Origin: Candidatus Kryptonium thompsonii
GTDB taxonomy: Bacteria; Bacteroidota; Ignavibacteria; Kryptoniales; Kryptoniaceae
Length of the DNA stretch: 64,000 nt
Direction: 5' to 3'
NCBI GenBank assembly: GCA_001442925.1
Contig: LDXX01000003.1
Coordinates: 186,001 to 250,000 of the forward strand
Positions 1-64,000 of the stretch are shown here, piece after piece; position 1 is the stretch's first letter; each line of letters opens with the position of its first letter. Under the pieces are notes generated by a model, which saw only the letters and a program-made list of their open reading frames with translations, was not told the origin of the DNA and ran no database searches. Position numbers and translations under genes: made by a program.

Positions 1-43
1 AATCAATTGAATTGATGATCTCTTTTTTGATTTTTTCAAACAT
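1..43 (-). CDS. Possible N-terminal fragment of a gene cut by the left edge
   Basis: An ATG on the minus strand at 43 opens a frame (MFEKIKKEIINSI...) that stays open to the left edge, giving only 14 codons. A second overlapping frame from an ATG further upstream is also open, so the reading frame is not certain. It lies directly downstream of tRNA-Ala on the same strand. Nothing can be said about function. Confidence 0.2.
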   Translation of the reverse strand, partial: MFEKIKKEIINSID

Positions 44-115
44 TGCTGATTGCCAGAAGTTTTCATAAGGTAAGGTAAATATAAAAAAGTGAAACAGGAA
101 TTTCAAATAGAGATG

Positions 116-188
116 TGGAGCCGACGGGATTCGAACCCGTGACCTCCAGAGTGCGATTCTGGCGCTCTCCCATCTGAGCTACGGCCCC
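116..188 (-). tRNA. tRNA-Ala (anticodon CGC)
   Basis: Read on the minus strand, all four arms fold: acceptor GGGGCCG pairs with CGGCTCC, the D arm is GCTC..GAGC, the anticodon stem CCAGA/TCTGG encloses ATCGCAC (anticodon CGC), and the T arm is ACGGG-TTCGAAT-CCCGT. The acceptor holds the G3-U70 wobble pair that is the classic alanine identity element. The discriminator is A and CCA is not encoded, so a CCA-adding enzyme must finish it. Confidence 0.95.
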
Positions 189-306
189 CTAGGTTTGATA
201 TAAATATATTGAACATAAGACGGAAAAACAAATTATCAGTGGAATAAATTGGCACTTTCGCTTGTCTTAATAAGTGAAAGTCGAAAAAATAAAGAAACAA
301 ACGACC

Positions 307-1461
307 ATGCGGAGATTGGAAAAATTTTACTGGTTTGTTTTACTATTCATCGTCTTTTTATTGTCCTTTACATTTGTCAGCGAAAAGCAAGCAAACTCAT
401 CTTCAAAAGCAAGTTATGAAGTAAAAATCCCACTCGGTATCCCAAGGGATTTATGGGAGATATTCATTCCGCCAGATAACCCAATAACCCCTGAAAAGGT
501 TGAACTTGGAAGGAAACTTTATTTTGATAAACGCCTTTCCGTTGATAATACTGTTGCCTGTGCTACTTGCCATGACCCGAAATTTGCATTTGCAGAAAAT
601 AAAAAGGTAAGTGAGGGGGTAGGTGGAAAGAAGGGCGCGAGAAATGCTCCAACTGTTTTAAATGCAATGTTTTTTGAACAACAGTTTTGGGATGGAAGAG
701 CTCCAACACTTGAAGAACAGGCAAAACAGCCGATAATCAATCCGATTGAAATGGGCATGCCAGATCATGATGCGGTTGTTAAAAAATTGAAAGGAATCCC
801 TGAATATGTTGAGGCATTTAAAAAAGTTTTCGGTGGCGAGATCACCATTGATAGAGTTGCCCAAGCCATCGCTGCTTTTGAGAGGACATTATTGACGGGA
901 AATTCGCCATTTGACAGGTTTATCGCTGGTGATGAGAATGCCATTAGTGAGTCTGCGAAGAGAGGGTGGCAATTGTTTCAAGGCAAAGCCAGATGTATAA
1001 CATGTCATGAGTTCAATCGTTCAAATCCATTCTTCACGGATAATAAATATCACAACATCGGTGTTGCGATGAACAAGGAGGGATTTGCGGAACTTGCGAA
1101 GAAAGCCGAACAACTTGCGAAGCAAGGACGACTTGATAAGAGAAAACTTGATGAGCTTGCGCTTGACCCAGCATTTTCTGAACTTGGGAGATTTCTCGTA
1201 ACATTTAATCCCAAGGATATCGGTGCGTTTAAAACTCCAACATTGAGAAATGTTGAACTTACCGCCCCTTATATGCACGATGGGAGTGAGGCAACGCTTA
1301 TGGATGTTATTGAATTTTACAATAGGGGTGGGAATGCGAATCCAAATCTATCGGGTGAGATGAGACCTCTTAATTTAACAGATCAGGAGAAGCAGGATCT
1401 TGTTGAATTTTTGAAGGCATTAACAGGTGAATTTCCAAAAGATTTCCCCGAAAATAAATGA
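307..1461 (+). CDS. Di-heme cytochrome c peroxidase (CCP/MauG family)
   Basis: Periplasmic di-heme peroxidase that would reduce H2O2 with electrons from small cytochromes. Two CxxCH heme motifs are visible: CATCH at residues 85-89 and CITCH at about 230-234, spaced as in bacterial CCP. The C-terminal APYMHDGSEATL segment, whose Met is commonly the heme ligand region in this family, is present. The N-terminus is a charged stretch followed by a hydrophobic segment (WFVLLFIVFLLSFTF), a signal peptide or membrane anchor. I chose ATG 307 because it places this signal at the start; an in-frame GTG at 274 would add 11 residues and neither has a good ribosome binding site. It heads a three-gene unit with a Tat-exported phosphoesterase and a mono-heme cytochrome. 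The MauG subgroup cannot be separated from true peroxidases by eye. Confidence 0.88.
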   Translation: MRRLEKFYWFVLLFIVFLLSFTFVSEKQANSSSKASYEVKIPLGIPRDLWEIFIPPDNPITPEKVELGRKLYFDKRLSVDNTVACATCHDPKFAFAENKKVSEGVGGKKGARNAPTVLNAMFFEQQFWDGRAPTLEEQAKQPIINPIEMGMPDHDAVVKKLKGIPEYVEAFKKVFGGEITIDRVAQAIAAFERTLLTGNSPFDRFIAGDENAISESAKRGWQLFQGKARCITCHEFNRSNPFFTDNKYHNIGVAMNKEGFAELAKKAEQLAKQGRLDKRKLDELALDPAFSELGRFLVTFNPKDIGAFKTPTLRNVELTAPYMHDGSEATLMDVIEFYNRGGNANPNLSGEMRPLNLTDQEKQDLVEFLKALTGEFPKDFPENK

Positions 1462-1488
1462 ACAAATAAACAAAGGAGGTGCAAAATC

Positions 1489-2640
1489 ATGCCTAAAATG
1501 CCAAGTGAAAGGAAAGAAGAGCAATACTTGAAAGAGCGAGATGAATTTTTCAAGGCTCTTCCGAAATTAAACCGAAGGCAGTTTATTAAAGTTGCGATGG
1601 CTTCTGCAGCGGTCGCGCTTGCAAAGAATCAATTCCCGCCGCATTCATTCCAGCTTGTTGAAGCAGTTGAAGCAAAGCAAGGTGGTGGGACCGAAGTCAA
1701 GTTCAGATTTGCCTACATTTCGGATACCCATCTTTACGAACGAAAGCTTAATGAAAGATTTGTCCGCGCTGCTTTGAAGGCAGTTCAAGATGTGAATGCG
1801 CTTGATCCACAGCCTGATTTTGTTTTGTTCGGCGGTGACCTTGCTCAACTTGGGCAGCCTGAGGAGTTAAAGCTTGGTAAAGAGATTTTAAGCGAGCTTA
1901 AACCAAAACTCTATATGATGGTTGGAGAGCACGATTGGTATCTTGATCTCGGTGAGAAGTGGATTGAACTATTTGGTAAACCGTATTATTCGTTTGATCA
2001 TAAGGGGGTGCACTTCATCGTTTTGAATTCCGTCCTTGTGGATGATTACTGGACGGAGACAAAGATGACCCCGATGGAAAGAATGAAATTTATGGCTCAG
2101 CTTGATAATCCGAAGGGAAGACCCTTCACAGTTGGAAGAGGTTATGGAGATGTTGGTAAAAAACAATTCGAGTGGCTTAAGCAAGACCTTGCGAAGGTTT
2201 CAAAGGATACCCCAATAGTTGTGTTCTCTCATTCTCCGCTTTACAAGTATTACAAGCCATGGAATTTCTGGACTGATGACGCGGAAGAAGTTCAAGCGCT
2301 TTTGAGGCCATTTAAGAATGTTACTGTGATCCACGGGCATACGCATCAACCTGTGTTTAACAGAATCGGGAACATAAACTTCTACGGTATGCTTTCAACT
2401 GCTTGGCCATGGCCTTACGCACCGACTGGACTTCCGAAATTGACGATCAAGATGAACAGGGCTGACCCATTCGATCAATTTGATGGCACAGGTGATGGAA
2501 CAGTTGAGGTTTTAGCAAATGGAAAAGCGAATAAAATTTATAATCTCTGGAGCAGGGAACCTATGAAAGTTACGGCAAGATATCTTGAATCAGGTGGAAA
2601 AGAAGAAGTTCCACCAGTTCCAGTTGATCCATCGTTTTAA
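1489..2640 (+). CDS. Tat-exported calcineurin-like metallophosphoesterase
   Basis: A 383-residue protein whose N-terminus has the twin-arginine pattern NRRQFIK (R29-R30) followed by a short hydrophobic run, so it is probably exported folded with its metals. The metallophosphoesterase motifs occur in order: D79-x-H81 (SDTH), GGD at 115-117, GEHD at 146-149, HSPLY near 250 and HGHTH near 285. In most family members the third motif is GNHD; here Asn is Glu, which changes a residue that normally binds metal. A strong AAGGAGGT ribosome binding site lies 8-10 bases before the ATG. It sits 27 bases after the cytochrome c peroxidase and 26 bases before a cytochrome, so it is co-transcribed with periplasmic redox proteins. 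Substrate is unknown. Confidence 0.88.
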   Translation: MPKMPSERKEEQYLKERDEFFKALPKLNRRQFIKVAMASAAVALAKNQFPPHSFQLVEAVEAKQGGGTEVKFRFAYISDTHLYERKLNERFVRAALKAVQDVNALDPQPDFVLFGGDLAQLGQPEELKLGKEILSELKPKLYMMVGEHDWYLDLGEKWIELFGKPYYSFDHKGVHFIVLNSVLVDDYWTETKMTPMERMKFMAQLDNPKGRPFTVGRGYGDVGKKQFEWLKQDLAKVSKDTPIVVFSHSPLYKYYKPWNFWTDDAEEVQALLRPFKNVTVIHGHTHQPVFNRIGNINFYGMLSTAWPWPYAPTGLPKLTIKMNRADPFDQFDGTGDGTVEVLANGKANKIYNLWSREPMKVTARYLESGGKEEVPPVPVDPSF

Positions 2641-2666
2641 AAATAAACTTCTAAGGAGGAATTTCT

Positions 2667-3275
2667 ATGAAGAAAAAAATTGTTTTACTTATCTCTGTCT
2701 TCCTCGTTAGTATATTTTTAAGTGGCAAGAATGATTTGAGTGCCATTGAGGGCAAAGGTGATAAGAAATCCGAGAAAAAAGTTATAACAGCATGTGATGG
2801 GGAAACGCAAGTTGTTTTAAATGATGTTTCAAAGGATGAAGTTATGACAAGGGAGAAAGCGCAAGAGGTCGCGAATATGCTTTTGGCAACATATCAACAG
2901 CAGAAGAAATATCAGTCAACGAAATTCACAAGGAGGGATTCTTTGATTTGGGAACGAGAATTGAAGGCAATGATTGAAGAAGGATACAAATGGTTTCATG
3001 ACCCATCGCTTGGGACGAATGGGATTTCATGCGATATGTGTCATCCTGATGCAACAGATACCCATCCAGAGACATATCCAAAGTTCCAAATTCAATTGAA
3101 GAAGATCGCTTTGCTTCGCGATATGATCAACTGGTGCATTGAAAATCCAATGGAAGGCAAACCTCTCAAAGAAGATGACCCACGGATGAAAGCAATAGAA
3201 GCGTATATAATCTGGGCTCGTGCTAATCAGGATCCAAGGCCTCATGCTAAAACTCTCAACCCAGGAAAGAGATAA
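2667..3275 (+). CDS. Periplasmic mono-heme c-type cytochrome
   Basis: The 202-residue product starts with a typical signal peptide (KKKIVLLISVFLVSIFLSG) and has one heme motif, CDMCH, at residues 122-126. Downstream are WCIENPMEGKPL and YIIWARANQ segments that recall the SoxX/SoxA and thiosulfate-dehydrogenase type of cytochromes, where an Met in NPMEGK-like sequence can be the second heme ligand. It is preceded by an AAGGAGG ribosome binding site and followed at once by a strong terminator. As third gene after a di-heme peroxidase it is a plausible electron donor to that enzyme; that pairing is inferred from position only. Confidence 0.8.
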   Translation: MKKKIVLLISVFLVSIFLSGKNDLSAIEGKGDKKSEKKVITACDGETQVVLNDVSKDEVMTREKAQEVANMLLATYQQQKKYQSTKFTRRDSLIWERELKAMIEEGYKWFHDPSLGTNGISCDMCHPDATDTHPETYPKFQIQLKKIALLRDMINWCIENPMEGKPLKEDDPRMKAIEAYIIWARANQDPRPHAKTLNPGKR

Positions 3276-3296
3276 TTTTATTTGACAGTGCTTTTA

Positions 3297-3324
3297 AGCC
3301 CCAGCTTATTGCTGGGGCTTTTTT
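3297..3324 (+). terminator. Rho-independent terminator after the cytochrome operon
   Basis: A perfect 9-bp stem (AGCCCCAGC / GCTGGGGCT) with a 5-base loop is followed by a run of T. It lies 22 bases after the cytochrome stop and ends the peroxidase-phosphoesterase-cytochrome unit. Confidence 0.92.
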
Positions 3325-3414
3325 GTTTAATAATCTCATTCAAATGCCCAATATTAGCCATCCTTTTACCTAATCCATTCTGCAAAAATTCCTTGATTTT
3401 GTAAAAAAATTAAA

Positions 3415-3429
3415 TGGCATACCCTTTGT
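3415..3429 (+). promoter_or_regulatory. Sigma-54-like promoter before the flagellar operon
   Basis: TGGCAT-N5-TTGT has the -24/-12 layout of sigma-54 promoters, with exactly 10 bases between the GG and the GT pair. The last C of the consensus TTGC is T here, so it is one step from perfect. It lies 42 bases upstream of fliL, a sensible place. Sigma-54 control of flagellar genes is common in other bacteria; a sigma-54 activator and a perfect site occur elsewhere in this window. Confidence 0.45.
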
Positions 3430-3470
3430 TTTTATTTTTTGAGAAGGTTTAAACAAAAACGAGTATAAAA

Positions 3471-4043
3471 ATGCCAGATAAATCTTTAGCTCAACCGCAA
3501 GCAGCAGTGCCACAAGATCAAGTTGAGACGAAACATAAAGGTGCTAAAAAAACAATTTTTCTTGTTTCAATCCCGATTATCATTTTGCAGATTATAATTG
3601 CTTATCTTCTTGTTCTTGATTTGAATTCAAAAACGGCTGTCTCGGATAGCTCACAAAAACAGCCAATGAAATCGCAGATGCCAGCAGAAAAAACAGCCGA
3701 TGAATATAAAATTAGCGAATCTGAATTTGTTGGTTTGCATCCTGAGTTTTTATTCGTCGTTAAAGATTTAATTGTAAATCCAGCTGGAACTGGGGGAATG
3801 AGATATTTATTAACAAGCGTTGGGATAGAAGTGACAAATGAAAAGGCATTTGCGGAGATTCAAAGCAAGGAAATTATAGTGAATGATATCTTGATAAATA
3901 TTCTTTCGAATAAGACGCTCGAAGAATTAAGCGATGTTTCCAAGCGTAAAGATTTAAGAAGGGAGATAGCGAGAAAAGTCGATGATATCTTGACACAAGG
4001 AAAGGTACGAAATGTTTATTTCAGCAAATTTATAATCCAATGA
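3471..4043 (+). CDS. fliL: Flagellar basal body-associated protein FliL
   Basis: A 190-residue protein with a proline/glutamine-rich cytoplasmic start, one membrane segment at about residues 28-48 (KTIFLVSIPIIILQIIIAYLL), and a periplasmic FliL domain. The domain is recognised by RYLLTSVGIEVTNEKA and by the ending VRNVYFSKFIIQ, which matches the family's usual VxxVYFTxFVVQ. FliL sits around the stators of the flagellar motor and supports torque. It is the first gene of a nine-gene flagellar run and is 9 bases from fliM. Confidence 0.92.
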   Translation: MPDKSLAQPQAAVPQDQVETKHKGAKKTIFLVSIPIIILQIIIAYLLVLDLNSKTAVSDSSQKQPMKSQMPAEKTADEYKISESEFVGLHPEFLFVVKDLIVNPAGTGGMRYLLTSVGIEVTNEKAFAEIQSKEIIVNDILINILSNKTLEELSDVSKRKDLRREIARKVDDILTQGKVRNVYFSKFIIQ

Positions 4044-4052
4044 TAAAGAGCA

Positions 4053-5048
4053 ATGCCTGAGATTTTATCACAGCAAGAAATAGACAGCTTACTGGCGGGT
4101 TTTAGCGCTGGGAAATCACCTGGGGAGATAATATCAACGCAGGGAGAAAAAGAGGTTGTCCCATATGAATTTCGTCGTCCGAGCCGTGTTTCAAAAAATC
4201 AGATAAGAACAATTCAAACACTTCATCAAAATTTTGCTGAATCTCTTGGCTATTACCTTACAAGTCGACTTCAAACCCCAGTTTCAATTCAGGTTGAAAA
4301 TGTCGATCAACTTTTTTATTCGGAGTATATACTTTCAGTTGAAAAGCCAAGTGTAATCTTTACGCTTTCAGCTGGTGAAAACAAAGGAGAGTTTATTTTT
4401 GAACTTGGCATTGAGCTTTCGTTTGTGTTGATTGAGAAGTTGCTTGGTGGTGGTGTTGAAATTCCTGAGATTGGAAAGAAGAAAGTTGTAAGGGCTTTGA
4501 CACAGATAGAGCAAAATTTGATCAGAGGCATAGTTGAACGCTCAATTTCTGAGCTTGAGAAAGCATGGGGTATGATCGATTCATTTAAATTTAAAATTGC
4601 AAAGTATGAAAGTGACCCCGACATCGTGCAAATTGCGCCATCAAGTGAAATTGTTCTCGTTATTTCGTTCAATGTCTCGCTCGCTGATAAAAATTATAGA
4701 ATGACCATATGTTATCCTATGTTTGTGATCGAAGATACGCTGACGAAGATGACACTTCAAAGATTTATGGGGGTTAAGAAACATACACCGGAAGAATATG
4801 TGAAATACATAGCCGAAAAAATTAAAACAACAAAAATTCCTGTAAGTGTCGAGCTTGGGCAAAGCGAGGTAACTCTTGCAGATTTGCTAAACCTTGAAGT
4901 TGGAGATATAATTTTACTTAACACGGGTGTCGATTCAGAAGTTAAGGTCTATATTGCTGGTAAGTTGAAACTCTACGGTAAACCTGGAATTTTCGGCGGT
5001 AAAAAGGCGGTAAAAATAACAAGAATTGCAAACAACGAGGAGGGTTAA
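4053..5048 (+). CDS. fliM: Flagellar motor switch protein FliM
   Basis: FliM forms the middle of the C-ring and receives phosphorylated CheY. The N-terminus ([13 protein letters not shown]) is the conserved CheY-binding helix, so this motor should still respond to chemotaxis signals even though no che genes are in the window. The central CheC-like domain spans about residues 45-235 and the C-terminal SpoA domain about 255-325 ([22 protein letters not shown]). Length (331) is usual. Two bases separate it from fliN. Confidence 0.95.
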
Positions 5049-5050
5049 GC

Positions 5051-5419
5051 ATGGAAAAGGAAAAAGCAACAGGGCAAGGGGAAGTTAAAAATGCTGAATT
5101 TCAAAATTTTGAGGGATTAACAACGGAACAAAATTCGCAAACCGAAAAGGTTATTAATAGCAAGCTTGAGCTTTTATTTGATGTAATGTTGCCCGTTTCA
5201 ATTGAACTTGGACGAACATCAATGTTGATAAAAGATATACTTGAACTTGATCGTGGTTCGATAATTGAGCTTGATAAACTTGCAAGCGAACCAGTTGATG
5301 TTATCGTCAATGGTAAAAAAATTGCAGAGGGAGAAGTTGTTGTAATAGATAAACACTTCGGAATTAGAATTACAAACCTTATTGCGGTTGAGGAAAGACT
5401 AAAAAATGTGAAAAGGTAA
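5051..5419 (+). CDS. fliN: Flagellar motor switch protein FliN
   Basis: A 122-residue FliN with a polar N-terminal tail of about 40 residues followed by a SpoA domain ([20 protein letters not shown] ... [13 protein letters not shown]). FliN builds the base of the C-ring with FliM and helps to dock export cargo. The SpoA sequence parallels the C-terminal domain of the preceding FliM. The start is 2 bases after fliM with an AGGAGGG ribosome binding site inside the fliM end. Confidence 0.95.
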
Positions 5420-5420
5420 A

Positions 5421-5771
5421 ATGCTTGGCATCTTAGCAAAGTTGATTCTGTCATTTGCACTTATAATTTCTTTGATGTTTGCGCTTTTATATCTGATGAA
5501 AAAATTTTATCTACCCAATGCGGGTTTTCGGGGTTTCGGAGCCAATATAAAAATCTATGAGAAGTTTCAAATTCAGCCAAGGAAAACAATTTACCTTGTG
5601 AAGGTTATAAACAAAATTTTAGTTTTAGGGATAAGTGAAAATTCTTTTAGTGTTCTAACTGAAATAAGTGAGCCTGAGCTTGTGAGAGCGCTTGATGAAA
5701 TTTATTCTTCTGGAGACGGTAAAAATGGGAAGTTGTTAAATTTAAAGTATGGGGGTGATTTGAGAAGATGA
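5421..5771 (+). CDS. fliO: Flagellar export protein FliO
   Basis: A short protein (116 residues) with one N-terminal membrane segment (ILAKLILSFALIISLMFALLYLM) and a basic cytoplasmic part containing KIYEKFQIQPRKTIYLVKV and KILVLGISE, typical of FliO. FliO is a chaperone-like scaffold for FliP ring assembly. It is identified as much by position (between fliN and fliP) as by sequence, because FliO is poorly conserved. It overlaps fliP by 4 bases. Confidence 0.85.
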   Translation: MLGILAKLILSFALIISLMFALLYLMKKFYLPNAGFRGFGANIKIYEKFQIQPRKTIYLVKVINKILVLGISENSFSVLTEISEPELVRALDEIYSSGDGKNGKLLNLKYGGDLRR

Positions 5772-6529
5772 GGAAACTTGCGTTACCTTTAATTTTCATT
5801 CTTTTAGTTTCAATTGGAAATGCGCAACCAAGTTCGACTGACAAAATCACCTTTCCTGTTCCAAAGATAACAGTTGAAGTTGGAAAGGCGCAGAATTCAG
5901 GTGATCTTGCTGTGACTTTACAAATTTTGCTTTTGATGACGATTCTTTCGCTTGCGCCTGCGATAATCATTTTGACGACATCGTTTACGAGGATAATCGT
6001 CGTTTTCCATTTTTTGAAGCAGGCTTTGGGAGTCCAGCAGATGCCCCCAAGTCAGGTGCTTGTTGGTCTTGCCCTTTTCCTTACATTTTTTATAATGTCC
6101 CCTGTTTGGGATAAAATTAATAAAGACGCATTGCAACCGTATTTGAGAAATGAGATTACGCAAGCCGAAGCGTATGAGAAAGCGATAGAACCACTTCGTG
6201 AGTTTATGTTTAAACAAGTTCGTGAAGATGATCTCGCTCTTTTTGTTTCACTTGCAAAACTCCCCAAACCAAATAATAGAAATGAAATACCAACTTATGT
6301 GCTCATCCCAGCCTTTGCGATCAGCGAGCTTAAAATTGCGTTCCAAATTGGATTTCTTATTTATGTTCCATTTTTGATGATTGATTTGATCGTTGCAAGT
6401 GTTTTAATGTCTATGGGGATGATAATGCTTCCACCTGTGATGATCTCATTGCCATTTAAAATTTTACTTTTCATCCTGATCGATGGATGGCATCTTGTTG
6501 TTCAATCGTTAATTCAAAGTTTTCATTAA
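5768..6529 (+). CDS. fliP: Flagellar export gate protein FliP
   Basis: FliP forms the pentameric core of the export gate with FliQ and FliR. A cleavable signal peptide (MRKLALPLIFILLVSIGNAQ) is present, as usual in FliP. Family signatures are TSFTRIIVVFHFLKQALGVQQMPPSQVLVG (split: TSFTRIIVVFHFLKQALG at about residue 74, then QQMPPSQVLVG) and FLIYVPFLMIDLIVASVLMSMGM-type membrane segments near the C-terminus. Length of 253 is normal. Its ATG overlaps the fliO stop (ATGA), implying coupled translation. Confidence 0.96.
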   Translation: MRKLALPLIFILLVSIGNAQPSSTDKITFPVPKITVEVGKAQNSGDLAVTLQILLLMTILSLAPAIIILTTSFTRIIVVFHFLKQALGVQQMPPSQVLVGLALFLTFFIMSPVWDKINKDALQPYLRNEITQAEAYEKAIEPLREFMFKQVREDDLALFVSLAKLPKPNNRNEIPTYVLIPAFAISELKIAFQIGFLIYVPFLMIDLIVASVLMSMGMIMLPPVMISLPFKILLFILIDGWHLVVQSLIQSFH

Positions 6530-6550
6530 AAATTTATGTGAAAATTTAAG

Positions 6551-6820
6551 ATGACGGAGCAATTTATAATTCACCTTGCGAGGGAGACATTTTTCACGGC
6601 GCTTTTGGTTTCTGCTCCTGTTCTGATAGCTTCGGCGATCGTTGGATTGATAATTTCGATTTTTCAATCGGCAACTTCAATAAATGAGATGACATTAACA
6701 TTTGTTCCAAAGCTTATTGTTATAGCAATTGTCACTGTTATCGCTTTGCCATGGATAATTGATGTTCTCGTCAGCTTCACAAAGGAATTGTTTAACCAGA
6801 TACCAAACATAGCGAAGTGA
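6551..6820 (+). CDS. fliQ: Flagellar export gate protein FliQ
   Basis: An 89-residue two-helix membrane protein. The order helix (LLVSAPVLIASAIVGLIISI) - FQSATSINEMTLTFVPK loop - helix (IVIAIVTVIALPWIIDVLV) is the classic FliQ pattern; the conserved Q-A-T-Q/S-I-x-E stretch is clear. It sits between fliP and fliR as in nearly all flagellar operons. Confidence 0.95.
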   Translation: MTEQFIIHLARETFFTALLVSAPVLIASAIVGLIISIFQSATSINEMTLTFVPKLIVIAIVTVIALPWIIDVLVSFTKELFNQIPNIAK

Positions 6821-6824
6821 TTTG

Positions 6825-7598
6825 ATGGAGTTTTATTTTTCGACATTCTTTGCATTTATCTTGATTTTTGTTCGGGTTTTAAGTTTTCTCTCTGCTTCAC
6901 CTATTTTGGGACATTCCGTCGTACCTTTTCAGTTAAAATTCTGGTTGAGCATTTTTTTAAGCTATATTTTTTTGCTTATAGTTGATGTTGAAAATTTAAA
7001 TCTTTCAGCCGAGTTGCTTGGTTTTATAATCTTGGTTTTGAAAGAGGTTATGATTGGTTTAATACTGGGTTTTTCAGCGTGGGGGATTTTCTACGCCGTC
7101 CAATTTGCAGGTCATTTGATTGGATTTGATATTGGATTTTCAGCATCAACTGCTTTTGATCCTGAGCATTCGGAGCCAATTCCAACTTTGAGCCAGTTTA
7201 AACATTATTTATCACTTGCCATCTTTTTGATGTTAAATGGACATCATTTTTTAATTCAAGTCATCAAGTTAAGCTTTGATATTGTGCCAATTTCATCTTT
7301 TTCTGTAAATGTAGGATTGGTAAATTTTGGCGTTAAATTGATTACATTTGTTTTTGCTTCTGCGGTTAAAATAAGTGCCCCAGCCCTTATCGCTTTGTTC
7401 TTGACGGATTTATCGATTGGGATTTTATCCCGTGCATTTCCGCAAATGAACATTTTCATGTTTGCTTTTTCATTTAAGGTAATTGTTGGAATTATCGCTT
7501 TAATCCTGATGATGCCATTTTTTGTCTTCGTTTTTAAAAATCTTCTTTTTGAGTTCGAGAAAGATCTGCTTGAGCTTTTAAAAGTAATCGGTGCATGA
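6825..7598 (+). CDS. fliR: Flagellar export gate protein FliR
   Basis: FliR completes the export gate as a single copy with FliP5 and FliQ4. The protein is very hydrophobic with about six membrane segments; motifs include FVRVLSFLSASPILGH near the start and SAPALIALFLTDLSIGILSRAFPQMNIF near residue 190-215 (quoted as two parts: SAPALIALFLTDLSIG and ILSRAFPQMNIF). I start at ATG 6825 rather than the adjoining TTG 6822. The stop lies one base before the flhB ATG. Confidence 0.94.
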   Translation: MEFYFSTFFAFILIFVRVLSFLSASPILGHSVVPFQLKFWLSIFLSYIFLLIVDVENLNLSAELLGFIILVLKEVMIGLILGFSAWGIFYAVQFAGHLIGFDIGFSASTAFDPEHSEPIPTLSQFKHYLSLAIFLMLNGHHFLIQVIKLSFDIVPISSFSVNVGLVNFGVKLITFVFASAVKISAPALIALFLTDLSIGILSRAFPQMNIFMFAFSFKVIVGIIALILMMPFFVFVFKNLLFEFEKDLLELLKVIGA

Positions 7599-7599
7599 A

Positions 7600-8679
7600 A
7601 TGGCTGAGGAATTTCAAGAGCGGACGGAACAAGCGACGCCTAAAAGAAAAGAAGATGCAAGGAAAAAAGGAAAGGTTGCAAAAAGCTACGATTTCAATTC
7701 CGCACTTGTTATACTGGCTTCAACTGGTGTATTGTATTTTTGTTGTAACTTCATGTATCAAAAAATTGCAAACTTAACTAAATTTGTTTTATCCAACCTG
7801 CATACGATTGAGATAACCCCCAAAAGTGTCGCTGAGTATGGGTTTTTCATCTTTTCTTTTCTGATGATGAACCTTTTCCCATTGCTGATTTTTCTGACGG
7901 TGATTGGAGTTGGTGCGAACATTGCTCAAACGGGATATATTTTCACGCTTGAGCCGTTAAAGTTTGATTTTGAAAGGTTAAACCCGATCAATGGGATCAA
8001 AAAAATTTTTTTATCGAGGAGAAGTTTATTTGAACTTGGCAAGGGCTTTTTTAAAATCGGGGTAATTGGATTTACCATTTATTTGACGCTAAGAAGCATG
8101 GTCGATGATATAGTGGTTTTAATTGATTCAGATCTTGGAAAGATATCAAGCTTTATGGTTAGCTCAGTTTTTTCACTTATGTTAAAAACGGGGATTGTGT
8201 ATTTTTTGATCGCTGTTTTTGATTTCGCTTTTCAAAAGTGGGAGTATGAACGAGAGTTAAGGATGACGAGACAGGAAGTAAAGGAAGAGATCAAGGAGCT
8301 TGAAGGCGACCCACAAATTAAAGCTCGGATAAGGCGAAAGCAAGCCGAAATTGCAAGAAGAAGGATGATGCAGAATGTTCCTAAATCAGATGTTGTGATA
8401 ACAAATCCAACGCATATTGCTATTGCGCTAAAATATGATTCGGAAAAGATGAACGCTCCAAAAGTCGTTGCGAAAGGGATGAATTTGATCGCTGAAAAAA
8501 TAAAAGAAATAGCGATGAAGCATAAAATACCAATAGTTGAAGATAAACCCCTTGCTCACGCACTTTATAAAATGGTTGATGTTGATGAGGAAATTCCACC
8601 CCAGCTTTATAAAGCCGTTGCAAAAGTTCTTGCCTATGTTTACCAATTGAAAAAGAAAAGTTATAGCGCTGTAAGATGA
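7600..8679 (+). CDS. flhB: Flagellar export switch protein FlhB
   Basis: FlhB switches export from rod/hook to filament substrates. The N-terminus EFQERTEQATPKRKEDARKK is the family signature, followed by four membrane segments and a cytoplasmic domain with the self-cleaving motif N269-P-T-H. Start ATG 7600 was preferred to GTG 7591, which would overlap fliR; the family usually begins M-A-x-E. Length of 359 residues is typical. It overlaps flhA by 4 bases. Confidence 0.95.
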   Translation: MAEEFQERTEQATPKRKEDARKKGKVAKSYDFNSALVILASTGVLYFCCNFMYQKIANLTKFVLSNLHTIEITPKSVAEYGFFIFSFLMMNLFPLLIFLTVIGVGANIAQTGYIFTLEPLKFDFERLNPINGIKKIFLSRRSLFELGKGFFKIGVIGFTIYLTLRSMVDDIVVLIDSDLGKISSFMVSSVFSLMLKTGIVYFLIAVFDFAFQKWEYERELRMTRQEVKEEIKELEGDPQIKARIRRKQAEIARRRMMQNVPKSDVVITNPTHIAIALKYDSEKMNAPKVVAKGMNLIAEKIKEIAMKHKIPIVEDKPLAHALYKMVDVDEEIPPQLYKAVAKVLAYVYQLKKKSYSAVR

Positions 8680-10754
8680 ACGAAAACGGATTTTTACAGA
8701 GTTTAAGTAGAAACAGTGATGTCATCCTTGCAGTTGCGGTAATTTCAATCCTTGTATTTATGATTCTCCCTTTACCGCCATTTCTTCTTGACATCCTAAT
8801 TGCGTTCAATATAACTTTTTCGGTGATCATCCTTTTAATATCGATGTACATAACGAGTCCACTTGAGCTTTCTGTTTTCCCTGGGTTGTTGTTGATCATC
8901 ACGCTTTTTAGATTAAGCTTAAATGTTGCATCGACAAGATTGATTCTTGGGGATGGGTATGCTGGTAAAATAATTTTTGCATTTGGTTCTTTCGTTGTAA
9001 AGGGGAATTACGTAGTTGGTTTTATTGTGTTTTTAATTCTTGTTGTGATACAGTTTGTTGTGATAACAAAAGGAGCCAGCAGAATTGCGGAGGTTGCTGC
9101 CAGATTTACGCTTGATGCTATGCCTGGTAAACAGATGAGCATTGATGCGGATTTAAACGCTGGTCTTATAACTGAGGAAGAGGCTCGGAGAAGAAGGGCG
9201 TTGATCCAGAGGGAAGCCGAATTTTATGGTGCAATGGATGGAGCCAGTAAATTTGTTCGTGGAGATGCGATAGCTGGTTTGATTATAACCGTGATAAATA
9301 TAGTGGGTGGATTGATAATCGGTGTTTTACAACGTGGAATGACATTTACAGAAGCCTTGCAGAATTATGTGCTTCTTACAATTGGTGATGGCCTTGTTTC
9401 ACAGATACCGGCTTTAATTATTTCCATCTCTGCTGGAATGGTGGTGACAAGGAACGCTTCTGGGAATCAATTTGATGTTGAAGTTAAGGGTCAAATTTTT
9501 CAACGTCCTAAGGCATTGCTTATCGCTTCCGGTGTTCTTGCGTTTTTTGCGATTGTCCCTGGGCTTCCAATGTTGCCGTTTTTAATCCTTTCGGTGATAA
9601 GTGGAGTTGCAGGATATTTCGGGACAAAATTTGAAAAAGAGAAAGCGGTAGTTCCGGAAGTTAAACCCAAGGCAGTTGCGCAACCTGAGGAAAAGATTGA
9701 AAAACTTGTTCAAATTGATCCCATCGAAATTGAAATTGGTTACGGCTTAATTCCACTTGCAGATGAAGAACAAGGTGGAACATTGTTTAAGCGAATAATT
9801 GGAGTTAGAAAACAGCTCGCACTTGAGTTGGGCATAATCGTTCCACCAATTAGAGTAAGGGATAACATTTACCTTGAACCAAGTGAATATGTTATAAAAA
9901 TTCGCGGGAATAAAGTCGCAGGCGGTGAAGTTAAACCAGGTTATTATCTTGCTATGAATCCTGGAACAGCCGAAGAAGAAATCCATGATGCAATAAAGGT
10001 TAAGGATCCAGTTTATGGGTTTGATGCCTATTGGATTCCAGCGCACAAAAAAGAAGAAGCTGAAATAATGGGTTATACAGTTGTTGAGCCTGTCTCGGTT
10101 ATTGTGACTCATTTAGTTGAAGTTTTGAGAAAGAATGCGGGCAAGATTTTAAGCAGACAGGACACGAAGACGCTGATTGATAGTTTGCGGGAGGAGTATC
10201 CAGCGCTTGTTGAGGAAATAACTCCAGATGTTTTACCCATTGGAACAATCCAGAAGGTTTTGCAAAATCTTCTCAATGAGGGAATCCCGATACGCGATAT
10301 GGTCACAATTCTTGAGGCGTTGCTTGATTATTCAAGGGTTACGAAAAATGTTGATGTTTTGACTGAGTATGTTCGACACTCGCTTTCAGAAACGATAGCG
10401 AGGCTTTATAGGACTGAAAACAATGTTATACCCGCTATACAGCTTGATCCGAGAATTGAAGATTTAATAACCCAATCGCTTCAGCAGTCATCATCTCAGT
10501 CATCCCCAACGCTTGGGTTACCTCCCGACATTATTCGCGTGTTGAATTTAAGTTTAGCAGAAAATGTTAAAAAGGCGAAAGACTTAGGTTATCGACCAGT
10601 TGTAATTTGTTCGGCAACGGTTCGTTTGTATTTCTATCGTTTAATTCATTCAACATTTCCAGATGTGAGCGTGATTTCATACACGGAGTTGCCAACAGAT
10701 GTTGACATTGAGATAATAGGAAGGATTAAAATTAACAATCACACAAGTTCATAG
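8676..10754 (+). CDS. flhA: Flagellar export platform protein FlhA
   Basis: FlhA forms the nonameric ring that receives export cargo. The N-terminal half (to about residue 325) has eight membrane segments and the FHIPEP-family loop, seen in ARFTLDAMPGKQMSIDADLN and EEEARRRRALIQREAEFYGA-type sequence. The C-terminal cytoplasmic half carries SRQDTKTLIDSLREEYPALV and DMVTILEALLDYSR. Length of 692 is standard. It is the last gene in the flagellar run; flhF, fleN and fliA, which often follow, are not here. Confidence 0.96.
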   Translation: MNENGFLQSLSRNSDVILAVAVISILVFMILPLPPFLLDILIAFNITFSVIILLISMYITSPLELSVFPGLLLIITLFRLSLNVASTRLILGDGYAGKIIFAFGSFVVKGNYVVGFIVFLILVVIQFVVITKGASRIAEVAARFTLDAMPGKQMSIDADLNAGLITEEEARRRRALIQREAEFYGAMDGASKFVRGDAIAGLIITVINIVGGLIIGVLQRGMTFTEALQNYVLLTIGDGLVSQIPALIISISAGMVVTRNASGNQFDVEVKGQIFQRPKALLIASGVLAFFAIVPGLPMLPFLILSVISGVAGYFGTKFEKEKAVVPEVKPKAVAQPEEKIEKLVQIDPIEIEIGYGLIPLADEEQGGTLFKRIIGVRKQLALELGIIVPPIRVRDNIYLEPSEYVIKIRGNKVAGGEVKPGYYLAMNPGTAEEEIHDAIKVKDPVYGFDAYWIPAHKKEEAEIMGYTVVEPVSVIVTHLVEVLRKNAGKILSRQDTKTLIDSLREEYPALVEEITPDVLPIGTIQKVLQNLLNEGIPIRDMVTILEALLDYSRVTKNVDVLTEYVRHSLSETIARLYRTENNVIPAIQLDPRIEDLITQSLQQSSSQSSPTLGLPPDIIRVLNLSLAENVKKAKDLGYRPVVICSATVRLYFYRLIHSTFPDVSVISYTELPTDVDIEIIGRIKINNHTSS

Positions 10755-10887
10755 TAATTGATAAACTTGTTTTAAAGGAGTCCAAGCGTTTTTTAAAGAG
10801 CCAACGGGGTTTCATAACGATGGGGAAGTTTTATTTTTTCATTTTTTGGTTTATTTTATTATGTCAAAAACAAAAATTCGGCTTTAA

Positions 10888-11394
10888 ATGGATCGTCTTT
10901 GGGCTCCTTGGAGGTCAAAATATATTGAAAGCTTTTCAAATGAAAACCCAGACGAGAAAAAAGAATGTCTTTTTTGTGAAAAGGCTGCTTCAACGGAAGA
11001 TGAGAAAAATTTGGTTTTATACCGAGGTAAGCATTGCTACATTATAATGAACTTGTTTCCTTATAATTCTGGGCATATAATGGTTGTTCCATACAAACAC
11101 ACGCCTAATTTTTCTGATTTATCCGATGATGAAATGGGCGATGTTATGAGGCTTATAAAAAGGGGGATCTCGGCTCTTGAAATTGCTCTTAAACCGCATG
11201 GCTTTAATATCGGAGCAAATCTGGGGAAAGTAAGTGGGGCTGGGATTGCAGACCACATCCATTTTCACATAGTCCCAAGATGGAATGGAGATACCAATTT
11301 TATGCCTGTTATCTCTGAGACGAAGGTAATTTCCGAGTTTTTATCTGATACTTACAGAAAAATTAAAGATGCCCTCTCAAAGATCTCAGATTAA
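10888..11394 (+). CDS. HIT-family nucleotide hydrolase/phosphorylase
   Basis: A 168-residue histidine-triad protein with the active motif HIHFHIVPRW (H-x-H-x-H) near residue 127 and an N-terminal LWAPWRSKYIES signature plus a CLFC pair, features of the Ap4A phosphorylase-like branch of HIT proteins. The CxxC probably binds zinc. These enzymes split dinucleoside polyphosphates or nucleotidyl conjugates. The 133-base stretch before it, after flhA, holds no recognisable gene. An overlapping frame from 10820 is a shadow. Confidence 0.88.
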   Translation: MDRLWAPWRSKYIESFSNENPDEKKECLFCEKAASTEDEKNLVLYRGKHCYIIMNLFPYNSGHIMVVPYKHTPNFSDLSDDEMGDVMRLIKRGISALEIALKPHGFNIGANLGKVSGAGIADHIHFHIVPRWNGDTNFMPVISETKVISEFLSDTYRKIKDALSKISD

Positions 11395-11459
11395 ACCTGG
11401 GTTTATTTTATAACATCAAAGTAAGTGAAGGAAATTGAAAACAAAAAAGAAAAACAGCC

Positions 11460-12389
11460 ATGCTGAAATCCAAATTTTCATTTTTAGCACTAATTCTTTT
11501 AGGGATTGTACTAATAGCTGGTTGCACAAAAGAATCTGAAATTACTTCACCGCTTTCAAATTCCGACAAAGAGATTATCAAGCAAATAATTGAAAATGAT
11601 GACTTGATCGCCACTTCTGATGTTTCTCTCAATGATGGAACATATCTGCCACCTGATTTTGATTTTGGTTCGCTTTCAAAGGAGATTTACCCACTAAGAT
11701 GGGGTCGTGTTGTCAAGAAAGTGACGAGGGAATATGAATATGAGCAGGTAAATGATACTCTTGTGGTTGTGACAGTTATAAGGACTGTTGAATCGGATTT
11801 AAAAATCGCTGGAACTTATACCCAGGGGCAAACAACGCCAGATACTGTTGTGACGAAACCGTTAAAGGAAGTTTTCAAGAGGAAAGTTCAGGTAGTTAAA
11901 CGAGAAAGCGCGGATGGTGCGAAAAGATGGAGAATTTGGGCTGTTTCACTTGTTCAAGGGGGGACTGAAAATTCAAACATAGTTATTAAGAAAATCGCTT
12001 TGACATTGCCAAATGGTAATGTGGTTGAGGTGACTGATCCGTTAAATCAATTCTATCGCCCTGGATTTCTTGGACACAGAGAAGGTGTTCCAGCATTTAA
12101 TCCATCTCAACCAGTTAAAGTTAGCGTAACTGTTCAAAGTGCAACGCCTGATACTGATATTGTCTCTATGACATTTGGAGTTGATAGGTTTGGATTTCAC
12201 AGAGCGAGGAAGCTTTTCAGATTAGTTTCGCAAGATGGAACTGAAGAAGTTTATGAGGCTAATATAAAAGTTCATCTCCACAGGGGTTCGTTTAACGCTA
12301 TGATTCACGCGATTTCAAGAGAGTCGCTCTTTGATGATTCGGCTCCAGTTTCGGTTTCTGTTTGGGGCGTTCCTTATGTCGTATTCTAA
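11460..12389 (+). CDS. Lipoprotein of unknown function
   Basis: The N-terminus (FLALILLGIVLIAGC) is a signal peptide with a lipobox cysteine at about residue 22, so the mature 288-residue protein is lipid-anchored in the envelope. The rest is rich in beta-type sequence with no motif I recognise; a charged KKVTREYEYEQ segment and paired TVIRTVESDL / RKVQVVKRES strands suggest a beta-sandwich. It is a single-gene unit closed by a strong terminator. No function is proposed. Confidence 0.75.
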   Translation: MLKSKFSFLALILLGIVLIAGCTKESEITSPLSNSDKEIIKQIIENDDLIATSDVSLNDGTYLPPDFDFGSLSKEIYPLRWGRVVKKVTREYEYEQVNDTLVVVTVIRTVESDLKIAGTYTQGQTTPDTVVTKPLKEVFKRKVQVVKRESADGAKRWRIWAVSLVQGGTENSNIVIKKIALTLPNGNVVEVTDPLNQFYRPGFLGHREGVPAFNPSQPVKVSVTVQSATPDTDIVSMTFGVDRFGFHRARKLFRLVSQDGTEEVYEANIKVHLHRGSFNAMIHAISRESLFDDSAPVSVSVWGVPYVVF

Positions 12390-12399
12390 AGACGGGGGA

Positions 12400-12428
12400 A
12401 GGGCGGGGATATCCCGCCCGCTTTTTAA
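12400..12428 (+). terminator. Rho-independent terminator
   Basis: A GC-rich hairpin (GGGCGGG / CCCGCCC, five-base loop) followed by CTTTTT ends the lipoprotein gene, 19 bases before the ECF sigma gene. Confidence 0.9.
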
Positions 12429-12446
12429 AATTATGTAAGTGAGTTG

Positions 12447-12995
12447 ATGGTTAACAAATCTGATATAGAACTTGTAAATGAATTCAAGAACGGAAATGTC
12501 TCGGCATTTGATGAAATCGTTAGAAGATATCAAAAAAAGGTTTATTTACTTGCAAGAAGAATCCTCACGAATCATGATGATGCGGATGATGTGGCTCAAG
12601 AGGTTTTCATCAAGCTTTTTAATTCTCTTCATGAATTTAAAGGTGAATCGAGCTTGTTTACTTGGATTTATAGAATAACTGTTAATGAATGCAACTCCGT
12701 TTTAAGAAAGAAAAAAATAAAAGAAGTTGTACCAATTGATGAGTTGGTTAATTTCCTGGGATTAAATCAAACTCCAGAACATGAATTATTTAAAAAAGAA
12801 GAAAGTAATTTGATTGAAAGAGCGATCGAAAAACTCCCAGCAAAGCAGAGAACAGTTTTCGTTATGCGTTTCTTTGAAGAACTTGACTATGAAGAGATCT
12901 CGAAAATACTTAAAAAACCGATCGGAACTTTAAAAGCAAATTATTTTCACGCGGTTAAAAAAATACAGAGGTTCATTAAAGATGAGATGCAGTGA
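12447..12995 (+). CDS. ECF-type RNA polymerase sigma factor
   Basis: About 182 residues with the two usual sigma regions: region 2 (YQKKVYLLARRILTNHDDAD, then DVAQEVFIKLF) and region 4 (LPAKQRTVFVMRFFEELDYEEISKILKKPIGTLKANYFHAVKK; key parts LPAKQRTVF and GTLKANYFHAVKKI). It is the first gene of a three-gene unit with an anti-sigma factor and a Spy-like periplasmic protein, a layout usual for envelope stress responses. ATG 12447 is preferred to TTG 12444. The next gene starts 14 bases before its stop. Confidence 0.92.
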   Translation: MVNKSDIELVNEFKNGNVSAFDEIVRRYQKKVYLLARRILTNHDDADDVAQEVFIKLFNSLHEFKGESSLFTWIYRITVNECNSVLRKKKIKEVVPIDELVNFLGLNQTPEHELFKKEESNLIERAIEKLPAKQRTVFVMRFFEELDYEEISKILKKPIGTLKANYFHAVKKIQRFIKDEMQ

Positions 12996-13527
12996 AGTTA
13001 AAAATAACCTTGTTGATTATGCGACGGGCAAGTTGAATTCTGTTGAAATTGCTGAGCATCTTGAAAAGTGTGAAGACTGTAGGTTGGAATTTGAAAGGAT
13101 AAAAAATGTTGTTTCTATTTTGAGCGAATATAAAATTGAAGAGCCATCGGAATTTTACTGGTCAAATTTTCTTTATAGGGTCAAGCGAAAAATCGCTCAG
13201 CGGAATAACATTTCCACCTTTGCTCTTAAACCGATTTTGTTTGCTCCGTCTATGGCGGTTATAATTATTGGGTTTTTGTTAGGCATTGGGTTTTCAAATT
13301 TGTTCATGAGTCAGCCTGATTTTTATTTTTCCCAAGTTTCTGATTTTGAAATTACAGGTGTTTTAATAAAGCCATCTGAGCTATCCGGTGTCAGCACTGA
13401 AACACTTGAGATGGCAGTTTCTTATCTCTATGAAAAATATCAAATACCCTATATCGATGCGAAGATTGAAAATTATCAGGAGATCGATATTGAGGAGGTC
13501 TTAAAGCGAATTGAAAACAAATTTTAA
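12982..13527 (+). CDS. Membrane anti-sigma factor with zinc-finger domain
   Basis: The N-terminus contains EHLEKCEDCRLEFER, the H-x3-C-x2-C zinc-binding core of the anti-sigma ZAS fold. A single membrane segment lies near residues 84-106 (SMAVIIIGFLLGIGFSNLFM) and the remaining 70 residues would be periplasmic. It overlaps the sigma gene, so the two are made together and it very likely holds that sigma factor inactive. Confidence 0.88.
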   Translation: MRCSEVKNNLVDYATGKLNSVEIAEHLEKCEDCRLEFERIKNVVSILSEYKIEEPSEFYWSNFLYRVKRKIAQRNNISTFALKPILFAPSMAVIIIGFLLGIGFSNLFMSQPDFYFSQVSDFEITGVLIKPSELSGVSTETLEMAVSYLYEKYQIPYIDAKIENYQEIDIEEVLKRIENKF

Positions 13528-13538
13528 ATTTTGAGAAA

Positions 13539-14006
13539 ATGAAAAGGACAATTTTAGTTTGCTTAGCTATAGCCTTTCTGTCAGCGATGTCGTTTTCGCA
13601 GGGTTTTATAGGTCAAAGATGGAGGGAGCGTGTGCTCGAATTTAAGAAGGTTCGCCTGCTTGAAATTCTGAAACTCGACGAACAAGCATCTGTTAAGTTC
13701 TTGAATAAATATACGCAATTTTCAAAAGATGTGGATGAGATTGAACTTGAAAGGGAAAGAATTGTGAATGAGATGGAGATAAAATTGCGAAAGGGTGATA
13801 AAGAGGGTTATGACAAATTAATTCAAGATCTCGTTGAGCTTGGGAGAAGGGAATATGACCTGCGTTTGGGTTTTTATAAAGAGCTAAAGCAGATCTTAAC
13901 AGAACAACAAATCGCACAGGTGATAGTCTTTGAGAGAAATTTTAGACGCGAGTTCATGGAGACAGTTAGGGAGATGCAAAGGGAAAGGATGCGCAGAAGG
14001 TTTTAG
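13539..14006 (+). CDS. Spy/CpxP-like periplasmic helical protein
   Basis: A 155-residue protein with a signal peptide (RTILVCLAIAFLSAMSFSQ) and an all-helical, highly charged mature part ending in many arginines. The segment LTEQQIAQVIVFERNFRRE matches the LTxxQ pattern typical of Spy/CpxP and related metal/envelope stress chaperones, where it usually occurs twice; the first copy (LEILKLDEQASVKFLNKY) is weaker. As third gene behind a sigma/anti-sigma pair it probably acts as chaperone or stress sensor in that circuit. Confidence 0.75.
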   Translation: MKRTILVCLAIAFLSAMSFSQGFIGQRWRERVLEFKKVRLLEILKLDEQASVKFLNKYTQFSKDVDEIELERERIVNEMEIKLRKGDKEGYDKLIQDLVELGRREYDLRLGFYKELKQILTEQQIAQVIVFERNFRREFMETVREMQRERMRRRF

Positions 14007-14008
14007 TT

Positions 14009-15127
14009 TTATTGGTTCAAAATTTTTTCATAAAACATTTCATATTTCGGAACTATCAAATCCTTATCAAAAAATTTTTCCGCTCTCTCTCGGGCTTTCT
14101 CTGAAAATTCCCTATATTTATTTTTGTCTTCAAAAAGTTCAATTACATATGATGCCATTCTCTCGATATTTCCAATCTCGGTCAAATAACCAGTTTCTCC
14201 GTGAAGTACCACTTCTGGAAGTCCACCAACATTTGTCGCTATGACTGGAAGCCCACAACTCATCGCTTCAAGGGCTGAGAGACCGAAGCTTTCAATTTGG
14301 CTTGGGAGTATAAATACATCAGCCGAGCATAGGATTTCATGTAAAGCATCTTGTTTTCCAAGGAACAGGACATCATCGCATATATTTAATTGTCGGCATA
14401 AATTTTCCGCATCTCCCCTTTCTGGTCCATCTCCAACGAAGACAAGTTTGCTTGGGATTTTCTTTCTTACAATTTCAAAAACTTTTACAACATCTTGAAC
14501 TCTTTTAACTTTTCTAAAATTAGAGACATGAATTAAAATTTTTTCGCCTTTAGGCGCGATCTTTTTTCTTAATTCTAAATTTTCCCCAGGCTTGAAAATC
14601 TCCGTGTCAACAAAGTTTGGTATAACTTCAATTTCTCGATTTATGTTGTAGGTTGAGATTGTTGTTTCCCGAAGATATCTTGAAACGGCTGTAACGCCAT
14701 CGCTTGCTTCAATCCCAAATCTTACAACAGGTGTGAAACTTGGCTCAAGCCCAACGAGCGTTATATCTGTTCCGTGAAGCGTTGTTATTACTTTAATCTT
14801 ATTATTGAGGATTGTTCTTGCAAGGATGGCACTCGTAGCGTGGGGGATCGCATAATGAACATGGATGATATCAAGTTTATTAAATCTGGCTACATCGATG
14901 ATTCTACTTGCCAAAGCATCGGTGTAAATTGGGAACTCAAAAAGTGGATATTGATAAAGTTCAACTTCATGAAAATAAATGTTGTCAAGGAATTTGTTCA
15001 ATTTCGTCGGTACGGCGTAGCAGATGAAGTGAATTTCGTGCCCCCTGGTTGCAAGGCTTTTCCCAAGCTCTGTTGCTACGACCCCGCTTCCACCATAAGT
15101 TGGATAACATACAATGCCGATTTTCAT
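14009..15127 (-). CDS. bshA: BshA-type glycosyltransferase, bacillithiol synthesis
   Basis: Family 4 glycosyltransferase that joins GlcNAc to L-malate, the first step in bacillithiol. The N-terminus MKIGIVCYPTYGGSGVVATE is diagnostic of BshA, and the C-terminal donor-binding site has PSQIESFGLSALEAMSCGLP and VGGLPEVV. The frame extends 20 codons upstream, but ATG 15127 gives the family start. Length of 372 is normal. It converges with the Spy-like gene, two bases apart. bshB and bshC are not in the window. Confidence 0.9.
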   Translation of the reverse strand: MKIGIVCYPTYGGSGVVATELGKSLATRGHEIHFICYAVPTKLNKFLDNIYFHEVELYQYPLFEFPIYTDALASRIIDVARFNKLDIIHVHYAIPHATSAILARTILNNKIKVITTLHGTDITLVGLEPSFTPVVRFGIEASDGVTAVSRYLRETTISTYNINREIEVIPNFVDTEIFKPGENLELRKKIAPKGEKILIHVSNFRKVKRVQDVVKVFEIVRKKIPSKLVFVGDGPERGDAENLCRQLNICDDVLFLGKQDALHEILCSADVFILPSQIESFGLSALEAMSCGLPVIATNVGGLPEVVLHGETGYLTEIGNIERMASYVIELFEDKNKYREFSEKARERAEKFFDKDLIVPKYEMFYEKILNQ

Positions 15128-15269
15128 TGGCTTTCTTAGTAAATTTTTTTGTTTGATAAATTTAAAAATATCGTTTTTCAGTTGCAATTTTGGGAATTAG
15201 TATATATCTTAAAATTGAAATGAACTTTTTAAACGCATTTTTGTTAGTTATTTTTGAGGTAAACGAAAC

Positions 15270-17468
15270 ATGTCCACGACAATGCTTGTAATTCAAGATA
15301 AATATCAGGAAAAGCTGAAAAAGCTCCTTGAGGTATGCGAAAGGAACCTTAAGAATTTCAATTCAGATCTCATAACTCGAGCTTTTCACTTTAGCTATAA
15401 TGCCCATAAGGATAATTACCGTGCTTCAGGGGAGCCATATTTTAATCATCCTTATGAAGTTGCTATGATTGTTGCAAAGGAGCTCCCGCTTGATGATATA
15501 TCCGTTGCCAGTGCCCTTCTTCATGACATCGTTGAGGATACGAGTTTTACAATTGAGGATATACAGGCTGAGTTTGGAGATAAAATAGCAAGAATAGTTG
15601 ACGGGCTTACAAAGATAACGGGAATTTTTGAGAGCGATAATCGCAATGTTGTTGAAGCTGAGAATTATCGCAAACTTTTGATCGCTCTTTCAACCGATGT
15701 CAGAGTCATCCTTGTTAAGTTTGCCGATCGGCTTCATAATATGCGAACGCTTGAGTATCTCCCCGAGCATAAGAGGAAGCGAATTGCTAAAGAGACGCTC
15801 GAAATTTACGCTCCGCTTGCACATAGATTTGGGCTTGGGCAGATAAAATGGGAGCTTGAAGACTTAGCTTTTAAATATCTGAACCCCGAAGCATATGAGG
15901 ATATCGCAAGACGCGTCGCTCAGACAAGAAAACAGAGAGAGGAATATATAAAGGAGTTTGCAAAGCCAATCGAGAAGGCACTTGCTGAGCGTGGTTTTAA
16001 ATTTGAGATAAATGGTCGCCCGAAACATCTTTATAGCATTTATAACAAAATGATCAAAAGGGGTAAAACATTTGAGGAAATTTATGATCTTTTTGCAGTT
16101 AGGATCATACTTGACACCGATGATAAAAACCTTTGCTGGACGGTTTATGGGATTGTGACGGATATTTATAGACCTGTTCCAGAAAGATTTAAGGATTATA
16201 TAACTAACCCAAAGTTAAATGGTTATCGCTCAATTCATACCACAGTTATTGGTCCAGGTGGAAGAATGGTTGAAGTTCAAATAAGAACGCGAGCGATGCA
16301 TGAGATTGCCGAGAAAGGTCTTGCAGCGCATTGGAAGTATAAAGAAAATATCACTGAAACCGATAAGCAATTTGAACAATGGGTAAAGTGGGTTCGGGAT
16401 ATACTTGAAAATCAAACCGATATGAGCGAATTTGTTGAGGATTTGAAACTTAATCTCTATCAGGATGAAATTTATGTTTTTACACCGAAGGGTGATCTAA
16501 AGGTTTTGCCAAGGGGTGCGACACCAGTTGATTTTGCTTTTGAAATTCACACTGAAATTGGATTGCGCTGTATAGGTGCTAAGGTTAACGGTAGGATTGT
16601 ACCGCTTGATTATAAACTTAAAACAGGAGATCAAGTTGAGATAATAACAGGCAAGCATCGACAGCCGAGCAGAGACTGGTTAAATTTCGTTGTAACTTCA
16701 AAGGCGAAATCACAGATAAGGAAGTGGATAAATGAAGAGAAAAGAAAACTTGCAGATGCTGGAAGGGAAATATGGGAGAAGAAAGTTAAGGGCAAAAAGA
16801 AAATACATATAAGCGATGATGAACTTTTGAAGATAGTCAAGGAACTCTACAAATTTGACAATCTTCAAAAATTTTACCTTGCGATTGCGGAAGGAGGAAT
16901 TGATATAGCTGAGGTCGTTAAAAAAATTGAAGAAAGGCAAAAGCATAAGGAAGTCGTAAAGCCTGAGGAGGAAGTAAAGGGAGATGTGATAAGCGAGGTT
17001 TTGAAGCCGCAAAAATTGATAACTATAGATGGAACTGCTTCCGACTTGCTCTATACGTTTGCAAAGTGTTGCCATCCTGTTCCAGGGGATGAGATTATTG
17101 GTTTTGTGACGAGAGGTGAAGGGATAAAAATTCACCGTAAAGATTGTGTCAATATTGAAAGGTTAAGAGCTAAAGATGAGGATAGATTAATCGATGTTGT
17201 ATGGTCAGCGGTGCTTGAGGGGATGGTTTTCCCAGCTGGAATTACAATTGAAGGAGAAGATAGACCTGGGATGTTGAAGGAAATTACGACTGTGATTTCC
17301 GACTACCGAAATACAAACATAAAGATGGTTAATATCGAAACTCAGAATTCTCTCTTTCGTGGAATTATAACAGTTGAGGTTAAAGATCTCGAGCATTTAA
17401 ATGTTCTGATTGACAAATTAAGGAGAATTGAAGGCGTTTACAGTGTCTCAAGATATCAAGAGAAATAA
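15270..17468 (+). CDS. Bifunctional (p)ppGpp synthetase/hydrolase (Rel/SpoT)
   Basis: Stringent-response enzyme of 732 residues. In order: HD hydrolase domain (H60-P, H85-D86, E89-D90 in LLHDIVEDT), synthetase domain (RPKHLYSIYNKMIKRG, YRSIHTTVIGPGGRMVEVQI), TGS domain (DEIYVFTPKGDLKVLPRGAT), a zinc-finger/helical region (KCCHPVPGDEIIGFV) and a C-terminal ACT domain. Both catalytic motif sets look intact, so it should both make and break (p)ppGpp. Its 3' end lies within 20 bases of ruvX, which is probably co-transcribed. Confidence 0.95.
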   Translation: MSTTMLVIQDKYQEKLKKLLEVCERNLKNFNSDLITRAFHFSYNAHKDNYRASGEPYFNHPYEVAMIVAKELPLDDISVASALLHDIVEDTSFTIEDIQAEFGDKIARIVDGLTKITGIFESDNRNVVEAENYRKLLIALSTDVRVILVKFADRLHNMRTLEYLPEHKRKRIAKETLEIYAPLAHRFGLGQIKWELEDLAFKYLNPEAYEDIARRVAQTRKQREEYIKEFAKPIEKALAERGFKFEINGRPKHLYSIYNKMIKRGKTFEEIYDLFAVRIILDTDDKNLCWTVYGIVTDIYRPVPERFKDYITNPKLNGYRSIHTTVIGPGGRMVEVQIRTRAMHEIAEKGLAAHWKYKENITETDKQFEQWVKWVRDILENQTDMSEFVEDLKLNLYQDEIYVFTPKGDLKVLPRGATPVDFAFEIHTEIGLRCIGAKVNGRIVPLDYKLKTGDQVEIITGKHRQPSRDWLNFVVTSKAKSQIRKWINEEKRKLADAGREIWEKKVKGKKKIHISDDELLKIVKELYKFDNLQKFYLAIAEGGIDIAEVVKKIEERQKHKEVVKPEEEVKGDVISEVLKPQKLITIDGTASDLLYTFAKCCHPVPGDEIIGFVTRGEGIKIHRKDCVNIERLRAKDEDRLIDVVWSAVLEGMVFPAGITIEGEDRPGMLKEITTVISDYRNTNIKMVNIETQNSLFRGIITVEVKDLEHLNVLIDKLRRIEGVYSVSRYQEK

Positions 17469-17487
17469 TTCTGTTGGCGGGAGAATA

Positions 17488-17922
17488 ATGGGGATTGACT
17501 TTGGAAGTAAACGAATTGGCATTTCAATCAGCGATCCGACTTTAACAATTGCACAGGGTTTGTTTGTTCTTGAGAATAATTCAGGAATTTTCGATGAGAT
17601 AAAAAAAGTGTGTGCACAATATGATGTTAATCTAATTGTTGTTGGCTTGCCATTAAGTTTAAGTGGGAACTATTCCAGTAAGACAGCCGAAGTTTTAAAA
17701 TTTATTGATGAACTTAAATCAAGATTGGGAATTAAGGTTGTTAAATGGGATGAGAGGCTTACGACCAAAATTGCGCAGAAATCCAAGATTGATATGAATT
17801 TGAAGAGAAAGAAAAGGCAAAATAAAAATTTAGATGACATAATTTCTTCAACATTAATTTTGCAAAGTTACCTTGATTTCTTGAAAAACAAAGAGAAGGT
17901 GATTGAGCAGGATGAAGTTTAA
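17488..17922 (+). CDS. ruvX: RuvX/YqgF-family RNase H-like nuclease
   Basis: The product begins MGIDFGSKRIGISISDPT, the metal-binding first strand of the RNase H fold, and continues with VVGLPLSLSG, KWDERLTT and LDDIISSTLILQSYLD, all YqgF/RuvX signatures. Members act in 16S rRNA end maturation or as putative Holliday junction resolvases. ATG 17488 has a GGGAG site 7 bases upstream; longer in-frame starts would run into the rel gene. A lysine/arginine-rich KRKKRQNKN replaces the usual short loop before the last catalytic Asp. Confidence 0.88.
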   Translation: MGIDFGSKRIGISISDPTLTIAQGLFVLENNSGIFDEIKKVCAQYDVNLIVVGLPLSLSGNYSSKTAEVLKFIDELKSRLGIKVVKWDERLTTKIAQKSKIDMNLKRKKRQNKNLDDIISSTLILQSYLDFLKNKEKVIEQDEV

Positions 17923-18634
17923 GGTCGTTGTTGTTTTTGCGCTTTTGATTTTTATCGGTTATTTGACTTATAAATTTATCGAGATCGATAGAGAAATTGA
18001 AAACCTCAAATATAGGAATCCAAAATTAACTGCTGTTATGAAGCAACGTATGAGTGAAGCAAAGGGCAAACCTTATCGCATAAACCAGATTTGGGTGCCA
18101 CTTTCAAAAGTTTCACCATATTTGATAGAAGCGGTCATCGTTTCCGAAGATGCGAGTTTCTTTGGTCATCAAGGAATTGATTGGTACGAAGTGAAAGAAT
18201 CGTTTAAGAAAAACTTTCAACGGGGGAGGGTTGTAAGGGGTGCAAGCACGATAACAATGCAAGTGGCGAAAAATTTGTTTCTTTCTACCTCGCGAAATCC
18301 TCTGAGGAAATTAGCAGAAGTTGCAATTGCCCTGAGGATGGAGCAAAAACTTTCAAAAAGAAGAATTCTTGAAATCTATTTAAACATAATTGAGCTTGGC
18401 GATGGGATTTTCGGGGTTGAAGCTGCTTCAAGGAAATATTTTGGGAAGTCAGCATCTGAATTGACAATGGAAGAATCCGCGCAACTTGCCTCTATTATTC
18501 CGAGCCCGCTGAAGCATACTCCAAATTCAAATCATAAGTTTGTCACGCAGAGAACGAGATTGATTTTAAATAGAATGATAGCGAGAGCAAAAATAAAGGA
18601 GGGTGCATCAAATGACTCCCGAACAATTGAGTAG
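17912..18634 (+). CDS. mtgA: Monofunctional peptidoglycan transglycosylase
   Basis: Inner-membrane GT51 glycosyltransferase of about 240 residues with no transpeptidase domain. A single membrane anchor (VVVVFALLIFIGYLTYKFI) is followed by GT51 motifs: EDASFFGHQGIDW (first catalytic Glu), RGASTITMQVAKNLFL, KRRILEIYLNIIELGDG and GVEAASRKYFGK. It extends glycan strands. The ATG at 17912 overlaps the ruvX stop by 11 bases; TTG 17903 is possible but less likely. Confidence 0.92.
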   Translation: MKFKVVVVFALLIFIGYLTYKFIEIDREIENLKYRNPKLTAVMKQRMSEAKGKPYRINQIWVPLSKVSPYLIEAVIVSEDASFFGHQGIDWYEVKESFKKNFQRGRVVRGASTITMQVAKNLFLSTSRNPLRKLAEVAIALRMEQKLSKRRILEIYLNIIELGDGIFGVEAASRKYFGKSASELTMEESAQLASIIPSPLKHTPNSNHKFVTQRTRLILNRMIARAKIKEGASNDSRTIE

Positions 18635-19247
18635 CATCCTATTTGAAGGCGAGGGTTTAACCGTTGAGTTTAAAAGAAAAGTTTCCTCGCCAGAAAAAAT
18701 AGCGAGGGCGATGATTGCCTTTGCGAACACTTATGGTGGGGTTTTAATTTTTGGGATTGATGACGATGGCAGCGTCGTTGGGGTTGATAGTGAAAAAGAG
18801 GAAATTGACTTGGTTTTCACGGCAGCTAAACAATATTGCTATCCGCAAATAGAACCGAAGATCGAGATTCTTGAATTTGAGGGCAAGGATGTGATCGTTG
18901 TAACCATTGAACAAAGCAAAACAAAACCACATTATCTCGTCAGTTCTAACGGTGACGCTGGAAAGGTTTTCATACGGCTTGGTTCGCAAAATGTTATCGC
19001 AAGTGATGAGATGGTAAAACTTTTAGAGTCTGAACAGAACGACCAACCCGTTAGGATATCAATTGGTGAAAATGAAAGGCGCCTTTTAAATTATCTTAAT
19101 AATTTTGGTAAAATCACGGTGAAGGAGTTTAGCAATCTTGTTAAGATAAGTGAAAGTGAGGCAGCTGATATTCTTGTTAATTTCGTGAGGGCGGGGGTTC
19201 TTGAAATTCACATCACGGAGGATGGGGATTATTTTACGCTTGCGTGA
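18612..19247 (+). CDS. AlbA_2 (Schlafen-type) domain protein
   Basis: The N-terminal 120 residues carry the AlbA_2/divergent-AAA signature: EFKRKVSSPEKIARAMIAFA, NTYGGVLIFGIDDDGSVVGV and KVFIRLGSQNVIASDEM. The last 70 residues (RRLLNYLNNFGKITVKEFS ... ILVNFVRAGVLEIH) look like a winged helix, so DNA or RNA binding is likely. ATG 18612 follows an AAGGAGGG site; the gene overlaps mtgA by 23 bases. The final 27 codons occur a second time at 22473-22559, beyond the inserted chemoreceptor. Role unknown; family members range from tRNA nucleases to regulators. Confidence 0.8.
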   Translation: MTPEQLSSILFEGEGLTVEFKRKVSSPEKIARAMIAFANTYGGVLIFGIDDDGSVVGVDSEKEEIDLVFTAAKQYCYPQIEPKIEILEFEGKDVIVVTIEQSKTKPHYLVSSNGDAGKVFIRLGSQNVIASDEMVKLLESEQNDQPVRISIGENERRLLNYLNNFGKITVKEFSNLVKISESEAADILVNFVRAGVLEIHITEDGDYFTLA

Positions 19248-19253
19248 GATGTT
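19167..19253 (+). repeat. Direct repeat A, left copy (3' end of AlbA_2 gene)
   Basis: These 87 bases match 22473-22559 with no gaps and, by eye, five differences, all transitions (left G or C, right A or T). It encodes the C-terminal 27 codons of the AlbA_2 protein plus six bases. The pair flanks the chemoreceptor. Confidence 0.92.
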
Positions 19254-19266
19254 TGAGGTGTCCTAC

Positions 19267-19400
19267 ATTCCATCAGCGTGACCTTCCATTTTTAGGGAAT
19301 TTTTAATCTCTTCGTTTTTGCTAAAGAAATTAAAATTGTTTCCGAAAATAAAGTGTAGAAAAACAAAATAGGACTTGAAGGTTGATATTTATCGTTAAAA
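19267..19400 (+). repeat. Direct repeat B, left copy (trmH 5' remnant plus promoter region)
   Basis: Aligns along its whole length with about 23057-23195, roughly three quarters of positions agreeing by eye (for example ATTAAAATTG, TTTCCGAAAA, GTAGAAAA and GATATTTATCG). It holds a degraded start of the minus-strand methyltransferase, the spacer, and the first codons of the small gene at 23176. In this copy the small gene's ATG is TTG, and the methyltransferase body (about 500 bases) is missing. Confidence 0.85.
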
Positions 19401-19435
19401 TAACGGGAAAATTTTTTAACCCTGTGAAGGCACTG

Positions 19436-22255
19436 ATGCGCCGTATGGATTTCAAGCGACGCATTTTATTTATTGGTGGTGTGTTCATTTTGCCCATTTT
19501 GGTCACTATCTACCAACTGAATATTCGATGGCAGGCGGACATCGCTTTCACCCGGCAGGAACTTAAAGGCACCGAGTGTCTCAGCCCCTTTTTGACTCTC
19601 ATCCAGCACGTCCAACAGCATCGCGGTTTAGCTCAGGGGTTTCTGTCAGGTGATGCGTCTTTTGGGACGACGATGCAGCAAAAGCAATTGGAAATAGCCG
19701 ATGACTTAAGAGCCATTGACACTGTGATGGCAAAATACGGCGACGAATTCAAACTTAAGGATAAATGGGACGCTATCAAGCAAGAATGGCAAACACTGCA
19801 AAGCCAAGTGGAACGGCTGTCCCGCACTGAGAGTTTTCAGCGGCACACTGAGTTGATCAAAAGAATTCTTAGCCTGCGCCAAGATATTGCTGATGCGTCC
19901 AGTCTGAGCCTTGACCCCGAAATAGACACCTACTACTTGATGTTGGCAGTCGTCCAACACCTCCCCGATGTCGCTGAGCAAATGGGACAAGCAAGAGCAG
20001 AAGGCACTGGGGCGCTGGCGGACAGAAAGTTGAACACCGAAGAGCGGATGAAATTGACCATTTTTTATGAGTTAGCGTCACAGCAAAAGTGGCGCGCCTT
20101 GGCGGGCTTGGAGCGGGCAATGAATTATAACGCGCAATTGAAAAACCGTATTGAGCAGGCGGTGCACATGGCGCAGGAAAAAATCGATGCTTTCTTGAAC
20201 CTGCTTAACGAACGAATTTTGCAATCGACTCAACTCAACCTGTCGCCACAAGAGTATTTCACTGCGGCGACGACCGCCATTGATGCTTCGTTTGACTTGA
20301 CCAAAACCCTTTCAGTGGAACTGAACAGCTTGCTGAATGACCGCATTCAAAAACTTGCCCATAAATGGATAGTGCTAATAGTGGTTGTCATTGTTCTTGT
20401 TGCATTAGCGTTTGTATTGTTTATTGGCTTTTACACCGCCACAACTGAAGGAATACAGCAAGCCATCAGCAATGCACATAAGTTAAGCGACGAAGTATTT
20501 CCCGAACTAGCTGCGGCACTTCAACACTTGGCGCAGGGCGATTTGTCCCATCGCGTTAGTGTTGCTATTGAGCGGGTTGTGTTAAGTAAATTAGATAAAA
20601 TTGATAACACGGAAGAAGGGCAACTGTTGCGGGCAGCAGCACAACTTGCCGACAGTGCACAAATAATAGTAGATTCTTACAACACTTCATTGAACCAGTT
20701 AGCTCAACTGATCACTGAGGTCTCTCAAGTTATTGGTCGTCTCAGCGAAGTTAGTGCGCAAATGGTGACGGCTACACAACAAGTTAGTGATGCTATTACT
20801 CAAATCAGTAGCGCCACCCACCAAAGTGCACAAGGTGCAACTGAACAAGCAACGGCAATTGCTCACATTCGGACAGCATTTGAGCAATTGAACAAAGCAG
20901 TTGAAAGCATAGCAAGTGGTGCATATGAACAAGCTGAACTTGTGAACAAACTTTCTAATGCTTCGAACAGGATCAAACAAACCTTATCCTCATTTACTCA
21001 GGTAGTTTCAACAGGGGTTTCCGCTGCTTTTGAAGCACAGCAGGTAGCATCCTCTAACTCACAAAGGCTAAAACAAATGCTCTCTGCTATGGAAGCGATA
21101 AGAAACGCTGTTGAAATCGCAAGACAACAAGTTGAGGGAATGAACCGATCGATGGCGGACATCGGAGAAATCGTCAACACAATAGCTGACATTGCGGATC
21201 AAACGAACCTTTTGGCATTAAACGCAGCTATAGAAGCAGCAAGAGCAGGGGAACAAGGGAGAGGGTTCTCCGTCGTTGCTGACGAAGTTCGCAAGTTAGC
21301 CGAGAGGTCGGCACAAGCGACGAAAGAAATTGCAAATTTGATAGCCAATATTCGAGAAGGAGCAAAAGAGAGTGTAAATGCAATGGAAGTTACATACAAA
21401 CAAGTTACGGAAAGCGCTGCAGCAGTTGGAGAAGCAAAACAAGCATTAGAAAACATAATTGAGGCGGTCAGGAAGGTTCAGGAACAAAGTGGTAAGCTAG
21501 AGGAAGCAAAGGAAGAAATTTCACAAGCGTTAGAGCAAGTTTTTGGAGTGGTTCAGAGTTTGTCGGCGATAGCGGAGCGAAATGCTTCTGCTACTGAGGA
21601 GTTGGCGACGAGCACTGCAGATATGAATGAGCAAATTCGCAGCGTTGCTTTGGTAAGTGAGCAAACATCTGCTGCTATGGAGGAAATCTCTGCCTCTACA
21701 GAAGAGGTCAGTGCACAAGTGAGCCAACTCGTGGAAAACATTGAAACGATTTTAGCTGACGGACAGAGAATAATGGCATTAATTTCTCAATTTAAACTTG
21801 GTGTCTCTGGAAAGACAAGAACATTGCCCAAAGTTGTTTGGGATAAAACCGTTGAGGTCGGTGAAGCCACAATTGATAACCAGCACCGTTTACTTTACGA
21901 TGCTATTAACAGGTTAGGTGAAGCCATTTCAAAACGGGATGAAGTGGGTTTGATTGACACCGCGACATTTCTTGAGCGATATGTGCAAGAGCATTTTAGG
22001 TATGAAGAGGGTTGCTTTGAACGTTGGGAATGTCCACTGGCAGCACAAAATAAAGATGCTCATGAAAAGTTTGTCAAAGCCTTTTTGTTGATCAAAGAGC
22101 GAATGAATAGCGGCGAGTTATGGAACGCAGCGCTGGACTTGCACAAACTCTGTGCCGACTGGTTACCCAACCACATCCGACGAATTGATCGGAAATGTGG
22201 TGAACATGCCTTAAAGCTGAACAGACAAACGACGCAGTTGGTTGGCAACCTTTAA
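19436..22255 (+). CDS. Methyl-accepting chemotaxis protein with C-terminal hemerythrin domain
   Basis: A chemoreceptor of about 939 residues. In order: membrane segment ([20 protein letters not shown]), a helical periplasmic sensor of about 285 residues that resembles NIT-type modules ([14 protein letters not shown]), a second membrane segment ([20 protein letters not shown]), HAMP, a long signalling coiled coil with the tip [19 protein letters not shown], and a C-terminal hemerythrin domain ([36 protein letters not shown]) whose His/Glu ligands for a di-iron site are all visible. It could sense O2 or redox in the cytoplasm. Base and codon use are more GC-rich than in the neighbours, mainly in the first third. 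ATG 19436 has an AAGG site; the frame extends to TTG 19382, but those 18 codons come from repeat B. No che genes are nearby. Probably acquired by transfer. Confidence 0.9.
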
Positions 22256-22472
22256 ACAGTAACACCTTTGGAGCACAAATTAGATGCCGAGACTGGTGAA
22301 TTTGTTGCTAACAACTAAAAGCGACGGATACTTAGCATCGCTGAGATGTTAATGGGTCTAGTATGGAAAAAGCGCTCAGTATTGGCTATGAAAGGATCTC
22401 CGATTTTATGTTAGGAAAATCGTTGGGAGAACAAAGAGTAGCGTGGGTGAAGTTGGCTAAGGCGAAGCATTT
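22256..22472. other. Gene-free tail of the inserted segment
   Basis: Between the chemoreceptor stop and repeat A (right) there are about 217 bases with no open frame of note, no inverted repeats at the ends and no recognisable transposase remnant. It is probably downstream donor DNA brought in with the chemoreceptor. Confidence 0.5.
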
Positions 22473-22559
22473 GATATTCTTGTTAATTTCATGAGAGCGG
22501 GGGTTCTTGAAATTCATATCACGGAGGATGGGGATTATTTTACACTTGCATGAGATGTT
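22473..22559 (+). repeat. Direct repeat A, right copy (AlbA_2 3' fragment)
   Basis: An 87-base near-copy of 19167-19253, starting abruptly inside the coding frame. It encodes the same C-terminal residues as the AlbA_2 gene (one V to M change) but has no start. Its last 25 bases also encode the end of the minus-strand methyltransferase, suggesting that the two genes originally overlapped tail to tail before the insertion. Confidence 0.92.
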
Positions 22560-23086
22560 CTATAAATTTTTACCAGTTCATAAACTGCTATACCGTATGC
22601 CACTGCTACATTTAGTGAATGTTTTATTCCAAATTGTGGTATCTCAATGGCTAAATCACACATCGAAAGAACCTCATCAGAAATTCCCGTGATTTCATTA
22701 CCTATGACAAGGCAAAGTGGAAAATCTTCAGGCTTTATTTCGTAGTAGGGTATGCTATCGTCAGTTATTTCAAGGGCGATGATTTTCACATTTTTCTCTT
22801 TCAGTTCTTTTATGATGTCAACTGGATTTTTGTGATATTCCCAAGGAACGCTTTCAATTGCACCAAGAGCTGTCTTTTCAATATCTTTTCTTGGTGGATG
22901 CGGAGTATAACCCGTAAGGTAAAGTTTTTTTATAAGTGCAGCATCACTTGTCCTAAAAATTGAACCAACATTATAGACGCTTCTTATATTATCAAGCAAA
23001 ACATAAATTGGGTGTCGCTCGATTGTTTTCAATTCTTCAATTGTATGTCTTTTTCTCTCAATTTCAATCGGCGTGAGCTTTCGCAT
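22535..23086 (-). CDS. TrmH/SpoU-family RNA 2'-O-methyltransferase
   Basis: A 183-residue SPOUT enzyme. Motif 1 is LLDNIRSVYNVGSIFRTSDA, motif 2 PLCLVIGNEITGISDEVL and motif 3 IEIPQFGIKHSLNVAVAYGI, which form the knotted SAM-binding site; the Arg in motif 1 and Asn in motif 3 are catalytic in the family. Substrate (tRNA or rRNA) cannot be told. Its last codons lie inside repeat A, and a degraded start of a second copy occurs in repeat B at about 19270-19290. Confidence 0.92.
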   Translation of the reverse strand: MRKLTPIEIERKRHTIEELKTIERHPIYVLLDNIRSVYNVGSIFRTSDAALIKKLYLTGYTPHPPRKDIEKTALGAIESVPWEYHKNPVDIIKELKEKNVKIIALEITDDSIPYYEIKPEDFPLCLVIGNEITGISDEVLSMCDLAIEIPQFGIKHSLNVAVAYGIAVYELVKIYRTSHASVK

Positions 23087-23195
23087 TTCGGGAATTTTAA
23101 CTTTTGCAGTTTTTGTTAAAGTAATTAAAATTGATTTCCGAAAAAAGGAGTAGAAAACAAAAATAAATCTTGGAAATGATATTTATCGCTGAAAC
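23057..23195 (+). repeat. Direct repeat B, right (presumably original) copy
   Basis: Covers the start of the methyltransferase gene, the 90-base divergent spacer and the first codons of the small gene at 23176. It is matched by a diverged copy at 19267-19400 just ahead of the chemoreceptor. Confidence 0.85.
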
Positions 23196-23397
23196 AAAGG
23201 ATAACAGATTGGTAATTTTCGGCAACGAAGGGAAGAAATACTTTTACATAGAATTCACCGAAAATATCGAAAATCCAAAGATAGAAAAATTTAACCTTGA
23301 GCAAAAAGCTTTGCTTGAGCTCCTCGAAAAGAACCTTGACCGCTATTGTCAGAAGGGATTGAATATCGTCTTTGAAAAAATGTTCGAATCAGATTAG
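23176..23397 (+). CDS. Small hypothetical protein
   Basis: A 73-residue acidic protein starting MIFIAETKDNRLVIFGNEGK. No family recognised. ATG 23176 is preferred to TTG 23170. The divergent spacer before it and its first codons are the part duplicated ahead of the chemoreceptor. It converges with and overlaps the thioredoxin gene by 4 bases. Confidence 0.6.
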   Translation: MIFIAETKDNRLVIFGNEGKKYFYIEFTENIENPKIEKFNLEQKALLELLEKNLDRYCQKGLNIVFEKMFESD

Positions 23398-23906
23398 TTT
23401 TTGGGTAGTCCACCTGTTTTTTCAAGATATTCATCGAAATTCATTTTAAGGTAGTAATCATCGCCGATGAAAGTTAAAATCTTCATAAAAACATCAGCGG
23501 GGAAATATCCAGGCACCGCGGTTATAGGTTGCATATCCTCACGAATGAAAATTGTTGTCGGGAAACCCTCAACGCCAAATATGTAAGCGAGTTCCATTTC
23601 GCTATATTCCTTCCCTTCAAATGTGTGTTTGGCTTCTGATTCAGCGTTCAACTTAATAAGCACAAATTTTGAAGAAAGATAATTTATCACTTTTGAATCA
23701 GTGTAAACTTCTTCATCCATTTTTTTGCACCATTCACACCAGTCTGTGTAAACATCTATCAAAACTTTTTTGTTCTCAGCCCTTGCAAGTTTTAGTCCTT
23801 CTGAGAACGAGTGCCATTTTAATTCTTTCTTATCTTGAATGTTGAGGGTGAGACCCATGAAAATGAACGCGATAAGTAAAATTGTGAGTATTCTCATTTT
23901 TTTCAC
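23394..23906 (-). CDS. Exported thioredoxin-fold protein
   Basis: A 170-residue protein with a signal peptide (ILTILLIAFIFMGLTLN) and a thioredoxin fold of the DUF255/SoxW-like type. The redox site is WCEWC at about residues 57-61 and the cis-proline loop is EGFPTTIFI. The sequence KVLIDVYTDWCEWCKKMDEE is typical of periplasmic thiol-disulfide proteins. It ends a minus-strand run with the Eis-like, GT9 and DUF72 genes. Confidence 0.85.
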   Translation of the reverse strand: MKKMRILTILLIAFIFMGLTLNIQDKKELKWHSFSEGLKLARAENKKVLIDVYTDWCEWCKKMDEEVYTDSKVINYLSSKFVLIKLNAESEAKHTFEGKEYSEMELAYIFGVEGFPTTIFIREDMQPITAVPGYFPADVFMKILTFIGDDYYLKMNFDEYLEKTGGLPKN

Positions 23907-23924
23907 CTTTGATTTTTTAATCTT

Positions 23925-25136
23925 TCAGAATATATCAAATTGAAACATAAAAGGCAAGGAATCGGTGAAAAGGCTATCAAGAAATTTTAAATCTTTATCC
24001 CTGCCTTGAATTTTCCCAGTTTGATAAAGCGAGGTTGACTTCACAAATCCAGAAATAATCTGGGTGAAGGTTCCTATGTCTGTTTTGACATCAGCGCTAT
24101 TGTTGGTTTTTTGAGCACTCACATTAAGATCTTCAACAGTGATTTTGAACTTTAGGTTATTTTCGGGTATGAGTGGATCGTTGATTTCTATTACGACTTC
24201 ACCATCGGGTGCGTTTGCAGTGGTGAAGAGTTTCATCGCTTCTTCAAGGTTGACAAGCCTTGCCATAAAGCCAGAGCAGATAGATGCATAAGATTTAAAT
24301 TCAAAAAAGGGTCTTTTAAAGTCTTTTTCCCGTGGTTCAATGATCACATCGAACAAAGGTTCATCTGGAGGAGCAAGATATCTTATTCTGGAAACTTGTT
24401 CTGAAAGCGAGGCAAAAAATCCCCAAAGTCCGCGATATGCTTCTGGCGTAAGTGAAATGAATTCCTTTATATCTATCTCAACTTGTGCTTTTTCACCTTT
24501 CTTCATCTCGAACGATACATATCCTTTAATTTCACCATCGTCATAAACATACGGATTTGGGAAATTTGGAAAGATTACCCGTGTCCAGAAAGCATCATTT
24601 CGCCATAATGCAAAGTTTACTGTTTTAATTTTTTCCGCATAAACTTTTTTAATCTTCTCTCGTTCTGAGTTCTTCATCTTTCTCACATTGAATCGCTCAT
24701 CAAATAGTTGAATATTTGATGGTTCAATTTCATAAAACATAGCTGAGCCGATATACTCCCACCCATATTTTCTATAAAATCTGTGCTGGAATGGGTAGAG
24801 AAGTGAAAATGGATATTTTGCTTCAAACATTCTTTTTAGAGCATCTCTAAGCATCATATCCGCAACCCCGCGCTTTCTGTATTCAGGCAAAACCGCAACT
24901 GCGGAGATTCCACCCGCATCAACTATTTTGCCCTTGAAGGAAACTTTCAATGGGATTATCTTTGTGCAAGCAATTATCTCTTCATTGTTTTCGACAACTA
25001 TTATATCCTTGTATGAATATCTTGGATTGTCTATTATATTTTCTCTTAACCCGTGGAAATCGGAAATTAAAAAAGAAGTCGAGATGATGTAAGCTATATC
25101 GTCAATGTCGATTGACTTCGCTTGGCGAATTTTCAT
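23925..25136 (-). CDS. Eis-like GNAT acetyltransferase
   Basis: 403 residues, the length of the Eis family. The N-terminal GNAT domain has AVLPEYRRKGVADMMLRDAL (acetyl-CoA loop R-x-x-G-V/A) and YRKYGWEYIG, followed by a second GNAT-like half and a C-terminal SCP2-like domain (EVVIEINDPLIPENNLKFKI). Eis proteins acetylate amines, including aminoglycosides and peptides. It overlaps the end of the GT9 gene by 35 bases. Confidence 0.85.
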   Translation of the reverse strand: MKIRQAKSIDIDDIAYIISTSFLISDFHGLRENIIDNPRYSYKDIIVVENNEEIIACTKIIPLKVSFKGKIVDAGGISAVAVLPEYRKRGVADMMLRDALKRMFEAKYPFSLLYPFQHRFYRKYGWEYIGSAMFYEIEPSNIQLFDERFNVRKMKNSEREKIKKVYAEKIKTVNFALWRNDAFWTRVIFPNFPNPYVYDDGEIKGYVSFEMKKGEKAQVEIDIKEFISLTPEAYRGLWGFFASLSEQVSRIRYLAPPDEPLFDVIIEPREKDFKRPFFEFKSYASICSGFMARLVNLEEAMKLFTTANAPDGEVVIEINDPLIPENNLKFKITVEDLNVSAQKTNNSADVKTDIGTFTQIISGFVKSTSLYQTGKIQGRDKDLKFLDSLFTDSLPFMFQFDIF

Positions 25137-26169
25137 CTTTGCGGTTTGTTCGATGAGTTTTCAAAATTTTTAATGTTGCCTTTAAAACATCATCGATTTC
25201 AATTCCACCATCAAATGTGCAAATGTGGGGATCACCAGGACAACTTTTTTTACAATAATCTTCAGGCGGTAAAATTATCTCGTGTTTATTTCCGAGTGGA
25301 CCCCACAATTGTGGAGAGCAAGCAGGAAGCGGACAAAACATTGACACGGTCGGAATCTTTAAAGCAGAAGCAATGTGCATCGCGCCTGTGCTTGAAGAAA
25401 TTAAAACATCAAATCGAGATATGTAAAGAATTAACTCGCGAAGGGGAGGATTGCGAATTAAGTTGACCTTGTTATGATTTAAGCTCTTGAATTTATCCTC
25501 GGGTTCATTATGCAGATTAATGTAAATTTTTGCCTCGGGAATTTCATCAAGAATTTTTTTCACGAGTTCAATGTATTTTTCAATCTTCCAATTTGGAGCG
25601 GATTTTCCGCTAAATGGGTTAATTCCTATGACAATTTCATCTCCATTTTTCGGCACAAGTTTTTTTGATTGTTCAATTTCTTCGTGGGTTAGATAGATTT
25701 CAGGTTCAATGTTGCTGCTTTTTACGCCGATCTTTCTGCCCAAGTCAAGTGAGTAATCAGCTTCGTGTCTTAAGGGGATATAGTTGTTTCTGCTAACATA
25801 TTTCATGAAAGTTAAAACACTGTAAAGTCTAATTCCAACATTTACCCTTGTTTTTATTCCTGCGAAGAATGTCATCCATGCATGTCTTTGGGTCGGCAAG
25901 AGATGAAGAGCAATGTTAAATTTATATTTTCTTAGTTTAAAAACTTGCTTCCAAAATCCTCGCCATCCCTTATGTTCACCTTCGAAGTCATCTATAATTA
26001 TCTCATCAATGTTTGGATTGTTAAGTAAAATATCTTTTGTGTGTGGACGGACCATAACCGCGATGAATGAATCTGGGAAACTTTTTCTCAGCTCTCTCAA
26101 CAACGGAGTTGCAAGTACTACATCCCCAACTCTATCTGGTCTAATTACAAGTATCCTTTTTTGTTTCAT
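25102..26169 (-). CDS. Family 9 glycosyltransferase (heptosyltransferase-like)
   Basis: 355 residues with the GT9 pattern: N-terminal RILVIRPDRVGDVVLATPLL, a central linker, and a donor site SSSTGAMHIASALKIPTVSM. The C-terminal CPLPACSPQLWGPL and YCKKSCPGDPHIC segments, rich in cysteine, are usual for heptosyltransferases of this group. It would add a sugar to the lipopolysaccharide core. It overlaps the DUF72 gene by 4 bases. Confidence 0.88.
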   Translation of the reverse strand: MKQKRILVIRPDRVGDVVLATPLLRELRKSFPDSFIAVMVRPHTKDILLNNPNIDEIIIDDFEGEHKGWRGFWKQVFKLRKYKFNIALHLLPTQRHAWMTFFAGIKTRVNVGIRLYSVLTFMKYVSRNNYIPLRHEADYSLDLGRKIGVKSSNIEPEIYLTHEEIEQSKKLVPKNGDEIVIGINPFSGKSAPNWKIEKYIELVKKILDEIPEAKIYINLHNEPEDKFKSLNHNKVNLIRNPPLRELILYISRFDVLISSSTGAMHIASALKIPTVSMFCPLPACSPQLWGPLGNKHEIILPPEDYCKKSCPGDPHICTFDGGIEIDDVLKATLKILKTHRTNRKDENSPSEVNRH

Positions 26170-26948
26170 TTTATGCCTTCTTCTTCGAGAATTTTTTGAA
26201 GCATTTGGGCATTTTTAGGAGCGCTTCCACGATGGCAATTATTGAAGAAAATATAAAGCGTCTCAACTTTTTCGTTAAGTTCTTTAATTCTCGGGATCCA
26301 TTCACGAAGTTCACTTTCACTGTAGAGATAATCATATCTTTCGCCGACACCGCCTTCCCACCAGTTTTCTGCATTACGGCCATGGAATCTTATATACCCA
26401 ATTTTTTTGCTTGTTGCTATACTTTGTGGCGGGATTAAACCTTTCAACTTCGGTTCATCAACGCAAACATAAGGTATATCGTTTTCCGATAAAAACTCAT
26501 ATGCAGAGTTATTTACCCAGCTTATATGCCTGAACTCAACTATTAACGGTATTCCATCAGCGAACCTTTTTGTTTCGAGAATATATTTTCTGTTTTCTGG
26601 TGTATCTTTGAATGAGTAAGGGAATTGGGCAAGAAATCCTTTTAATTTTTCTGTTTTGAGCAATGGTTCCGTTGCTTTGAGAAGAGATTCCATTGCTTCG
26701 CGATTTCCTTCCCTTTCATGAGTTGTTTGCTTGTGGACTTTAACGATAAAATGGAAGTCAGGTGGGGTTTTCCTATCAAGATGATAAAAAACATTTGGAC
26801 TTGGGATTCTATAATATGTTGAGTTAATCTCAACGGCTTTGAAAAATTTTTTGTAATGGTCAAGCATTTTGCCATCTTCAATATTTTCAGGATAAAAGTT
26901 CCCGCGCCAATCTTGAAAACTATATCCTGAAGTCCCAATCAAAATCAT
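26166..26948 (-). CDS. DUF72 (YecE-like) protein
   Basis: 260 residues with the DUF72 signature at the start (LIGTSGYSFQDWRGNFYPE), then NSTYYRIPSPNVFYHL, VEFRHISWV, YIRFHGRN and a C-terminal FNNCHRGSAPKNAQML. The family has a TIM-barrel fold; biochemical role is unsettled. First gene of the four-gene minus-strand run that ends with the thioredoxin. Confidence 0.9.
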   Translation of the reverse strand: MILIGTSGYSFQDWRGNFYPENIEDGKMLDHYKKFFKAVEINSTYYRIPSPNVFYHLDRKTPPDFHFIVKVHKQTTHEREGNREAMESLLKATEPLLKTEKLKGFLAQFPYSFKDTPENRKYILETKRFADGIPLIVEFRHISWVNNSAYEFLSENDIPYVCVDEPKLKGLIPPQSIATSKKIGYIRFHGRNAENWWEGGVGERYDYLYSESELREWIPRIKELNEKVETLYIFFNNCHRGSAPKNAQMLQKILEEEGIK

Positions 26949-26962
26949 CGTAGGAGAATTTT

Positions 26963-28309
26963 TTATTTTACATAGGTACCCTCTTCAACAAGTCTAACAC
27001 CAGCATCAATTGCTTTCAAATTTACCTCGGCTATAGCTTTTTTCTGTGTTAACATTACAGCTTTTTTAAGAGCCTCTATCGGGAATAAATTCGTTCGTGC
27101 AAGAAAAGTTGCAAGCGAGAGAATAGTTATTGAAAATCTGTCGATTGTGTTAGCTGTTTTCCTAAATGGGAAAATTTCAATTTTTGCTCTCGTTTCAGGC
27201 AAAAGTGAAACAAGGTTATCATCGATCATGATCGTTGATGTTTCGTTCATGTTTTGAATTATCCTCTTGACCTTTGCAAGCCCTTCAGGGGCGATGATTA
27301 TCAAATAATCTGGACTTTCTATGCCCGTGTAGTTTATCTCTTTTTTGTCAAGTATTATTTCTGAAACTGAGTGTCCAGTCATAATTGTGATGGGGTAATC
27401 ATCTTTTTGGGTGGCGTATAAGCCTGACAAAATCGCGGATGAACCGAAAACGGTTGCGCTCGATTTAACCTTCTGCCCAGCAGCGCCAGCGATGATTATT
27501 CCTGTTTTTTGTGTGAGATTGTTTTCAAATTCGGTCTCGAGCGAAACTTGTTTTGTTTGTTTTGATGGTTGATTTAAATATACCTCGCGATACGATTCTA
27601 TAAATTCCTTTCTCTCAACTTTGTGAACTATGCCTGTTTTGAAGCCATAAGTCTCAAGAAGTTTCATCATTTTATCTTTGTTGAGTTCATTTCGGGGGAC
27701 ATAATAAGCGGTGCAATATTCCCAGACATCAACAACGGAGAAACCTTTAAACGCTATCGCTTCTGCGATTATGTCTGCAAGGTTTCTATCGAAAATTGTC
27801 GTTCTCGCAGCGAATCCACCATTTACAGCTTGAACGAGAGAGCAAGCATCAAGCGGATATTCAATATTTCCAAGATAAGTTGTCGCAGTTTTTCCACCAA
27901 ATGGTGTTGTGACCGAATGTTCTCCGCCCGTCATTCCAAAATTGAAGTTGTTAAAAATTATAACTGTGATGTCGATGTTTCTTCTTGCAGCATTTATAAA
28001 ATGGGTTCCGCCAATTCCAAGTCCACCATCTCCCATTAAGACGATAACTGTAAGTTCTGGATTTGCCATTTTTAAACCGCACGCATAAGTAATTGAGCGA
28101 CCGTGTAATCCATGAAAAGCGTTAACATTAAAATATTGATCTGACAACCCGACGCAACCGATATCAGTTACAAGAACAGTTTTTCTTGGGTCAAGGTTTA
28201 ATTTTGCCATTGCTTTATCGAGTTGAGGTAAAATTTGTGAATGCCCACACCCCGGGCAGAAGGGAAGTTCTACTTCTTTCATATATACAGCATTTTTTAC
28301 TATTGCCAT
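26963..28309 (-). CDS. 2-oxoacid:ferredoxin oxidoreductase, fused beta-gamma subunit
   Basis: Residues 1 to about 260 are the thiamine-diphosphate-binding beta subunit: FCPGCGHSQIL, TDIGCVGLSDQYF, MGDGGLGIGGTHFINAARRN (the GDGG-N motif) and NNFNFGMTGGEHS. Residues from about 275 to 448 are a gamma-type domain (GIIIAGAAGQKVKSSATVFG, DYLIIIAPEGLAKVKRI), normally a separate protein or the N-terminal part of the alpha subunit. So this is a beta-gamma fusion. With the alpha gene at 28752-29897 it would convert 2-oxoacids (2-oxoglutarate, pyruvate or another) to acyl-CoA while reducing ferredoxin. A coiled-coil gene lies between the two. Confidence 0.87.
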   Translation of the reverse strand: MAIVKNAVYMKEVELPFCPGCGHSQILPQLDKAMAKLNLDPRKTVLVTDIGCVGLSDQYFNVNAFHGLHGRSITYACGLKMANPELTVIVLMGDGGLGIGGTHFINAARRNIDITVIIFNNFNFGMTGGEHSVTTPFGGKTATTYLGNIEYPLDACSLVQAVNGGFAARTTIFDRNLADIIAEAIAFKGFSVVDVWEYCTAYYVPRNELNKDKMMKLLETYGFKTGIVHKVERKEFIESYREVYLNQPSKQTKQVSLETEFENNLTQKTGIIIAGAAGQKVKSSATVFGSSAILSGLYATQKDDYPITIMTGHSVSEIILDKKEINYTGIESPDYLIIIAPEGLAKVKRIIQNMNETSTIMIDDNLVSLLPETRAKIEIFPFRKTANTIDRFSITILSLATFLARTNLFPIEALKKAVMLTQKKAIAEVNLKAIDAGVRLVEEGTYVK

Positions 28310-28330
28310 TTTGCGAACAAGTTTTATTTT

Positions 28331-28747
28331 TTATTTTATCGCAAAGCTTAAAATTGCCCACATAGCGGTTATAATTAAAGTTGTAAAGGCAATGAATAAT
28401 CCAATCATCCACTTTATTAAACTTACTCTTAGGTTGTCCATCTTTTCATAAAGTTCAGTTCTCACAGATTCAATCTTTCCATAAAGCTCAGTTTTTGCAG
28501 ATTCAATTGCTCTATAAAGTTCAGTTTTCGTGGACTCAATCTTTTCATGAAGTTCAGTTTTCGTTGATCCTATATTTTTGTGAATTTCAGCTTTATCGGA
28601 CTCGTTTTTTTCATATAAGTTGCTCAACCTCTTGTCAATATATTCAAGCTTTCTATCAATTTCGTCAAATTTTTTGCCGATGATTTCATAGACGAACAAT
28701 TCAAGTTTTGTGATTCGTTGTTCTAAATTTTCTAAGGAAGTCGCCAT
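28331..28747 (-). CDS. Coiled-coil protein with 11-residue repeats and C-terminal membrane anchor
   Basis: 138 residues, in the middle of the oxidoreductase operon (4 bases after the alpha gene, 21 before the beta-gamma gene). Residues 58-112 are five tandem 11-residue units: NIGSTKTELHE, KIESTKTELYR, AIESAKTELYG, KIESVRTELYE, KMDNLRVSLIK. An 11-residue (hendecad) period gives a nearly straight or right-handed coiled coil. Residues 113-135 are a single membrane segment (WMIGLFIAFTTLIITAMWAI). No enzyme motif. It may tether the oxidoreductase to the membrane; this is inferred from order and topology only. Confidence 0.8.
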   Translation of the reverse strand: MATSLENLEQRITKLELFVYEIIGKKFDEIDRKLEYIDKRLSNLYEKNESDKAEIHKNIGSTKTELHEKIESTKTELYRAIESAKTELYGKIESVRTELYEKMDNLRVSLIKWMIGLFIAFTTLIITAMWAILSFAIK

Positions 28748-28751
28748 ATAT

Positions 28752-29897
28752 TTAACCCTCGTTATTTTTTAAGATCTCATCCAAAATTTTTCTTGGATTG
28801 ATAAGTCTCGTATCCATTTGGTTTATCCGCACGATTTTGACCTTGGATTTATCAACGATTCTTTCAATCTCAAGCACATATTGACCGTTGTTCATCTCTG
28901 GGAAAATTATTGTTTTAATCCCTTCAATTGCTTTTTTGATTTCACTTTCTGGAACTGGCCAAAGAAGGTTTATGATCAGATGTGAAACTTTCAAGCCCTG
29001 TGACCGTGCCAGTTCAACTGCTTCAATCGCACCTCTTGCGGTTATACCATAAGAGATGACAAGAGTTTCAGCATCATCCTGTTTGTCAAACCTTACAATA
29101 TGTGGGAAATATTTTTTTATTTTTTCTTCGCTAATTTTCTTATCAAGGTGTTCCATCATTATTTGAATTTTTTCAGGCATGGTTAATAAGTTTCCGTATT
29201 CATCATGCGTTGATGTTGTGTATCTTACGATATGTTTTCCGCCAAAGGGTGAAAAAAGTGGCACATCATCAATATTTTCAAAGTAATATGGTTTGTATTC
29301 ACTCGCGTTTTCAGGTAGATACTTTCTATCAATTATCTCTGGTTTTTCAACTTTTGACCAGTCGATTCGTTGTCTTGTCATGGAGAGCTCTTTGCTTGAG
29401 ACGAGAAAAACGGGGGTTCGGAAAATTTCTGCGAGATTGAAGGCATAAATTGTGAATGTATAACATTCTTCGACAGTCGTTGGAGATATCGCAATGATTG
29501 GGTAGCCTCCCGATGTGCTCCATCTTATAAATTGTATATCTCCTTGTCCATCTTTTGTAGCTGAACCAGTTGCTGGACCCTGGCGTTGCACATCTACTAT
29601 GACAAGTGGCGTCTCGCCCATGATGGCAAGTCCAATATTTTCACTGTAAAGTGAAATTCCAGGTCCGCTTGTTGCCGTCATAACTTTTTTTCCAGCCATT
29701 GACGCACCTATACAAAATCCAATTGAAGCAATCTCATCTTCGGCTTGAATCGCAAATCCACCAACTTTTGGGAGCTCCTGCATCATTCCGAGTAAAATTG
29801 GTGTTGCGGGTGTAATTGGGTATCCAGCAAAAAATTTACATCCTGCGTCAATTGCCCCCTTTACGATGGCTTCATTTCCATCAAGAAACTCTATCAT
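28752..29897 (-). CDS. 2-oxoacid:ferredoxin oxidoreductase alpha subunit
   Basis: 381 residues with the alpha-subunit signature FFAGYPITPATPILLGMMQE near the start, DEIASIGFCIGASMAGKK, TATSGPGISLYSENIGLA and GPATGSATKDGQGD. It lacks an N-terminal gamma domain, which is found instead on the beta protein. The C-terminal part (VISYGITARGAIEAVELARS, INLLWPVPESEI) is domain II. First gene of the three-gene minus operon. Confidence 0.88.
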   Translation of the reverse strand: MIEFLDGNEAIVKGAIDAGCKFFAGYPITPATPILLGMMQELPKVGGFAIQAEDEIASIGFCIGASMAGKKVMTATSGPGISLYSENIGLAIMGETPLVIVDVQRQGPATGSATKDGQGDIQFIRWSTSGGYPIIAISPTTVEECYTFTIYAFNLAEIFRTPVFLVSSKELSMTRQRIDWSKVEKPEIIDRKYLPENASEYKPYYFENIDDVPLFSPFGGKHIVRYTTSTHDEYGNLLTMPEKIQIMMEHLDKKISEEKIKKYFPHIVRFDKQDDAETLVISYGITARGAIEAVELARSQGLKVSHLIINLLWPVPESEIKKAIEGIKTIIFPEMNNGQYVLEIERIVDKSKVKIVRINQMDTRLINPRKILDEILKNNEG

Positions 29898-30018
29898 TTT
29901 TGATTTAAAAAATTTTTTTGTTTTTGGTTCACCTAAAAATTATGATTTTAAACTTGAAAATAAAAATGATTAGAGTGAAAGTTGCTTTTGAAAAAATTTT
30001 TGTTATATTTATCTCAAA

Positions 30019-30064
30019 GGAAGGCGATGCTTTTGGGTACCTTTCCGCCAGGGCATTTCCTTCC
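30019..30064 (+). other. Strong hairpin in the leader of the 30112 gene
   Basis: GGAAGGCGATGC at 30019-30030 pairs with GCATTTCCTTCC at 30053-30064 over 12 positions with one mismatch and one G-U pair, enclosing a 22-base loop that contains GGGTACC and CGCC. A plausible promoter (TTGCTT, 16 bases, TATATT) lies just upstream at about 29983-30010, so the hairpin would be at the start of the transcript, 48 bases before the ATG. It matches no RNA family I can recall. It has no T-run. Confidence 0.5.
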
Positions 30065-30111
30065 AAGCTCTTTTCTCAAAGTATATTTAAAATTTAAAAT
30101 GGTTTGTCGTC

Positions 30112-30870
30112 ATGGGCTCAATTTTTTCTTCTGTTGGTTTTAAAGTTGAAACACAAAAAGACCTTGTTGATCTCGTTGAGAGCACAATTGGTGATAAGGA
30201 GTTCAGCGATTCGTTTGGTGTCTTTCAGAAAGTTCAACTTGCTGGTTACACTTTAAATGCTGGGCATGGAATTGTTTTTAATGTAAATCTTGCCCATATG
30301 GGCGAGGGATGGGAAATCGTTGATGTCTCGCCATGTTTTTATGGTTCGAAGGAACATTCGGTTGTCTTGAAGGATTGTGAGCTCTATCAAGATGTTGAGG
30401 ATGAGTGGAAGTTTTATCTTTATGGGATTGAGGAGGAGAATGGAACGCCTGTTGAAATTTACATTTCCAATTTTGTGCAGTGTGCTTCTTATCTTCCGCC
30501 GATGGGTGAAAAATATGAAGTAATCCCAGTGGGGCTTGCATATAACGGTGAGATTCTGCCACCGAGAAGATTGATTCAAACTGATATCCCAGAGGAGGGC
30601 TCAACCATGGCTAACTTTTTCGTTCAAACTGCCCAAATTCAAGCCATGGAAAATATACCTCCCGTTGTTTATGGTTTGCTTGGTGATATACTTGATGTTA
30701 AGAAGATAAAAAATGAGTGGACGGGTGAGGAAATCTACTGGCTTTATATTGATACAAGTCCGTTTAAGCTTGAAGTTCTAATAAACCCAGCGGATCTTGA
30801 AGGGGAGCCTGAAGTTGGCAAGCGCTTGTTCGCAACTGTTTGGTTGCAAGGTCAAGTTACACCAAAATAA
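30112..30870 (+). CDS. Hypothetical protein
   Basis: A 252-residue soluble acidic protein without signal peptide (starts MGSIFSSVGFKVETQKDLVD). Contains aromatic, beta-rich stretches (YCL-like EWKFYLYGIEEENGTPVEIY, IYWLYIDTSPFKLEVLINP). I do not recognise a family. It is a single-gene unit with a structured leader and a strong bidirectional terminator. Confidence 0.7.
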   Translation: MGSIFSSVGFKVETQKDLVDLVESTIGDKEFSDSFGVFQKVQLAGYTLNAGHGIVFNVNLAHMGEGWEIVDVSPCFYGSKEHSVVLKDCELYQDVEDEWKFYLYGIEEENGTPVEIYISNFVQCASYLPPMGEKYEVIPVGLAYNGEILPPRRLIQTDIPEEGSTMANFFVQTAQIQAMENIPPVVYGLLGDILDVKKIKNEWTGEEIYWLYIDTSPFKLEVLINPADLEGEPEVGKRLFATVWLQGQVTPK

Positions 30871-30899
30871 AAAAACGGGGCTTTAAAGCCCCGTTTTTT
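30869..30899. terminator. Bidirectional rho-independent terminator
   Basis: A perfect palindrome (ACGGGGCTTT / AAAGCCCCGT) is flanked by A-run on the left and T-run on the right, so it works on both strands. It ends the 30112 gene and the convergent ECF operon; the last codon of the minus-strand iron-sulfur protein touches the run. Confidence 0.93.
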
Positions 30900-32890
30900 C
30901 AAGCTTCAACTGCCTCAAGCAGTATTTCAGCAATATCTTTAACTTCAACTCTATCAATGGCATCTTCCGCTTTAACCCCATCGGTTAACATTGTCATACA
31001 GAATGGGCAAGCTGATGCGATCACATCGGGATTTAAACTTAACGCTTCTTTTGTTCTTTCAATGTTAATTCTTTCACCAATTTTTTCCTCCATAAACATC
31101 CTCGCACCGCCAGCGCCACAACAGAGACCTCTATCTCTTGACCTTTTCATTTCCTCAAGTTTAACCCCCTTAATTGAAGCAAGAATATCTCTTGGGGCAT
31201 CGTAAATATCGTTGTATCTTCCAAGATAGCATGAATCGTGGTAAGTTATCTTCTTTTCGATCGGTTTCACAAGCTTTAATCTCCCTTCGATCAAAAGTCT
31301 TTCAAGAAATTCAACATGATGATAAACCTCGTAATTCCCGCCGAAGTCAGGGTATTCATTTTTCAATGTGTTGAAGCAATGTGGGCAGATGGTTATGATT
31401 TTTCTGACATTGTATTTTGAAAATGTCTTTATGTTTTCCTGAATTAACATTTGAGCAAGGTATTCGTTACCAGCTCTTCTTGCGGGATCACCTGTGCATC
31501 TTTCTTCATTTCCAAGGATTCCAAAACTAACATTGGCAAGCTTTAAAAGTTTTGCTACAGCAATTGCAACTTTTTTATATCTTGCATCGTATGAGCCAGC
31601 GCAACCAACCCAGAGCAAATATTCAACATTTGGATCTTCAGCAAGCGTTTTTATGTCAAGACCTTGTGCCCAGTCGCCACGGGTTGAATGGCTGAATGCC
31701 CACGGAGTGAAGTTATTTTCAAGATTTCTAAATGTAATTGAAAGTTCAGATGGGAACTTTGACTCCGTCAAAACGAGGTACCTTCTCATATCGACGATTG
31801 TTTGCACATGTTCAATCATCACTGGGCATTCTTGAACGCACGCCATGCAAGTGGTACAAGCCCAAAGTTCGTCTTCGGTTATGTAGTTGTAAACAAGCGT
31901 TTTCCCGTTTATCTCATCGCTTTGAGGTTTCAAGTTTAATAAAATTGGTGCCTTTTCCATCGTTCTCTTTCTTATGCTGATGATTATTTCTCTGGGTGAG
32001 AGTGGTTTACCTGTCAGATTTGCGGGGCAAGCTGATGTGCATCTCCCACATTCAGTGCAGGTATAACCATCGAAGAGCTGTTTCCATGTAAGGTCTTCAA
32101 CATCAAGTGCTCCGAACCTTTCGACATTTTCAATGTTTTCAAAATTTATCGGATTTAATCTTCCCTTCGGTTTGAGTGAACTAAAATAAACATTTGGGAT
32201 TGAAGTGATGATATGTAAATGTTTTGAGAACGGGAGATAGTTCAAAAATCCGAAGACGAGCAGGATATGTAACCACCAGAAAATTTCGTGAAGGTAGTTT
32301 TGTGTATCGAAGCCAAATCTATCTGTGAATTTTGCGATTTCTTTTGAAGCAAACCGCAACTCATAATGTTCTAAGTCGCCAAGGTTAATTTTGGTCGCAT
32401 AGGTTCCAAACATTGTTAGCATGATTAGAAAAATAAGGATAAGTATGACAGTTGCGTCAATTTTTGAAGATTTTTCAACTTGAAGTCGTTTGGGCTTTTG
32501 AATGTATCTCCTGTAAAGAGCTATCAAAACAGATATCACCACGAGCGTTCCCATCAAATCCTGAAAGAAAGAGATGTATCTATAAGGTCGACCAATTATT
32601 GAGAGATTGAAGTTGAAAAGTCCTTCAAGAATTGCGTCAGTTATAGCGGTTAAAAGTATCACAAAGCCCCAAAAGATGAAAAAGTGCATCCATCCTGCAA
32701 CAAATTCCCTGAGCAATTTTTTCTGACCGAATGCGATTGAAAGAACCCTTTTTAGTCTTTCAATTGGTTTGTCGAACCTATTTTCTGGTTTTCCGATTTT
32801 AAGGTATAGGTATAACCTTCTTGCGTTGTAGATGAATGCAGATATTGAAAGTGCGAATATGATGAGGAAGGTCAGGTTTTTAATAGGCAT
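30899..32890 (-). CDS. Membrane-bound HdrD-like iron-sulfur oxidoreductase
   Basis: 663 residues joining three modules. Residues 1 to about 245 have five or six membrane segments with histidines (GWMHFFIFWGFVIL, WWLHILLVFGFLNYLPFSKH) as in NarI/HdrE-type cytochrome b subunits. Residues about 275-375 hold two [4Fe-4S] motifs (CTECGRCTSACP, CTTCMACVQECP). The rest has two CCG domains (WVGCAGSYDARYK, ICPHCFNTLKNEYP ... CYLGRYN ... GLCCGAGGARMF) as in HdrD, GlpC and lactate oxidase subunits. It probably passes electrons between quinone and a soluble partner. It is the last gene of a five-gene unit led by an ECF sigma factor. Partner and substrate are unknown. Confidence 0.88.
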   Translation of the reverse strand: MPIKNLTFLIIFALSISAFIYNARRLYLYLKIGKPENRFDKPIERLKRVLSIAFGQKKLLREFVAGWMHFFIFWGFVILLTAITDAILEGLFNFNLSIIGRPYRYISFFQDLMGTLVVISVLIALYRRYIQKPKRLQVEKSSKIDATVILILIFLIMLTMFGTYATKINLGDLEHYELRFASKEIAKFTDRFGFDTQNYLHEIFWWLHILLVFGFLNYLPFSKHLHIITSIPNVYFSSLKPKGRLNPINFENIENVERFGALDVEDLTWKQLFDGYTCTECGRCTSACPANLTGKPLSPREIIISIRKRTMEKAPILLNLKPQSDEINGKTLVYNYITEDELWACTTCMACVQECPVMIEHVQTIVDMRRYLVLTESKFPSELSITFRNLENNFTPWAFSHSTRGDWAQGLDIKTLAEDPNVEYLLWVGCAGSYDARYKKVAIAVAKLLKLANVSFGILGNEERCTGDPARRAGNEYLAQMLIQENIKTFSKYNVRKIITICPHCFNTLKNEYPDFGGNYEVYHHVEFLERLLIEGRLKLVKPIEKKITYHDSCYLGRYNDIYDAPRDILASIKGVKLEEMKRSRDRGLCCGAGGARMFMEEKIGERINIERTKEALSLNPDVIASACPFCMTMLTDGVKAEDAIDRVEVKDIAEILLEAVEA

Positions 32891-32899
32891 GTTTAAATC

Positions 32900-33349
32900 T
32901 CAACTTTGTTTTTCAGGTTTAACCGTTAAAACGGGACATTTTGCTTTACGGACGATTTTTTCGGCTATGCTTCCAAGGAGGGTATATTCAATTCCAGTTC
33001 TTCCGTGGGTTCCCATAACGATAAGATCAACCTTTTTCTCATCGGCAAATTTTATTATCTCTTCATCAACGAGTCCCTTTCTGATGAAAATTTGTACTTT
33101 ATTTTTTGTCTTCAGATTTTCCTTTACAATTTTTTCAAGTTGTGCTTTCGCATTTTCTTCCATATTTCTCTCAACTTTTTCAATCGTAAGATCAAGGGCA
33201 TGGATTGCTAAAACAGGCGGGATATTCTCAAGGACATGCAAAACATAGATTGATGCCCCGTATTTTTCAGCCAAGGATTTTGCGTATTTAAATGCTGAAA
33301 TAGAAGCGGTGGATAAATCGGTGGGCAAAAGAATCCTTTTTATTTTCAT
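32900..33349 (-). CDS. Universal stress protein (UspA family)
   Basis: 149 residues with the UspA fold: IKRILLPTDLSTASISAFKY at the start and the ATP-binding loop MGTHGRTGIEYTLLGSIAE (G-x2-G-x9-G-S) near the end. Nine bases separate it from the downstream iron-sulfur protein and 15 from the upstream TlpA-like gene, so it belongs to the ECF operon. Confidence 0.92.
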   Translation of the reverse strand: MKIKRILLPTDLSTASISAFKYAKSLAEKYGASIYVLHVLENIPPVLAIHALDLTIEKVERNMEENAKAQLEKIVKENLKTKNKVQIFIRKGLVDEEIIKFADEKKVDLIVMGTHGRTGIEYTLLGSIAEKIVRKAKCPVLTVKPEKQS

Positions 33350-33364
33350 TTCAAAGCCCCATTT

Positions 33365-33916
33365 TTATTTGAGGATTTTTTTAATGTCGTTAACAAAAAC
33401 TTCTTTTGTCCTTGCGCCGATATATTTGTTTACAATTTTTCCATCCCTGTCGATTAGGTATGTCGTTGGAATCCCTACGCTACCGCCAAATGCTTCAAGA
33501 AGCTTTGCATCGGGATCATGAATGAGCACATAGTTTATCCCAACATTTTTCGAAAATTCAACCACTGGTGAAATCGACCTGTCTATTGATACACCGATTA
33601 TTTCAAAACCTTGTTCTCCTAACTCATCTTTAATTTTTATAAGGTCTGGAATTTCCTTGACGCATGGACCGCACCATGTAGCCCAGAAGTTTACAAGTAT
33701 AACTTTGTTCTTTAATAGTTCGTATAAATTTTTTTCATTTTCTTGAGCTTTCCAATAGAAGTTTGGGGCTTTGTCAGGGTCGTTTGAGTTTTCGATTTTT
33801 GAAAGGGTAAAAACTGTTGGCGGGGCTATGGGCTGAGTTGATGTTTGATTTTTCTCTTTTTTTGAGCATGCGGAAAGTAAAAGGAGAAAAAATAAAAGCA
33901 GTGAAAATTTTTTCAT
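33365..33916 (-). CDS. TlpA/ResA-like thiol-disulfide lipoprotein
   Basis: 183 residues. The N-terminus FSLLLFFLLLLSACSKK has a lipobox cysteine at about 17, so it is membrane-anchored outside the inner membrane. The active site is WATWCGPCVKEIP and the cis-proline loop GSVGIPTTYLIDRDG. Such proteins reduce cytochrome c apoproteins or other thiols. Four bases separate it from the anti-sigma gene; the operon position suggests a role in redox stress. Confidence 0.9.
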   Translation of the reverse strand: MKKFSLLLFFLLLLSACSKKEKNQTSTQPIAPPTVFTLSKIENSNDPDKAPNFYWKAQENEKNLYELLKNKVILVNFWATWCGPCVKEIPDLIKIKDELGEQGFEIIGVSIDRSISPVVEFSKNVGINYVLIHDPDAKLLEAFGGSVGIPTTYLIDRDGKIVNKYIGARTKEVFVNDIKKILK

Positions 33917-33920
33917 AAGC

Positions 33921-34763
33921 TTATTTGGTTTGTTTTAACACTTGCTCAAGCTCTTCCTTAGGCAGATTTGAGATAGCACAGCAGACGAGTTCATTTGTCC
34001 CCCAAATTACGAAAGAGTCATCCGTAATTGTATCGTATATCCATTCCCCTTTCAAAATTCTTTTCTTTATTTCATCGTGCATAGGTGCTGAGGACATCGG
34101 AGCTTGATGAATTAAAATTAGTCGTTCCCCTTTGCGGTAGATAAGATTTACACATCTTGGGTTGCCAGAGCGTAGATGTGGATCTTTAATTGATGCCCCG
34201 ACGATTTCAAATTCAGGTATATTTAAAAACACAGGTGTGAAGCTCGCTTTTGACAAAATCGCATTTTTGACATACGCTGGATCGGTGGATAAAACTTCTG
34301 GTTTAGCGAATCCCTGAGCTATTGAGTCAAAGTGATTAACAAGTGCGGATACCTCTTTTCTTATCAACTCACGCTGGGTCATTTTCTTTCCATAAACTGA
34401 AACAAATAGAAAGGCAAGCGAAAGCGTCACGATGGCAATCCCAAGTGAAAAGGCAATCTCAAGCCAAGGTTTCGGAGTTGGGTTTAATTCTCTTGGGGAT
34501 TCTAAAGATTGAGCGTAGCCGTTTTGGAGTATCTTCAGTTGGTTTAAAACTGAGGTGATGAGTTCATTTGGGACGGGGATTATCTTTACTTTTGCTTTAA
34601 TTGTCTCTTTTGTCTTTTTTTCAAGTTCAAGTTCAGTTCTACATGTTGCACATCGCCAGATGTGTTCTTCAACTTTTTGTTTTGTTTGTGAGTCAATTTC
34701 TTCATTATCAACAAGGGCGCTTAGAAACTCCCTTGTTTGCCTGCAATCCATGGCCATCACCAT
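33921..34763 (-). CDS. Anti-sigma factor with N-terminal zinc finger
   Basis: 280 residues. The N-terminus has the ZAS core VEEHIWRCATCRTELE (H-x3-C-x2-C), followed by a membrane segment near residues 103-123 (IAFSLGIAIVTLSLAFLFVS) and a periplasmic domain of about 150 residues that includes NPRCVNLIYRKGERLILIHQ and WGTNELVCCAISNLP. Cysteine in the C-terminal domain could make it redox-sensitive. It directly follows the ECF sigma gene (9 bases). Confidence 0.86.
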   Translation of the reverse strand: MVMAMDCRQTREFLSALVDNEEIDSQTKQKVEEHIWRCATCRTELELEKKTKETIKAKVKIIPVPNELITSVLNQLKILQNGYAQSLESPRELNPTPKPWLEIAFSLGIAIVTLSLAFLFVSVYGKKMTQRELIRKEVSALVNHFDSIAQGFAKPEVLSTDPAYVKNAILSKASFTPVFLNIPEFEIVGASIKDPHLRSGNPRCVNLIYRKGERLILIHQAPMSSAPMHDEIKKRILKGEWIYDTITDDSFVIWGTNELVCCAISNLPKEELEQVLKQTK

Positions 34764-34772
34764 GTTTTAATT

Positions 34773-35447
34773 TTAATCTTTTTCAGGATCATCTATATCA
34801 TAATCTTTTGGCTTACCTTTTATGTATCCTTTTCTCTTCGCAAATTCAAAGAGCTCTCTTCTTAACATTTTTCTTCCTCTGTGTAATCTTGATCTCACAG
34901 TTCCAATCGGTATATCAAGGAAATCAGCTATTTCTTCATAACTTTGCCCTTCAATATCTGCGAGTATTACGACAGTTCTAAATTCGTCTGGCAACTTGCT
35001 TAGAGCTTCTATGACCTCATCTTCGAATATATTTTCAAAGATGTGTTCTTGTAAGTCTGATGTCTCGAATGATTCATCTCGAACTGTTTCGTAAAAGTTT
35101 TGAACCTCATCGTAATCAACTTTACCCGGTTCCTTTATCGCCTTGCGATATTTATTTATGTATGAATTTTTCATTATCTTAAACAACCATGCTCTTATGT
35201 TTGTTCCAGGTTCATATTGATCCCAGAATCTAAATGCTTTCATATATGTCTCCTGGATCAGATCTTTTGCGTCCTCCTCATTTCCCGTCATTCGGTAGGC
35301 AAAGTTATAGAGAAATTGCATGTGGGGTATCGCTTCCTCTTCAAATTTTTTCTGCTTTTTCAACAATTCTTCATCAGTTAGTTTTTTATCCCTCTTTTCT
35401 TGCTTAAGCAAATCTTTTATTTTATCCTTGAGTCGCATAAAACTCAA
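34773..35447 (-). CDS. ECF-type RNA polymerase sigma factor
   Basis: 224 residues with region 2 (FLYNFAYRMTGNEEDAKDLI, QETYMKAFRFWDQYEPGTNI) and region 4 (LPDEFRTVVILADIEGQSYE, EIADFLDIPIGTVRSRLHRG). The N-terminus carries an extra charged helix of about 35 residues. ATG 35447 or ATG 35438 could be used. It leads the operon anti-sigma - TlpA - UspA - HdrD-like oxidoreductase, all with gaps under 20 bases. Confidence 0.93.
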   Translation of the reverse strand: MSFMRLKDKIKDLLKQEKRDKKLTDEELLKKQKKFEEEAIPHMQFLYNFAYRMTGNEEDAKDLIQETYMKAFRFWDQYEPGTNIRAWLFKIMKNSYINKYRKAIKEPGKVDYDEVQNFYETVRDESFETSDLQEHIFENIFEDEVIEALSKLPDEFRTVVILADIEGQSYEEIADFLDIPIGTVRSRLHRGRKMLRRELFEFAKRKGYIKGKPKDYDIDDPEKD

Positions 35448-35506
35448 AGTTATTTTTGCTTTGTTTAATTATAACAAATTTTGTTTTCATTATCAATAGC
35501 AATACA

Positions 35507-35563
35507 CTCACGGTCGAAATTATGTGAGACCGAAGATTTTAGAGGGCTTCGAGAGCCTCTTTT
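35507..35563 (+). other. Interlocked inverted repeats plus terminator-like hairpin
   Basis: CTCAC (35507-35511) pairs with GTGAG (35524-35528), and CGGTC (35511-35515) pairs with GACCG (35528-35532). The pairings cross each other, as in an H-type pseudoknot, or could mark paired protein sites on DNA. Next comes a hairpin AGAGGGCT..AGCCTCT (35541-35560, one bulge) followed by TTTT, resembling a terminator. It lies in the divergent spacer, 57 bases ahead of the M28 peptidase, and could be an attenuator or a short RNA. Confidence 0.4.
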
Positions 35564-35619
35564 AAAACTTGAATTAAGCCCTTTAATTTTTTATCTTATT
35601 CTAAAAATCGAAAAGCCCT

Positions 35620-37191
35620 ATGAAAAAGGTTTTTCTATTTATCATCGCAGTTTTTATAATTGGGTGTTCCTCCGGGGAGATAGGTATGGACGCGGGGTTA
35701 AGCAGAATTTCCTCGGAGAGCATATTTGAAAATATTAAATTTCTTGCATCCGACTCTTTAAAGGGGAGAAATACGCCAAGCCCTGAGCTTGATGTAGCGG
35801 GTGAGTTTATCGCCCAAAGATTTAAACAATACGGGTTAAAACCTGTAAATGGCAGTTATTTCCAAAAAGTTGAATTTGTTAAAGTTGACCTTGGAGATGA
35901 AAATCATTTAGTTTTGTCAAGAAATGGTGAAAGTATAAATTTTGAAATCGGAGTTGATTTCATTCCATATAATTTTGGTGAGGGTGAGGTTGAAGGTGAG
36001 ATTGTTTTTGCGGGATATGGAATTACGGCAAAGGAGTACGGTTATGATGATTATGAGGATATAGATGTGAAAGGGAAGATTGTCGTCGTGTTGAGGGATG
36101 AACCTCAAGAGAATGATAGCGCAAGTATATTTAATGGAATTAGACCAACGAGATATTCGTTCCCAAGATATAAAGTTCAAAATGCGTTTGAGCACGGCGC
36201 AATTGGAATTATAATTTTACCAGATCCGCTAAATCACTTGATTTTGAAGCCCCGTGGCTATGCATGGCCCAAAATTTTTAAAAATCTTCCAAGAGCTTCG
36301 CTTCCAATTCAACTTGCGTATATGCAAAGGGGTCTTATACCAGCAGTCGAAGCGGGAGAAAAATTTATCAAAGAAGTTTTTGGCGGTGTTCAAGTTTTGA
36401 AGGACATTCAAAAAGCGATCGATGAAAGTTTGAAGCCGAGATCATTCAAGATTGAAAATGTGAAGATTAAGATAAAGGTAAGTTTTGTCAAGGAAAATGT
36501 TTACGCAAATAATGTCGTCGGATTTATAGAAGGAACGGATAAAAAATTAAAAGATGAAATAATTGTCGTTGGTGCGCATTATGATCATGTTGGTTATTTC
36601 TCACCTTCAACGATTGGTTCATCGGAAACGGATAGCATTTACAATGGAGCTGACGACAACGCTTCTGGGACGGTAGGAATGATGGAGGTTGCAAAAGCCT
36701 TTGGATTGAGCAAAAGCAAGCCTAAACGAAGCATTCTTTTCATCGCTTTTTGTGGGGAGGAGAAGGGACTTCTCGGATCGAGATATTATGTCGATAATCC
36801 AATTTTTCCGATTGAAAAAACAGTTGCAATGGTAAATCTTGATATGATCGGGCGAAATTCAATTGATAGTTTGATTTTGATAGGGTGGAGTTATAGCGAG
36901 GATATGAAGCGGTTGGCGGAGGAAGAGAACAAAGCGATTGGTTTTAAATTCTCCTATGATGGTGAAAAGGATTTTCCAAGAAGCGACCAAGCAAGTTTTG
37001 CGAGGAAGGGTGTGCCCGTTATATTTTTCCATTCGGGTGAGCATGAGGATTATCATAAGGTAGGCGATGAGGTGGACAAAATTAACTTTTCAAAGATTGA
37101 AAAGGTTGCTAAACTTTGCTATCGTGTAGTCTATAGACTTGCGAATTCAGAGATAAGGCCTAAGTTAAATGAAGGTAAAGTTGCAGATTAA
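35620..37191 (+). CDS. M28-family zinc aminopeptidase, lipoprotein
   Basis: 523 residues. The N-terminus FLFIIAVFIIGCSS is a lipoprotein signal with the lipobox Cys at about 16. A protease-associated (PA) domain is inserted at about residues 120-230. The peptidase core has the zinc ligands and catalytic residues in order: VVGAHYDHVG, NGADDNASGTVGMMEV, FCGEEKGLLGSRYY, VNLDMIGRN and FFHSGEHEDYHKVGDEVDKI. It would release N-terminal amino acids from peptides in the envelope. It has its own transcription unit. Confidence 0.92.
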   Translation: MKKVFLFIIAVFIIGCSSGEIGMDAGLSRISSESIFENIKFLASDSLKGRNTPSPELDVAGEFIAQRFKQYGLKPVNGSYFQKVEFVKVDLGDENHLVLSRNGESINFEIGVDFIPYNFGEGEVEGEIVFAGYGITAKEYGYDDYEDIDVKGKIVVVLRDEPQENDSASIFNGIRPTRYSFPRYKVQNAFEHGAIGIIILPDPLNHLILKPRGYAWPKIFKNLPRASLPIQLAYMQRGLIPAVEAGEKFIKEVFGGVQVLKDIQKAIDESLKPRSFKIENVKIKIKVSFVKENVYANNVVGFIEGTDKKLKDEIIVVGAHYDHVGYFSPSTIGSSETDSIYNGADDNASGTVGMMEVAKAFGLSKSKPKRSILFIAFCGEEKGLLGSRYYVDNPIFPIEKTVAMVNLDMIGRNSIDSLILIGWSYSEDMKRLAEEENKAIGFKFSYDGEKDFPRSDQASFARKGVPVIFFHSGEHEDYHKVGDEVDKINFSKIEKVAKLCYRVVYRLANSEIRPKLNEGKVAD

Positions 37192-37258
37192 ATTTTAGTT
37201 TTTTATTTTGGATGCTAAAAAATTAACTTTGAGTTAAAAAGTGTTTTTCGGAGTCAAA

Positions 37259-40200
37259 ATGATAAGTCAGGTCTTAAATTTCATTTTTTCCTTCTTTCCT
37301 CTCGCAACCTTAACATATCTTGCCTATAAAATCTGGGAGCGTAAAAGGGTTCCCGCTGGTTTCCCCCAATTTTTTCTTGCTTTGGTTTTAACATTTATCT
37401 CATCGTTCCAGACTTTTATCCTTGTTTTGTTCTTTGAATATCTTTATGACTACGAGGCAAGCATTGCGACAATCGTCTTTTGGGTTGGATTAATCTCTGC
37501 CATGTGGGGAATTAGTAAGATTGGGGGAGAGATATCTCGAGATTTAAGTGATGAGATAAGGAAAGTTATTAAGTTGACCGTTTTAATTTCTCTTGCTTTT
37601 GTTGTCGTTTACTATTTCCCAATTTGTTTTAAAATACAGAGAACCCTGATTTGGAAGGTAGGAGCTATTTTTTATGGTTTGAGCAGTGTTTCACTATGGG
37701 GGATGTTTACTTTGATTGCTTTAATTGCTGGCATAGTGCCGGAAATGAAAAGGAAGGCAAATGTTTTGAGAATTTTAAGCATTTATTTTCTTGTTGAACC
37801 GTTAATTTATCTCACGCTTGTGGCTTTTGAGGTTTTACCTTCGTGGCTTTTTACCGCTCGCACAGTTATGGCAACAATAAGTGCTATGCTTGCTTTATAT
37901 GTTGTTTATTTTACATTGTTTTTCGTAACAAAATATTTAAATCAAGTTGCAGCTGGGGTTGAGAGAGTTTACTCAGGGAGGATAAAGCTTTCTTCTCTGA
38001 GGAAAGTAAAAGCCTTTGTTTTAACATCGATTCCGTTTATAGGTGTTCTTATGTTTTTACAGACACTTTTCATAAAAACATTTATTGAATTTGAAGTCAA
38101 AAAATATGCAAATGAAAAGGTTAAACTTTTAAGAAGCATTGGGAATAATCTTCAATTTTCGATAAGGAAGTCGTTTGAAATCCTTGAAGAACTTTCAAAG
38201 GATGAAGATGTGATTAAAATAAATATCCCGAAGCTTTATTCGAAATATGAAGTTGCTTTCTCGAGATTCCCCGATTATATAAGAAATGTAAGCAGGGTTG
38301 ATGAAAAAGGGATTTTAAGGTATACATATCCCGTTGATCCGAAAGCGATAGGAAGAGATGTGAGTTATCAAGAGCATAATAAGAAGTTTTTAATTTTGAA
38401 AAAGCCAATTGTGAGCTCAGTTTTTAGGGCGGTTCAGGGCTATGATGCAGTTGTACTTGAATATCCTGTGTTTGATCAAAAGGGGAAGTTCGTTGGAGGG
38501 GTTTCATGTTTAATTGATGTTGAGAGGATGCTTAGACATTTTTCCGATATGGCGGGAGGTGGACTCGATAGTTTAATTGTTTTTAGTGTAAATACAGGTA
38601 ATGTCCTTTTTTCGAAGGATTTTGAGCTTATTGGGAAGAATTTCTATGATGTTTTAAATAAGCTTGTCCGTTCGGATGTTAGGTCGATAGTTACAAGCGT
38701 GATTAATTCTTCAAGTTCAAGTGGGCTGGCACTACTGGGTCGGCATAAATGGTTAAGAAAAATAAATTACGCATTTTCATTTGTAAAGTTTGAACTACTT
38801 GAAAAAGATACAGAAGTATGGGGAATTGTAAATCTAGTTGACGAGGAAAGTTTGTTCAAAAGATTAGGCTATTATTTGCAGGTTTATTACTTTATGTTGT
38901 TTGGTTCGCTTTTAATTCTCGGTTATCTTCTTCTTATTTATTTCAATAGCTTGAAATATAGTTTTGATTTGGAGGAAGAGATTGGGAGACAAACCAAAGA
39001 AGTTTTTGAATCGGAGCGAAAGTACCGAGAGCTTGCGGATAATCCACTTGTTGGGTTAGCAATTTATGATGAAAATGGATTTATATTTGTGAATAAGGGA
39101 CTGGCTCAAATTTTTGGATATGAATTGGGCGAGTTTTTGAATCTCCCTATATCTAAAATAATATATCTGGAAGATTTAAATGGTTGGGAGCAAAGAACCT
39201 TGGAAATACTTCGTGGAGATTATTTCCCGGAGCGAGCTTTGTATAGAGGGATAAAAAAAGATGGAAGCATTATTTATTTAGTGTGCTATTCAAAAAGAAT
39301 TATTTACGAAGGGAAACCAGCGGTTCAAACAGTTATAATTGATATTACAAAGGAAAAAAAGCAGGAAGATGTGATAAGGCATTTACAAAGGGTTGAGTCG
39401 ATAGGGACGTTTACGATGGGGATGGCACATGATTTTAACAATATTTTGCAGGTAATCATAGGTTCGGCGCAGATGATCAATCTAAAGGTGCAAAGGGGGG
39501 AATTGAAAAAGGAGGATTTAGAGAAGTATCTTGATAATATTATTTCGATTTCAAATCGTGGTTCGGAGCTTATTAAACGCTTGAAGATTTTCGCAAGGAA
39601 GGAGGTGCCAAGTGCTGAAGTTTTTGAATTTGATTCTTTGGTGTCAACAGTTGTGGAGATTTTGAAAACGCTCTTCCCGAAGTTTATTGAAATTGAAGTT
39701 AAGTTAAATTCGAAAGATGTGAAAGTTTATGGTTCTAAAACGGAGATACAGCAGGCGTTGCTCAACATCGCAGTTAATGCAAGGGATGCAATAGTAGAAA
39801 AAAGGGAGAAAAAATTACTTGACGGTGATGGAAAGATAACAATTGAAACATGTGTTAAAAGTATTTCACTTGAGGAAGCGAATATTTTCAAGGTAAATCC
39901 TGGCAGATATGTTTGTGTAAGTGTAACTGATAATGGGGTGGGCATGGATGAAGAAACTAAGGCTAAGATCTTTGAGCCGTTTTTCACGACGAAAAAACCA
40001 GATATAGGAACTGGGCTTGGGATGTCAACGGTATTTGGGATAGTAAGTTCTCATGGTGGATTTATAACAGTAGATTCAAAGCTCGGGGAAGGGACAACAG
40101 TTAGCTTTTATCTTCCTGTGTTTGAATCAAAAGAGGTTTTAAGTGAAGCAGAAGCGAAAGAAGAGAAGTCTAAAAGTGCGGTGATGGTTATTTCGACAGA

Positions 40201-40534
40201 TGCTAATCTAAGGAGGGTGATGAAGTCATTTGCAGAGAGTGCTGGATTTGAAGTGTTGTTTTCTGATGATAAAGTTGTTGCTGTTAAAGTTTTAAGTGAA
40301 AACCTTGATAAAGTTTCTCTGATCTTCATCGATTCAAGGACCCCGAGATTAAGCTTAAAAGACACAATTGCGCAGTTGAGGATTTTAAAACCTGATGTAA
40401 AGATCTTTCTGCTTTATTCAACACCTGAAACAGCGGAAATTGAGGGAATCACGGTTATTGAGAATCCCGATGAAGATAACAGAATTATTGATATTATTAA
40501 GGGAGCGAACATTGAAAAGAAAGAAATAAGTTAA
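37259..40534 (+). CDS. Hybrid sensor histidine kinase (7TM-Cache-PAS-HisKA-HATPase-REC)
   Basis: About 1090 residues. The first 230 contain seven membrane segments, then another membrane segment (KAFVLTSIPFIGVLMFLQTL), a Cache-like extracellular domain of about 270 residues, a further membrane segment (YYFMLFGSLLILGYLLLIYF), a PAS domain (YRELADNPLVGLAIYDENGF), HisKA with the phospho-His motif GMAHDFNNILQVI, HATPase_c (NAVNARDAI, NGVGMDEE, GTGLGMSTVFGI) and a C-terminal receiver-like domain with a single clear acceptor Asp (LIFIDSRTPR). ATG 37259 has a GGAG site; GTG 37241 is an alternative. It shares one base with the following GT9 gene. Signal unknown. Confidence 0.88.
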   Translation: MISQVLNFIFSFFPLATLTYLAYKIWERKRVPAGFPQFFLALVLTFISSFQTFILVLFFEYLYDYEASIATIVFWVGLISAMWGISKIGGEISRDLSDEIRKVIKLTVLISLAFVVVYYFPICFKIQRTLIWKVGAIFYGLSSVSLWGMFTLIALIAGIVPEMKRKANVLRILSIYFLVEPLIYLTLVAFEVLPSWLFTARTVMATISAMLALYVVYFTLFFVTKYLNQVAAGVERVYSGRIKLSSLRKVKAFVLTSIPFIGVLMFLQTLFIKTFIEFEVKKYANEKVKLLRSIGNNLQFSIRKSFEILEELSKDEDVIKINIPKLYSKYEVAFSRFPDYIRNVSRVDEKGILRYTYPVDPKAIGRDVSYQEHNKKFLILKKPIVSSVFRAVQGYDAVVLEYPVFDQKGKFVGGVSCLIDVERMLRHFSDMAGGGLDSLIVFSVNTGNVLFSKDFELIGKNFYDVLNKLVRSDVRSIVTSVINSSSSSGLALLGRHKWLRKINYAFSFVKFELLEKDTEVWGIVNLVDEESLFKRLGYYLQVYYFMLFGSLLILGYLLLIYFNSLKYSFDLEEEIGRQTKEVFESERKYRELADNPLVGLAIYDENGFIFVNKGLAQIFGYELGEFLNLPISKIIYLEDLNGWEQRTLEILRGDYFPERALYRGIKKDGSIIYLVCYSKRIIYEGKPAVQTVIIDITKEKKQEDVIRHLQRVESIGTFTMGMAHDFNNILQVIIGSAQMINLKVQRGELKKEDLEKYLDNIISISNRGSELIKRLKIFARKEVPSAEVFEFDSLVSTVVEILKTLFPKFIEIEVKLNSKDVKVYGSKTEIQQALLNIAVNARDAIVEKREKKLLDGDGKITIETCVKSISLEEANIFKVNPGRYVCVSVTDNGVGMDEETKAKIFEPFFTTKKPDIGTGLGMSTVFGIVSSHGGFITVDSKLGEGTTVSFYLPVFESKEVLSEAEAKEEKSKSAVMVISTDANLRRVMKSFAESAGFEVLFSDDKVVAVKVLSENLDKVSLIFIDSRTPRLSLKDTIAQLRILKPDVKIFLLYSTPETAEIEGITVIENPDEDNRIIDIIKGANIEKKEIS

Positions 40535-41712
40535 TGAAAGTTTTTGACTTCGAAATACCCGAATGTAAAAACTTCACAGGTTATAAACCTTGTTATCCGT
40601 ACACAAAGTGTTATGAATCTGGTTGTGTTGATCCGAAGCCATTTGGGGTTAAGATTTTGATCATAAATCTTGATGCTATGGGGAATGTTTTGCTTACCAC
40701 ATCTATTCTTCCAGCGATAAAGCGAAAATATCCCGAAAGTTCAATTTACTGGCTTACGCTTAAAAATACGCATTTATTGCTCGACAATAACCCATATCTT
40801 GATGAAGTTTTCGTGTGGGATCCAGAGACTTGGCTTATCCTTGAAAATATGAAGTTTGACGTTGTGATGAATGTTGACAAGTCGAGGAGGTCCGCAAGTT
40901 TGACGATGAAGTTGAATGCTGACAAGAAGCTTGGGTATGGCATGAACGAGCATGGGCAGATCATACCTTTAAATGAATCGGCAAGTTATGATTATAGATT
41001 GGGGCTTGATGATGAATTAAAGTTTAAGCGAAATGAGAAGACGAGGCAGGAAATCTTGTGCGAAATGTTTGAGCTTGAATATAAGCGAGATGAGTATGTT
41101 CTTGTTTTAACTGATGAGGAAAAGAAGTTTTCTGAGGAGTACAAAAGAAAGGTTGGCATAAAAGAGGATGAGCTTGTTGTTGGGTTTAACACTGGCTGTT
41201 CACCATTATATCCGAATAAAAAGATGACAATTGAACAGCATGTTGAATTGATAAGTCGTTTATCGAGATATGACGGTATAAAGCTTGTTTTGCTTGGCGG
41301 ACCTGAAGACACGGAGAGGAATGAGGAGATATTCAATCGTTCCATCAAGATCGACGGTGTTGCAGGGAAATTAATTAACACTCCAACGACCGAAGGCATA
41401 AGGCGTGGGATATGTTATGAAAATATATGCGATGTTGTAATAACTGGTGATTCGTATGGGATGCATCTTGCGATTGCTTTAAAAAAATTTGTCATAGCTT
41501 GGTTTGGGTTGAGTTCATGGACCGAGATAGACCTTTATGATAGGGGAGTTAAGTTAATTCCAGAGGGATTGGAATGTGCACCTTGTTGGAAGAAGGTTTG
41601 CCCGTATAATCTTGAGTGCATAAAGATGATAGATCTTGATAAAATTGAGGAAATTGTGATCAAGTATAAGGAGGAGGTATTTGATAAGTTGGCAAAGAAG
41701 GGTGTGTTTTGA
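40534..41712 (+). CDS. Family 9 glycosyltransferase with cysteine-rich ends
   Basis: 392 residues with the GT9 fold (KILIINLDAMGNVLLTTSIL, VVITGDSYGMHLAIALKKFV). The N-terminal 32 residues contain four cysteines (C11, C20, C26, C31) ahead of the usual start, and the C-terminus has CAPCWKKVCPYNLECIKMI. The N-terminal cluster is extra compared with the related gene at 25102-26169. It starts within the stop of the sensor kinase (TAATG), so the two are translated together. Confidence 0.85.
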   Translation: MKVFDFEIPECKNFTGYKPCYPYTKCYESGCVDPKPFGVKILIINLDAMGNVLLTTSILPAIKRKYPESSIYWLTLKNTHLLLDNNPYLDEVFVWDPETWLILENMKFDVVMNVDKSRRSASLTMKLNADKKLGYGMNEHGQIIPLNESASYDYRLGLDDELKFKRNEKTRQEILCEMFELEYKRDEYVLVLTDEEKKFSEEYKRKVGIKEDELVVGFNTGCSPLYPNKKMTIEQHVELISRLSRYDGIKLVLLGGPEDTERNEEIFNRSIKIDGVAGKLINTPTTEGIRRGICYENICDVVITGDSYGMHLAIALKKFVIAWFGLSSWTEIDLYDRGVKLIPEGLECAPCWKKVCPYNLECIKMIDLDKIEEIVIKYKEEVFDKLAKKGVF

Positions 41713-41779
41713 AAAAGTTTATTGAATTTAGTAAATTTTAAATGTAGTTTTGACTGTGAATCGTTCTTTGTAAATGTTT

Positions 41780-41854
41780 CGGGACGTAGCGCAGCCTGGT
41801 TAGCGCACTACCTTGGGGTGGTAGGGGTCGCGGGTTCGAATCCCGCCGTCCCGA
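41780..41854 (+). tRNA. tRNA-Pro (anticodon GGG)
   Basis: All arms fold: acceptor CGGGACG/CGTCCCG, D arm GCGC..GCGC, anticodon stem CTACC/GGTAG around TTGGGGT (anticodon GGG), and T arm GCGGG-TTCGAAT-CCCGC. Discriminator A; CCA not encoded. C1-G72 is characteristic of bacterial tRNA-Pro. Confidence 0.95.
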
Positions 41855-41941
41855 CTAAAGTTTTAAACGCACCTTGAAGCCTGTCAAATACTCATAAATC
41901 ATTTTTCAAAGCACCTACAAGGTTGGGGTTAAATTTAAAAT

Positions 41942-42868
41942 GTGAGCGTTATGAATGTTGTTATCGGTTCGCTTAAAAGCATCTTTGATGATGCTTTAAT
42001 TGCTGCTTCAACTGATGAACCAGTTCTCATATTGGGGGAAACTGGAACAGGTAAAGAAGTACTCGCAAGATTCATTCATCAAAACTCAAGTAGAAGAGAT
42101 AGAATTTTTATCCCCATAAATTGTGCTGCGATTCCTGCGAATCTCCTTGAGAGTGAACTTTTTGGGTATAAAAAGGGTGCTTTTACTGGGGCTGATAAAG
42201 ATAAAAAAGGAATTTTTGAAGAGGCAAGTGGTGGAACTGTGTTTCTGGATGAGATTGGGGAATTGCCAATTGAAGCGCAGGTGAAAATTTTAAGGGCGAT
42301 TGAGGAAAAGGAAATAATACCCGTTGGAGATACCAAGCCTAGGCAAGTTGACGTTCGCTTTATTGCTTCAACGAATGTGGATTTAAAAGCAAAGGTTGAA
42401 AAAGGTGAATTTAGGAAAGATCTTTATTATCGTCTTTCCGTTTTTGTTTATAAGCTTCCGCCATTGAGGGATAGAATTTTTGATCTCCCTGAATTTGTAA
42501 AGTATTTCATTCAATCCGCAGGTAAAAGTGTCAAAGTTGATCCATCCGTTATGGAATTGTTTTTCTGTTATCCCTGGCCTGGAAATATACGGGAGTTGCG
42601 AAGCGTTATAATTTATTCATTGGCGAAATCAAACGGCTCAGATATTAAAATTGAGCATTTGCCTGATTATTTAATACACTTTTGTAAACATCCAGAGATT
42701 TTAAGGGGGAAGAATGCAAAGGAAAAGTTGGAGTGTTTTGAGACATATTTAATTTCTGAAACTTTGAAAGAGCATCCGAATCCGAAGGAAGCTGCAAATT
42801 TACTTGGGTTAAGTTTGAGGACATTTTACAGGAAGTTAAAGAAATATAAAATTAACCCCAATAAATAA
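41942..42868 (+). CDS. Sigma-54-dependent activator without a sensor domain
   Basis: 308 residues that begin almost directly with the AAA+ domain: Walker A GETGTGKE (32-39), the sigma-54 contact loop GAFTGA (79-84), Walker B GGTVFLDEIGELP (98-110), sensor II FCYPWPGNIRELRS, and a C-terminal Fis-type helix-turn-helix (PKEAANLLGLSLRTFYRKLK). Only about 30 residues precede Walker A, so there is no receiver, GAF, PAS or V4R input domain. GTG 41942 or ATG 41951 may be the start. It lies 114 bases ahead of a perfect sigma-54 promoter that serves the CO dehydrogenase genes, and is the obvious candidate to drive it. How the signal reaches it is unclear. Confidence 0.9.
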   Translation: MSVMNVVIGSLKSIFDDALIAASTDEPVLILGETGTGKEVLARFIHQNSSRRDRIFIPINCAAIPANLLESELFGYKKGAFTGADKDKKGIFEEASGGTVFLDEIGELPIEAQVKILRAIEEKEIIPVGDTKPRQVDVRFIASTNVDLKAKVEKGEFRKDLYYRLSVFVYKLPPLRDRIFDLPEFVKYFIQSAGKSVKVDPSVMELFFCYPWPGNIRELRSVIIYSLAKSNGSDIKIEHLPDYLIHFCKHPEILRGKNAKEKLECFETYLISETLKEHPNPKEAANLLGLSLRTFYRKLKKYKINPNK

Positions 42869-42873
42869 AGTCG

Positions 42874-42920
42874 TTCCTGCCGTTTAAAACTTTCCTGCCA
42901 AAGTTGGCAAAATTTCCAAC
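42874..42920 (+). promoter_or_regulatory. Candidate enhancer sites upstream of cooF
   Basis: Three features overlap: a direct repeat TTCCTGCC at 42874-42881 and 42892-42899 (18-base step), a perfect palindrome TGCCAA-AG-TTGGCA at 42896-42909, and a second inverted pair GTTGG (42903-42907) / CCAAC (42916-42920). They lie 63-110 bases ahead of the -24 element, the usual zone for dimeric sigma-54 activators with a Fis-type helix-turn-helix. Binding is inferred. Confidence 0.6.
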
Positions 42921-42982
42921 CTTTGAATTGTCAGTTATGGCACTTCATGTTAATGTTTTGTTGGATTTTAACAATTTATCAC

Positions 42983-42997
42983 TGGCACAACAATTGC
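42983..42997 (+). promoter_or_regulatory. Sigma-54 (-24/-12) promoter of the coo genes
   Basis: TGGCAC-N5-TTGC is a full match to the sigma-54 consensus, with exactly 10 bases between GG and GC. Transcription would begin near 43009, leaving a leader of about 30 bases with a CAGGAG ribosome binding site before the cooF ATG at 43038. Confidence 0.92.
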
Positions 42998-43037
42998 AAA
43001 TTTATCTTTTTGATTAAAAATTCACAGGAGTTATAAA

Positions 43038-43562
43038 ATGAAAAAAGTTTTTATTGACCCTTCAAGATGCACGGGGTGTAAAAGTTGTGAGATAGCATGT
43101 GCTGTGGAACATTCCATTTCAAAAGATATTTATAAAGCAATTTTTGAGGAACCTCGCCCGCCGAGATTTAACAGCGTTTTAAAGTTGGATGGATTTATCG
43201 CTTCTTTGCGGTGTAATCATTGTGAAGACGCCCCATGTGTTGCTGTATGTCCGACCTCCGCAATTTACAGAGATAGCGAGACAAATCTTGTGGTATATAA
43301 CAACGCAAAATGCATAGGTTGCTGGCAGTGTGCGATGGCTTGTCCATTTGGAGCAATTTATCCTGACATTGAAAGAAAAGTTGCAAGAAAATGTGATGGA
43401 TGCAATGATAGAGTTAAAAGTGGTATGATTCCAGCTTGTGTTGAAGCATGTCCAACAAATGCTTTAATTTATACGGATGTTTCAACCCTTGAACATTTCA
43501 AGAGGATATCAACAATTTCATCGCTTTCAAAATCAACGAAAACTTATATGGAGGTAATCTAA
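43038..43562 (+). CDS. cooF: CooF-like polyferredoxin, electron carrier for CO dehydrogenase
   Basis: 174 residues with four [4Fe-4S] cysteine groups: CTGCKSCEIAC, CNHCEDAPCVAVCP, CIGCWQCAMACP and CDGCNDRV...CVEACP. This is the CooF/HycB/DmsB-like arrangement. It lies one base ahead of cooS and would take electrons from the CO dehydrogenase B/D clusters and pass them to the flavin enzyme or to the membrane. First gene after the sigma-54 promoter. Confidence 0.9.
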   Translation: MKKVFIDPSRCTGCKSCEIACAVEHSISKDIYKAIFEEPRPPRFNSVLKLDGFIASLRCNHCEDAPCVAVCPTSAIYRDSETNLVVYNNAKCIGCWQCAMACPFGAIYPDIERKVARKCDGCNDRVKSGMIPACVEACPTNALIYTDVSTLEHFKRISTISSLSKSTKTYMEVI

Positions 43563-43563
43563 A

Positions 43564-45534
43564 ATGGGGGACATTTTAAAAGATAAAGAAAGAGTTTGGG
43601 ATAACAAGTCAAATGATTTTGGTTTACTTCCACCTTCAAATGTTGAACTTTTGAAAAAGCAAGCAAAAGAGGTTAAGACAACATCATTGCAAAGGTTAGC
43701 TTTACAGGAGCCTCAATGTGGTTTTGGGGAGCTTGGAGTATGTTGTAGAATGTGCTATATGGGTCCGTGTAGGATTGATATTTTTGACGGCGGTCCAAGG
43801 GTTGGGGTTTGCGGTGCGACGGCAGATACAATTGTTGCAAGGAATCTTTTAAGGGAAACGGTTGGCGGTGCTGCAGCACATACGGAGCACGCAATGGATA
43901 TAGCGGAGGTTTTAAAAGAAGTTGCAGAGGGGAAAATTTCAACTTACACGATTAAAGATGAAGAAAAACTGAAAAGAGTTGCTGAAAACCTTGGGATCAA
44001 AACGGAAGGTAAGGATATAAAAGAAATAGCGAAAGAAGTTGCTGAGATTTCGCTTGAAGATTTCAAACGGCTTGAGAGGGAACCAGCTGTTTGGATTAAG
44101 GCGTATACTCCGAAGTCAAGTTATGAACAGCTTGAAAAACTCGGTGTAATTCCGCATAATGTTTGGCGTCCGATAATGAATGCGATGCATAGAACAAGTA
44201 TGGGCAACGATGCTGACCCTGTAAACATAATGCTTGCAGATTTGCAGATGGGACTTATTGATGGACTTGGTTTGACGATGGCAACTGAACTTTCGGATGT
44301 TATCTTTGGGACGCCAAAGCCGATAAAAAGTAAAGCAAATCTTGCGGTAATTGATCCAGACTATGTTAATATCGCTGTTCACGGGCATAATCCCTTGCTC
44401 TCTGAGAAAATTGTTGAATGGGCAGAAAAATTAAATGATAAAGCAAAATCGCTTGGTGCGAAAGGAATAAATATAGTCGGTGTTTGTTGCACGGGTAACG
44501 AGGTCTTGATGAGACATGGTGTTCCTTTGGCTGCAAATGAATTTCAAGCTGAGCTCGCTATAGTAACTGGGGCGCTTGAAGCAATGGTTGTTGATTATCA
44601 ATGCATATGGCCAATTTTAAGCGATGTTGCATCTTGTTATCATACGAAACTTATAACGACAATGCCATTTGTTAAAATACCTGGCGCAATTCATATTGAA
44701 TATTCACCTGAAAAAGCTGATGAAGTTGCTCAAAAAGTTATTGAAACAGCCCTTGAAGCGTATAAGCAAAGAGAACCAAGCAGGGTTTTCATCCCTGATT
44801 CACCTGAAGAGATTATAGCTGGATTTTCTGTTGAGGCATTAATTGAGGTTTTGAAAAAAGTTAACCATGAAGATCCGCTGAAGCCTTTGATTGACAACAT
44901 TGTAAATGGGAATATATTTGGTGTTGTTGCGATTGTAGGTTGTCCGAATCCAAAAACGAGACGACTTGCTTTTGCTGAGAGAATGATAAAAGGCTTGATC
45001 AAGAACAATGTCCTTGTGATTGTAACCGGTTGTATTGCTCATATTGCAGGTCAGGCTGGGTTTTTGAATCCGAATAAAGTTGATTCGTTTGAAGTTGGCG
45101 ATGGTTTGAAACAGGTTTTGAAAGCGCTTGGAAATGTCGCTGGTTTGAATAGCTTGCCTGTGGCAATTCATATGGGTTCATGTGTTGATAACTCAAGGAT
45201 TGGGGTTTTGCTCAAAGCTTTATCTGAAAAACTTGGGTTGAAGGTTTCGGATTTACCCGTTGTCGCTTCTGCACCCGAATTAATTTCTGAAAAAGCGATT
45301 TCAATTGGAACATGGGCGCTTGCGCTTGGTGTGACAGTTCATGTTTGCCCACCGCCGAGAATTTTAGGTGGTCCTAAAGTTAGAGAGATATTAACTAAAG
45401 ATTTGAAGGCATTGACAGGTGGGGAAGCGTATGTTGAGTGTGACCCAGAGCTTGCGGTTAAAGGAATTCTTGATAGAATCAAACAAAAGAGAATCGCTTT
45501 AAATCTTCCAGTCCCTGAGGCGGTTCATATTTAA
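43564..45534 (+). CDS. cooS: Anaerobic Ni-Fe carbon monoxide dehydrogenase catalytic subunit
   Basis: Oxidises CO with water to CO2, two electrons and two protons. 656 residues. Cysteines for clusters D and B are at 52, 60, 61, 64, 69 and 83; their spacing (8, 1, 3, 5, 14) equals that of Rhodospirillum rubrum CooS. Cluster C ligands are visible in AVHGHNPLLS (His), GVCCTGNE, VVDYQCIWP, IVGCPNPK, VTGCIAHIAG and HMGSCVDNSR. So the active site is complete. No acetyl-CoA synthase genes and no hydrogen-evolving Coo hydrogenase are nearby, so CO is more likely an electron donor than a carbon source. Followed by cooC. Confidence 0.95.
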   Translation: MGDILKDKERVWDNKSNDFGLLPPSNVELLKKQAKEVKTTSLQRLALQEPQCGFGELGVCCRMCYMGPCRIDIFDGGPRVGVCGATADTIVARNLLRETVGGAAAHTEHAMDIAEVLKEVAEGKISTYTIKDEEKLKRVAENLGIKTEGKDIKEIAKEVAEISLEDFKRLEREPAVWIKAYTPKSSYEQLEKLGVIPHNVWRPIMNAMHRTSMGNDADPVNIMLADLQMGLIDGLGLTMATELSDVIFGTPKPIKSKANLAVIDPDYVNIAVHGHNPLLSEKIVEWAEKLNDKAKSLGAKGINIVGVCCTGNEVLMRHGVPLAANEFQAELAIVTGALEAMVVDYQCIWPILSDVASCYHTKLITTMPFVKIPGAIHIEYSPEKADEVAQKVIETALEAYKQREPSRVFIPDSPEEIIAGFSVEALIEVLKKVNHEDPLKPLIDNIVNGNIFGVVAIVGCPNPKTRRLAFAERMIKGLIKNNVLVIVTGCIAHIAGQAGFLNPNKVDSFEVGDGLKQVLKALGNVAGLNSLPVAIHMGSCVDNSRIGVLLKALSEKLGLKVSDLPVVASAPELISEKAISIGTWALALGVTVHVCPPPRILGGPKVREILTKDLKALTGGEAYVECDPELAVKGILDRIKQKRIALNLPVPEAVHI

Positions 45535-45552
45535 AATAATTTTGGTTGGCTG

Positions 45553-46440
45553 ATGCCATTTACAACAGCGAGCGAAGAAGAAAGGGATTTAATTGTAAAA
45601 GAAGTTTTGGCAAAGATTCCGCAAGTTGAGGAAAAAGTTGAATCTGGCGTGAGAATAGTTGTCACTGGGAAAGGAGGTGTTGGCAAGACTGTTATATCCG
45701 CTGTTCTTGCTCATTTATTGGCTGATGCAGGTTTTAATGTTCTCGCTGTTGATGAGGACCCACAAATGAACCTGCCTTTTGCGCTTGGTTTGCCATTTGA
45801 TGAAGCCGAGGCGATAGTTCCATTAAACAGACAGCTTGATTACATTGAGGAGAAAACTGGGGTTAGACCTGGGTCTGGGTGGGGTTTGTTTTTCAAGTTA
45901 AATCCAGATGTAAGCGATGTAGTTGAGAGATTCGGAATTAGGGTGAAAGATAGATTAAATCTTCTTGTAATGGGAACAGTTATGCAACCATCGATTGGAT
46001 GTGCTTGCCCTGAAAATGATTTGCTTCAAGCGGTTGTAAACTATATAAATCTTCGCAAAGGTGAATTTATCATTATGGATACCGAAGCAGGGCTTGAACA
46101 TTTTGGAAGGGCGATCGCCAAAGGATTTCATCACGCCATCATTATTTCTGAACCTACATTTAATTCAATTTATGTTATGAGACAAGCGGTGAAACTTGCG
46201 AAGGGGCTTGGGATTAGGAACATTCATCTTGTTTTTAATAAAGTTAGAGATGAAGAAGAGAAGGTAAGACAATTTCTTTCCAAGTTTGAAGCTGAATTTT
46301 CAGGATTGCCCGTTTATTTTTTGCCTTATGATGAAAATATCCAAAAAGCTGAGCCATCAGTTCAAACGATCTTGGAGAATGGAGCAACAAAGTTTGTCGA
46401 TGCGGTTATGCAGATTTTAAAAAATCTACTTCAAGATTAG
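45553..46440 (+). CDS. cooC: CooC-type nickel-insertion ATPase
   Basis: 295 residues. The P-loop is the deviant Walker A GKGGVGKT at 39-46, followed by VDEDPQMNLPFALGLP, the metal-binding C-A-C pair at 150-152 (GCACPENDLL) and EAGLEHFGRA. CooC dimers load Ni into cluster C of CooS. The protein has about 32 extra residues before the P-loop strand (EERDLIVKEVLAKIPQVEEK), whereas most CooC start right at it. Four bases separate it from the next gene. Confidence 0.92.
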   Translation: MPFTTASEEERDLIVKEVLAKIPQVEEKVESGVRIVVTGKGGVGKTVISAVLAHLLADAGFNVLAVDEDPQMNLPFALGLPFDEAEAIVPLNRQLDYIEEKTGVRPGSGWGLFFKLNPDVSDVVERFGIRVKDRLNLLVMGTVMQPSIGCACPENDLLQAVVNYINLRKGEFIIMDTEAGLEHFGRAIAKGFHHAIIISEPTFNSIYVMRQAVKLAKGLGIRNIHLVFNKVRDEEEKVRQFLSKFEAEFSGLPVYFLPYDENIQKAEPSVQTILENGATKFVDAVMQILKNLLQD

Positions 46441-46443
46441 AGA

Positions 46444-47685
46444 ATGCAAATTGTGATCATAGGAAATAGCATAGCTTGTGTGTCGGCGATTCGTGAGATA
46501 AGAAAGTGGGATAAAAAGAGTTCAATCACCGTAATTTCAAAAGAGTCGCTTGATCCAGCGATGCCGTATTATTCGCCTGTGGTTTTGCCATACTATATTG
46601 AAGGAAAACTTTCAAAGGAAAATTTGTTTTCAATTCGAATTGACTTCTACAACGAGATGAATGTTGATGTTAAACTTGGAGAGCGAGTCATTGCAGTTGA
46701 GCCAAAGGAAAGAATTGTTGTAACCGAAAAGAGCAAATATTTTTATGATAAACTTTTAATCGCAAGTGGGGCTTCACCGAGAATTCTTGATATCTCAGGT
46801 GCTAGGAATAAAAAGGTTTATGTTTTGCGAACTTATGAAGATGCTGAAAAAATTAAAAGTGATGATTCAAAGGAAGTAGTGATAATTGGTGGAGGACCAG
46901 TGGGGGTTGAGGCGGCTCTTTCGCTTTTAAAATTCAAAAAGAAGATTACAATAGTTGAGATCGCACCTTACATAATGAGCACTGTGTTTAGTAGAACTGT
47001 TTCGGAGATGATAGAAAAACAACTTGTTGAAAGGGGCGTTGAAGTTCTAAAAAATGAGGAGCCGATTGAGATTTCGGGCAATCCTGTGAAGTCGGTCAAG
47101 ACAAATAAGCGAAAGATAAAATGTTCATCCGTTATTATGGGTGTTGGGGTTGTGCCGAATACTGACTTTGTTAAAGATGTTCTCAAACTTGGACCGAGGA
47201 ATGGAATTCTCGTTGACGAGAGAATGCAAACATCTGAGCCTGATATTTATGCTGCTGGTGATTGTATTGAGTTGAGGAGTTTAATTGATGGAAGCATAAG
47301 ACCTTTTCCTGTTTGGTCCAATGCTCAGGAGACTGGCAAAGTTGCGGGGGCTAACATTGCGGGGTGTGATCTAACTTATGAAGGTGGTATAAGGGTTAAT
47401 GCTTTGAATGTCTTTGATAAAGCCTACTTTTCGATCGGCGATGTTTACGACGAAAGCAAAAGAATGAAAGAAATCGAGCGGGATGGCAGGATTGAGTTTT
47501 ATTATTTTAGTAACGGCAACTTGATCGGAGCTGAAATTATCGGTGATGTTAAATATGCTGGGTTGTTGAAAAATATCATCAAAAGAAAACCTTCGATTGA
47601 TATAGATGTTTTTAATGGAATTCAGGATTTCATCGGGGTTACCGTACCTGCCGTAAAGCACCTTTCCCTTGGTTACTTTACTTAA
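46444..47685 (+). CDS. FAD/NAD(P)-dependent oxidoreductase of the CO cluster
   Basis: 413 residues of the NADH oxidase/nitrite-reductase-like pyridine nucleotide-disulfide family: FAD-binding start (QIVIIGNSIACVSAIRE), NAD-binding VVIIGGGPVGVEAALSLLKF, and the second FAD motif IYAAGDCIEL. Genes of this type often sit with cooF-cooS, where they are thought to link CooF to NAD(P). Its N-terminal motif is G-x-S-x-A-C, with a Cys in place of the usual Gly. It lies 4 bases after cooC. Confidence 0.87.
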   Translation: MQIVIIGNSIACVSAIREIRKWDKKSSITVISKESLDPAMPYYSPVVLPYYIEGKLSKENLFSIRIDFYNEMNVDVKLGERVIAVEPKERIVVTEKSKYFYDKLLIASGASPRILDISGARNKKVYVLRTYEDAEKIKSDDSKEVVIIGGGPVGVEAALSLLKFKKKITIVEIAPYIMSTVFSRTVSEMIEKQLVERGVEVLKNEEPIEISGNPVKSVKTNKRKIKCSSVIMGVGVVPNTDFVKDVLKLGPRNGILVDERMQTSEPDIYAAGDCIELRSLIDGSIRPFPVWSNAQETGKVAGANIAGCDLTYEGGIRVNALNVFDKAYFSIGDVYDESKRMKEIERDGRIEFYYFSNGNLIGAEIIGDVKYAGLLKNIIKRKPSIDIDVFNGIQDFIGVTVPAVKHLSLGYFT

Positions 47686-47757
47686 GAAATACATTAAAGT
47701 TACGGCACCTGAGGAGAAACGGTCTCGTGAGTTATCAATTAAAATTTTATTCGTGCA

Positions 47758-48225
47758 TTGACGAAAGGTTTTTTTGAAAAAATTGAGACAAAAGAGTTTA
47801 CGATGGAAGATATTGATTGCGTTTTGAAGATTCAAGAAGAGTTGAAAAAGAGCAATAGTTATAGCTTCCTTTGTGATAAGATGTTTATCGAGGTTTTGAA
47901 TGAACTTCAAAGTTCTGGGTCTTTATTTGGTAGGATTGCTTACATTGGCGATAAGCCCGTTGGTTTAATTTTTGGAGATACTCGGCCGAAGTGGTATAGT
48001 GGGCCCGAATGTGGGTGGTTAATTGCGATTGTTGTTTTACCAGAGTATCGAAGGCAGGGTGTAGGTAGAAGACTTATTGCTGAGTTTTTTGATAAAGTCA
48101 GGGAGCTTGGTTTGAGAAAAGTATGTGCTATGGTTGAATTTGCTGATGAGGAAACGCTTGCGTTTTTGCGGAAGATGGGTTTTAAGCGAGGTAAGCTTGT
48201 TTATTTTGAAAAACAAATTTATTAA
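47758..48225 (+). CDS. GNAT-family N-acetyltransferase
   Basis: 155 residues with the acetyl-CoA loop VVLPEYRRQGVGRRLIAEFF and a final FLRKMGFKRGKLVYFEK strand. It looks most like RimI/peptide-type GNATs, target unknown. The start is doubtful: TTG 47758 gives a full N-terminal strand, ATG 47803 would cut it off. It lies between the CO and hydrogenase genes on the same strand (gaps of 72 and 18 bases). Confidence 0.8.
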   Translation: MTKGFFEKIETKEFTMEDIDCVLKIQEELKKSNSYSFLCDKMFIEVLNELQSSGSLFGRIAYIGDKPVGLIFGDTRPKWYSGPECGWLIAIVVLPEYRRQGVGRRLIAEFFDKVRELGLRKVCAMVEFADEETLAFLRKMGFKRGKLVYFEKQIY

Positions 48226-48243
48226 ACAAAGGAGGTTTAAAAG

Positions 48244-49353
48244 ATGCAAAAGCAGGAAACATTCTATGAAGCCGTGAGAAGAAACGGGATTTCAAGGCGT
48301 GATTTTTTGCGCTTTTGTTTTTTAACCACGGCTTACCTTGGACTTGAAAGTAGCATGGTTTCCAAGGTTGTTCGTGCGCTTGAATCAAAACCACGCCCGC
48401 CTGTTTTTTGGCTTAACTTTGCTGCTTGTACATGTTGTACTGAATCTCTTGTAAGGTCTTCACGTCCATTAATTTCGGATGTTCTTTTGACTGCCATATC
48501 ACTTGATTATATGGAAACAATTCAAGTTGCAGCGGGTCATCAAGCTGAAGAGATCGTGTGGGAGGGGATGAAAAAGAATTTTGGAAACTATATTCTTGCT
48601 GTTGAAGGTTCTGTTCCAACGAAAGATGGTGGGGTTTATTGCACTGTTGGAGGTATGACGGCGATCGAATATCTTAAAAAAGCGGCACAAGGTGCAAAAG
48701 CGATAATTTCTGTCGGTTCCTGCTCATCTTTTGGTTGTGTTACCACAGCTTATCCAAATCCCACAGGTGCTAAACCGATCTATAAAATTATCACTGATAA
48801 ACCAGTTGTCAATATCCCAGGTTGCCCGCCAATTGCTGAGGTTATAGTTGGAACAATAGTTCATCTCATTACATTTGATTCACTTCCTGAGCTTGATTCG
48901 CTGAAGAGGCCAAAGGTTTTCTATGGTCAAAGGATCCACGATAAATGTTATCGTAGAGCTTTCTTTGATGCTGGGATGTTTGTTGAGAAATTTGATGATG
49001 AAGGTGCAAGGAAGGGGTGGTGTTTATACAAAGTTGGATGTAGAGGACCTGTTACATACAATGCCTGTTCAATTGTTAAGTGGAACGAAGGCACGAGCTT
49101 CCCAATCCAGTCAGGGCATCCATGTCTTGGTTGTTCAGAGCCTGACTATTGGGATAAGACACCGCTTTATCAACATGTCGCCGATGTTCCTTTGCCTGGG
49201 TTTGCAACGGCAGATGAAATTGGCAAAGGATTTGCAATAGGCGTTGCAGTTGCAACTGGTGCTCATCTTGTTGCTTCAATTGTTAAGAAAGCAACTCAAA
49301 AGGCGAAAAAAGCAGAAGTTGGCGAAGAAAAGAAACAACAAAAGGAGGAATAA
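48244..49353 (+). CDS. hyaA: [NiFe] hydrogenase small subunit, six-cysteine oxygen-tolerant type
   Basis: 369 residues with a Tat signal (GISRRDFLRF, R18-R19). Proximal cluster cysteines are C62, C64, C65, C160, C165 and C194. Subtracting 45 gives 17, 19, 20, 115, 120 and 149, the exact set of E. coli Hyd-1, including the two extra cysteines (19 and 120) of the oxygen-tolerant [4Fe-3S] cluster. Further motifs are HDKCYRRAFFDAG, WCLYKVGCRGP and HPCLGC for the distal and medial clusters. The C-terminus is lysine-rich and lacks a clear membrane helix beyond a weak one near 325-345. An AAAGGAGG site precedes the ATG. Confidence 0.94.
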   Translation: MQKQETFYEAVRRNGISRRDFLRFCFLTTAYLGLESSMVSKVVRALESKPRPPVFWLNFAACTCCTESLVRSSRPLISDVLLTAISLDYMETIQVAAGHQAEEIVWEGMKKNFGNYILAVEGSVPTKDGGVYCTVGGMTAIEYLKKAAQGAKAIISVGSCSSFGCVTTAYPNPTGAKPIYKIITDKPVVNIPGCPPIAEVIVGTIVHLITFDSLPELDSLKRPKVFYGQRIHDKCYRRAFFDAGMFVEKFDDEGARKGWCLYKVGCRGPVTYNACSIVKWNEGTSFPIQSGHPCLGCSEPDYWDKTPLYQHVADVPLPGFATADEIGKGFAIGVAVATGAHLVASIVKKATQKAKKAEVGEEKKQQKEE

Positions 49354-49356
49354 AAA

Positions 49357-51093
49357 ATGGCACAAAGAGTTGTCGTAGATCCAATGACCCGAATTGAGGG
49401 TCACCTTAGAGTTCAAGCAATTGTTGATGGAAATGTAATCAAGGATGCTTCTTGCACAAGTGCTCTTTTCAGAGGAATTGAAATAATTTTAAGGGGTAGA
49501 GATCCGAGAGAGGTTTGGGCTCTTGCGGAAAGAATCTGTGGCGTTTGCACATTGGTGCACGCTGTTACTTCTGTAAGAGCAATTGAAGATGCTCTTAAAA
49601 TTAGGATACCGAAAAATGCTAATTTGATAAGAAACATAATGATCGCAACTCTTTATGTTCATGACCATACTGTTCATTTTTATCATCTTCATGCACTTGA
49701 TTGGGTTGATGTGGTTTCAGCATTGAAAGCAAATCCAAAGGCTACAGCTGAGCTTGCGCAAAAGATATCAAATTGGCCTAAATCATCGGTTGGGTATTTC
49801 ACAGATATTCAGAACAGGTTAAAGAAATTTGTTGAATCTGGTCAACTTGGAATTTTCGCAAATGCATATTGGGGGCATCCTAGTTATAAGTTACCGCCAG
49901 AGGCAAATCTCCTTGCCGTTGCACATTATATTGAAGCGTTGAATTGGCAGAAGGAAATTGTAAAGATACATACTGTCTTCGGAGGGAAAAACCCACATCC
50001 AAATCTTATTGTTGGTGGGATGCCATGCGCAATTAATTTGAACCATCCCGATGCAATTAATGTTGATAAACTTGCTCTTGTGAAGTCAAAAATTGAAGAA
50101 GCGGAGCAAATCGTTGAACAACTTTATTGGCCTGATCTTCTTGCCATAATGTCTTTCTACAAAGAGTGGGCAAAGTGGGGTGGAGGTGTAAGTAAGAAAG
50201 GCGTTCTTGACTACGGTGAATTTCCAGAAGATACAGGTGATATAAAAACAATCCTGAGCACAAACAGATGGAGAGGCGGAGCTGTTCTTGATGGTAATCT
50301 TAATGAAGTTCATGAAGTTGATCCAACTGATCCAGAGCAAATTCAGGAATATGTCGCTTACTCTTGGTATGAATATTCAAAAGGAGATAAAATTGCGTTT
50401 CATCCATGGGATGGCGAGACGAATCCCAAATATACTGGACCGACGCCACCTTGGGAATTTCTTGACATGGATAAAAAGTATTCATGGATGAAGGCACCGC
50501 GTTGGCGCGGAAAGCCAATGGAGGGTGGACCCCTTGCAAGAACTATTATCGCCCTTGCGCATAAAGATGAAGAAGTTAAGTCTTATGTTGACGAAGCCCT
50601 TAAGAAGCTTGGACTTCCATTTGATGCAATGTATTCAACGCTTGGCAGAACTATCGCAAGGGGAATTGAAACGAGAAGAGCCTTAACAATGTTGAAGAAA
50701 CTTTTTGATGAACTTGTTGCAAATATCAAAGCTGGTGATTACCAGACTGCAAACATGGAGAAGTGGGATCCTGACAAATGGCCCAAAGGTGAGATAAAAG
50801 GAGTAGGAACATACGCAGCGCCTCGCGGTGCTTTAGCACATTGGGTGAAAATCAAAGATGGTAAAATCGCAAATTATCAAGCTGTGGTTGCGACTACATG
50901 GAATGGTTCACCGCGCGATGCTTTAGGTCAGCGTGGCCCGATGGAAGAGTCATTGATTGGTGTTCCAGTTCATGATCCGCATAAGCCACTTGAAATTTTA
51001 AGAGTAATTCATTCTTTCGACCCGTGTCTTGCATGCTCAACTCATGTTCTGGATGTAAACGGGAATGAAATAACGAAAATCGAAATTTTATAA
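49357..51093 (+). CDS. hyaB: [NiFe] hydrogenase large subunit
   Basis: 578 residues that carry the Ni-Fe site: RICGVC (C61, C64) and DPCLACSTH (C557, C560, H563). The 15 residues after H563 are the tail removed by the maturation protease at 51832. Other Group 1 features are VDPMTRIEGHLR at the start and GAVLDGNLNEVHEVDP. It oxidises H2 outside the inner membrane with HyaA and passes electrons to the cytochrome b at 51116. Three bases follow hyaA. Confidence 0.96.
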   Translation: MAQRVVVDPMTRIEGHLRVQAIVDGNVIKDASCTSALFRGIEIILRGRDPREVWALAERICGVCTLVHAVTSVRAIEDALKIRIPKNANLIRNIMIATLYVHDHTVHFYHLHALDWVDVVSALKANPKATAELAQKISNWPKSSVGYFTDIQNRLKKFVESGQLGIFANAYWGHPSYKLPPEANLLAVAHYIEALNWQKEIVKIHTVFGGKNPHPNLIVGGMPCAINLNHPDAINVDKLALVKSKIEEAEQIVEQLYWPDLLAIMSFYKEWAKWGGGVSKKGVLDYGEFPEDTGDIKTILSTNRWRGGAVLDGNLNEVHEVDPTDPEQIQEYVAYSWYEYSKGDKIAFHPWDGETNPKYTGPTPPWEFLDMDKKYSWMKAPRWRGKPMEGGPLARTIIALAHKDEEVKSYVDEALKKLGLPFDAMYSTLGRTIARGIETRRALTMLKKLFDELVANIKAGDYQTANMEKWDPDKWPKGEIKGVGTYAAPRGALAHWVKIKDGKIANYQAVVATTWNGSPRDALGQRGPMEESLIGVPVHDPHKPLEILRVIHSFDPCLACSTHVLDVNGNEITKIEIL

Positions 51094-51115
51094 AAACAAA
51101 TTTGGTGAAAGCAAA

Positions 51116-51853
51116 ATGCAAGCAAATCAAATATATCGGGTTGAATCTGAGTGTGTAACAAGATATTATGTTTGGGATGCTGTTGTGAGAGTTAGCCATT
51201 GGATAAATGTGATCGCTGTTGGTGTTTTAATTTTTACGGGCTTTTATATCAGTACTCCGTTTTATCGGCCAACTGCTGATGAGCCATTCGGTGCCACTGT
51301 TATGGCAACGATGAAAAATTTACATTTTCTCTTTGCGATAATTTTTACGTTAAATGGTTTGTTTCGTGCTTATTGGTTCTTTGCTGGAAATACATATCGT
51401 CAGTGGTTTAGATTTCATATTTGGAAAGCTGATTTTTGGAAGGAGGCATGGTGGAAGTTAAAGGATTATATAACATTGCGCTACACTGATTATGAGCTTC
51501 ACACACTGGGGCATAATACGCTTGCCACTTTAACTTATGTGATACTTTTCCTTGCAGCTTCGGTTCAAGGTTTGACTGGATTTGCAATGGCTGGTAAGAT
51601 AAACCCTGGTGGATTTTTTGATACTTTGTTTGGGTGGGTGATTCCTCTCTTTGGTGGTGAGGCAAATGTCAGGATGATTCACAAGATAATAATGTGGGGT
51701 ATAATTGGATTTATGATTCACCATATCAGTTTTGTTATCTATCTTGAGGTGTTCAGAGAGAAGGGAATGCTGTCATCTATGATAACTGGGTTAAAGACAA
51801 GACCATTTGGTTGGGAGCCCGTTGAAAAGCCATGGGAAAAGAAGGAAAAGTGA
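51116..51853 (+). CDS. hyaC: Ni/Fe-hydrogenase cytochrome b subunit
   Basis: 245 residues with four membrane segments and heme-binding histidines in WDAVVRVSHWINVIAVGVLI, MKNLHFLFAIIFTLNGLFRA, and HKIIMWGIIGFMIHHISFVI. These match the HyaC/HupC family that anchors the hydrogenase and passes electrons to quinone. Its end overlaps the protease gene by 22 bases. Confidence 0.94.
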   Translation: MQANQIYRVESECVTRYYVWDAVVRVSHWINVIAVGVLIFTGFYISTPFYRPTADEPFGATVMATMKNLHFLFAIIFTLNGLFRAYWFFAGNTYRQWFRFHIWKADFWKEAWWKLKDYITLRYTDYELHTLGHNTLATLTYVILFLAASVQGLTGFAMAGKINPGGFFDTLFGWVIPLFGGEANVRMIHKIIMWGIIGFMIHHISFVIYLEVFREKGMLSSMITGLKTRPFGWEPVEKPWEKKEK

Positions 51854-52323
51854 AAATCGGTATTCTCGGCATAGGTAATCCATTGCTTGGTGATGATGGA
51901 TTTGGTGTTGAAGTTGTTAGAAAGTTAAAAGAAGAAATTGGGGAGTCACCTGATCTTGAAATTATTGATGGTGGCTCCCTTGGTATTTATCTTTTGCCAT
52001 ACCTTGAGGATAAAACTTATCTTATCGTTGTTGATGTTGTCAACTTCGGTGGAAAGCCAGGGGAAATTGTAAAGTTTGAGTTGAATAAAATTCCTGGTTT
52101 TATTGGCTTAAAGGTGTCTGAACATCAAATAACTTTTCACGAAGTCATTGCGTTAATGAATCTTCTTGATATAAAACCGATTGAAAGTGTCTTAATTGGG
52201 GTTCAGCCGAAGAATAACGAATGGGGTGCTGAAATGAGTGATGAGGTAAAGGGAGCGATTGGCAAAGTTGTTGAAAAAGTAAAAGAACAAATAGAAATCT
52301 GGAGGAAGGGAAATGCAACCTGA
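51832..52323 (+). CDS. hyaD: Hydrogenase maturation protease
   Basis: 163 residues of the HyaD/HupD family: GIGNPLLGDDGFGVEVVRKL near the start (metal-binding acidic pair at 21-22), VVDVVNFGGKPGEIV, and SEHQITFHEVIALMNLL with the metal-binding His. It trims the C-terminal tail of the large subunit after Ni insertion. Overlaps hyaC upstream and the next gene downstream. Confidence 0.92.
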   Translation: MGKEGKVKIGILGIGNPLLGDDGFGVEVVRKLKEEIGESPDLEIIDGGSLGIYLLPYLEDKTYLIVVDVVNFGGKPGEIVKFELNKIPGFIGLKVSEHQITFHEVIALMNLLDIKPIESVLIGVQPKNNEWGAEMSDEVKGAIGKVVEKVKEQIEIWRKGNAT

Positions 52324-52690
52324 TTTGATGAACGCAGTTTTTCTTTTAAGCGAGATAAAACATGCGTTGGTGGATTTAAAGAATGAGGGTAAGAAAAAAG
52401 TCATAAATTTGAGCAATTTCCCTCTATCTAATGATGAGGCGAGATTTATTGATGAAAAGCTTGGAAGGGGGAATGTTAAAATAATTTACGAGGGTACAGA
52501 GTTAACCGTTTGGCAGGAGACGGGGATTTCAGGAGTATGGTGGGGTGAATATAGAAATTCAAATGGCAAGGTAATTCTGCGAACGATTGAGATAACATTT
52601 TACCCTGAGCTCGCAATGTCCCAGATTGAGGATATAGAGGAGGGGATAGATAAATTGGATGAGATATTGAAGGATCTTAAAGGGGTTTAA
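52313..52690 (+). CDS. HupH/HyaF C-terminal domain-like hydrogenase assembly protein
   Basis: 125 residues; VINLSNFPLSNDEARFIDEK, LGRGNVKIIY and TGISGVWWGEYRNSNGKVIL match the C-terminal conserved domain of HupH/HyaF, which helps assemble the small subunit of oxygen-exposed uptake hydrogenases. Only this domain is present; typical HupH is about twice as long. ATG 52313 overlaps the protease gene by 11 bases. It closes the hydrogenase unit. hypA-F genes are not in the window. Confidence 0.82.
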   Translation: MQPDLMNAVFLLSEIKHALVDLKNEGKKKVINLSNFPLSNDEARFIDEKLGRGNVKIIYEGTELTVWQETGISGVWWGEYRNSNGKVILRTIEITFYPELAMSQIEDIEEGIDKLDEILKDLKGV

Positions 52691-52734
52691 ATTTTGATTT
52701 TTTAACATCAAATTTTTATATTTATAACCGAAAA

Positions 52735-52807
52735 GGCGACGTACCCAAGTGGCTAAGGGGGCGGTCTGCAAAACCGCTATTCCTGGGTTCGAATCCCAGC
52801 GTCGCCT
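52735..52807 (+). tRNA. tRNA-Cys (anticodon GCA)
   Basis: Acceptor GGCGACG/CGTCGCC, anticodon stem GCGGT/ACCGC around CTGCAAA (anticodon GCA), T arm CTGGG-TTCGAAT-CCCAG. The discriminator is U, the known identity base of tRNA-Cys. CCA is not encoded. Confidence 0.95.
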
Positions 52808-52837
52808 CAAAATTTGTAACTAAATAAAAAGAGAAAA

Positions 52838-53029
52838 ATGGCAAATATCTGCGCAATCTGTGGTAAAAAACCTATAACTGGGCACAGAATAAGTCACGCT
52901 CATAATCTTTCCAAAAGGAGATGGCTTCCAAATCTTCAAAAGGTTAGAGCTGTAATTGATGGAGAGGTTAAAAGAGTAAAGGTGTGTGCAACCTGCATTA
53001 AGTTGGGACGTATTCAAAAACCAGCCTAA
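52838..53029 (+). CDS. rpmB: 50S ribosomal protein L28
   Basis: 63 residues: ICAICGKKPITGHRISHAHN, RRWLPNLQKVRA and KVCATCIKLGRI are L28 signatures. It has two CxxC pairs (CAIC, CATC), the zinc-ribbon form of L28. It is followed within 6 bases by a strong terminator. Confidence 0.95.
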   Translation: MANICAICGKKPITGHRISHAHNLSKRRWLPNLQKVRAVIDGEVKRVKVCATCIKLGRIQKPA

Positions 53030-53034
53030 TTTAT

Positions 53035-53060
53035 CCTGACCCCCGCGGTCAGGTTTTTAT
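53035..53060 (+). terminator. Rho-independent terminator after rpmB
   Basis: CCTGACC / GGTCAGG stem with a CCCGC loop and a T-run. It ends only about 5 bases before the VKOR start codon. Confidence 0.9.
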
Positions 53061-53064
53061 TTTT

Positions 53065-53475
53065 ATGTACGACAACTTTTTTATATTGCTTTTATCTATT
53101 GTTGGCTTTTACATTTCTCTGTATTTTACGCTGGTCTATTATGGCATAATATCACCGTCGAGATTTATCCTGCCTGAAGTATGTAAGTTGTCAGAGAATG
53201 CTTGCCAATCAATAATTAACACTAAGTATGCAAGAATTTTAGGCTTGCCCAACTTTGTATATGGACTTTTATACTACATTGTTGTTTTTCTTTTTGCTAT
53301 TTTTAATTTCAACGGTTATATTAAAACAGCGCTAATGTTAATCTCTTTTGTCACTGTTGTTCTTGGAGTTTATTTGATTTATGTTTTGATGAAGGTTTTA
53401 AAAGTTAATTGTTTGCTTTGTTTCATAAGTCATGTTGTGAACTTTTTTATTATGGTTTTATTTGTTTTGAAATGA
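53065..53475 (+). CDS. VKOR-family membrane thiol-oxidising protein
   Basis: 136 residues with four membrane segments. The paired cysteines PEVCKLSENACQSIINTKYA and the redox motif CLLC near residue 118, plus GLPNFVYGLLYY, are typical of bacterial vitamin K epoxide reductase homologues that reoxidise DsbA-type proteins with quinone. No fused thioredoxin domain. Its ATG lies right behind the rpmB terminator, so the leader is almost absent unless transcription reads through. It shares ATGA with the next gene. Confidence 0.88.
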   Translation: MYDNFFILLLSIVGFYISLYFTLVYYGIISPSRFILPEVCKLSENACQSIINTKYARILGLPNFVYGLLYYIVVFLFAIFNFNGYIKTALMLISFVTVVLGVYLIYVLMKVLKVNCLLCFISHVVNFFIMVLFVLK

Positions 53476-54443
53476 AATTCAGTTTGTTAAAAATGGAAAA
53501 GGTAGGTTTGATTTATCATGAAGATTATTTGAAACATGATACTGGGGCAGGACATCCAGAAAGGAAGGAAAGATTAATTGCAATAGTTGAGCATTTAAAA
53601 AAGTCAGATTTAAACGAAAAAATTGAATGGATTTCACCTGAGTTAAAAAGTGATGTTGAAAAGTGGATACTAAAGGTTCATTCACCAAGACATCTTGAGT
53701 TTGTGAAAAGTTCAATTTTGTCTGGAGTAAGATTACTTGATTTTGGAGATACCTATGTCAGTAAGGATTCTTTAAATTCAGCGTTGCTTGCTGTCTCTGG
53801 TGTAATTGATGGTGTTGATAAAATTTTTAAAGGAGGCTTTGATAAGATATTTTGTGCTGTAAGACCCCCAGGTCATCATGCGGAAAGCGAAAGGGTGATG
53901 GGATTTTGTATTTTTAATAATGTCGCTATTGCAGCAAAGTATGCACAGGAAGCTTATGGAATCGAAAAGATCGCTATAATTGATTGGGATGTTCATCATG
54001 GAAATGGAACGCAAGAAATATTTTATGAAGATCCAACTGTTTTTTACATAAGTTTGCATCAATATCCTTTTTACCCTGGAACTGGCTCAAGAGAAGAAAA
54101 AGGAACAGGCAAGGGATATGGCTTTACACTTAATTTCCCAATGCCCGCCGGGTCTGATGATGAGGACTATTTGAAAATTTTTGGTAATGAAATTGTGCCA
54201 ACCCTTGAAAAATTTCAACCTGAACTTATCATTATATCTGCTGGTTTTGACGCACACCGAGATGACCCACTTGCTGGTATGAACCTCACCGAGAATGCAT
54301 TCAAAATGATGACAAATTTAACAAACGAAGTTGCTGTAAAATTTTCAAATGGTAAGGTTTTATCCGTCCTTGAAGGTGGATACAATCTTGGAGCGTTAGC
54401 GAGATCGGTTGAAAGTCATTTAAGAGCATTTCTTGGGATGTGA
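53472..54443 (+). CDS. Histone deacetylase-like amidohydrolase
   Basis: About 323 residues of the class II HDAC/AcuC-like family: GLIYHEDYLKHDTGAGHPER, AVRPPGHHAE, IAIIDWDVHHGNGTQEIFYE and SAGFDAHRDDPLAGMNL give the zinc Asp/His and charge-relay residues. Bacterial members remove acetyl groups from polyamines, proteins or acetoin-related substrates. ATG 53472 overlaps the VKOR stop; ATG 53493 is also possible. A GNAT protein lies 5 kb away but no link is shown. Confidence 0.92.
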   Translation: MKFSLLKMEKVGLIYHEDYLKHDTGAGHPERKERLIAIVEHLKKSDLNEKIEWISPELKSDVEKWILKVHSPRHLEFVKSSILSGVRLLDFGDTYVSKDSLNSALLAVSGVIDGVDKIFKGGFDKIFCAVRPPGHHAESERVMGFCIFNNVAIAAKYAQEAYGIEKIAIIDWDVHHGNGTQEIFYEDPTVFYISLHQYPFYPGTGSREEKGTGKGYGFTLNFPMPAGSDDEDYLKIFGNEIVPTLEKFQPELIIISAGFDAHRDDPLAGMNLTENAFKMMTNLTNEVAVKFSNGKVLSVLEGGYNLGALARSVESHLRAFLGM

Positions 54444-54454
54444 TTTAAATCACT
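54439..54454 (+). promoter_or_regulatory. Crp/Fnr-type palindrome
   Basis: TGTGA-TTTAAA-TCACT, one base from the perfect TGTGA-N6-TCACA site. It covers the stop codon of the HDAC gene and ends 64 bases before the lipoprotein gene at 54518. Confidence 0.5.
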
Positions 54455-54517
54455 TTAAAGTCTCAATAAGGTTTATTAACTTGTAATAGAACTTAAAACA
54501 AATTAAGCGGAACAAAA

Positions 54518-56602
54518 ATGCGAAAGATAACTTTATTAGCAGTTTTATTTTTAATTTTTCTATATGGGTGCTTTGAAAAACCGTCCGAACCTGTTTTGCC
54601 TACTTGGGATGTTGATTTGACAGTTCCAATACTTGAGAAAACATTTACACTTGGTGAGCTTGTTGAAAAGGACACAACATATTTTAAAATAGGTAGCAAT
54701 AATCAAATTTACTACTCCACCACAAGTGAACTTGAAGCAACGACTGTCGGAGACAACTTAAAAATTTCAGATATTTCAACTTCAGCACAAACTCAACTTG
54801 GAAATTTTGAAATTAAAAACCCTGGGACGATAACCGCAAGCATTAAAGTATATGAAATTTTTCCGGCTTTGTCTTCAAATATTCCGCCTGGGAACTATAT
54901 TATCCCTTCAAATGCCCCAGGTCAAACTGTTTCAGTGAATTTTACAGCGTTTGAAAGCTTTCAATCGGTAAAATTTGATAATGGTATTTTGAGAATTACT
55001 GCAACCAATGGACTTCCAGTACCTTTAATATTTCCTGATGGACTTAAAATTTATGCTCAAGATGATCCTTCCAAAACCCCGATCGTTGCTTTATTTGTGG
55101 GGGATACATTGAATCCAAATTCCACTAAAACAGCGGAGGCAAATCTTGCTGGTAAAACTTTGCCCGCTGCGCTTGGTTTGACCGCTACAATCTTTTCACC
55201 AGGTAGTGGTGGACAAGCTGTTTATCTTGATGTAAATCAAATGTTTCTCACAGTTTCTGCATCGCTTGAAAATTTGAGCATTGCTGAAGCTACCGCGCGA
55301 ATCCCTACCCAAACTGAGCCAGTTGTGATTGATAGCTCATTTACCCTTGAGCCGAATGAACCACAGCCGAATTTAATAAATGAGATTGTATTTAAATCAG
55401 GTCAAATGAGGATCGAAATTGTAAACAACATTGATCTTGGCTTAAATGGCTCACTAACTCTTTACAACTTCAGGAAGAAAACAGATAACTCACCCTTACA
55501 AATTTCTCTTAACATTGGACGCAAAAATTCGACGAATAATCGTGTTATACAGAATATAGACCTTGCTAATTATAAGCTTGTTGGTAATCTTTCAAATCAG
55601 ATTTCATATCGGGTTGAGGTTCGAACCGAAGACACTGGGGATGAATTTAGAACAGTAACTAAGAACGATGGTTTTTCTGCTGGAATAAGTTTATCAAATC
55701 TTGTCATTGAATCGATATCTGGAAAAGTCAAGCCGACGGAGATTAACTTTGAAGAGCAAAGGATAAGCCTTGGTGGGCTTAAGGATTACAGAGAAAAATT
55801 TAAAGGCAGTTTGAGACTTGATGATATCCAAGTTGAATTGAATTTGGTAAAAACAGCGCAGTTTACATTTGACATGAATTTAAAGGTAAAGGCTAAAAGT
55901 ATAAAAACTGGAAAAGTAGATTCGCTTGAAATTCCAATTGCTCAAAGAAGATTCTCTGGAACATCGCATAGGATAGTTCTCAACAAATCCAACAGTAATA
56001 TAGTTAACTTTATCAACTCATTTACAAGTGGAGATGGGGAATTCCCAGATTCTCTTCTTATAACTGGTTTTGTCTTCCTTAATCCGAATTATGAGCTTGG
56101 TCAAGTTTCGTCTTCTGATTCAATCTATGGTTCAGTTACGATAAGTTTTCCAGCGAGCTTTGGGATTTCAAATGCTGAGTTTAGGGATACGAGCGAAGTT
56201 GAGGAGCTTTCGGAGGACACCAAGAAAGAAATTGATAAAATGAATTATGGAAAGTTGTTCGTCGAGATTGAAAATGGGCTTGGGGTTGAGCTTAGATTTA
56301 GAGCAACATTGTTTGGTTTCGTTATGGATTCGCTTGTGTCAATTCCAAGAGCAAACGATTTTCTCATAACATCGGCACCAGTTGATAACAATGGTTTTTC
56401 AGTTGGGGCTTCAAAATCTATAAATGTTATAGAGCTTGAAAGGAATGAAATTCAAAAACTTAAGAATATGAAATTCATTCGTTCTTTCATTTCGCTTAAC
56501 ACTGCTGAAAGTGGAAAAATTGTTAAGTTTAGAACAACTGATTCAATAAAAGTTAAAATTTACGGAACATTGAATTACAAAGTTGAAATTTCAAACAAAT
56601 AA
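54518..56602 (+). CDS. Large lipoprotein of unknown function
   Basis: 694 residues. The start (LLAVLFLIFLYGCFEKPSEP) is a lipoprotein signal with Cys at about 19. The mature protein is beta-rich and Ser/Thr/Asn-rich with repeated strand-like units (FEIKNPGTITASIKVYEIFP, ITFPASFGI-type), fitting an extracellular or outer-membrane lipoprotein with several beta-sandwich modules. No catalytic motif seen. The barrel gene starts 13 bases after its stop, so the two are probably partners at the outer membrane. Confidence 0.75.
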   Translation: MRKITLLAVLFLIFLYGCFEKPSEPVLPTWDVDLTVPILEKTFTLGELVEKDTTYFKIGSNNQIYYSTTSELEATTVGDNLKISDISTSAQTQLGNFEIKNPGTITASIKVYEIFPALSSNIPPGNYIIPSNAPGQTVSVNFTAFESFQSVKFDNGILRITATNGLPVPLIFPDGLKIYAQDDPSKTPIVALFVGDTLNPNSTKTAEANLAGKTLPAALGLTATIFSPGSGGQAVYLDVNQMFLTVSASLENLSIAEATARIPTQTEPVVIDSSFTLEPNEPQPNLINEIVFKSGQMRIEIVNNIDLGLNGSLTLYNFRKKTDNSPLQISLNIGRKNSTNNRVIQNIDLANYKLVGNLSNQISYRVEVRTEDTGDEFRTVTKNDGFSAGISLSNLVIESISGKVKPTEINFEEQRISLGGLKDYREKFKGSLRLDDIQVELNLVKTAQFTFDMNLKVKAKSIKTGKVDSLEIPIAQRRFSGTSHRIVLNKSNSNIVNFINSFTSGDGEFPDSLLITGFVFLNPNYELGQVSSSDSIYGSVTISFPASFGISNAEFRDTSEVEELSEDTKKEIDKMNYGKLFVEIENGLGVELRFRATLFGFVMDSLVSIPRANDFLITSAPVDNNGFSVGASKSINVIELERNEIQKLKNMKFIRSFISLNTAESGKIVKFRTTDSIKVKIYGTLNYKVEISNK

Positions 56603-56615
56603 AAAGGGAAATAAA

Positions 56616-58355
56616 ATGAGGTTTGTAACATTAATTTTACTTGCTGTATTTTTATTCGAAATCGCACTTGGTGGGGATGATAAAGCAAATGTTCGGGGTC
56701 TTGGGATGGCTGGAGCAACGACGGTGACAAGTCGAACAATTGATGCAATTGGAATTAACCCTGCTTTACTTGCCTATATGGGTATCGCAAGAGGTTCAGA
56801 AATTAAGGGAAGAATAATTGATGCTGAGACTAAACAGCCAGTTCCAGGGGCTCAGGTGACGATTAAAAATCTTAATTTGAGCGTGCGTGCAAATTTCAGT
56901 GGTGAATTTTCACTTAAAAATGTTTCTCCTGGAAATTATACAGTTGTCGTAACGCAGAAGGGTTATGAAACACTTGTGATTAAAGGGTTCAAAGTGACGC
57001 CAAATTCCACCATAAAAGGAACAATCGGAATTTCAAGGAAAGAAACAGCGCAAGAAACATCGGTCAATTTTAGTGAGCTCAATTTTGAAGTCAGAGAGCA
57101 AAGACCAATAATTTATAATGACAATAGTAGTTTTACAATGAGCTTGGTACCCCAAATTGGAATTGGGATTGGGGCGAACTTTTTAAGTTATAATCTTTAT
57201 CTTGATTATTTCACAGGTGTTGATAGCGCTGGTGAAAGGGTTCCAAAATATTTAACTGACGACGATAAACGCAAAATACTTGATTCGTTTAGAGAAAATC
57301 CTGGCACATTGATGTCCCAAATTGATGTTAAAATGTTAAATATTGCATTTCCTATTAAAAGCGTTGGGATTGCGCTTGGCGTAAGAGAAAGGGTTATCTC
57401 AAAGTTCGGAATCCCAAGAGAATTTATGGAATTTATGTTGTATGGTAATCCGCCTGGTTCAGTTTATTCATATAATCTTGGAATTGGGGGAACTTGGATG
57501 AGGGAATACTCAGTTTCGCTTGGTACGAAAATTCCTTTTGATTTAATTATAATCAAAAATATCAATGTTGGAGTTGGGGTAAAATTTTTGCAAGGATTTG
57601 GATATGTTGGTAGCGATGATCTTAATTTAACCTTTGAAACTGCAGATTCTTCAAGAGGATATGAGATAACTGCAAGTATGAAAGGTGTCGTAAAGAGAGC
57701 AGGCGTTGATTTTCTTGATCCTGAGAAAAAGGCAAGTTTTACACCCTTTCCAAGCCCAGCTGGAACTGGTTTAGGCTTTGATGTTGGGGCAAGCGTTGAA
57801 GTGCTGGGACTTTTCACAGCGGGGTTAAGTATAACTGATATCGGTTCTATCAATTGGACAAAAAATGCAGTGATAGTTTCGGGTGACACGACATTTAAAT
57901 TTTCTGGATATTCAACGCAAGAAAAGATTGACAGTTTGAAGCAAAGTTTTGAAGATTATGTTAACAGCCCCAATAGGAAAAAATATGAAGGTTTTTCAAC
58001 TGGTCTTCCAACAGCGATAAGATTTGGTGTTGCAACTGATTTAAAGACATTGTTGCCATTTTTCCCTGGGAGGATGTTAATTTCAGCTGATTATTTCCAA
58101 CCGATTGGGAACGCTCATATTAGTTTTAAGAGTCCAAAACTTGCGTTGGGAGTTGAGTGGCGTTTGATTGGTCTTTTGCCTTTGAGGGCTGGGATTTCAC
58201 TTGGTGGTTTTGAGGGTTTCGCACTTTCTGTTGGAACGGGGATAAATCTTCCTTTTATGGAATTAAATGTTGCGACGGGGAATTTGAATGAGGTTATGCC
58301 TGGTGGCGATTTGAGACATTTTTCAATTGCTACAGAGTTGAGACTGAAGTTTTAG
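56616..58355 (+). CDS. Outer-membrane beta-barrel protein with inserted carboxypeptidase-regulatory-like domain
   Basis: 579 residues. After a signal peptide (RFVTLILLAVFLFEIALGG) comes ANVRGLGMAGATTVTSRTID and GINPALLAYMG, the N-terminal motif of OmpP1/FadL/DUF5723-type barrels. At about residues 52-130 a CarboxypepD_reg-like beta-sandwich is inserted (IKGRIIDAETKQPVPGAQVT, GEFSLKNVSPGNYTVVVTQK). The barrel then resumes with paired strands and ends in the aromatic LRLKF typical of outer-membrane proteins. ATG 56616 has an AAGGGA site; the upstream TTG frame lacks the signal. A terminator follows. Confidence 0.83.
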   Translation: MRFVTLILLAVFLFEIALGGDDKANVRGLGMAGATTVTSRTIDAIGINPALLAYMGIARGSEIKGRIIDAETKQPVPGAQVTIKNLNLSVRANFSGEFSLKNVSPGNYTVVVTQKGYETLVIKGFKVTPNSTIKGTIGISRKETAQETSVNFSELNFEVREQRPIIYNDNSSFTMSLVPQIGIGIGANFLSYNLYLDYFTGVDSAGERVPKYLTDDDKRKILDSFRENPGTLMSQIDVKMLNIAFPIKSVGIALGVRERVISKFGIPREFMEFMLYGNPPGSVYSYNLGIGGTWMREYSVSLGTKIPFDLIIIKNINVGVGVKFLQGFGYVGSDDLNLTFETADSSRGYEITASMKGVVKRAGVDFLDPEKKASFTPFPSPAGTGLGFDVGASVEVLGLFTAGLSITDIGSINWTKNAVIVSGDTTFKFSGYSTQEKIDSLKQSFEDYVNSPNRKKYEGFSTGLPTAIRFGVATDLKTLLPFFPGRMLISADYFQPIGNAHISFKSPKLALGVEWRLIGLLPLRAGISLGGFEGFALSVGTGINLPFMELNVATGNLNEVMPGGDLRHFSIATELRLKF

Positions 58356-58387
58356 AATAACTGCGAGATAGGAATTTAAATCTGGAG

Positions 58388-58414
58388 GCGCAGGCTTTAT
58401 GCCTGCGTTTTTTG
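58388..58414 (+). terminator. Rho-independent terminator
   Basis: CGCAGGC / GCCTGCG stem, TTTAT loop and a long T-run. It ends the lipoprotein/barrel unit; the next gene is convergent. Confidence 0.92.
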
Positions 58415-58422
58415 TTTTAATT

Positions 58423-59268
58423 TTACATTTTCAAGATTCTTTTCAATTCTCTTTCAACAAGAATTGGGTTCTCATCAATAAAATGCCTTGAGAATTGCCT
58501 TGACCTTTTTATTGTGTTAAAGTCAATTTCTGCGAAGATCAAATCTTCTTCAAAAAGTTTTGCCACCGCAATCACTTCCCCGTCTGAATTTACAACTTCA
58601 GAACCACCCCAAAAGTTTACACCATCTTCATAACCAACACGATTGCTAAAAAGAAGGTAAACACTCAAAAGTCGGGCGTAAGTTTTATGATGTTCTGAGT
58701 TGATTTTATAATTTGTGAGCTCTTCAGAATCAGTGGATATTCGAGTTGGGCTTGCGGCAAGTCCAGCTATTATAGTTGCTCCATCAATTGCAAGTAGATA
58801 TGGAAGTGAAATGTGCCACAAGTCTTCACATATCAAAACACCCATCCTCCCAATTTTTGTGTTAAACGCTTGAACTTTATTCCCGTTAGAAAAGTATCGC
58901 ATCTCCTCAAACATTCCATAAGTCGGCGGATAAATTTTTCGGTGTATATGTTTTATTTCACCATCTTCAAAAACAAAAGCAGAATTGTAAAGACCATAGT
59001 TTTCCCCCTCTTCAACTCCGCCTGCAATTATGATTATCTCCTTGCTCAATTTTTTAAGATCATCAAATGTGTTTGACTTAAACGGATTAACGGCGATTTC
59101 AACGGTAATATCCCGCAATGTGTAGCCTGTTAAGCTAAGTTCAGGGAATAAAATTAACTTTGCTTTTTCTTTTATCGCTAATTGAATGTAGTGGATGTGC
59201 TTCTCAAGATTTCTTTTCAAGTCCCCCAGAGCGCAGTCAATTTGGGCGATTGCGACGGTATGTTTCAT
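58423..59268 (-). CDS. Nitrilase-superfamily amidohydrolase (NAD synthetase glutaminase-like)
   Basis: 281 residues with the Glu-Lys-Cys triad: LFPELSLTGYTLRD (Glu), HRKIYPPTYGMFEE (Lys) and MGVLICEDLWH (Cys). The ICEDLWH form is typical of the glutaminase domain of glutamine-dependent NAD synthetase, but no synthetase domain follows, so this is a free amidase of that branch. Substrate unknown. Single gene. Confidence 0.88.
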   Translation of the reverse strand: MKHTVAIAQIDCALGDLKRNLEKHIHYIQLAIKEKAKLILFPELSLTGYTLRDITVEIAVNPFKSNTFDDLKKLSKEIIIIAGGVEEGENYGLYNSAFVFEDGEIKHIHRKIYPPTYGMFEEMRYFSNGNKVQAFNTKIGRMGVLICEDLWHISLPYLLAIDGATIIAGLAASPTRISTDSEELTNYKINSEHHKTYARLLSVYLLFSNRVGYEDGVNFWGGSEVVNSDGEVIAVAKLFEEDLIFAEIDFNTIKRSRQFSRHFIDENPILVERELKRILKM

Positions 59269-59380
59269 GGTGAAAGTTAATTTGTTTTTGAATTTAATTT
59301 AAAAAAATCGTTTGCAAATTCCCAGCCTTTATATTTCCCCTTTTTAGTTGGAAGGTAAAATAATAAGAGATAATTTAGAT

Positions 59381-59415
59381 GCCCCCAACCCTTAAGTTAT
59401 TTCCGAGTTGGGGGC
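59381..59415. repeat. Inverted repeat behind the secreted-protein gene
   Basis: GCCCCCAAC (59381-59389) and GTTGGGGGC (59407-59415) form a perfect 9-bp stem with a 17-base loop, 14 bases past the stop of the minus-strand gene. There is no T-run in that direction, so it may protect the 3' end of the mRNA or act as a weak terminator. Confidence 0.6.
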
Positions 59416-59429
59416 TGAAAAAATGGGGT

Positions 59430-62108
59430 TTACTTTATCAACATCATCTTCTTAACATCCATGAAATCGCCAGCCTCGAGCCTGTAGAAGTACACCCCGC
59501 TTGGCAATCCATCTCCCCTGAACTCAATTCTATGCTTACCTGCTGGCATCTCACCATCAACCAAAACTTTAACCAACCTCCCCAACACATCATACACACT
59601 AACTTTAACCTTTACATTCCTCGGCAGATCAAAACTTATATAAGTTGACGGGTTGAACGGGTTCGGATAATTTTGGTAAAGGATAAAATTACTCGGAATC
59701 AAACTTCCATCTTTCTCAACCTCCGTCGGTAATATCGGAATCCAACCTAATATATGATAATCAAAAGGAATGCCTAAATAGAAATAAATTCTTCCTCGCT
59801 CACTAACAGCAAGGGGTTTGAAATAATCCCAGAACTCATCATAAGGAGGCAGAAAGTTAAATATCCCATAATTAGCGATGTCGTATGTTCTAAAGCTCTG
59901 GAAATTATCAAGTGAGTGGAGGTAGTAAACTTTTTCATTATCTGTGACGCCTATAACATAGATATTCCAATCTTTATCTTGGGCTGTCGTGACAAATTGA
60001 GGGACAAGATTATTAATTGGATATGGTTTACCCACATAAATTACAGAGTCTCTAATAACCTTATATGCGTATCTTAAGTATTGAGGATAATCTGACATAT
60101 CAAAGCAGTGAAGATTTCCGTAATAATCAACTTCAAACGAAACTTTGTTTCTTCCACCACCACGATCTATGCCTGAATGAACAAGCAAAAGTTTTGGGCT
60201 GGTAAAACCATTTAAATCCCCATAGATAACATTAACTTTAGACTCCACCCAATTATAATAAACAATGTATGCTTTGCCATCCCGAGTTGCTTTCACTCTA
60301 AACCAATTTCCACTAACTGTGGACGATAAAGTATCAGGGATAACGATTGGTGTTGCAAATGTTCCTGATGAATTGTTGGTGTAAACCATTACACTTTTAT
60401 TATTTTCCAAATATCTAAAATATACAACATGAACATTTCCATTACCATCAACATCAAATTCAATGGGAGATAGAATATATACAGTATCGCTTTCCGCTGT
60501 AACTCTATAACCACCTTGCACTTGCAAATTGTTAGTTATCTTGTAATAATACCACTGACCAAGTTCAGACTGAGCGGGTCCATATTTCAAAAATTTAAAC
60601 ATCAATAAATGAATTTGATTGTTCTTATCAACCTTTGCAAATGGATATTTAAATCCAGGCACATTTTGAAATTGAATATTTATAATGCTTGAATTATCAA
60701 AATCTGTTCGAAATTCATTGTTTTGCTCCCTAATTTCATATAAAGGTAAAATTCCGGTTGAATCGTTTAAATTAGCATATGTTCTCGTTGCGTTGAAAAG
60801 ATATATATTGTTGTCCTTTACAACCAATTCCAATTCTTTCAAGGGGTATGGTCCGAAAATCTCTGGGGTAATTATTTTGTATATAAAATTACCTTGCAAT
60901 TGATGAATTAAATACTCTCCATGGTTAAATAAAAATACAGCATTATTTGGATTCAAAGCAGCCATTGAGCCAAAATTTAAGTAACTACCGCTAAAATTCC
61001 CTAAGTTGAAGGGGAAAAACTTTGACTTATCAACAGTGTGAGATAAACTACTACCTGAAAGATCAGCTATCGGAAGATTGTCAAATTGGTAATAAGTTGC
61101 TTGATTATTTGAATATGCTAACACATGTAATTTATTTTCACGATCGAGAGTAAAAATGGCATTATCAAGCGGAGAACCAACGCGATAATTTTGAGAATTA
61201 TAGTCAAAATTTACTATCACTTTTGAAATTTGAACGGAGCCATCATTATAGTCCGCAGCATAAGTCGGAATTAGTAAGGTAGAAGGCCTTTTGGCAGATC
61301 CGGATTCATAAACTATGGCATCATTTGATGGGTTATTTATATCGTATTTTAAGAAGTAATATTTTGTATAAAGCGTATCTTGAGAAGGATCGGAGTAAGA
61401 AGTACTGTAGAATTGATAAACATTAACATATAAATTTTTATTTACGAACGCGTTGAAAAATCCCATATAATTTGCAGAAAATTCTGGTAAACCTATTTCT
61501 CTGTATTTAGGTTGAATATTGCTTGCAGAATGATTTACAAGTTGAGTCCATTTAAGACGGACATAAGAAGGCTCTCTCAAAAAATGTAAATAATTTATGA
61601 CGATCTTGTTGTCTGTAGTTTTAAGCACATTGAGCCAGTTAAAGCTATTACCAAAACTTGAAACAGGGAAAGATGTTTTACCTAAATAAAACACGGAGTC
61701 CGCTTGAGAATTAGTATAAAACATATAAACTTTATGTGAATCGAAAACAGATATACCACGCAAAAAGACTGTAAACGCAATATGTATAACTCCAGAGGTA
61801 TCAATCTCAAAGTCATAAAAATTAACTTCAGTAGTTGTTAGTTCAGGAATGGAAATTTTACCTTTTGCAACCGGCTTAAAAGAACTGAAATATCCATTTT
61901 TATAAATAACCTCAAAGAACCTTTTACCGTCGTAAGTGATTATACGAACATTGCCCCAGGGGTCATATTTTACTCTTATATGCGAGTAATCACTAACGGT
62001 GGAGTACGATGGCGCAGAGTTTTCAACTTTAATAAAATTTATAACTTGAGAATAAACTGTTAAGGGAAGAATAAGCAAGACGAGGATTGAAAATATGATG
62101 GTTTTCAT
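59430..62108 (-). CDS. Secreted protein with type IX secretion C-terminal sorting domain
   Basis: 892 residues with a signal peptide (IIFSILVLLILPLTVYSQ). The C-terminal 80 residues are a Por/T9SS sorting domain: LYQNYPNPFNPSTYISFDLP, VYDVLGRLVKVLVDGEMPAG, and GLPSGVYFYRLEAGDFMD. The central 700 residues repeat a short pattern of strand - aspartate turn - strand (for example DKDWNIYVIG, NGNVHVVYFRY, GKAYIVYYN, NKLHVLAYS), which suggests a beta-propeller like sialidase/BNR proteins but without a clear Asp-box. The product would be exported and attached to the cell surface. A strong AAAGGAGG site precedes the ATG. Ligand unknown. Confidence 0.88.
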   Translation of the reverse strand: MKTIIFSILVLLILPLTVYSQVINFIKVENSAPSYSTVSDYSHIRVKYDPWGNVRIITYDGKRFFEVIYKNGYFSSFKPVAKGKISIPELTTTEVNFYDFEIDTSGVIHIAFTVFLRGISVFDSHKVYMFYTNSQADSVFYLGKTSFPVSSFGNSFNWLNVLKTTDNKIVINYLHFLREPSYVRLKWTQLVNHSASNIQPKYREIGLPEFSANYMGFFNAFVNKNLYVNVYQFYSTSYSDPSQDTLYTKYYFLKYDINNPSNDAIVYESGSAKRPSTLLIPTYAADYNDGSVQISKVIVNFDYNSQNYRVGSPLDNAIFTLDRENKLHVLAYSNNQATYYQFDNLPIADLSGSSLSHTVDKSKFFPFNLGNFSGSYLNFGSMAALNPNNAVFLFNHGEYLIHQLQGNFIYKIITPEIFGPYPLKELELVVKDNNIYLFNATRTYANLNDSTGILPLYEIREQNNEFRTDFDNSSIINIQFQNVPGFKYPFAKVDKNNQIHLLMFKFLKYGPAQSELGQWYYYKITNNLQVQGGYRVTAESDTVYILSPIEFDVDGNGNVHVVYFRYLENNKSVMVYTNNSSGTFATPIVIPDTLSSTVSGNWFRVKATRDGKAYIVYYNWVESKVNVIYGDLNGFTSPKLLLVHSGIDRGGGRNKVSFEVDYYGNLHCFDMSDYPQYLRYAYKVIRDSVIYVGKPYPINNLVPQFVTTAQDKDWNIYVIGVTDNEKVYYLHSLDNFQSFRTYDIANYGIFNFLPPYDEFWDYFKPLAVSERGRIYFYLGIPFDYHILGWIPILPTEVEKDGSLIPSNFILYQNYPNPFNPSTYISFDLPRNVKVKVSVYDVLGRLVKVLVDGEMPAGKHRIEFRGDGLPSGVYFYRLEAGDFMDVKKMMLIK

Positions 62109-62421
62109 TGTTTCCTCCTTTATTTGTTGTTTTTAAGAATTTTTCTTTTGCCATCACCAATCCGTCTTATTACCCTTATCATTTCCAGGCTTCAACTTGA
62201 AGTTCATTGTTTGAAATTTTAACAGAGGCATATGGTGGCTGAAATTCTTTGCAATAACCTAAGAGATAAATAAAAAAAGTTATGATGAATTTTATGTGAT
62301 TTTAATCACACGTCTAAATGTAATTACGAGAGCATCCCTTGATCTGTTCTGTTTCATTTTGCCTGTAAAGAAGTTTGGAGTTGAATTTTTTGCTTAATTG
62401 ATTTATATTTTATTTGAAAAT
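62109..62421. other. 313-base spacer between the secreted-protein gene and tRNA-Ser
   Basis: No gene found. Holds the AAAGGAGG site of the minus-strand gene, a Crp/Fnr-type palindrome (listed separately) and presumably the promoters for both sides. No other repeat was seen. Confidence 0.5.
62295..62310 (+). promoter_or_regulatory. Perfect Crp/Fnr-type palindrome
   Basis: TGTGA-TTTTAA-TCACA is a full match to TGTGA-N6-TCACA. It lies 187 bases upstream of the minus-strand secreted-protein gene and 112 bases before tRNA-Ser. A regulator of the Crp/Fnr family is implied but none is encoded in the window. Confidence 0.6.
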
Positions 62422-62512
62422 GGAGAGGTGGCCGAGTGGATGAAGGCGCACGCCTGGAGAGCGTGTAGCCCGCCAAAAAGCGGGCTCGTGGGTTCGAATC
62501 CCACCCTCTCCG
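62422..62512 (+). tRNA. tRNA-Ser (anticodon GGA)
   Basis: Class II tRNA: acceptor GGAGAGG/CCTCTCC, D arm GCC..GGC, anticodon stem CACGC/GCGTG around CTGGAGA (anticodon GGA), a long variable arm (AGCCCGCC-AAAAA-GCGGGCT, with stem AGCCCGC/GCGGGCT), and T arm GTGGG-TTCGAAT-CCCAC. Discriminator G, normal for serine. CCA not encoded. Confidence 0.95.
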
Positions 62513-62609
62513 CTCCTATAGCTCGGGGCTTTTTGTTTATAAGTGGGATTATTTTTATATTTTTAACTGAAAAATTATCAAAAACAATTTTGATTCAACA
62601 TCACGGATT

Positions 62610-64000
62610 ATGCTTATAAAACTTTTGCGAAAGATTTTTCCAAGTAAGAATGAAAAGGATTTAAAAGCTCTGATCCCAATTGTCAACCGCATAAATGAAA
62701 TTTATTCAACTCTTAATACATTAACTGATGCTGAATTAAGGGCAAAAACCGATGAGTTTAAAGCTAGGATAAAAGAACGAACAAAACATATTGAAGATAA
62801 AATTAATGAACTTAAAGTTCGTGTTCGTGAAGATAAAGAATTAACTCGTGAAGAAAGGCTTGAGATTTACGATGAGATGGAAAAACTTGAGAAAGAATTG
62901 TTCAGAGAAGAGCAAAAAGTTCTTGATGAAATTTTACCTGAAGCATATGCTGTTGTGAAGGAAACATGCAGGAGGTTGGTTGGAAAAAGTTGGGAGGTGA
63001 CGGGGCATAAAATTGTATGGGATATGGTCCCATTTGATGTGCAATTGATGGGCGCTGTTGTGCTTCATCAGGGGAAAATTGCTGAAATGGCGACGGGTGA
63101 AGGTAAAACACTTGTTGCAACGATGCCAGCTTATCTAAATGCCTTGACAGGGCGTGGTGTTCACATTGTAACAGTTAACGATTACCTTGCGCTTAGAGAT
63201 AGCCAGTGGATGGGAAAAATTTATGAGTTTCTTGGCTTAACAGTTGGATGTATTCAAAATTGGATGAACACTGAACAGAGAAAAGCTCAATACAATTGTG
63301 ACATCACTTATGGAACTAACAATGAGTTTGGCTTTGATTATCTGCGTGATAATATGGCGATTGACCCGAACGATATAGTTCAGCGTGGGCATTATTACGC
63401 CATCGTCGATGAGGTTGACTCTGTTTTAATCGATGAGGCGCGAACTCCGCTTATAATAAGTGGTCCCGTGCCTGAAACTGAGCATAAGTTTGACTGGATG
63501 AAGCCGAAGGTGGAAAGGCTTGTCACGGCACAGATCAATCTCGTCAGTAAAATAGTTGATGAAGCTGAAAAACTTTTAAACGAAGGTAAATTTGAAGAAG
63601 CTGGGGTTTTACTTCTGAAGGCACACAGGGGTGCACCAAAGCATAAAAAGTTGCGCAAAATCCTTGCTGAGCCAGAATATCAAAAACTATTGGTTGATAC
63701 GGAGCTTGAATTTCTCAAGGATCAAGGTGTCAGGATGCGTCAGCTTGATGAAGATTTATATTTCGTCGTTGATGAAAAAAATCATATAATTGATTTGACT
63801 GAGAAAGGGAGGGAATTTTTAAGTAGTCTTTCGCCTGAGGATAGGGAATTTTTCGTTTTGCCTGATCTTGGGACGGAGATAAGCATAATTGAAAATGACC
63901 CCTATCTCACACCAGCACAAAAGCAGAGAAAGAAAGAAGAGTTATACCGACTTTATTCTGAACGAGCGGACAAGGTTCACTCAATCCAGCAATTGCTCAG
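62610..64000 (+). CDS. secA: SecA preprotein translocase ATPase (5' part, runs off the right edge)
   Basis: The first 463 codons are present. Nucleotide-binding domain 1 shows [20 protein letters not shown], Walker [45 protein letters not shown] and the [14 protein letters not shown] Walker B. A longer linker of about 45 residues near residues 25-90 (charged helix) precedes the motor, as in Bacteroidetes/FCB SecA. The protein-crosslinking region begins near 230. SecA drives Sec export, which the signal-peptide proteins in this window need. ATG 62610 gives the usual start [10 protein letters not shown]. Confidence 0.95.

Follow-up and report, generated by a model that had tools for sequence, protein, structure and literature searches.

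Foreign DNA can be added to a genome without a transposase by homology-facilitated illegitimate recombination, in which homology acts on one side and an illegitimate join is made on the other (PMC3240628). In Streptococcus pneumoniae, uptake of partly matching DNA leads to tandem duplication (transformation-triggered merodiploidy) at existing repeats (PMC3784515). For the protein considered here, the closest described systems are DcrH of Desulfovibrio (PDB 2avk, 2awy), which is also a chemoreceptor with a C-terminal hemerythrin and provides the best solved relative of that domain, and the NIT-domain chemoreceptors (PF08376), in which, as here, a NIT region is followed by the signalling domain. 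We analysed a chemoreceptor locus in a 64,000-nucleotide stretch of Candidatus Kryptonium thompsonii (contig LDXX01000003.1), referred to as the window, to which all coordinates apply. An earlier note on this DNA had described the chemoreceptor as lying between two copies of the local sequence, and the layout we obtained agrees with it:

18603–19247, + strand: AlbA_2 (Schlafen AlbA_2) gene, complete, its 3′ end duplicated (Pfam PF04326, 5.5e-28); intact in sisters
19167–19253, + strand: left copy of repeat D1, the AlbA_2 3′ end; 94.3% identical to 22473–22559
19254–19404, + strand: left copy of repeat D2, a residual trmH start, the spacer and the small gene's first 8 codons; ~70% identical to 23045–23198
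19382–22255, + strand: putatively acquired chemoreceptor, 957 codons, GC 0.456 (Pfam/NCBIfam matches, homologue N-termini, GC z 3.34)
22256–22472, + strand: tail of the putative foreign segment, GC 0.42, no family match; its last ~16 nt may still be AlbA-derived
22473–22559, + strand: right copy of D1, an AlbA_2 3′ end fragment that overlaps the trmH 3′ end
22535–23086, − strand: trmH-like SpoU methylase, complete (PF00588, 1.9e-33)
23045–23198, + strand: right (native) copy of D2, the trmH start, spacer and small gene start; conserved in sisters
23176–23397, + strand: native small gene of unknown function, its ATG ATA TTT ATC start conserved in sisters

For the small gene, the ORF lister had used an upstream TTG start at 23170. 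Elsewhere in the window, a tandem array of 33-bp repeats (~5 units, 62–74% alike) was seen at 28448–28612, and a prismane/CO dehydrogenase family protein is encoded beside a ferredoxin-like gene and a nickel hydrogenase large subunit (43038–52320), which suggests CO- or H2-linked metabolism.

The two repeats were clearly above chance and differed in their degree of preservation. D1 is identical at 82/87 positions (101 bp at 90% under looser ungapped extension), and scores 448 in local alignment against a shuffle mean of 115 (sd 17); the window contains no other long two-copy repeat of 60 bp or more. D2 (about 19256–19404 versus about 23045–23198) extends over ~140 bp at 70–74% identity with small gaps, comprises the N-terminal codons of trmH, the spacer and the first eight codons of the small gene, and scores 407 against a shuffle mean of 148 (sd 19). 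Between them, the left copy lacks ~490–500 bp of trmH (22560 to ~23045), as the earlier note had estimated. The repeat of the trmH start and spacer that it had described is likewise present, but has diverged far more than the AlbA copy and continues into the small gene start in frame with the receptor; that fusion and the discordant divergence of the flanks are what the earlier note missed. DNA search of the species' own genome gave no other copies of the block.

The unequal preservation of the flanks constrains their history. Within the genome, 5/87 positions differ in D1 (all five changes being G/C to A/T) against 42/139 in D2 (p = 4e-6), whereas the AlbA tail and the spacer show similar divergence from one species to another (for example, 77% and 82% for relative L003, 80% and 75% for L004), so one duplication with uniform decay fails to explain the locus. 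Three histories could account for the mismatch: recombination may have homogenised the AlbA repeat, the one stretch in which an exchange brings back both genes; this repeat may be the younger of the two; or the left spacer may stem from another source, such as a related donor. The two flanks thus do not show an equal apparent age, for which later conversion could account. The two AlbA copies also have 7 bases in common that no sister has, which places the origin of the AlbA flank in the species' own lineage or a near-identical strain. To the left of 22473, ~16 nt fit the genus consensus (GAAGCAT) better than the species' own AlbA_2, which hints at either homogenisation or a related donor for the left spacer. 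AlbA homology reaching well beyond this was considered on the basis of a gapped extension (score 109 versus a null maximum of 88) and rejected, as a profile search reached only 22457; left of that position the profile found no AlbA homology on its own, and we limit the claim to the ~16 nt.

The earlier note had suggested comparing the locus with sister genomes, and this comparison was informative. Of the six other genus members, five have AlbA_2 next to the trmH–small gene flank, with neither the receptor nor duplicated blocks; the sixth assembly is 71% complete and gave no match at the locus. In all five sisters, the 3′ ends of the convergent AlbA_2 and trmH genes overlap by exactly 19 bp, and the site rebuilt for our species shows this too: dropping 19254–22559 restores the intact locus exactly, in the ancestral order (AlbA_2, trmH, small gene) already proposed. 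An insertion with flanking duplication leaves copies of one segment on either side of the insert, while the locus stays uninterrupted in relatives; both features are seen here, and the empty sister loci support an insertion into the lineage of this species. Formally, the receptor could instead have been lost from all other genus members, a less economical history in which the two repeats would also have had to resolve cleanly.

We next consider the receptor's origin. Its GC content (0.456) is 3.3 sd above that of the other long ORFs of the window (0.379 ± 0.023; z 3.34), and the tail up to 22472 likewise exceeds host spacers in GC content; the ORF in this tail (22363–22494) had no Pfam match. 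A matching NIT sensor was absent from six other genus members and thirteen other members of the order (19 genomes), while relatives of the sensor were found in 17/296 phylum genomes, its own included, at 30% identity at best. The closest of these (L026) is without the hemerythrin tail. A donor search across genome contigs, viral contigs, plasmids, phages, and 296 phylum and 391 class genomes returned no match to the sensor above ~30% identity. Receptors from the order that have an equally long hairpin (L046–L052) were examined as a source and rejected because their sensor parts are unrelated; these proteins, from a sister family, are ~850-aa receptors with a 185-aa arm and a sensor part resembling a periplasmic sugar-binding protein. 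As no donor was found, foreignness rests on patchy distribution and composition, that is, on absence from close relatives and atypical GC, both of which were observed. On these grounds we regard the receptor gene as foreign; the duplication that came with its insertion left the two overlapping genes complete.

The left junction indicates how the receptor gene came to be read. Homologues start with MNLFAPAIYLMNRLKYP, which the receptor matches through a 15-residue stretch located just after a leader, LIFIVKIT. This leader matches, in frame, MIFIAETK of the small gene (codons TTG ATA TTT ATC GTT AAA ATA ACG in the receptor, ATG ATA TTT ATC GCT GAA ACA AAG in the small gene). Because these eight codons are equivalent to those that start the small gene, the receptor frame begins in a copied small-gene start region, and the copied promoter and start region probably drive its transcription and translation. 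An internal start at ATG 19436 or 19445 is possible instead, and a join would be in frame by accident with a chance of 1 in 3.

As a whole, the locus is best explained, and in our judgement probably, by a foreign receptor, a partial local duplication, an in-frame join and an AlbA repeat that is either homogenised or later. A foreign chemoreceptor gene with ~200 bp of downstream DNA would have entered the species, and its integration would have come with partial duplication of the stretch from the AlbA_2 3′ end through trmH and the spacer to the start of the small gene. On the left side, the receptor would have been joined in frame ~8 codons into the small-gene copy, after which this copy would have lost its spare trmH body while its spacer diverged strongly. 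The 87-bp AlbA repeat would be a remnant that RecA-type conversion homogenised, the two direct repeats being 3.3 kb apart, or else would have arisen by duplication at a later time. The likely route would be either natural transformation with RecA-mediated pairing on one side and illegitimate joining on the other, or one crossover with a circular or ligated molecule. The genome encodes a DNA uptake channel of the ComEC type and gives only a sub-threshold match to DprA, and Ku was not found in it, which favours uptake and RecA-type recombination over Ku end joining. Since the convergent genes overlap by 19 bp and offer no neutral site between them, insertion without duplication would truncate one or both, and only an event that duplicates the AlbA_2/trmH overlap would leave both whole. 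This accounts for the survival of the arrangement rather than for its mechanism. The earlier note had offered a large duplication, or homologous flanks from a related genome; acquisition with duplication is supported by the five empty sisters, whereas an origin in a related genome is not supported for the AlbA flank, given its 7 own-lineage bases, and is no more than possible for the spacer flank.

Transfer from a related species is a less likely account, the best placed of those that we weighed against this one. A donor in or near the genus would have had the receptor fused behind its own trmH–small gene spacer, and the block would have been added beside the recipient locus, making the left D2 donor DNA and the AlbA repeat a product of the junction or of later homogenisation. 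At 70% identity, the left D2 has diverged from the native copy by as much as separate species have (70–82%); it sits on a long branch (0.54) with no firm placement in the tree, and the consensus-like ~16 nt left of 22473 point the same way. Against this, the native copy is by a small margin the best match to the left D2, ahead of every sister (15 sites are common to these two copies only, against 7 common only to the left D2 and the nearest sister), a D2–receptor fusion was found in none of the relatives among seven genus genomes, and the receptor itself has foreign GC. We consider it doubtful that a 3.2-kb block (left spacer, receptor and tail) instead entered a staggered break in AlbA_2 recently and in one piece, with the 87-bp repeat as a target duplication made by gap repair and the likeness of the spacers predating the insertion. 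The exact restoration of the locus on removal of 19254–22559 and the little-diverged D1, with its uniform G/C to A/T changes, would suit such an event, but the incoming DNA would need a second, unexplained copy of the neighbouring spacer, Ku was not found, and ordinary transposon target duplications are far shorter than 87 bp. An insertion sequence or transposon was rejected: as already reported, no transposase family was seen among the block genes and no inverted ends at the junctions. It is improbable that the receptor is an excisable cassette in a mixed population, its AlbA repeats kept alike by ongoing recombination and an exchange between them restoring both overlapping genes exactly. Finally, an assembly error that joined two strain haplotypes or a contaminating contig is unlikely and the least credible reading of all. 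The genome is in 18 contigs, but the locus is found 205 kb into a contig of 342 kb, and the assembly is 98.5% complete and 1% contaminated; the copies differ by 6–30%, which repeat collapse would not yield, and the receptor frame runs uninterrupted across the left junction.

With the receptor taken as a foreign gene joined to a duplicated flank, we assessed what it might do in its host. The protein consists of the small-gene leader (about codons 1–8), a NIT sensor (73–312), a degenerate HAMP-like stretch that was detected weakly, an MCP signalling domain (549–728; PF00015, 1.7e-45) and a hemerythrin (about 820–942). The 27 residues of the hairpin tip are identical in the acquired and native receptors, as befits an MCP. 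From tip to end, the C-terminal arm measures 185 aa in the acquired receptor versus 143 aa in the native one, a difference of 42 aa, or six heptads; the acquired receptor does not match the hairpin length class of the resident array, as it would need to for array sharing, not for MCP status. PMC5907407, citing Herrera Seitz 2014, reports that receptors of unequal length (36H and 40H classes) do not enter the same array, so the acquired receptor may or may not couple to the only CheA, and may not share the native receptor's array. The hemerythrin (window 21818–22252) scores 87.7 bits against TIGR02481, above cut-off, and 79.5 bits against NF033749, just below the cut-off of 84. Aligned with DcrH by that protein's iron-ligand numbering, this domain keeps six ligand positions and has one His replaced by Asn, a change that could alter the di-iron site. 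The host genome has a CheW domain in a CheW protein and another in a CheA, two in total, and one chemotaxis cluster (MCP, CheW, CheR, CheY-like proteins, CheZ, CheA and CheB). Genes for FliL, FliM, FliR, FlhB and FlhA lie at 3471–10751 of the window, ~9 kb upstream of the inserted receptor. Judging from the flagellar genes, the host is probably motile, and together with the CheW and CheA domains and the full che cluster they give an extra receptor a possible output. The 957-codon frame is intact, and the receptor is probably functional; that the frame stayed intact while the flanking copies decayed suggests that it is under selection.

The locus offers a snapshot of a foreign gene settling in a tight cluster without a mobile element: two genes with overlapping 3′ ends are preserved by duplication, and the acquired gene probably makes use of a copied promoter and start codon region. 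It also provides a worked case for the spread of receptors between lineages and for whether a resident array can employ a receptor of another length class. Set against the known systems, the acquired receptor differs from DcrH in having a NIT domain as its sensor and Asn at one of seven iron-ligand positions where DcrH has His, and it is at most about 30% identical to the NIT-domain chemoreceptors found. The duplicated unit is about 0.74 kb, versus ~100–900 kb in S. pneumoniae merodiploidy. The addition resembles homology-facilitated illegitimate recombination in being transposase-free; here the end product alone is seen, either side may have been the homologous one, and the copies of the flanks have since come to differ to unequal degrees. 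Transposase-free acquisition with flanking duplication and in-frame leader capture is a further case of a known process and an ordinary trace of horizontal acquisition.

Follow-up and report, generated by a model that had tools for sequence, protein, structure and literature searches.

A family of tail-anchored hendecad coiled-coil proteins with a member in the kor operon of Candidatus Kryptonium

Stalks, anchors and the protein encoded at this locus

Proteins of the CCDC90/MCUR1 family follow a head-neck-stalk-anchor plan, in which an N-terminal helical head domain stands ahead of the stalk. The Bdr proteins of Borrelia form a multigene family and combine short tandem peptide repeats, variable in number, with a C-terminal membrane helix. 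Assorted hendecad proteins in several genomes of Bacteroidota, Planctomycetota and Nitrospirota carry a stalk of 11-residue repeats that leads into a membrane helix through a D/N-L-I-K/R-W-M/I/V entry. CCDC90-like proteins (DUF1640, PF07798; MCUR1, CCDC90B, yeast Put6 and Put7) are inner-membrane scaffolds in mitochondria (PMC7519068), and the DUF1640 stalk starts with a beta-layer (neck) motif of the form aliphatic-A-T-K-polar-D/E (PMC4786415). A membrane tether of the coiled-coil rod type is not known for the 2-oxoacid:ferredoxin oxidoreductase class (KorAB); among the papers found on hendecads, MCUR1/CCDC90B, DUF1640, Kryptonia, Bdr and membrane-associated KorAB, no title or abstract opening describes such a membrane-anchored coiled-coil subunit for this enzyme.

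We describe P0001, a small tail-anchored protein whose gene shares an operon with that enzyme in Candidatus Kryptonium thompsonii. It lies in a window of 64,000 nucleotides (contig LDXX01000003.1, positions 186,001 to 250,000), and all coordinates below are positions in this window. The head and the anchor of the protein are conserved, the stalk varies in length, and the family to which it belongs sits in a kor operon in one lineage only. The architecture is known in kind; the kor operon is an unusual place for such a protein. P0001 resembles the CCDC90-like proteins in having a single C-terminal membrane helix after a coiled-coil stalk, and these proteins offer a precedent for such molecules acting on metabolism, an analogy rather than evidence for P0001. 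The likeness to Bdr is one of layout, repeats and a C-terminal membrane helix, whereas P0001 is a single chromosomal operon gene. With the assorted hendecad proteins P0001 aligns in the stalk and the helix entry only; heads and tails differ.

The protein consists of a head, five hendecad units and a membrane helix (Table 1). The sequence-only reading had proposed the units and the helix; reading frame, periodicity and coordinates all bear this out. At lag 11 the soluble part has a self-identity of 31, whereas shuffled sequences average 7.9 and equalled the observed value in 0 of 20000 cases; across lags 3 to 29, none reached this value in 5000 shuffles. On the DNA, the repeats appear as a tandem array with a 33-bp period at 28440-28563 (3.8 copies, 78% matches). 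In order, the units read AEIHKNIGSTK, TELHEKIESTK, TELYRAIESAK, TELYGKIESVR and TELYEKMDNLR, of which the first and last are degenerate. There is a single hydrophobic stretch, whose top 19-mer (residues 115-133) has a mean Kyte-Doolittle value of 2.28. The AlphaFold2 monomer is one helix over residues 2-137 (mean pLDDT 86.8, pTM 0.36); the model backs helicity rather than a fold, and a lone long helix says little on oligomers.

Library searches gave coiled-coil noise: nothing exceeded a curated cut-off in Pfam or NCBIfam, and the PHROGs matches were mostly to entries without function. Sequence matches in the PDB (influenza haemagglutinin HA2, best E 0.00078) were judged to reflect coil composition, not homology, and Foldseek returned 0 matches to the PDB with the helix model.

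Table 1. Features of the kor operon and of the protein P0001, with the nearby iron-sulphur protein gene
Feature	Position	Strand	Basis or remark
korB fused to gamma domain, 448 aa	26963..28309	minus	TPP_enzyme_C 4.3e-31, POR (gamma) 1e-18
P0001, small tail-anchored hendecad coiled-coil protein, 138 aa	28331..28747	minus	ORF, ATG start, lag-11 periodicity, single-helix model, homologues with conserved head and anchor
P0001 membrane helix and C-terminal tail, residues 112-138 (hydrophobic core 115-133)	28334..28414	minus	
P0001 five hendecad units, residues 53-107	28427..28591	minus	33-bp tandem array on DNA
P0001 head segment, residues 1-54	28586..28747	minus	Heptad-like coil ending in RLxxLYEKxExDKxE motif, common to three phyla
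korA, 2-oxoacid:acceptor oxidoreductase alpha subunit, 381 aa	28752..29897	minus	POR_N 7.9e-56, PFOR_II 6.3e-16; PRK08659 414 bits (cut-off 411)
663-aa protein, NarI-like membrane domain, 4Fe-4S and two CCG stretches (HdrD/TfrB-like)	30899-32890	minus	Conserved in L037 and L038

The small gene within the kor operon of the genus

The gene stands between korA, 4 bases upstream (28748-28751), and korB-gamma, 21 bases downstream (28310-28330). Both the position between the subunit genes and the two gap lengths agree with the sequence-only reading, which had left the strand unstated. The stretch 26900-30200 contains no terminator-like site, against an average of 2.5 in shuffles, which is consistent with a single transcript but no proof of it. 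A purine-rich, Shine-Dalgarno-like stretch, read by eye, precedes the small-gene start in each species. The HdrD/TfrB-like protein encoded further upstream, beside the gene of a universal stress protein, may serve as an electron acceptor in the membrane. Divergent from korA lies the gene of a 252-aa protein (30112-30870, plus strand), which is 92-98% identical in two congeners (L037, L038) and matches DUF3881 (E 4e-18) over residues 187-247 only.

Of 61 genomes searched with KorA, 33 had matches, and 30 loci were retained. Twelve match rows have no locus: six belong to a second, gamma-alpha-fused enzyme of the genus (frames of 581-590 aa) and six, from other genera, were left out. The order korA, small gene, korB recurs in six of the seven genomes of the genus, our own included; the KorA matches in these six have 90-100% identity. 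In the seventh genome (G005, 71% complete) neither the small gene (at E 1e-6) nor KorB (at E 1e-40) is matched, and the sole KorA match is of the distant fused type; the absence of the trio there may be missing sequence. No small gene was found elsewhere in the genus than in this operon, where it occurs once or twice in tandem. The fused second enzyme has korB adjacent and no small gene at either locus (L107, L108), including the canonical fused KorA of our own genome (G000:C6:258078-259142, L107). Since the whole neighbourhood is syntenic (nine genes, in L037 and L038), the shared position within the genus is a weak sign of a functional link.

Two loci depart from the single intact gene. At L010:793-1482, two tandem copies with near-identical heads carry 1 and 3 hendecads, which from their sequences is a recent duplication. 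At L012 (G006:C3), an assembly gap (an N-run in the stalk) breaks the gene, and the head before the gap shares its frame with the anchor after it; the korA match there shows one in-frame TGA in the search.

Outside the genus, the arrangement is not kept. All 24 outgroup loci examined have korB immediately after korA, with a gap of -34 to 10 bases when computed up to the furthest start codon; this type of enzyme therefore works without the small protein. The claim of the sequence-only reading that stalk and anchor are encoded in an oxidoreductase operon as a special subunit is partly supported: it holds as to placement, whereas the outgroup loci speak against a special subunit of the enzyme. 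Such a subunit would be kept with korA and korB across the lineages that bear the enzyme, and the small gene accompanies them in 6 of 6 loci within the genus and 0 of 24 outside. That reading had asked whether the trio is kept in other genomes and named absence or relocation of the gene in close relatives as evidence against itself: the latter is what is seen beyond the genus and not within it.

Substitution patterns point to constraint on both ends of the protein. Where dS is unsaturated, dN/dS is 0.03-0.14 overall (head 0.03-0.09, anchor 0.05-0.14); three of the six head comparisons were saturated, and dS often exceeds 1. KorA of the same species gives 0.02-0.04. On these values the small gene is constrained, somewhat less so than KorA. 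The stalk, by contrast, ranges from one hendecad to ten: five in our own genome and in L009, three in L008, one and three in copies a and b of L010, and ten in L011. The residues ahead of the anchor motif number 71 to 164 within the genus, enough for a straight helix of about 11 to 25 nm. Stalk length shifts by whole units: between the LYEK motif and the anchor, 10 of 12 members have a linker of 2 mod 11 residues, and in the remaining two the linker is longer by one heptad; head and anchor therefore keep their helical phase. Whole-unit duplication would yield this phase without selection. Concerted evolution of the repeats was rejected as a general rule, within-protein unit identity being clearly above the between-species value only in L010b and L011. 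With both ends conserved and the stalk free to vary, function presumably resides in the head and the anchor, and their spacing would count for little; a scaffold or a loose tether agrees with this more readily than a fixed electron-transfer geometry does.

Relatives in Planctomycetota and Nitrospirota

Homologues with the same head motif and anchor occur in Kuenenia, Scalindua, other Planctomycetota and Thermodesulfovibrionales. Matches that reach E 1e-8 come from six of the 343 Planctomycetota genomes and seven of the 245 Nitrospirota genomes searched, the weaker ones being other hendecad proteins; the Nitrospirota genomes with both head and tail are G1007 and G439. One scan of genome contigs gave nine loci: two from Kryptonia, six family members (L039-L044, two of them from one MAG) and one non-member (L045), rejected because its head is of another kind. 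An alignment of nine members has 23 invariant columns, 10 in the head motif and 13 at residues 111-138; the head motif and the tail W-A-x3-F-A-x-K are both present in 9 of 9 rows, a count that reflects the choice of the rows as members beforehand. The stalks do not align column by column, and the stretch that can be aligned is short. Weak matches across the phylum reached 13 genomes beside our own, and were rejected as family members: 0 of 14 inspected proteins, drawn from these and from the Planctomycetota and Nitrospirota matches, bear the tail, which makes them other hendecad proteins.

The family keeps varied company. By tblastn at 1e-3, neither korA nor korB lies near family members outside the genus at any of 12 context loci, which represent 10 distinct places (L043 and L106 are the same, as are L044 and L105). 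Pfam finds the neighbours unrelated to each other: YdjC and MMPL; a thioesterase; a TyrRS-like and an FAD enzyme; a threonine-synthase-like PALP enzyme; UDP-glucose dehydrogenase and a nucleotidyltransferase; an HD hydrolase and a transketolase. Eight of the nine family-bearing outside genomes have korA-like genes, and at the 12 loci obtained (from 22 matches, 10 of them without a locus) the small gene was absent throughout. In an anammox relative, a frame-broken copy (L102:5077-5397) stands beside a threonine-synthase-like gene among intact neighbours; unless this is an assembly error, the small gene can be lost there. At L104:5000-5314, the family member is followed directly by a nucleotidyltransferase gene (Pfam), and the small gene after that one resembles, by eye, its HEPN-type partner. 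Searches of viral contigs, plasmids and phages (the latter two with the L104 protein only) gave no relatives.

A scaffold, a tether or a passenger

The reading we favour, with a probability of about 0.55, is that the small gene represents an independent, patchy family of hendecad tail-anchored proteins, generic membrane-bound coiled-coil scaffolds, one of which entered the kor operon in one lineage and is not an intrinsic subunit of the enzyme. P0001 would comprise a short heptad-like coil head, a one-helix stalk of 11-residue repeats and one C-terminal membrane helix, and its copies would pair with each other into a rod. The C-terminal helix would lie in the inner membrane with the rod extending into the cytosol, an orientation we infer from the lack of a signal peptide and from the very short sequence beyond the membrane helix. 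The patchiness of the family suggests horizontal transfer; in the ancestor of the Kryptonia genus, the gene would have landed between korA and korB-gamma, to be read with the operon. The family's role would be that of a scaffold, and the oxidoreductase one candidate client of the rod, not the default one. Against this, the gene is found within the genus only in the kor operon and persists there between two genes of one enzyme, a hint of some connection with that enzyme.

A lineage-specific membrane tether takes up that hint: the coil head would bind KorA/KorB-gamma in Kryptonia and hold the enzyme at the inner membrane near a respiratory acceptor. We consider this possible, and distinctly less probable than the scaffold. 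The operon and order shared by six of seven genomes, the synteny with L037 and L038, the putatively cytosolic rod, the Fe-S protein with its NarI-like membrane part encoded nearby, and the Shine-Dalgarno-like stretches speak for it; however, the enzyme lacks the small gene in every outgroup locus, the homologues lack korA and korB neighbours in 12 of 12 loci, the residues ahead of the anchor more than double in number within the genus, and synteny across the neighbourhood weakens the evidence of position. A fixed enzyme-to-acceptor distance fits badly, because 1 to 10 hendecads stand beside KorA proteins 90-94% identical to our own. A bolder proposal, which we regard as speculative, extends the tether to the family: a transferable, length-adjustable rod would recruit the soluble 2-oxoacid:ferredoxin oxidoreductase to the inner membrane in Kryptonia, and the same family may hold other client enzymes elsewhere, such as the threonine-synthase-like enzyme of anammox relatives, as a portable membrane-recruitment module.

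It is improbable that the gene is a neutral or selfish hitchhiker, tolerated in operons and with no host role. Patchy occurrence, unrelated neighbours, the tandem duplication in L010 and the frame-broken copy in L102 would suit such a passenger; the low dN/dS of head and anchor where dS is unsaturated, the same residues kept over three phyla and the lack of matches in plasmids, phages and viral contigs would not, and the substitution pattern already disfavours this reading. Slighter still is the chance that P0001 is a true member of the CCDC90/MCUR1 (DUF1640) family: beyond the shared stalk-plus-anchor plan and weak Pfam matches (best 0.00025, in L011), P0001 scores 12.4 bits (E 0.14) against a curated cut-off of 33.5, and six other members scanned also fall under it (four at 15.7 to 21.4 bits, two without a match), while the matches span stalk and anchor only, from profile positions 74-119 of 175, and P0001 starts directly with coil, with no N-terminal head domain and no neck motif. 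L011 has E-A-T-K-T-E within its hendecads, by eye, in mid-stalk and without a leading aliphatic residue. Our own genome holds a separate CCDC90-like protein over the Pfam cut-off (L002, G000:C1, 35.6 bits versus 33.5).

Even if the rod of the favoured scaffold binds neither enzyme protein, the family is a clear case of a tail-anchored coil in which the anchor is conserved and the stalk varies freely, distributed over three phyla and without a model in the libraries searched. If the rod does bind its operon partner, a small transferable part, of a length that could change by the gain or loss of 33-base units, would have brought a soluble ferredoxin-linked enzyme to the membrane.
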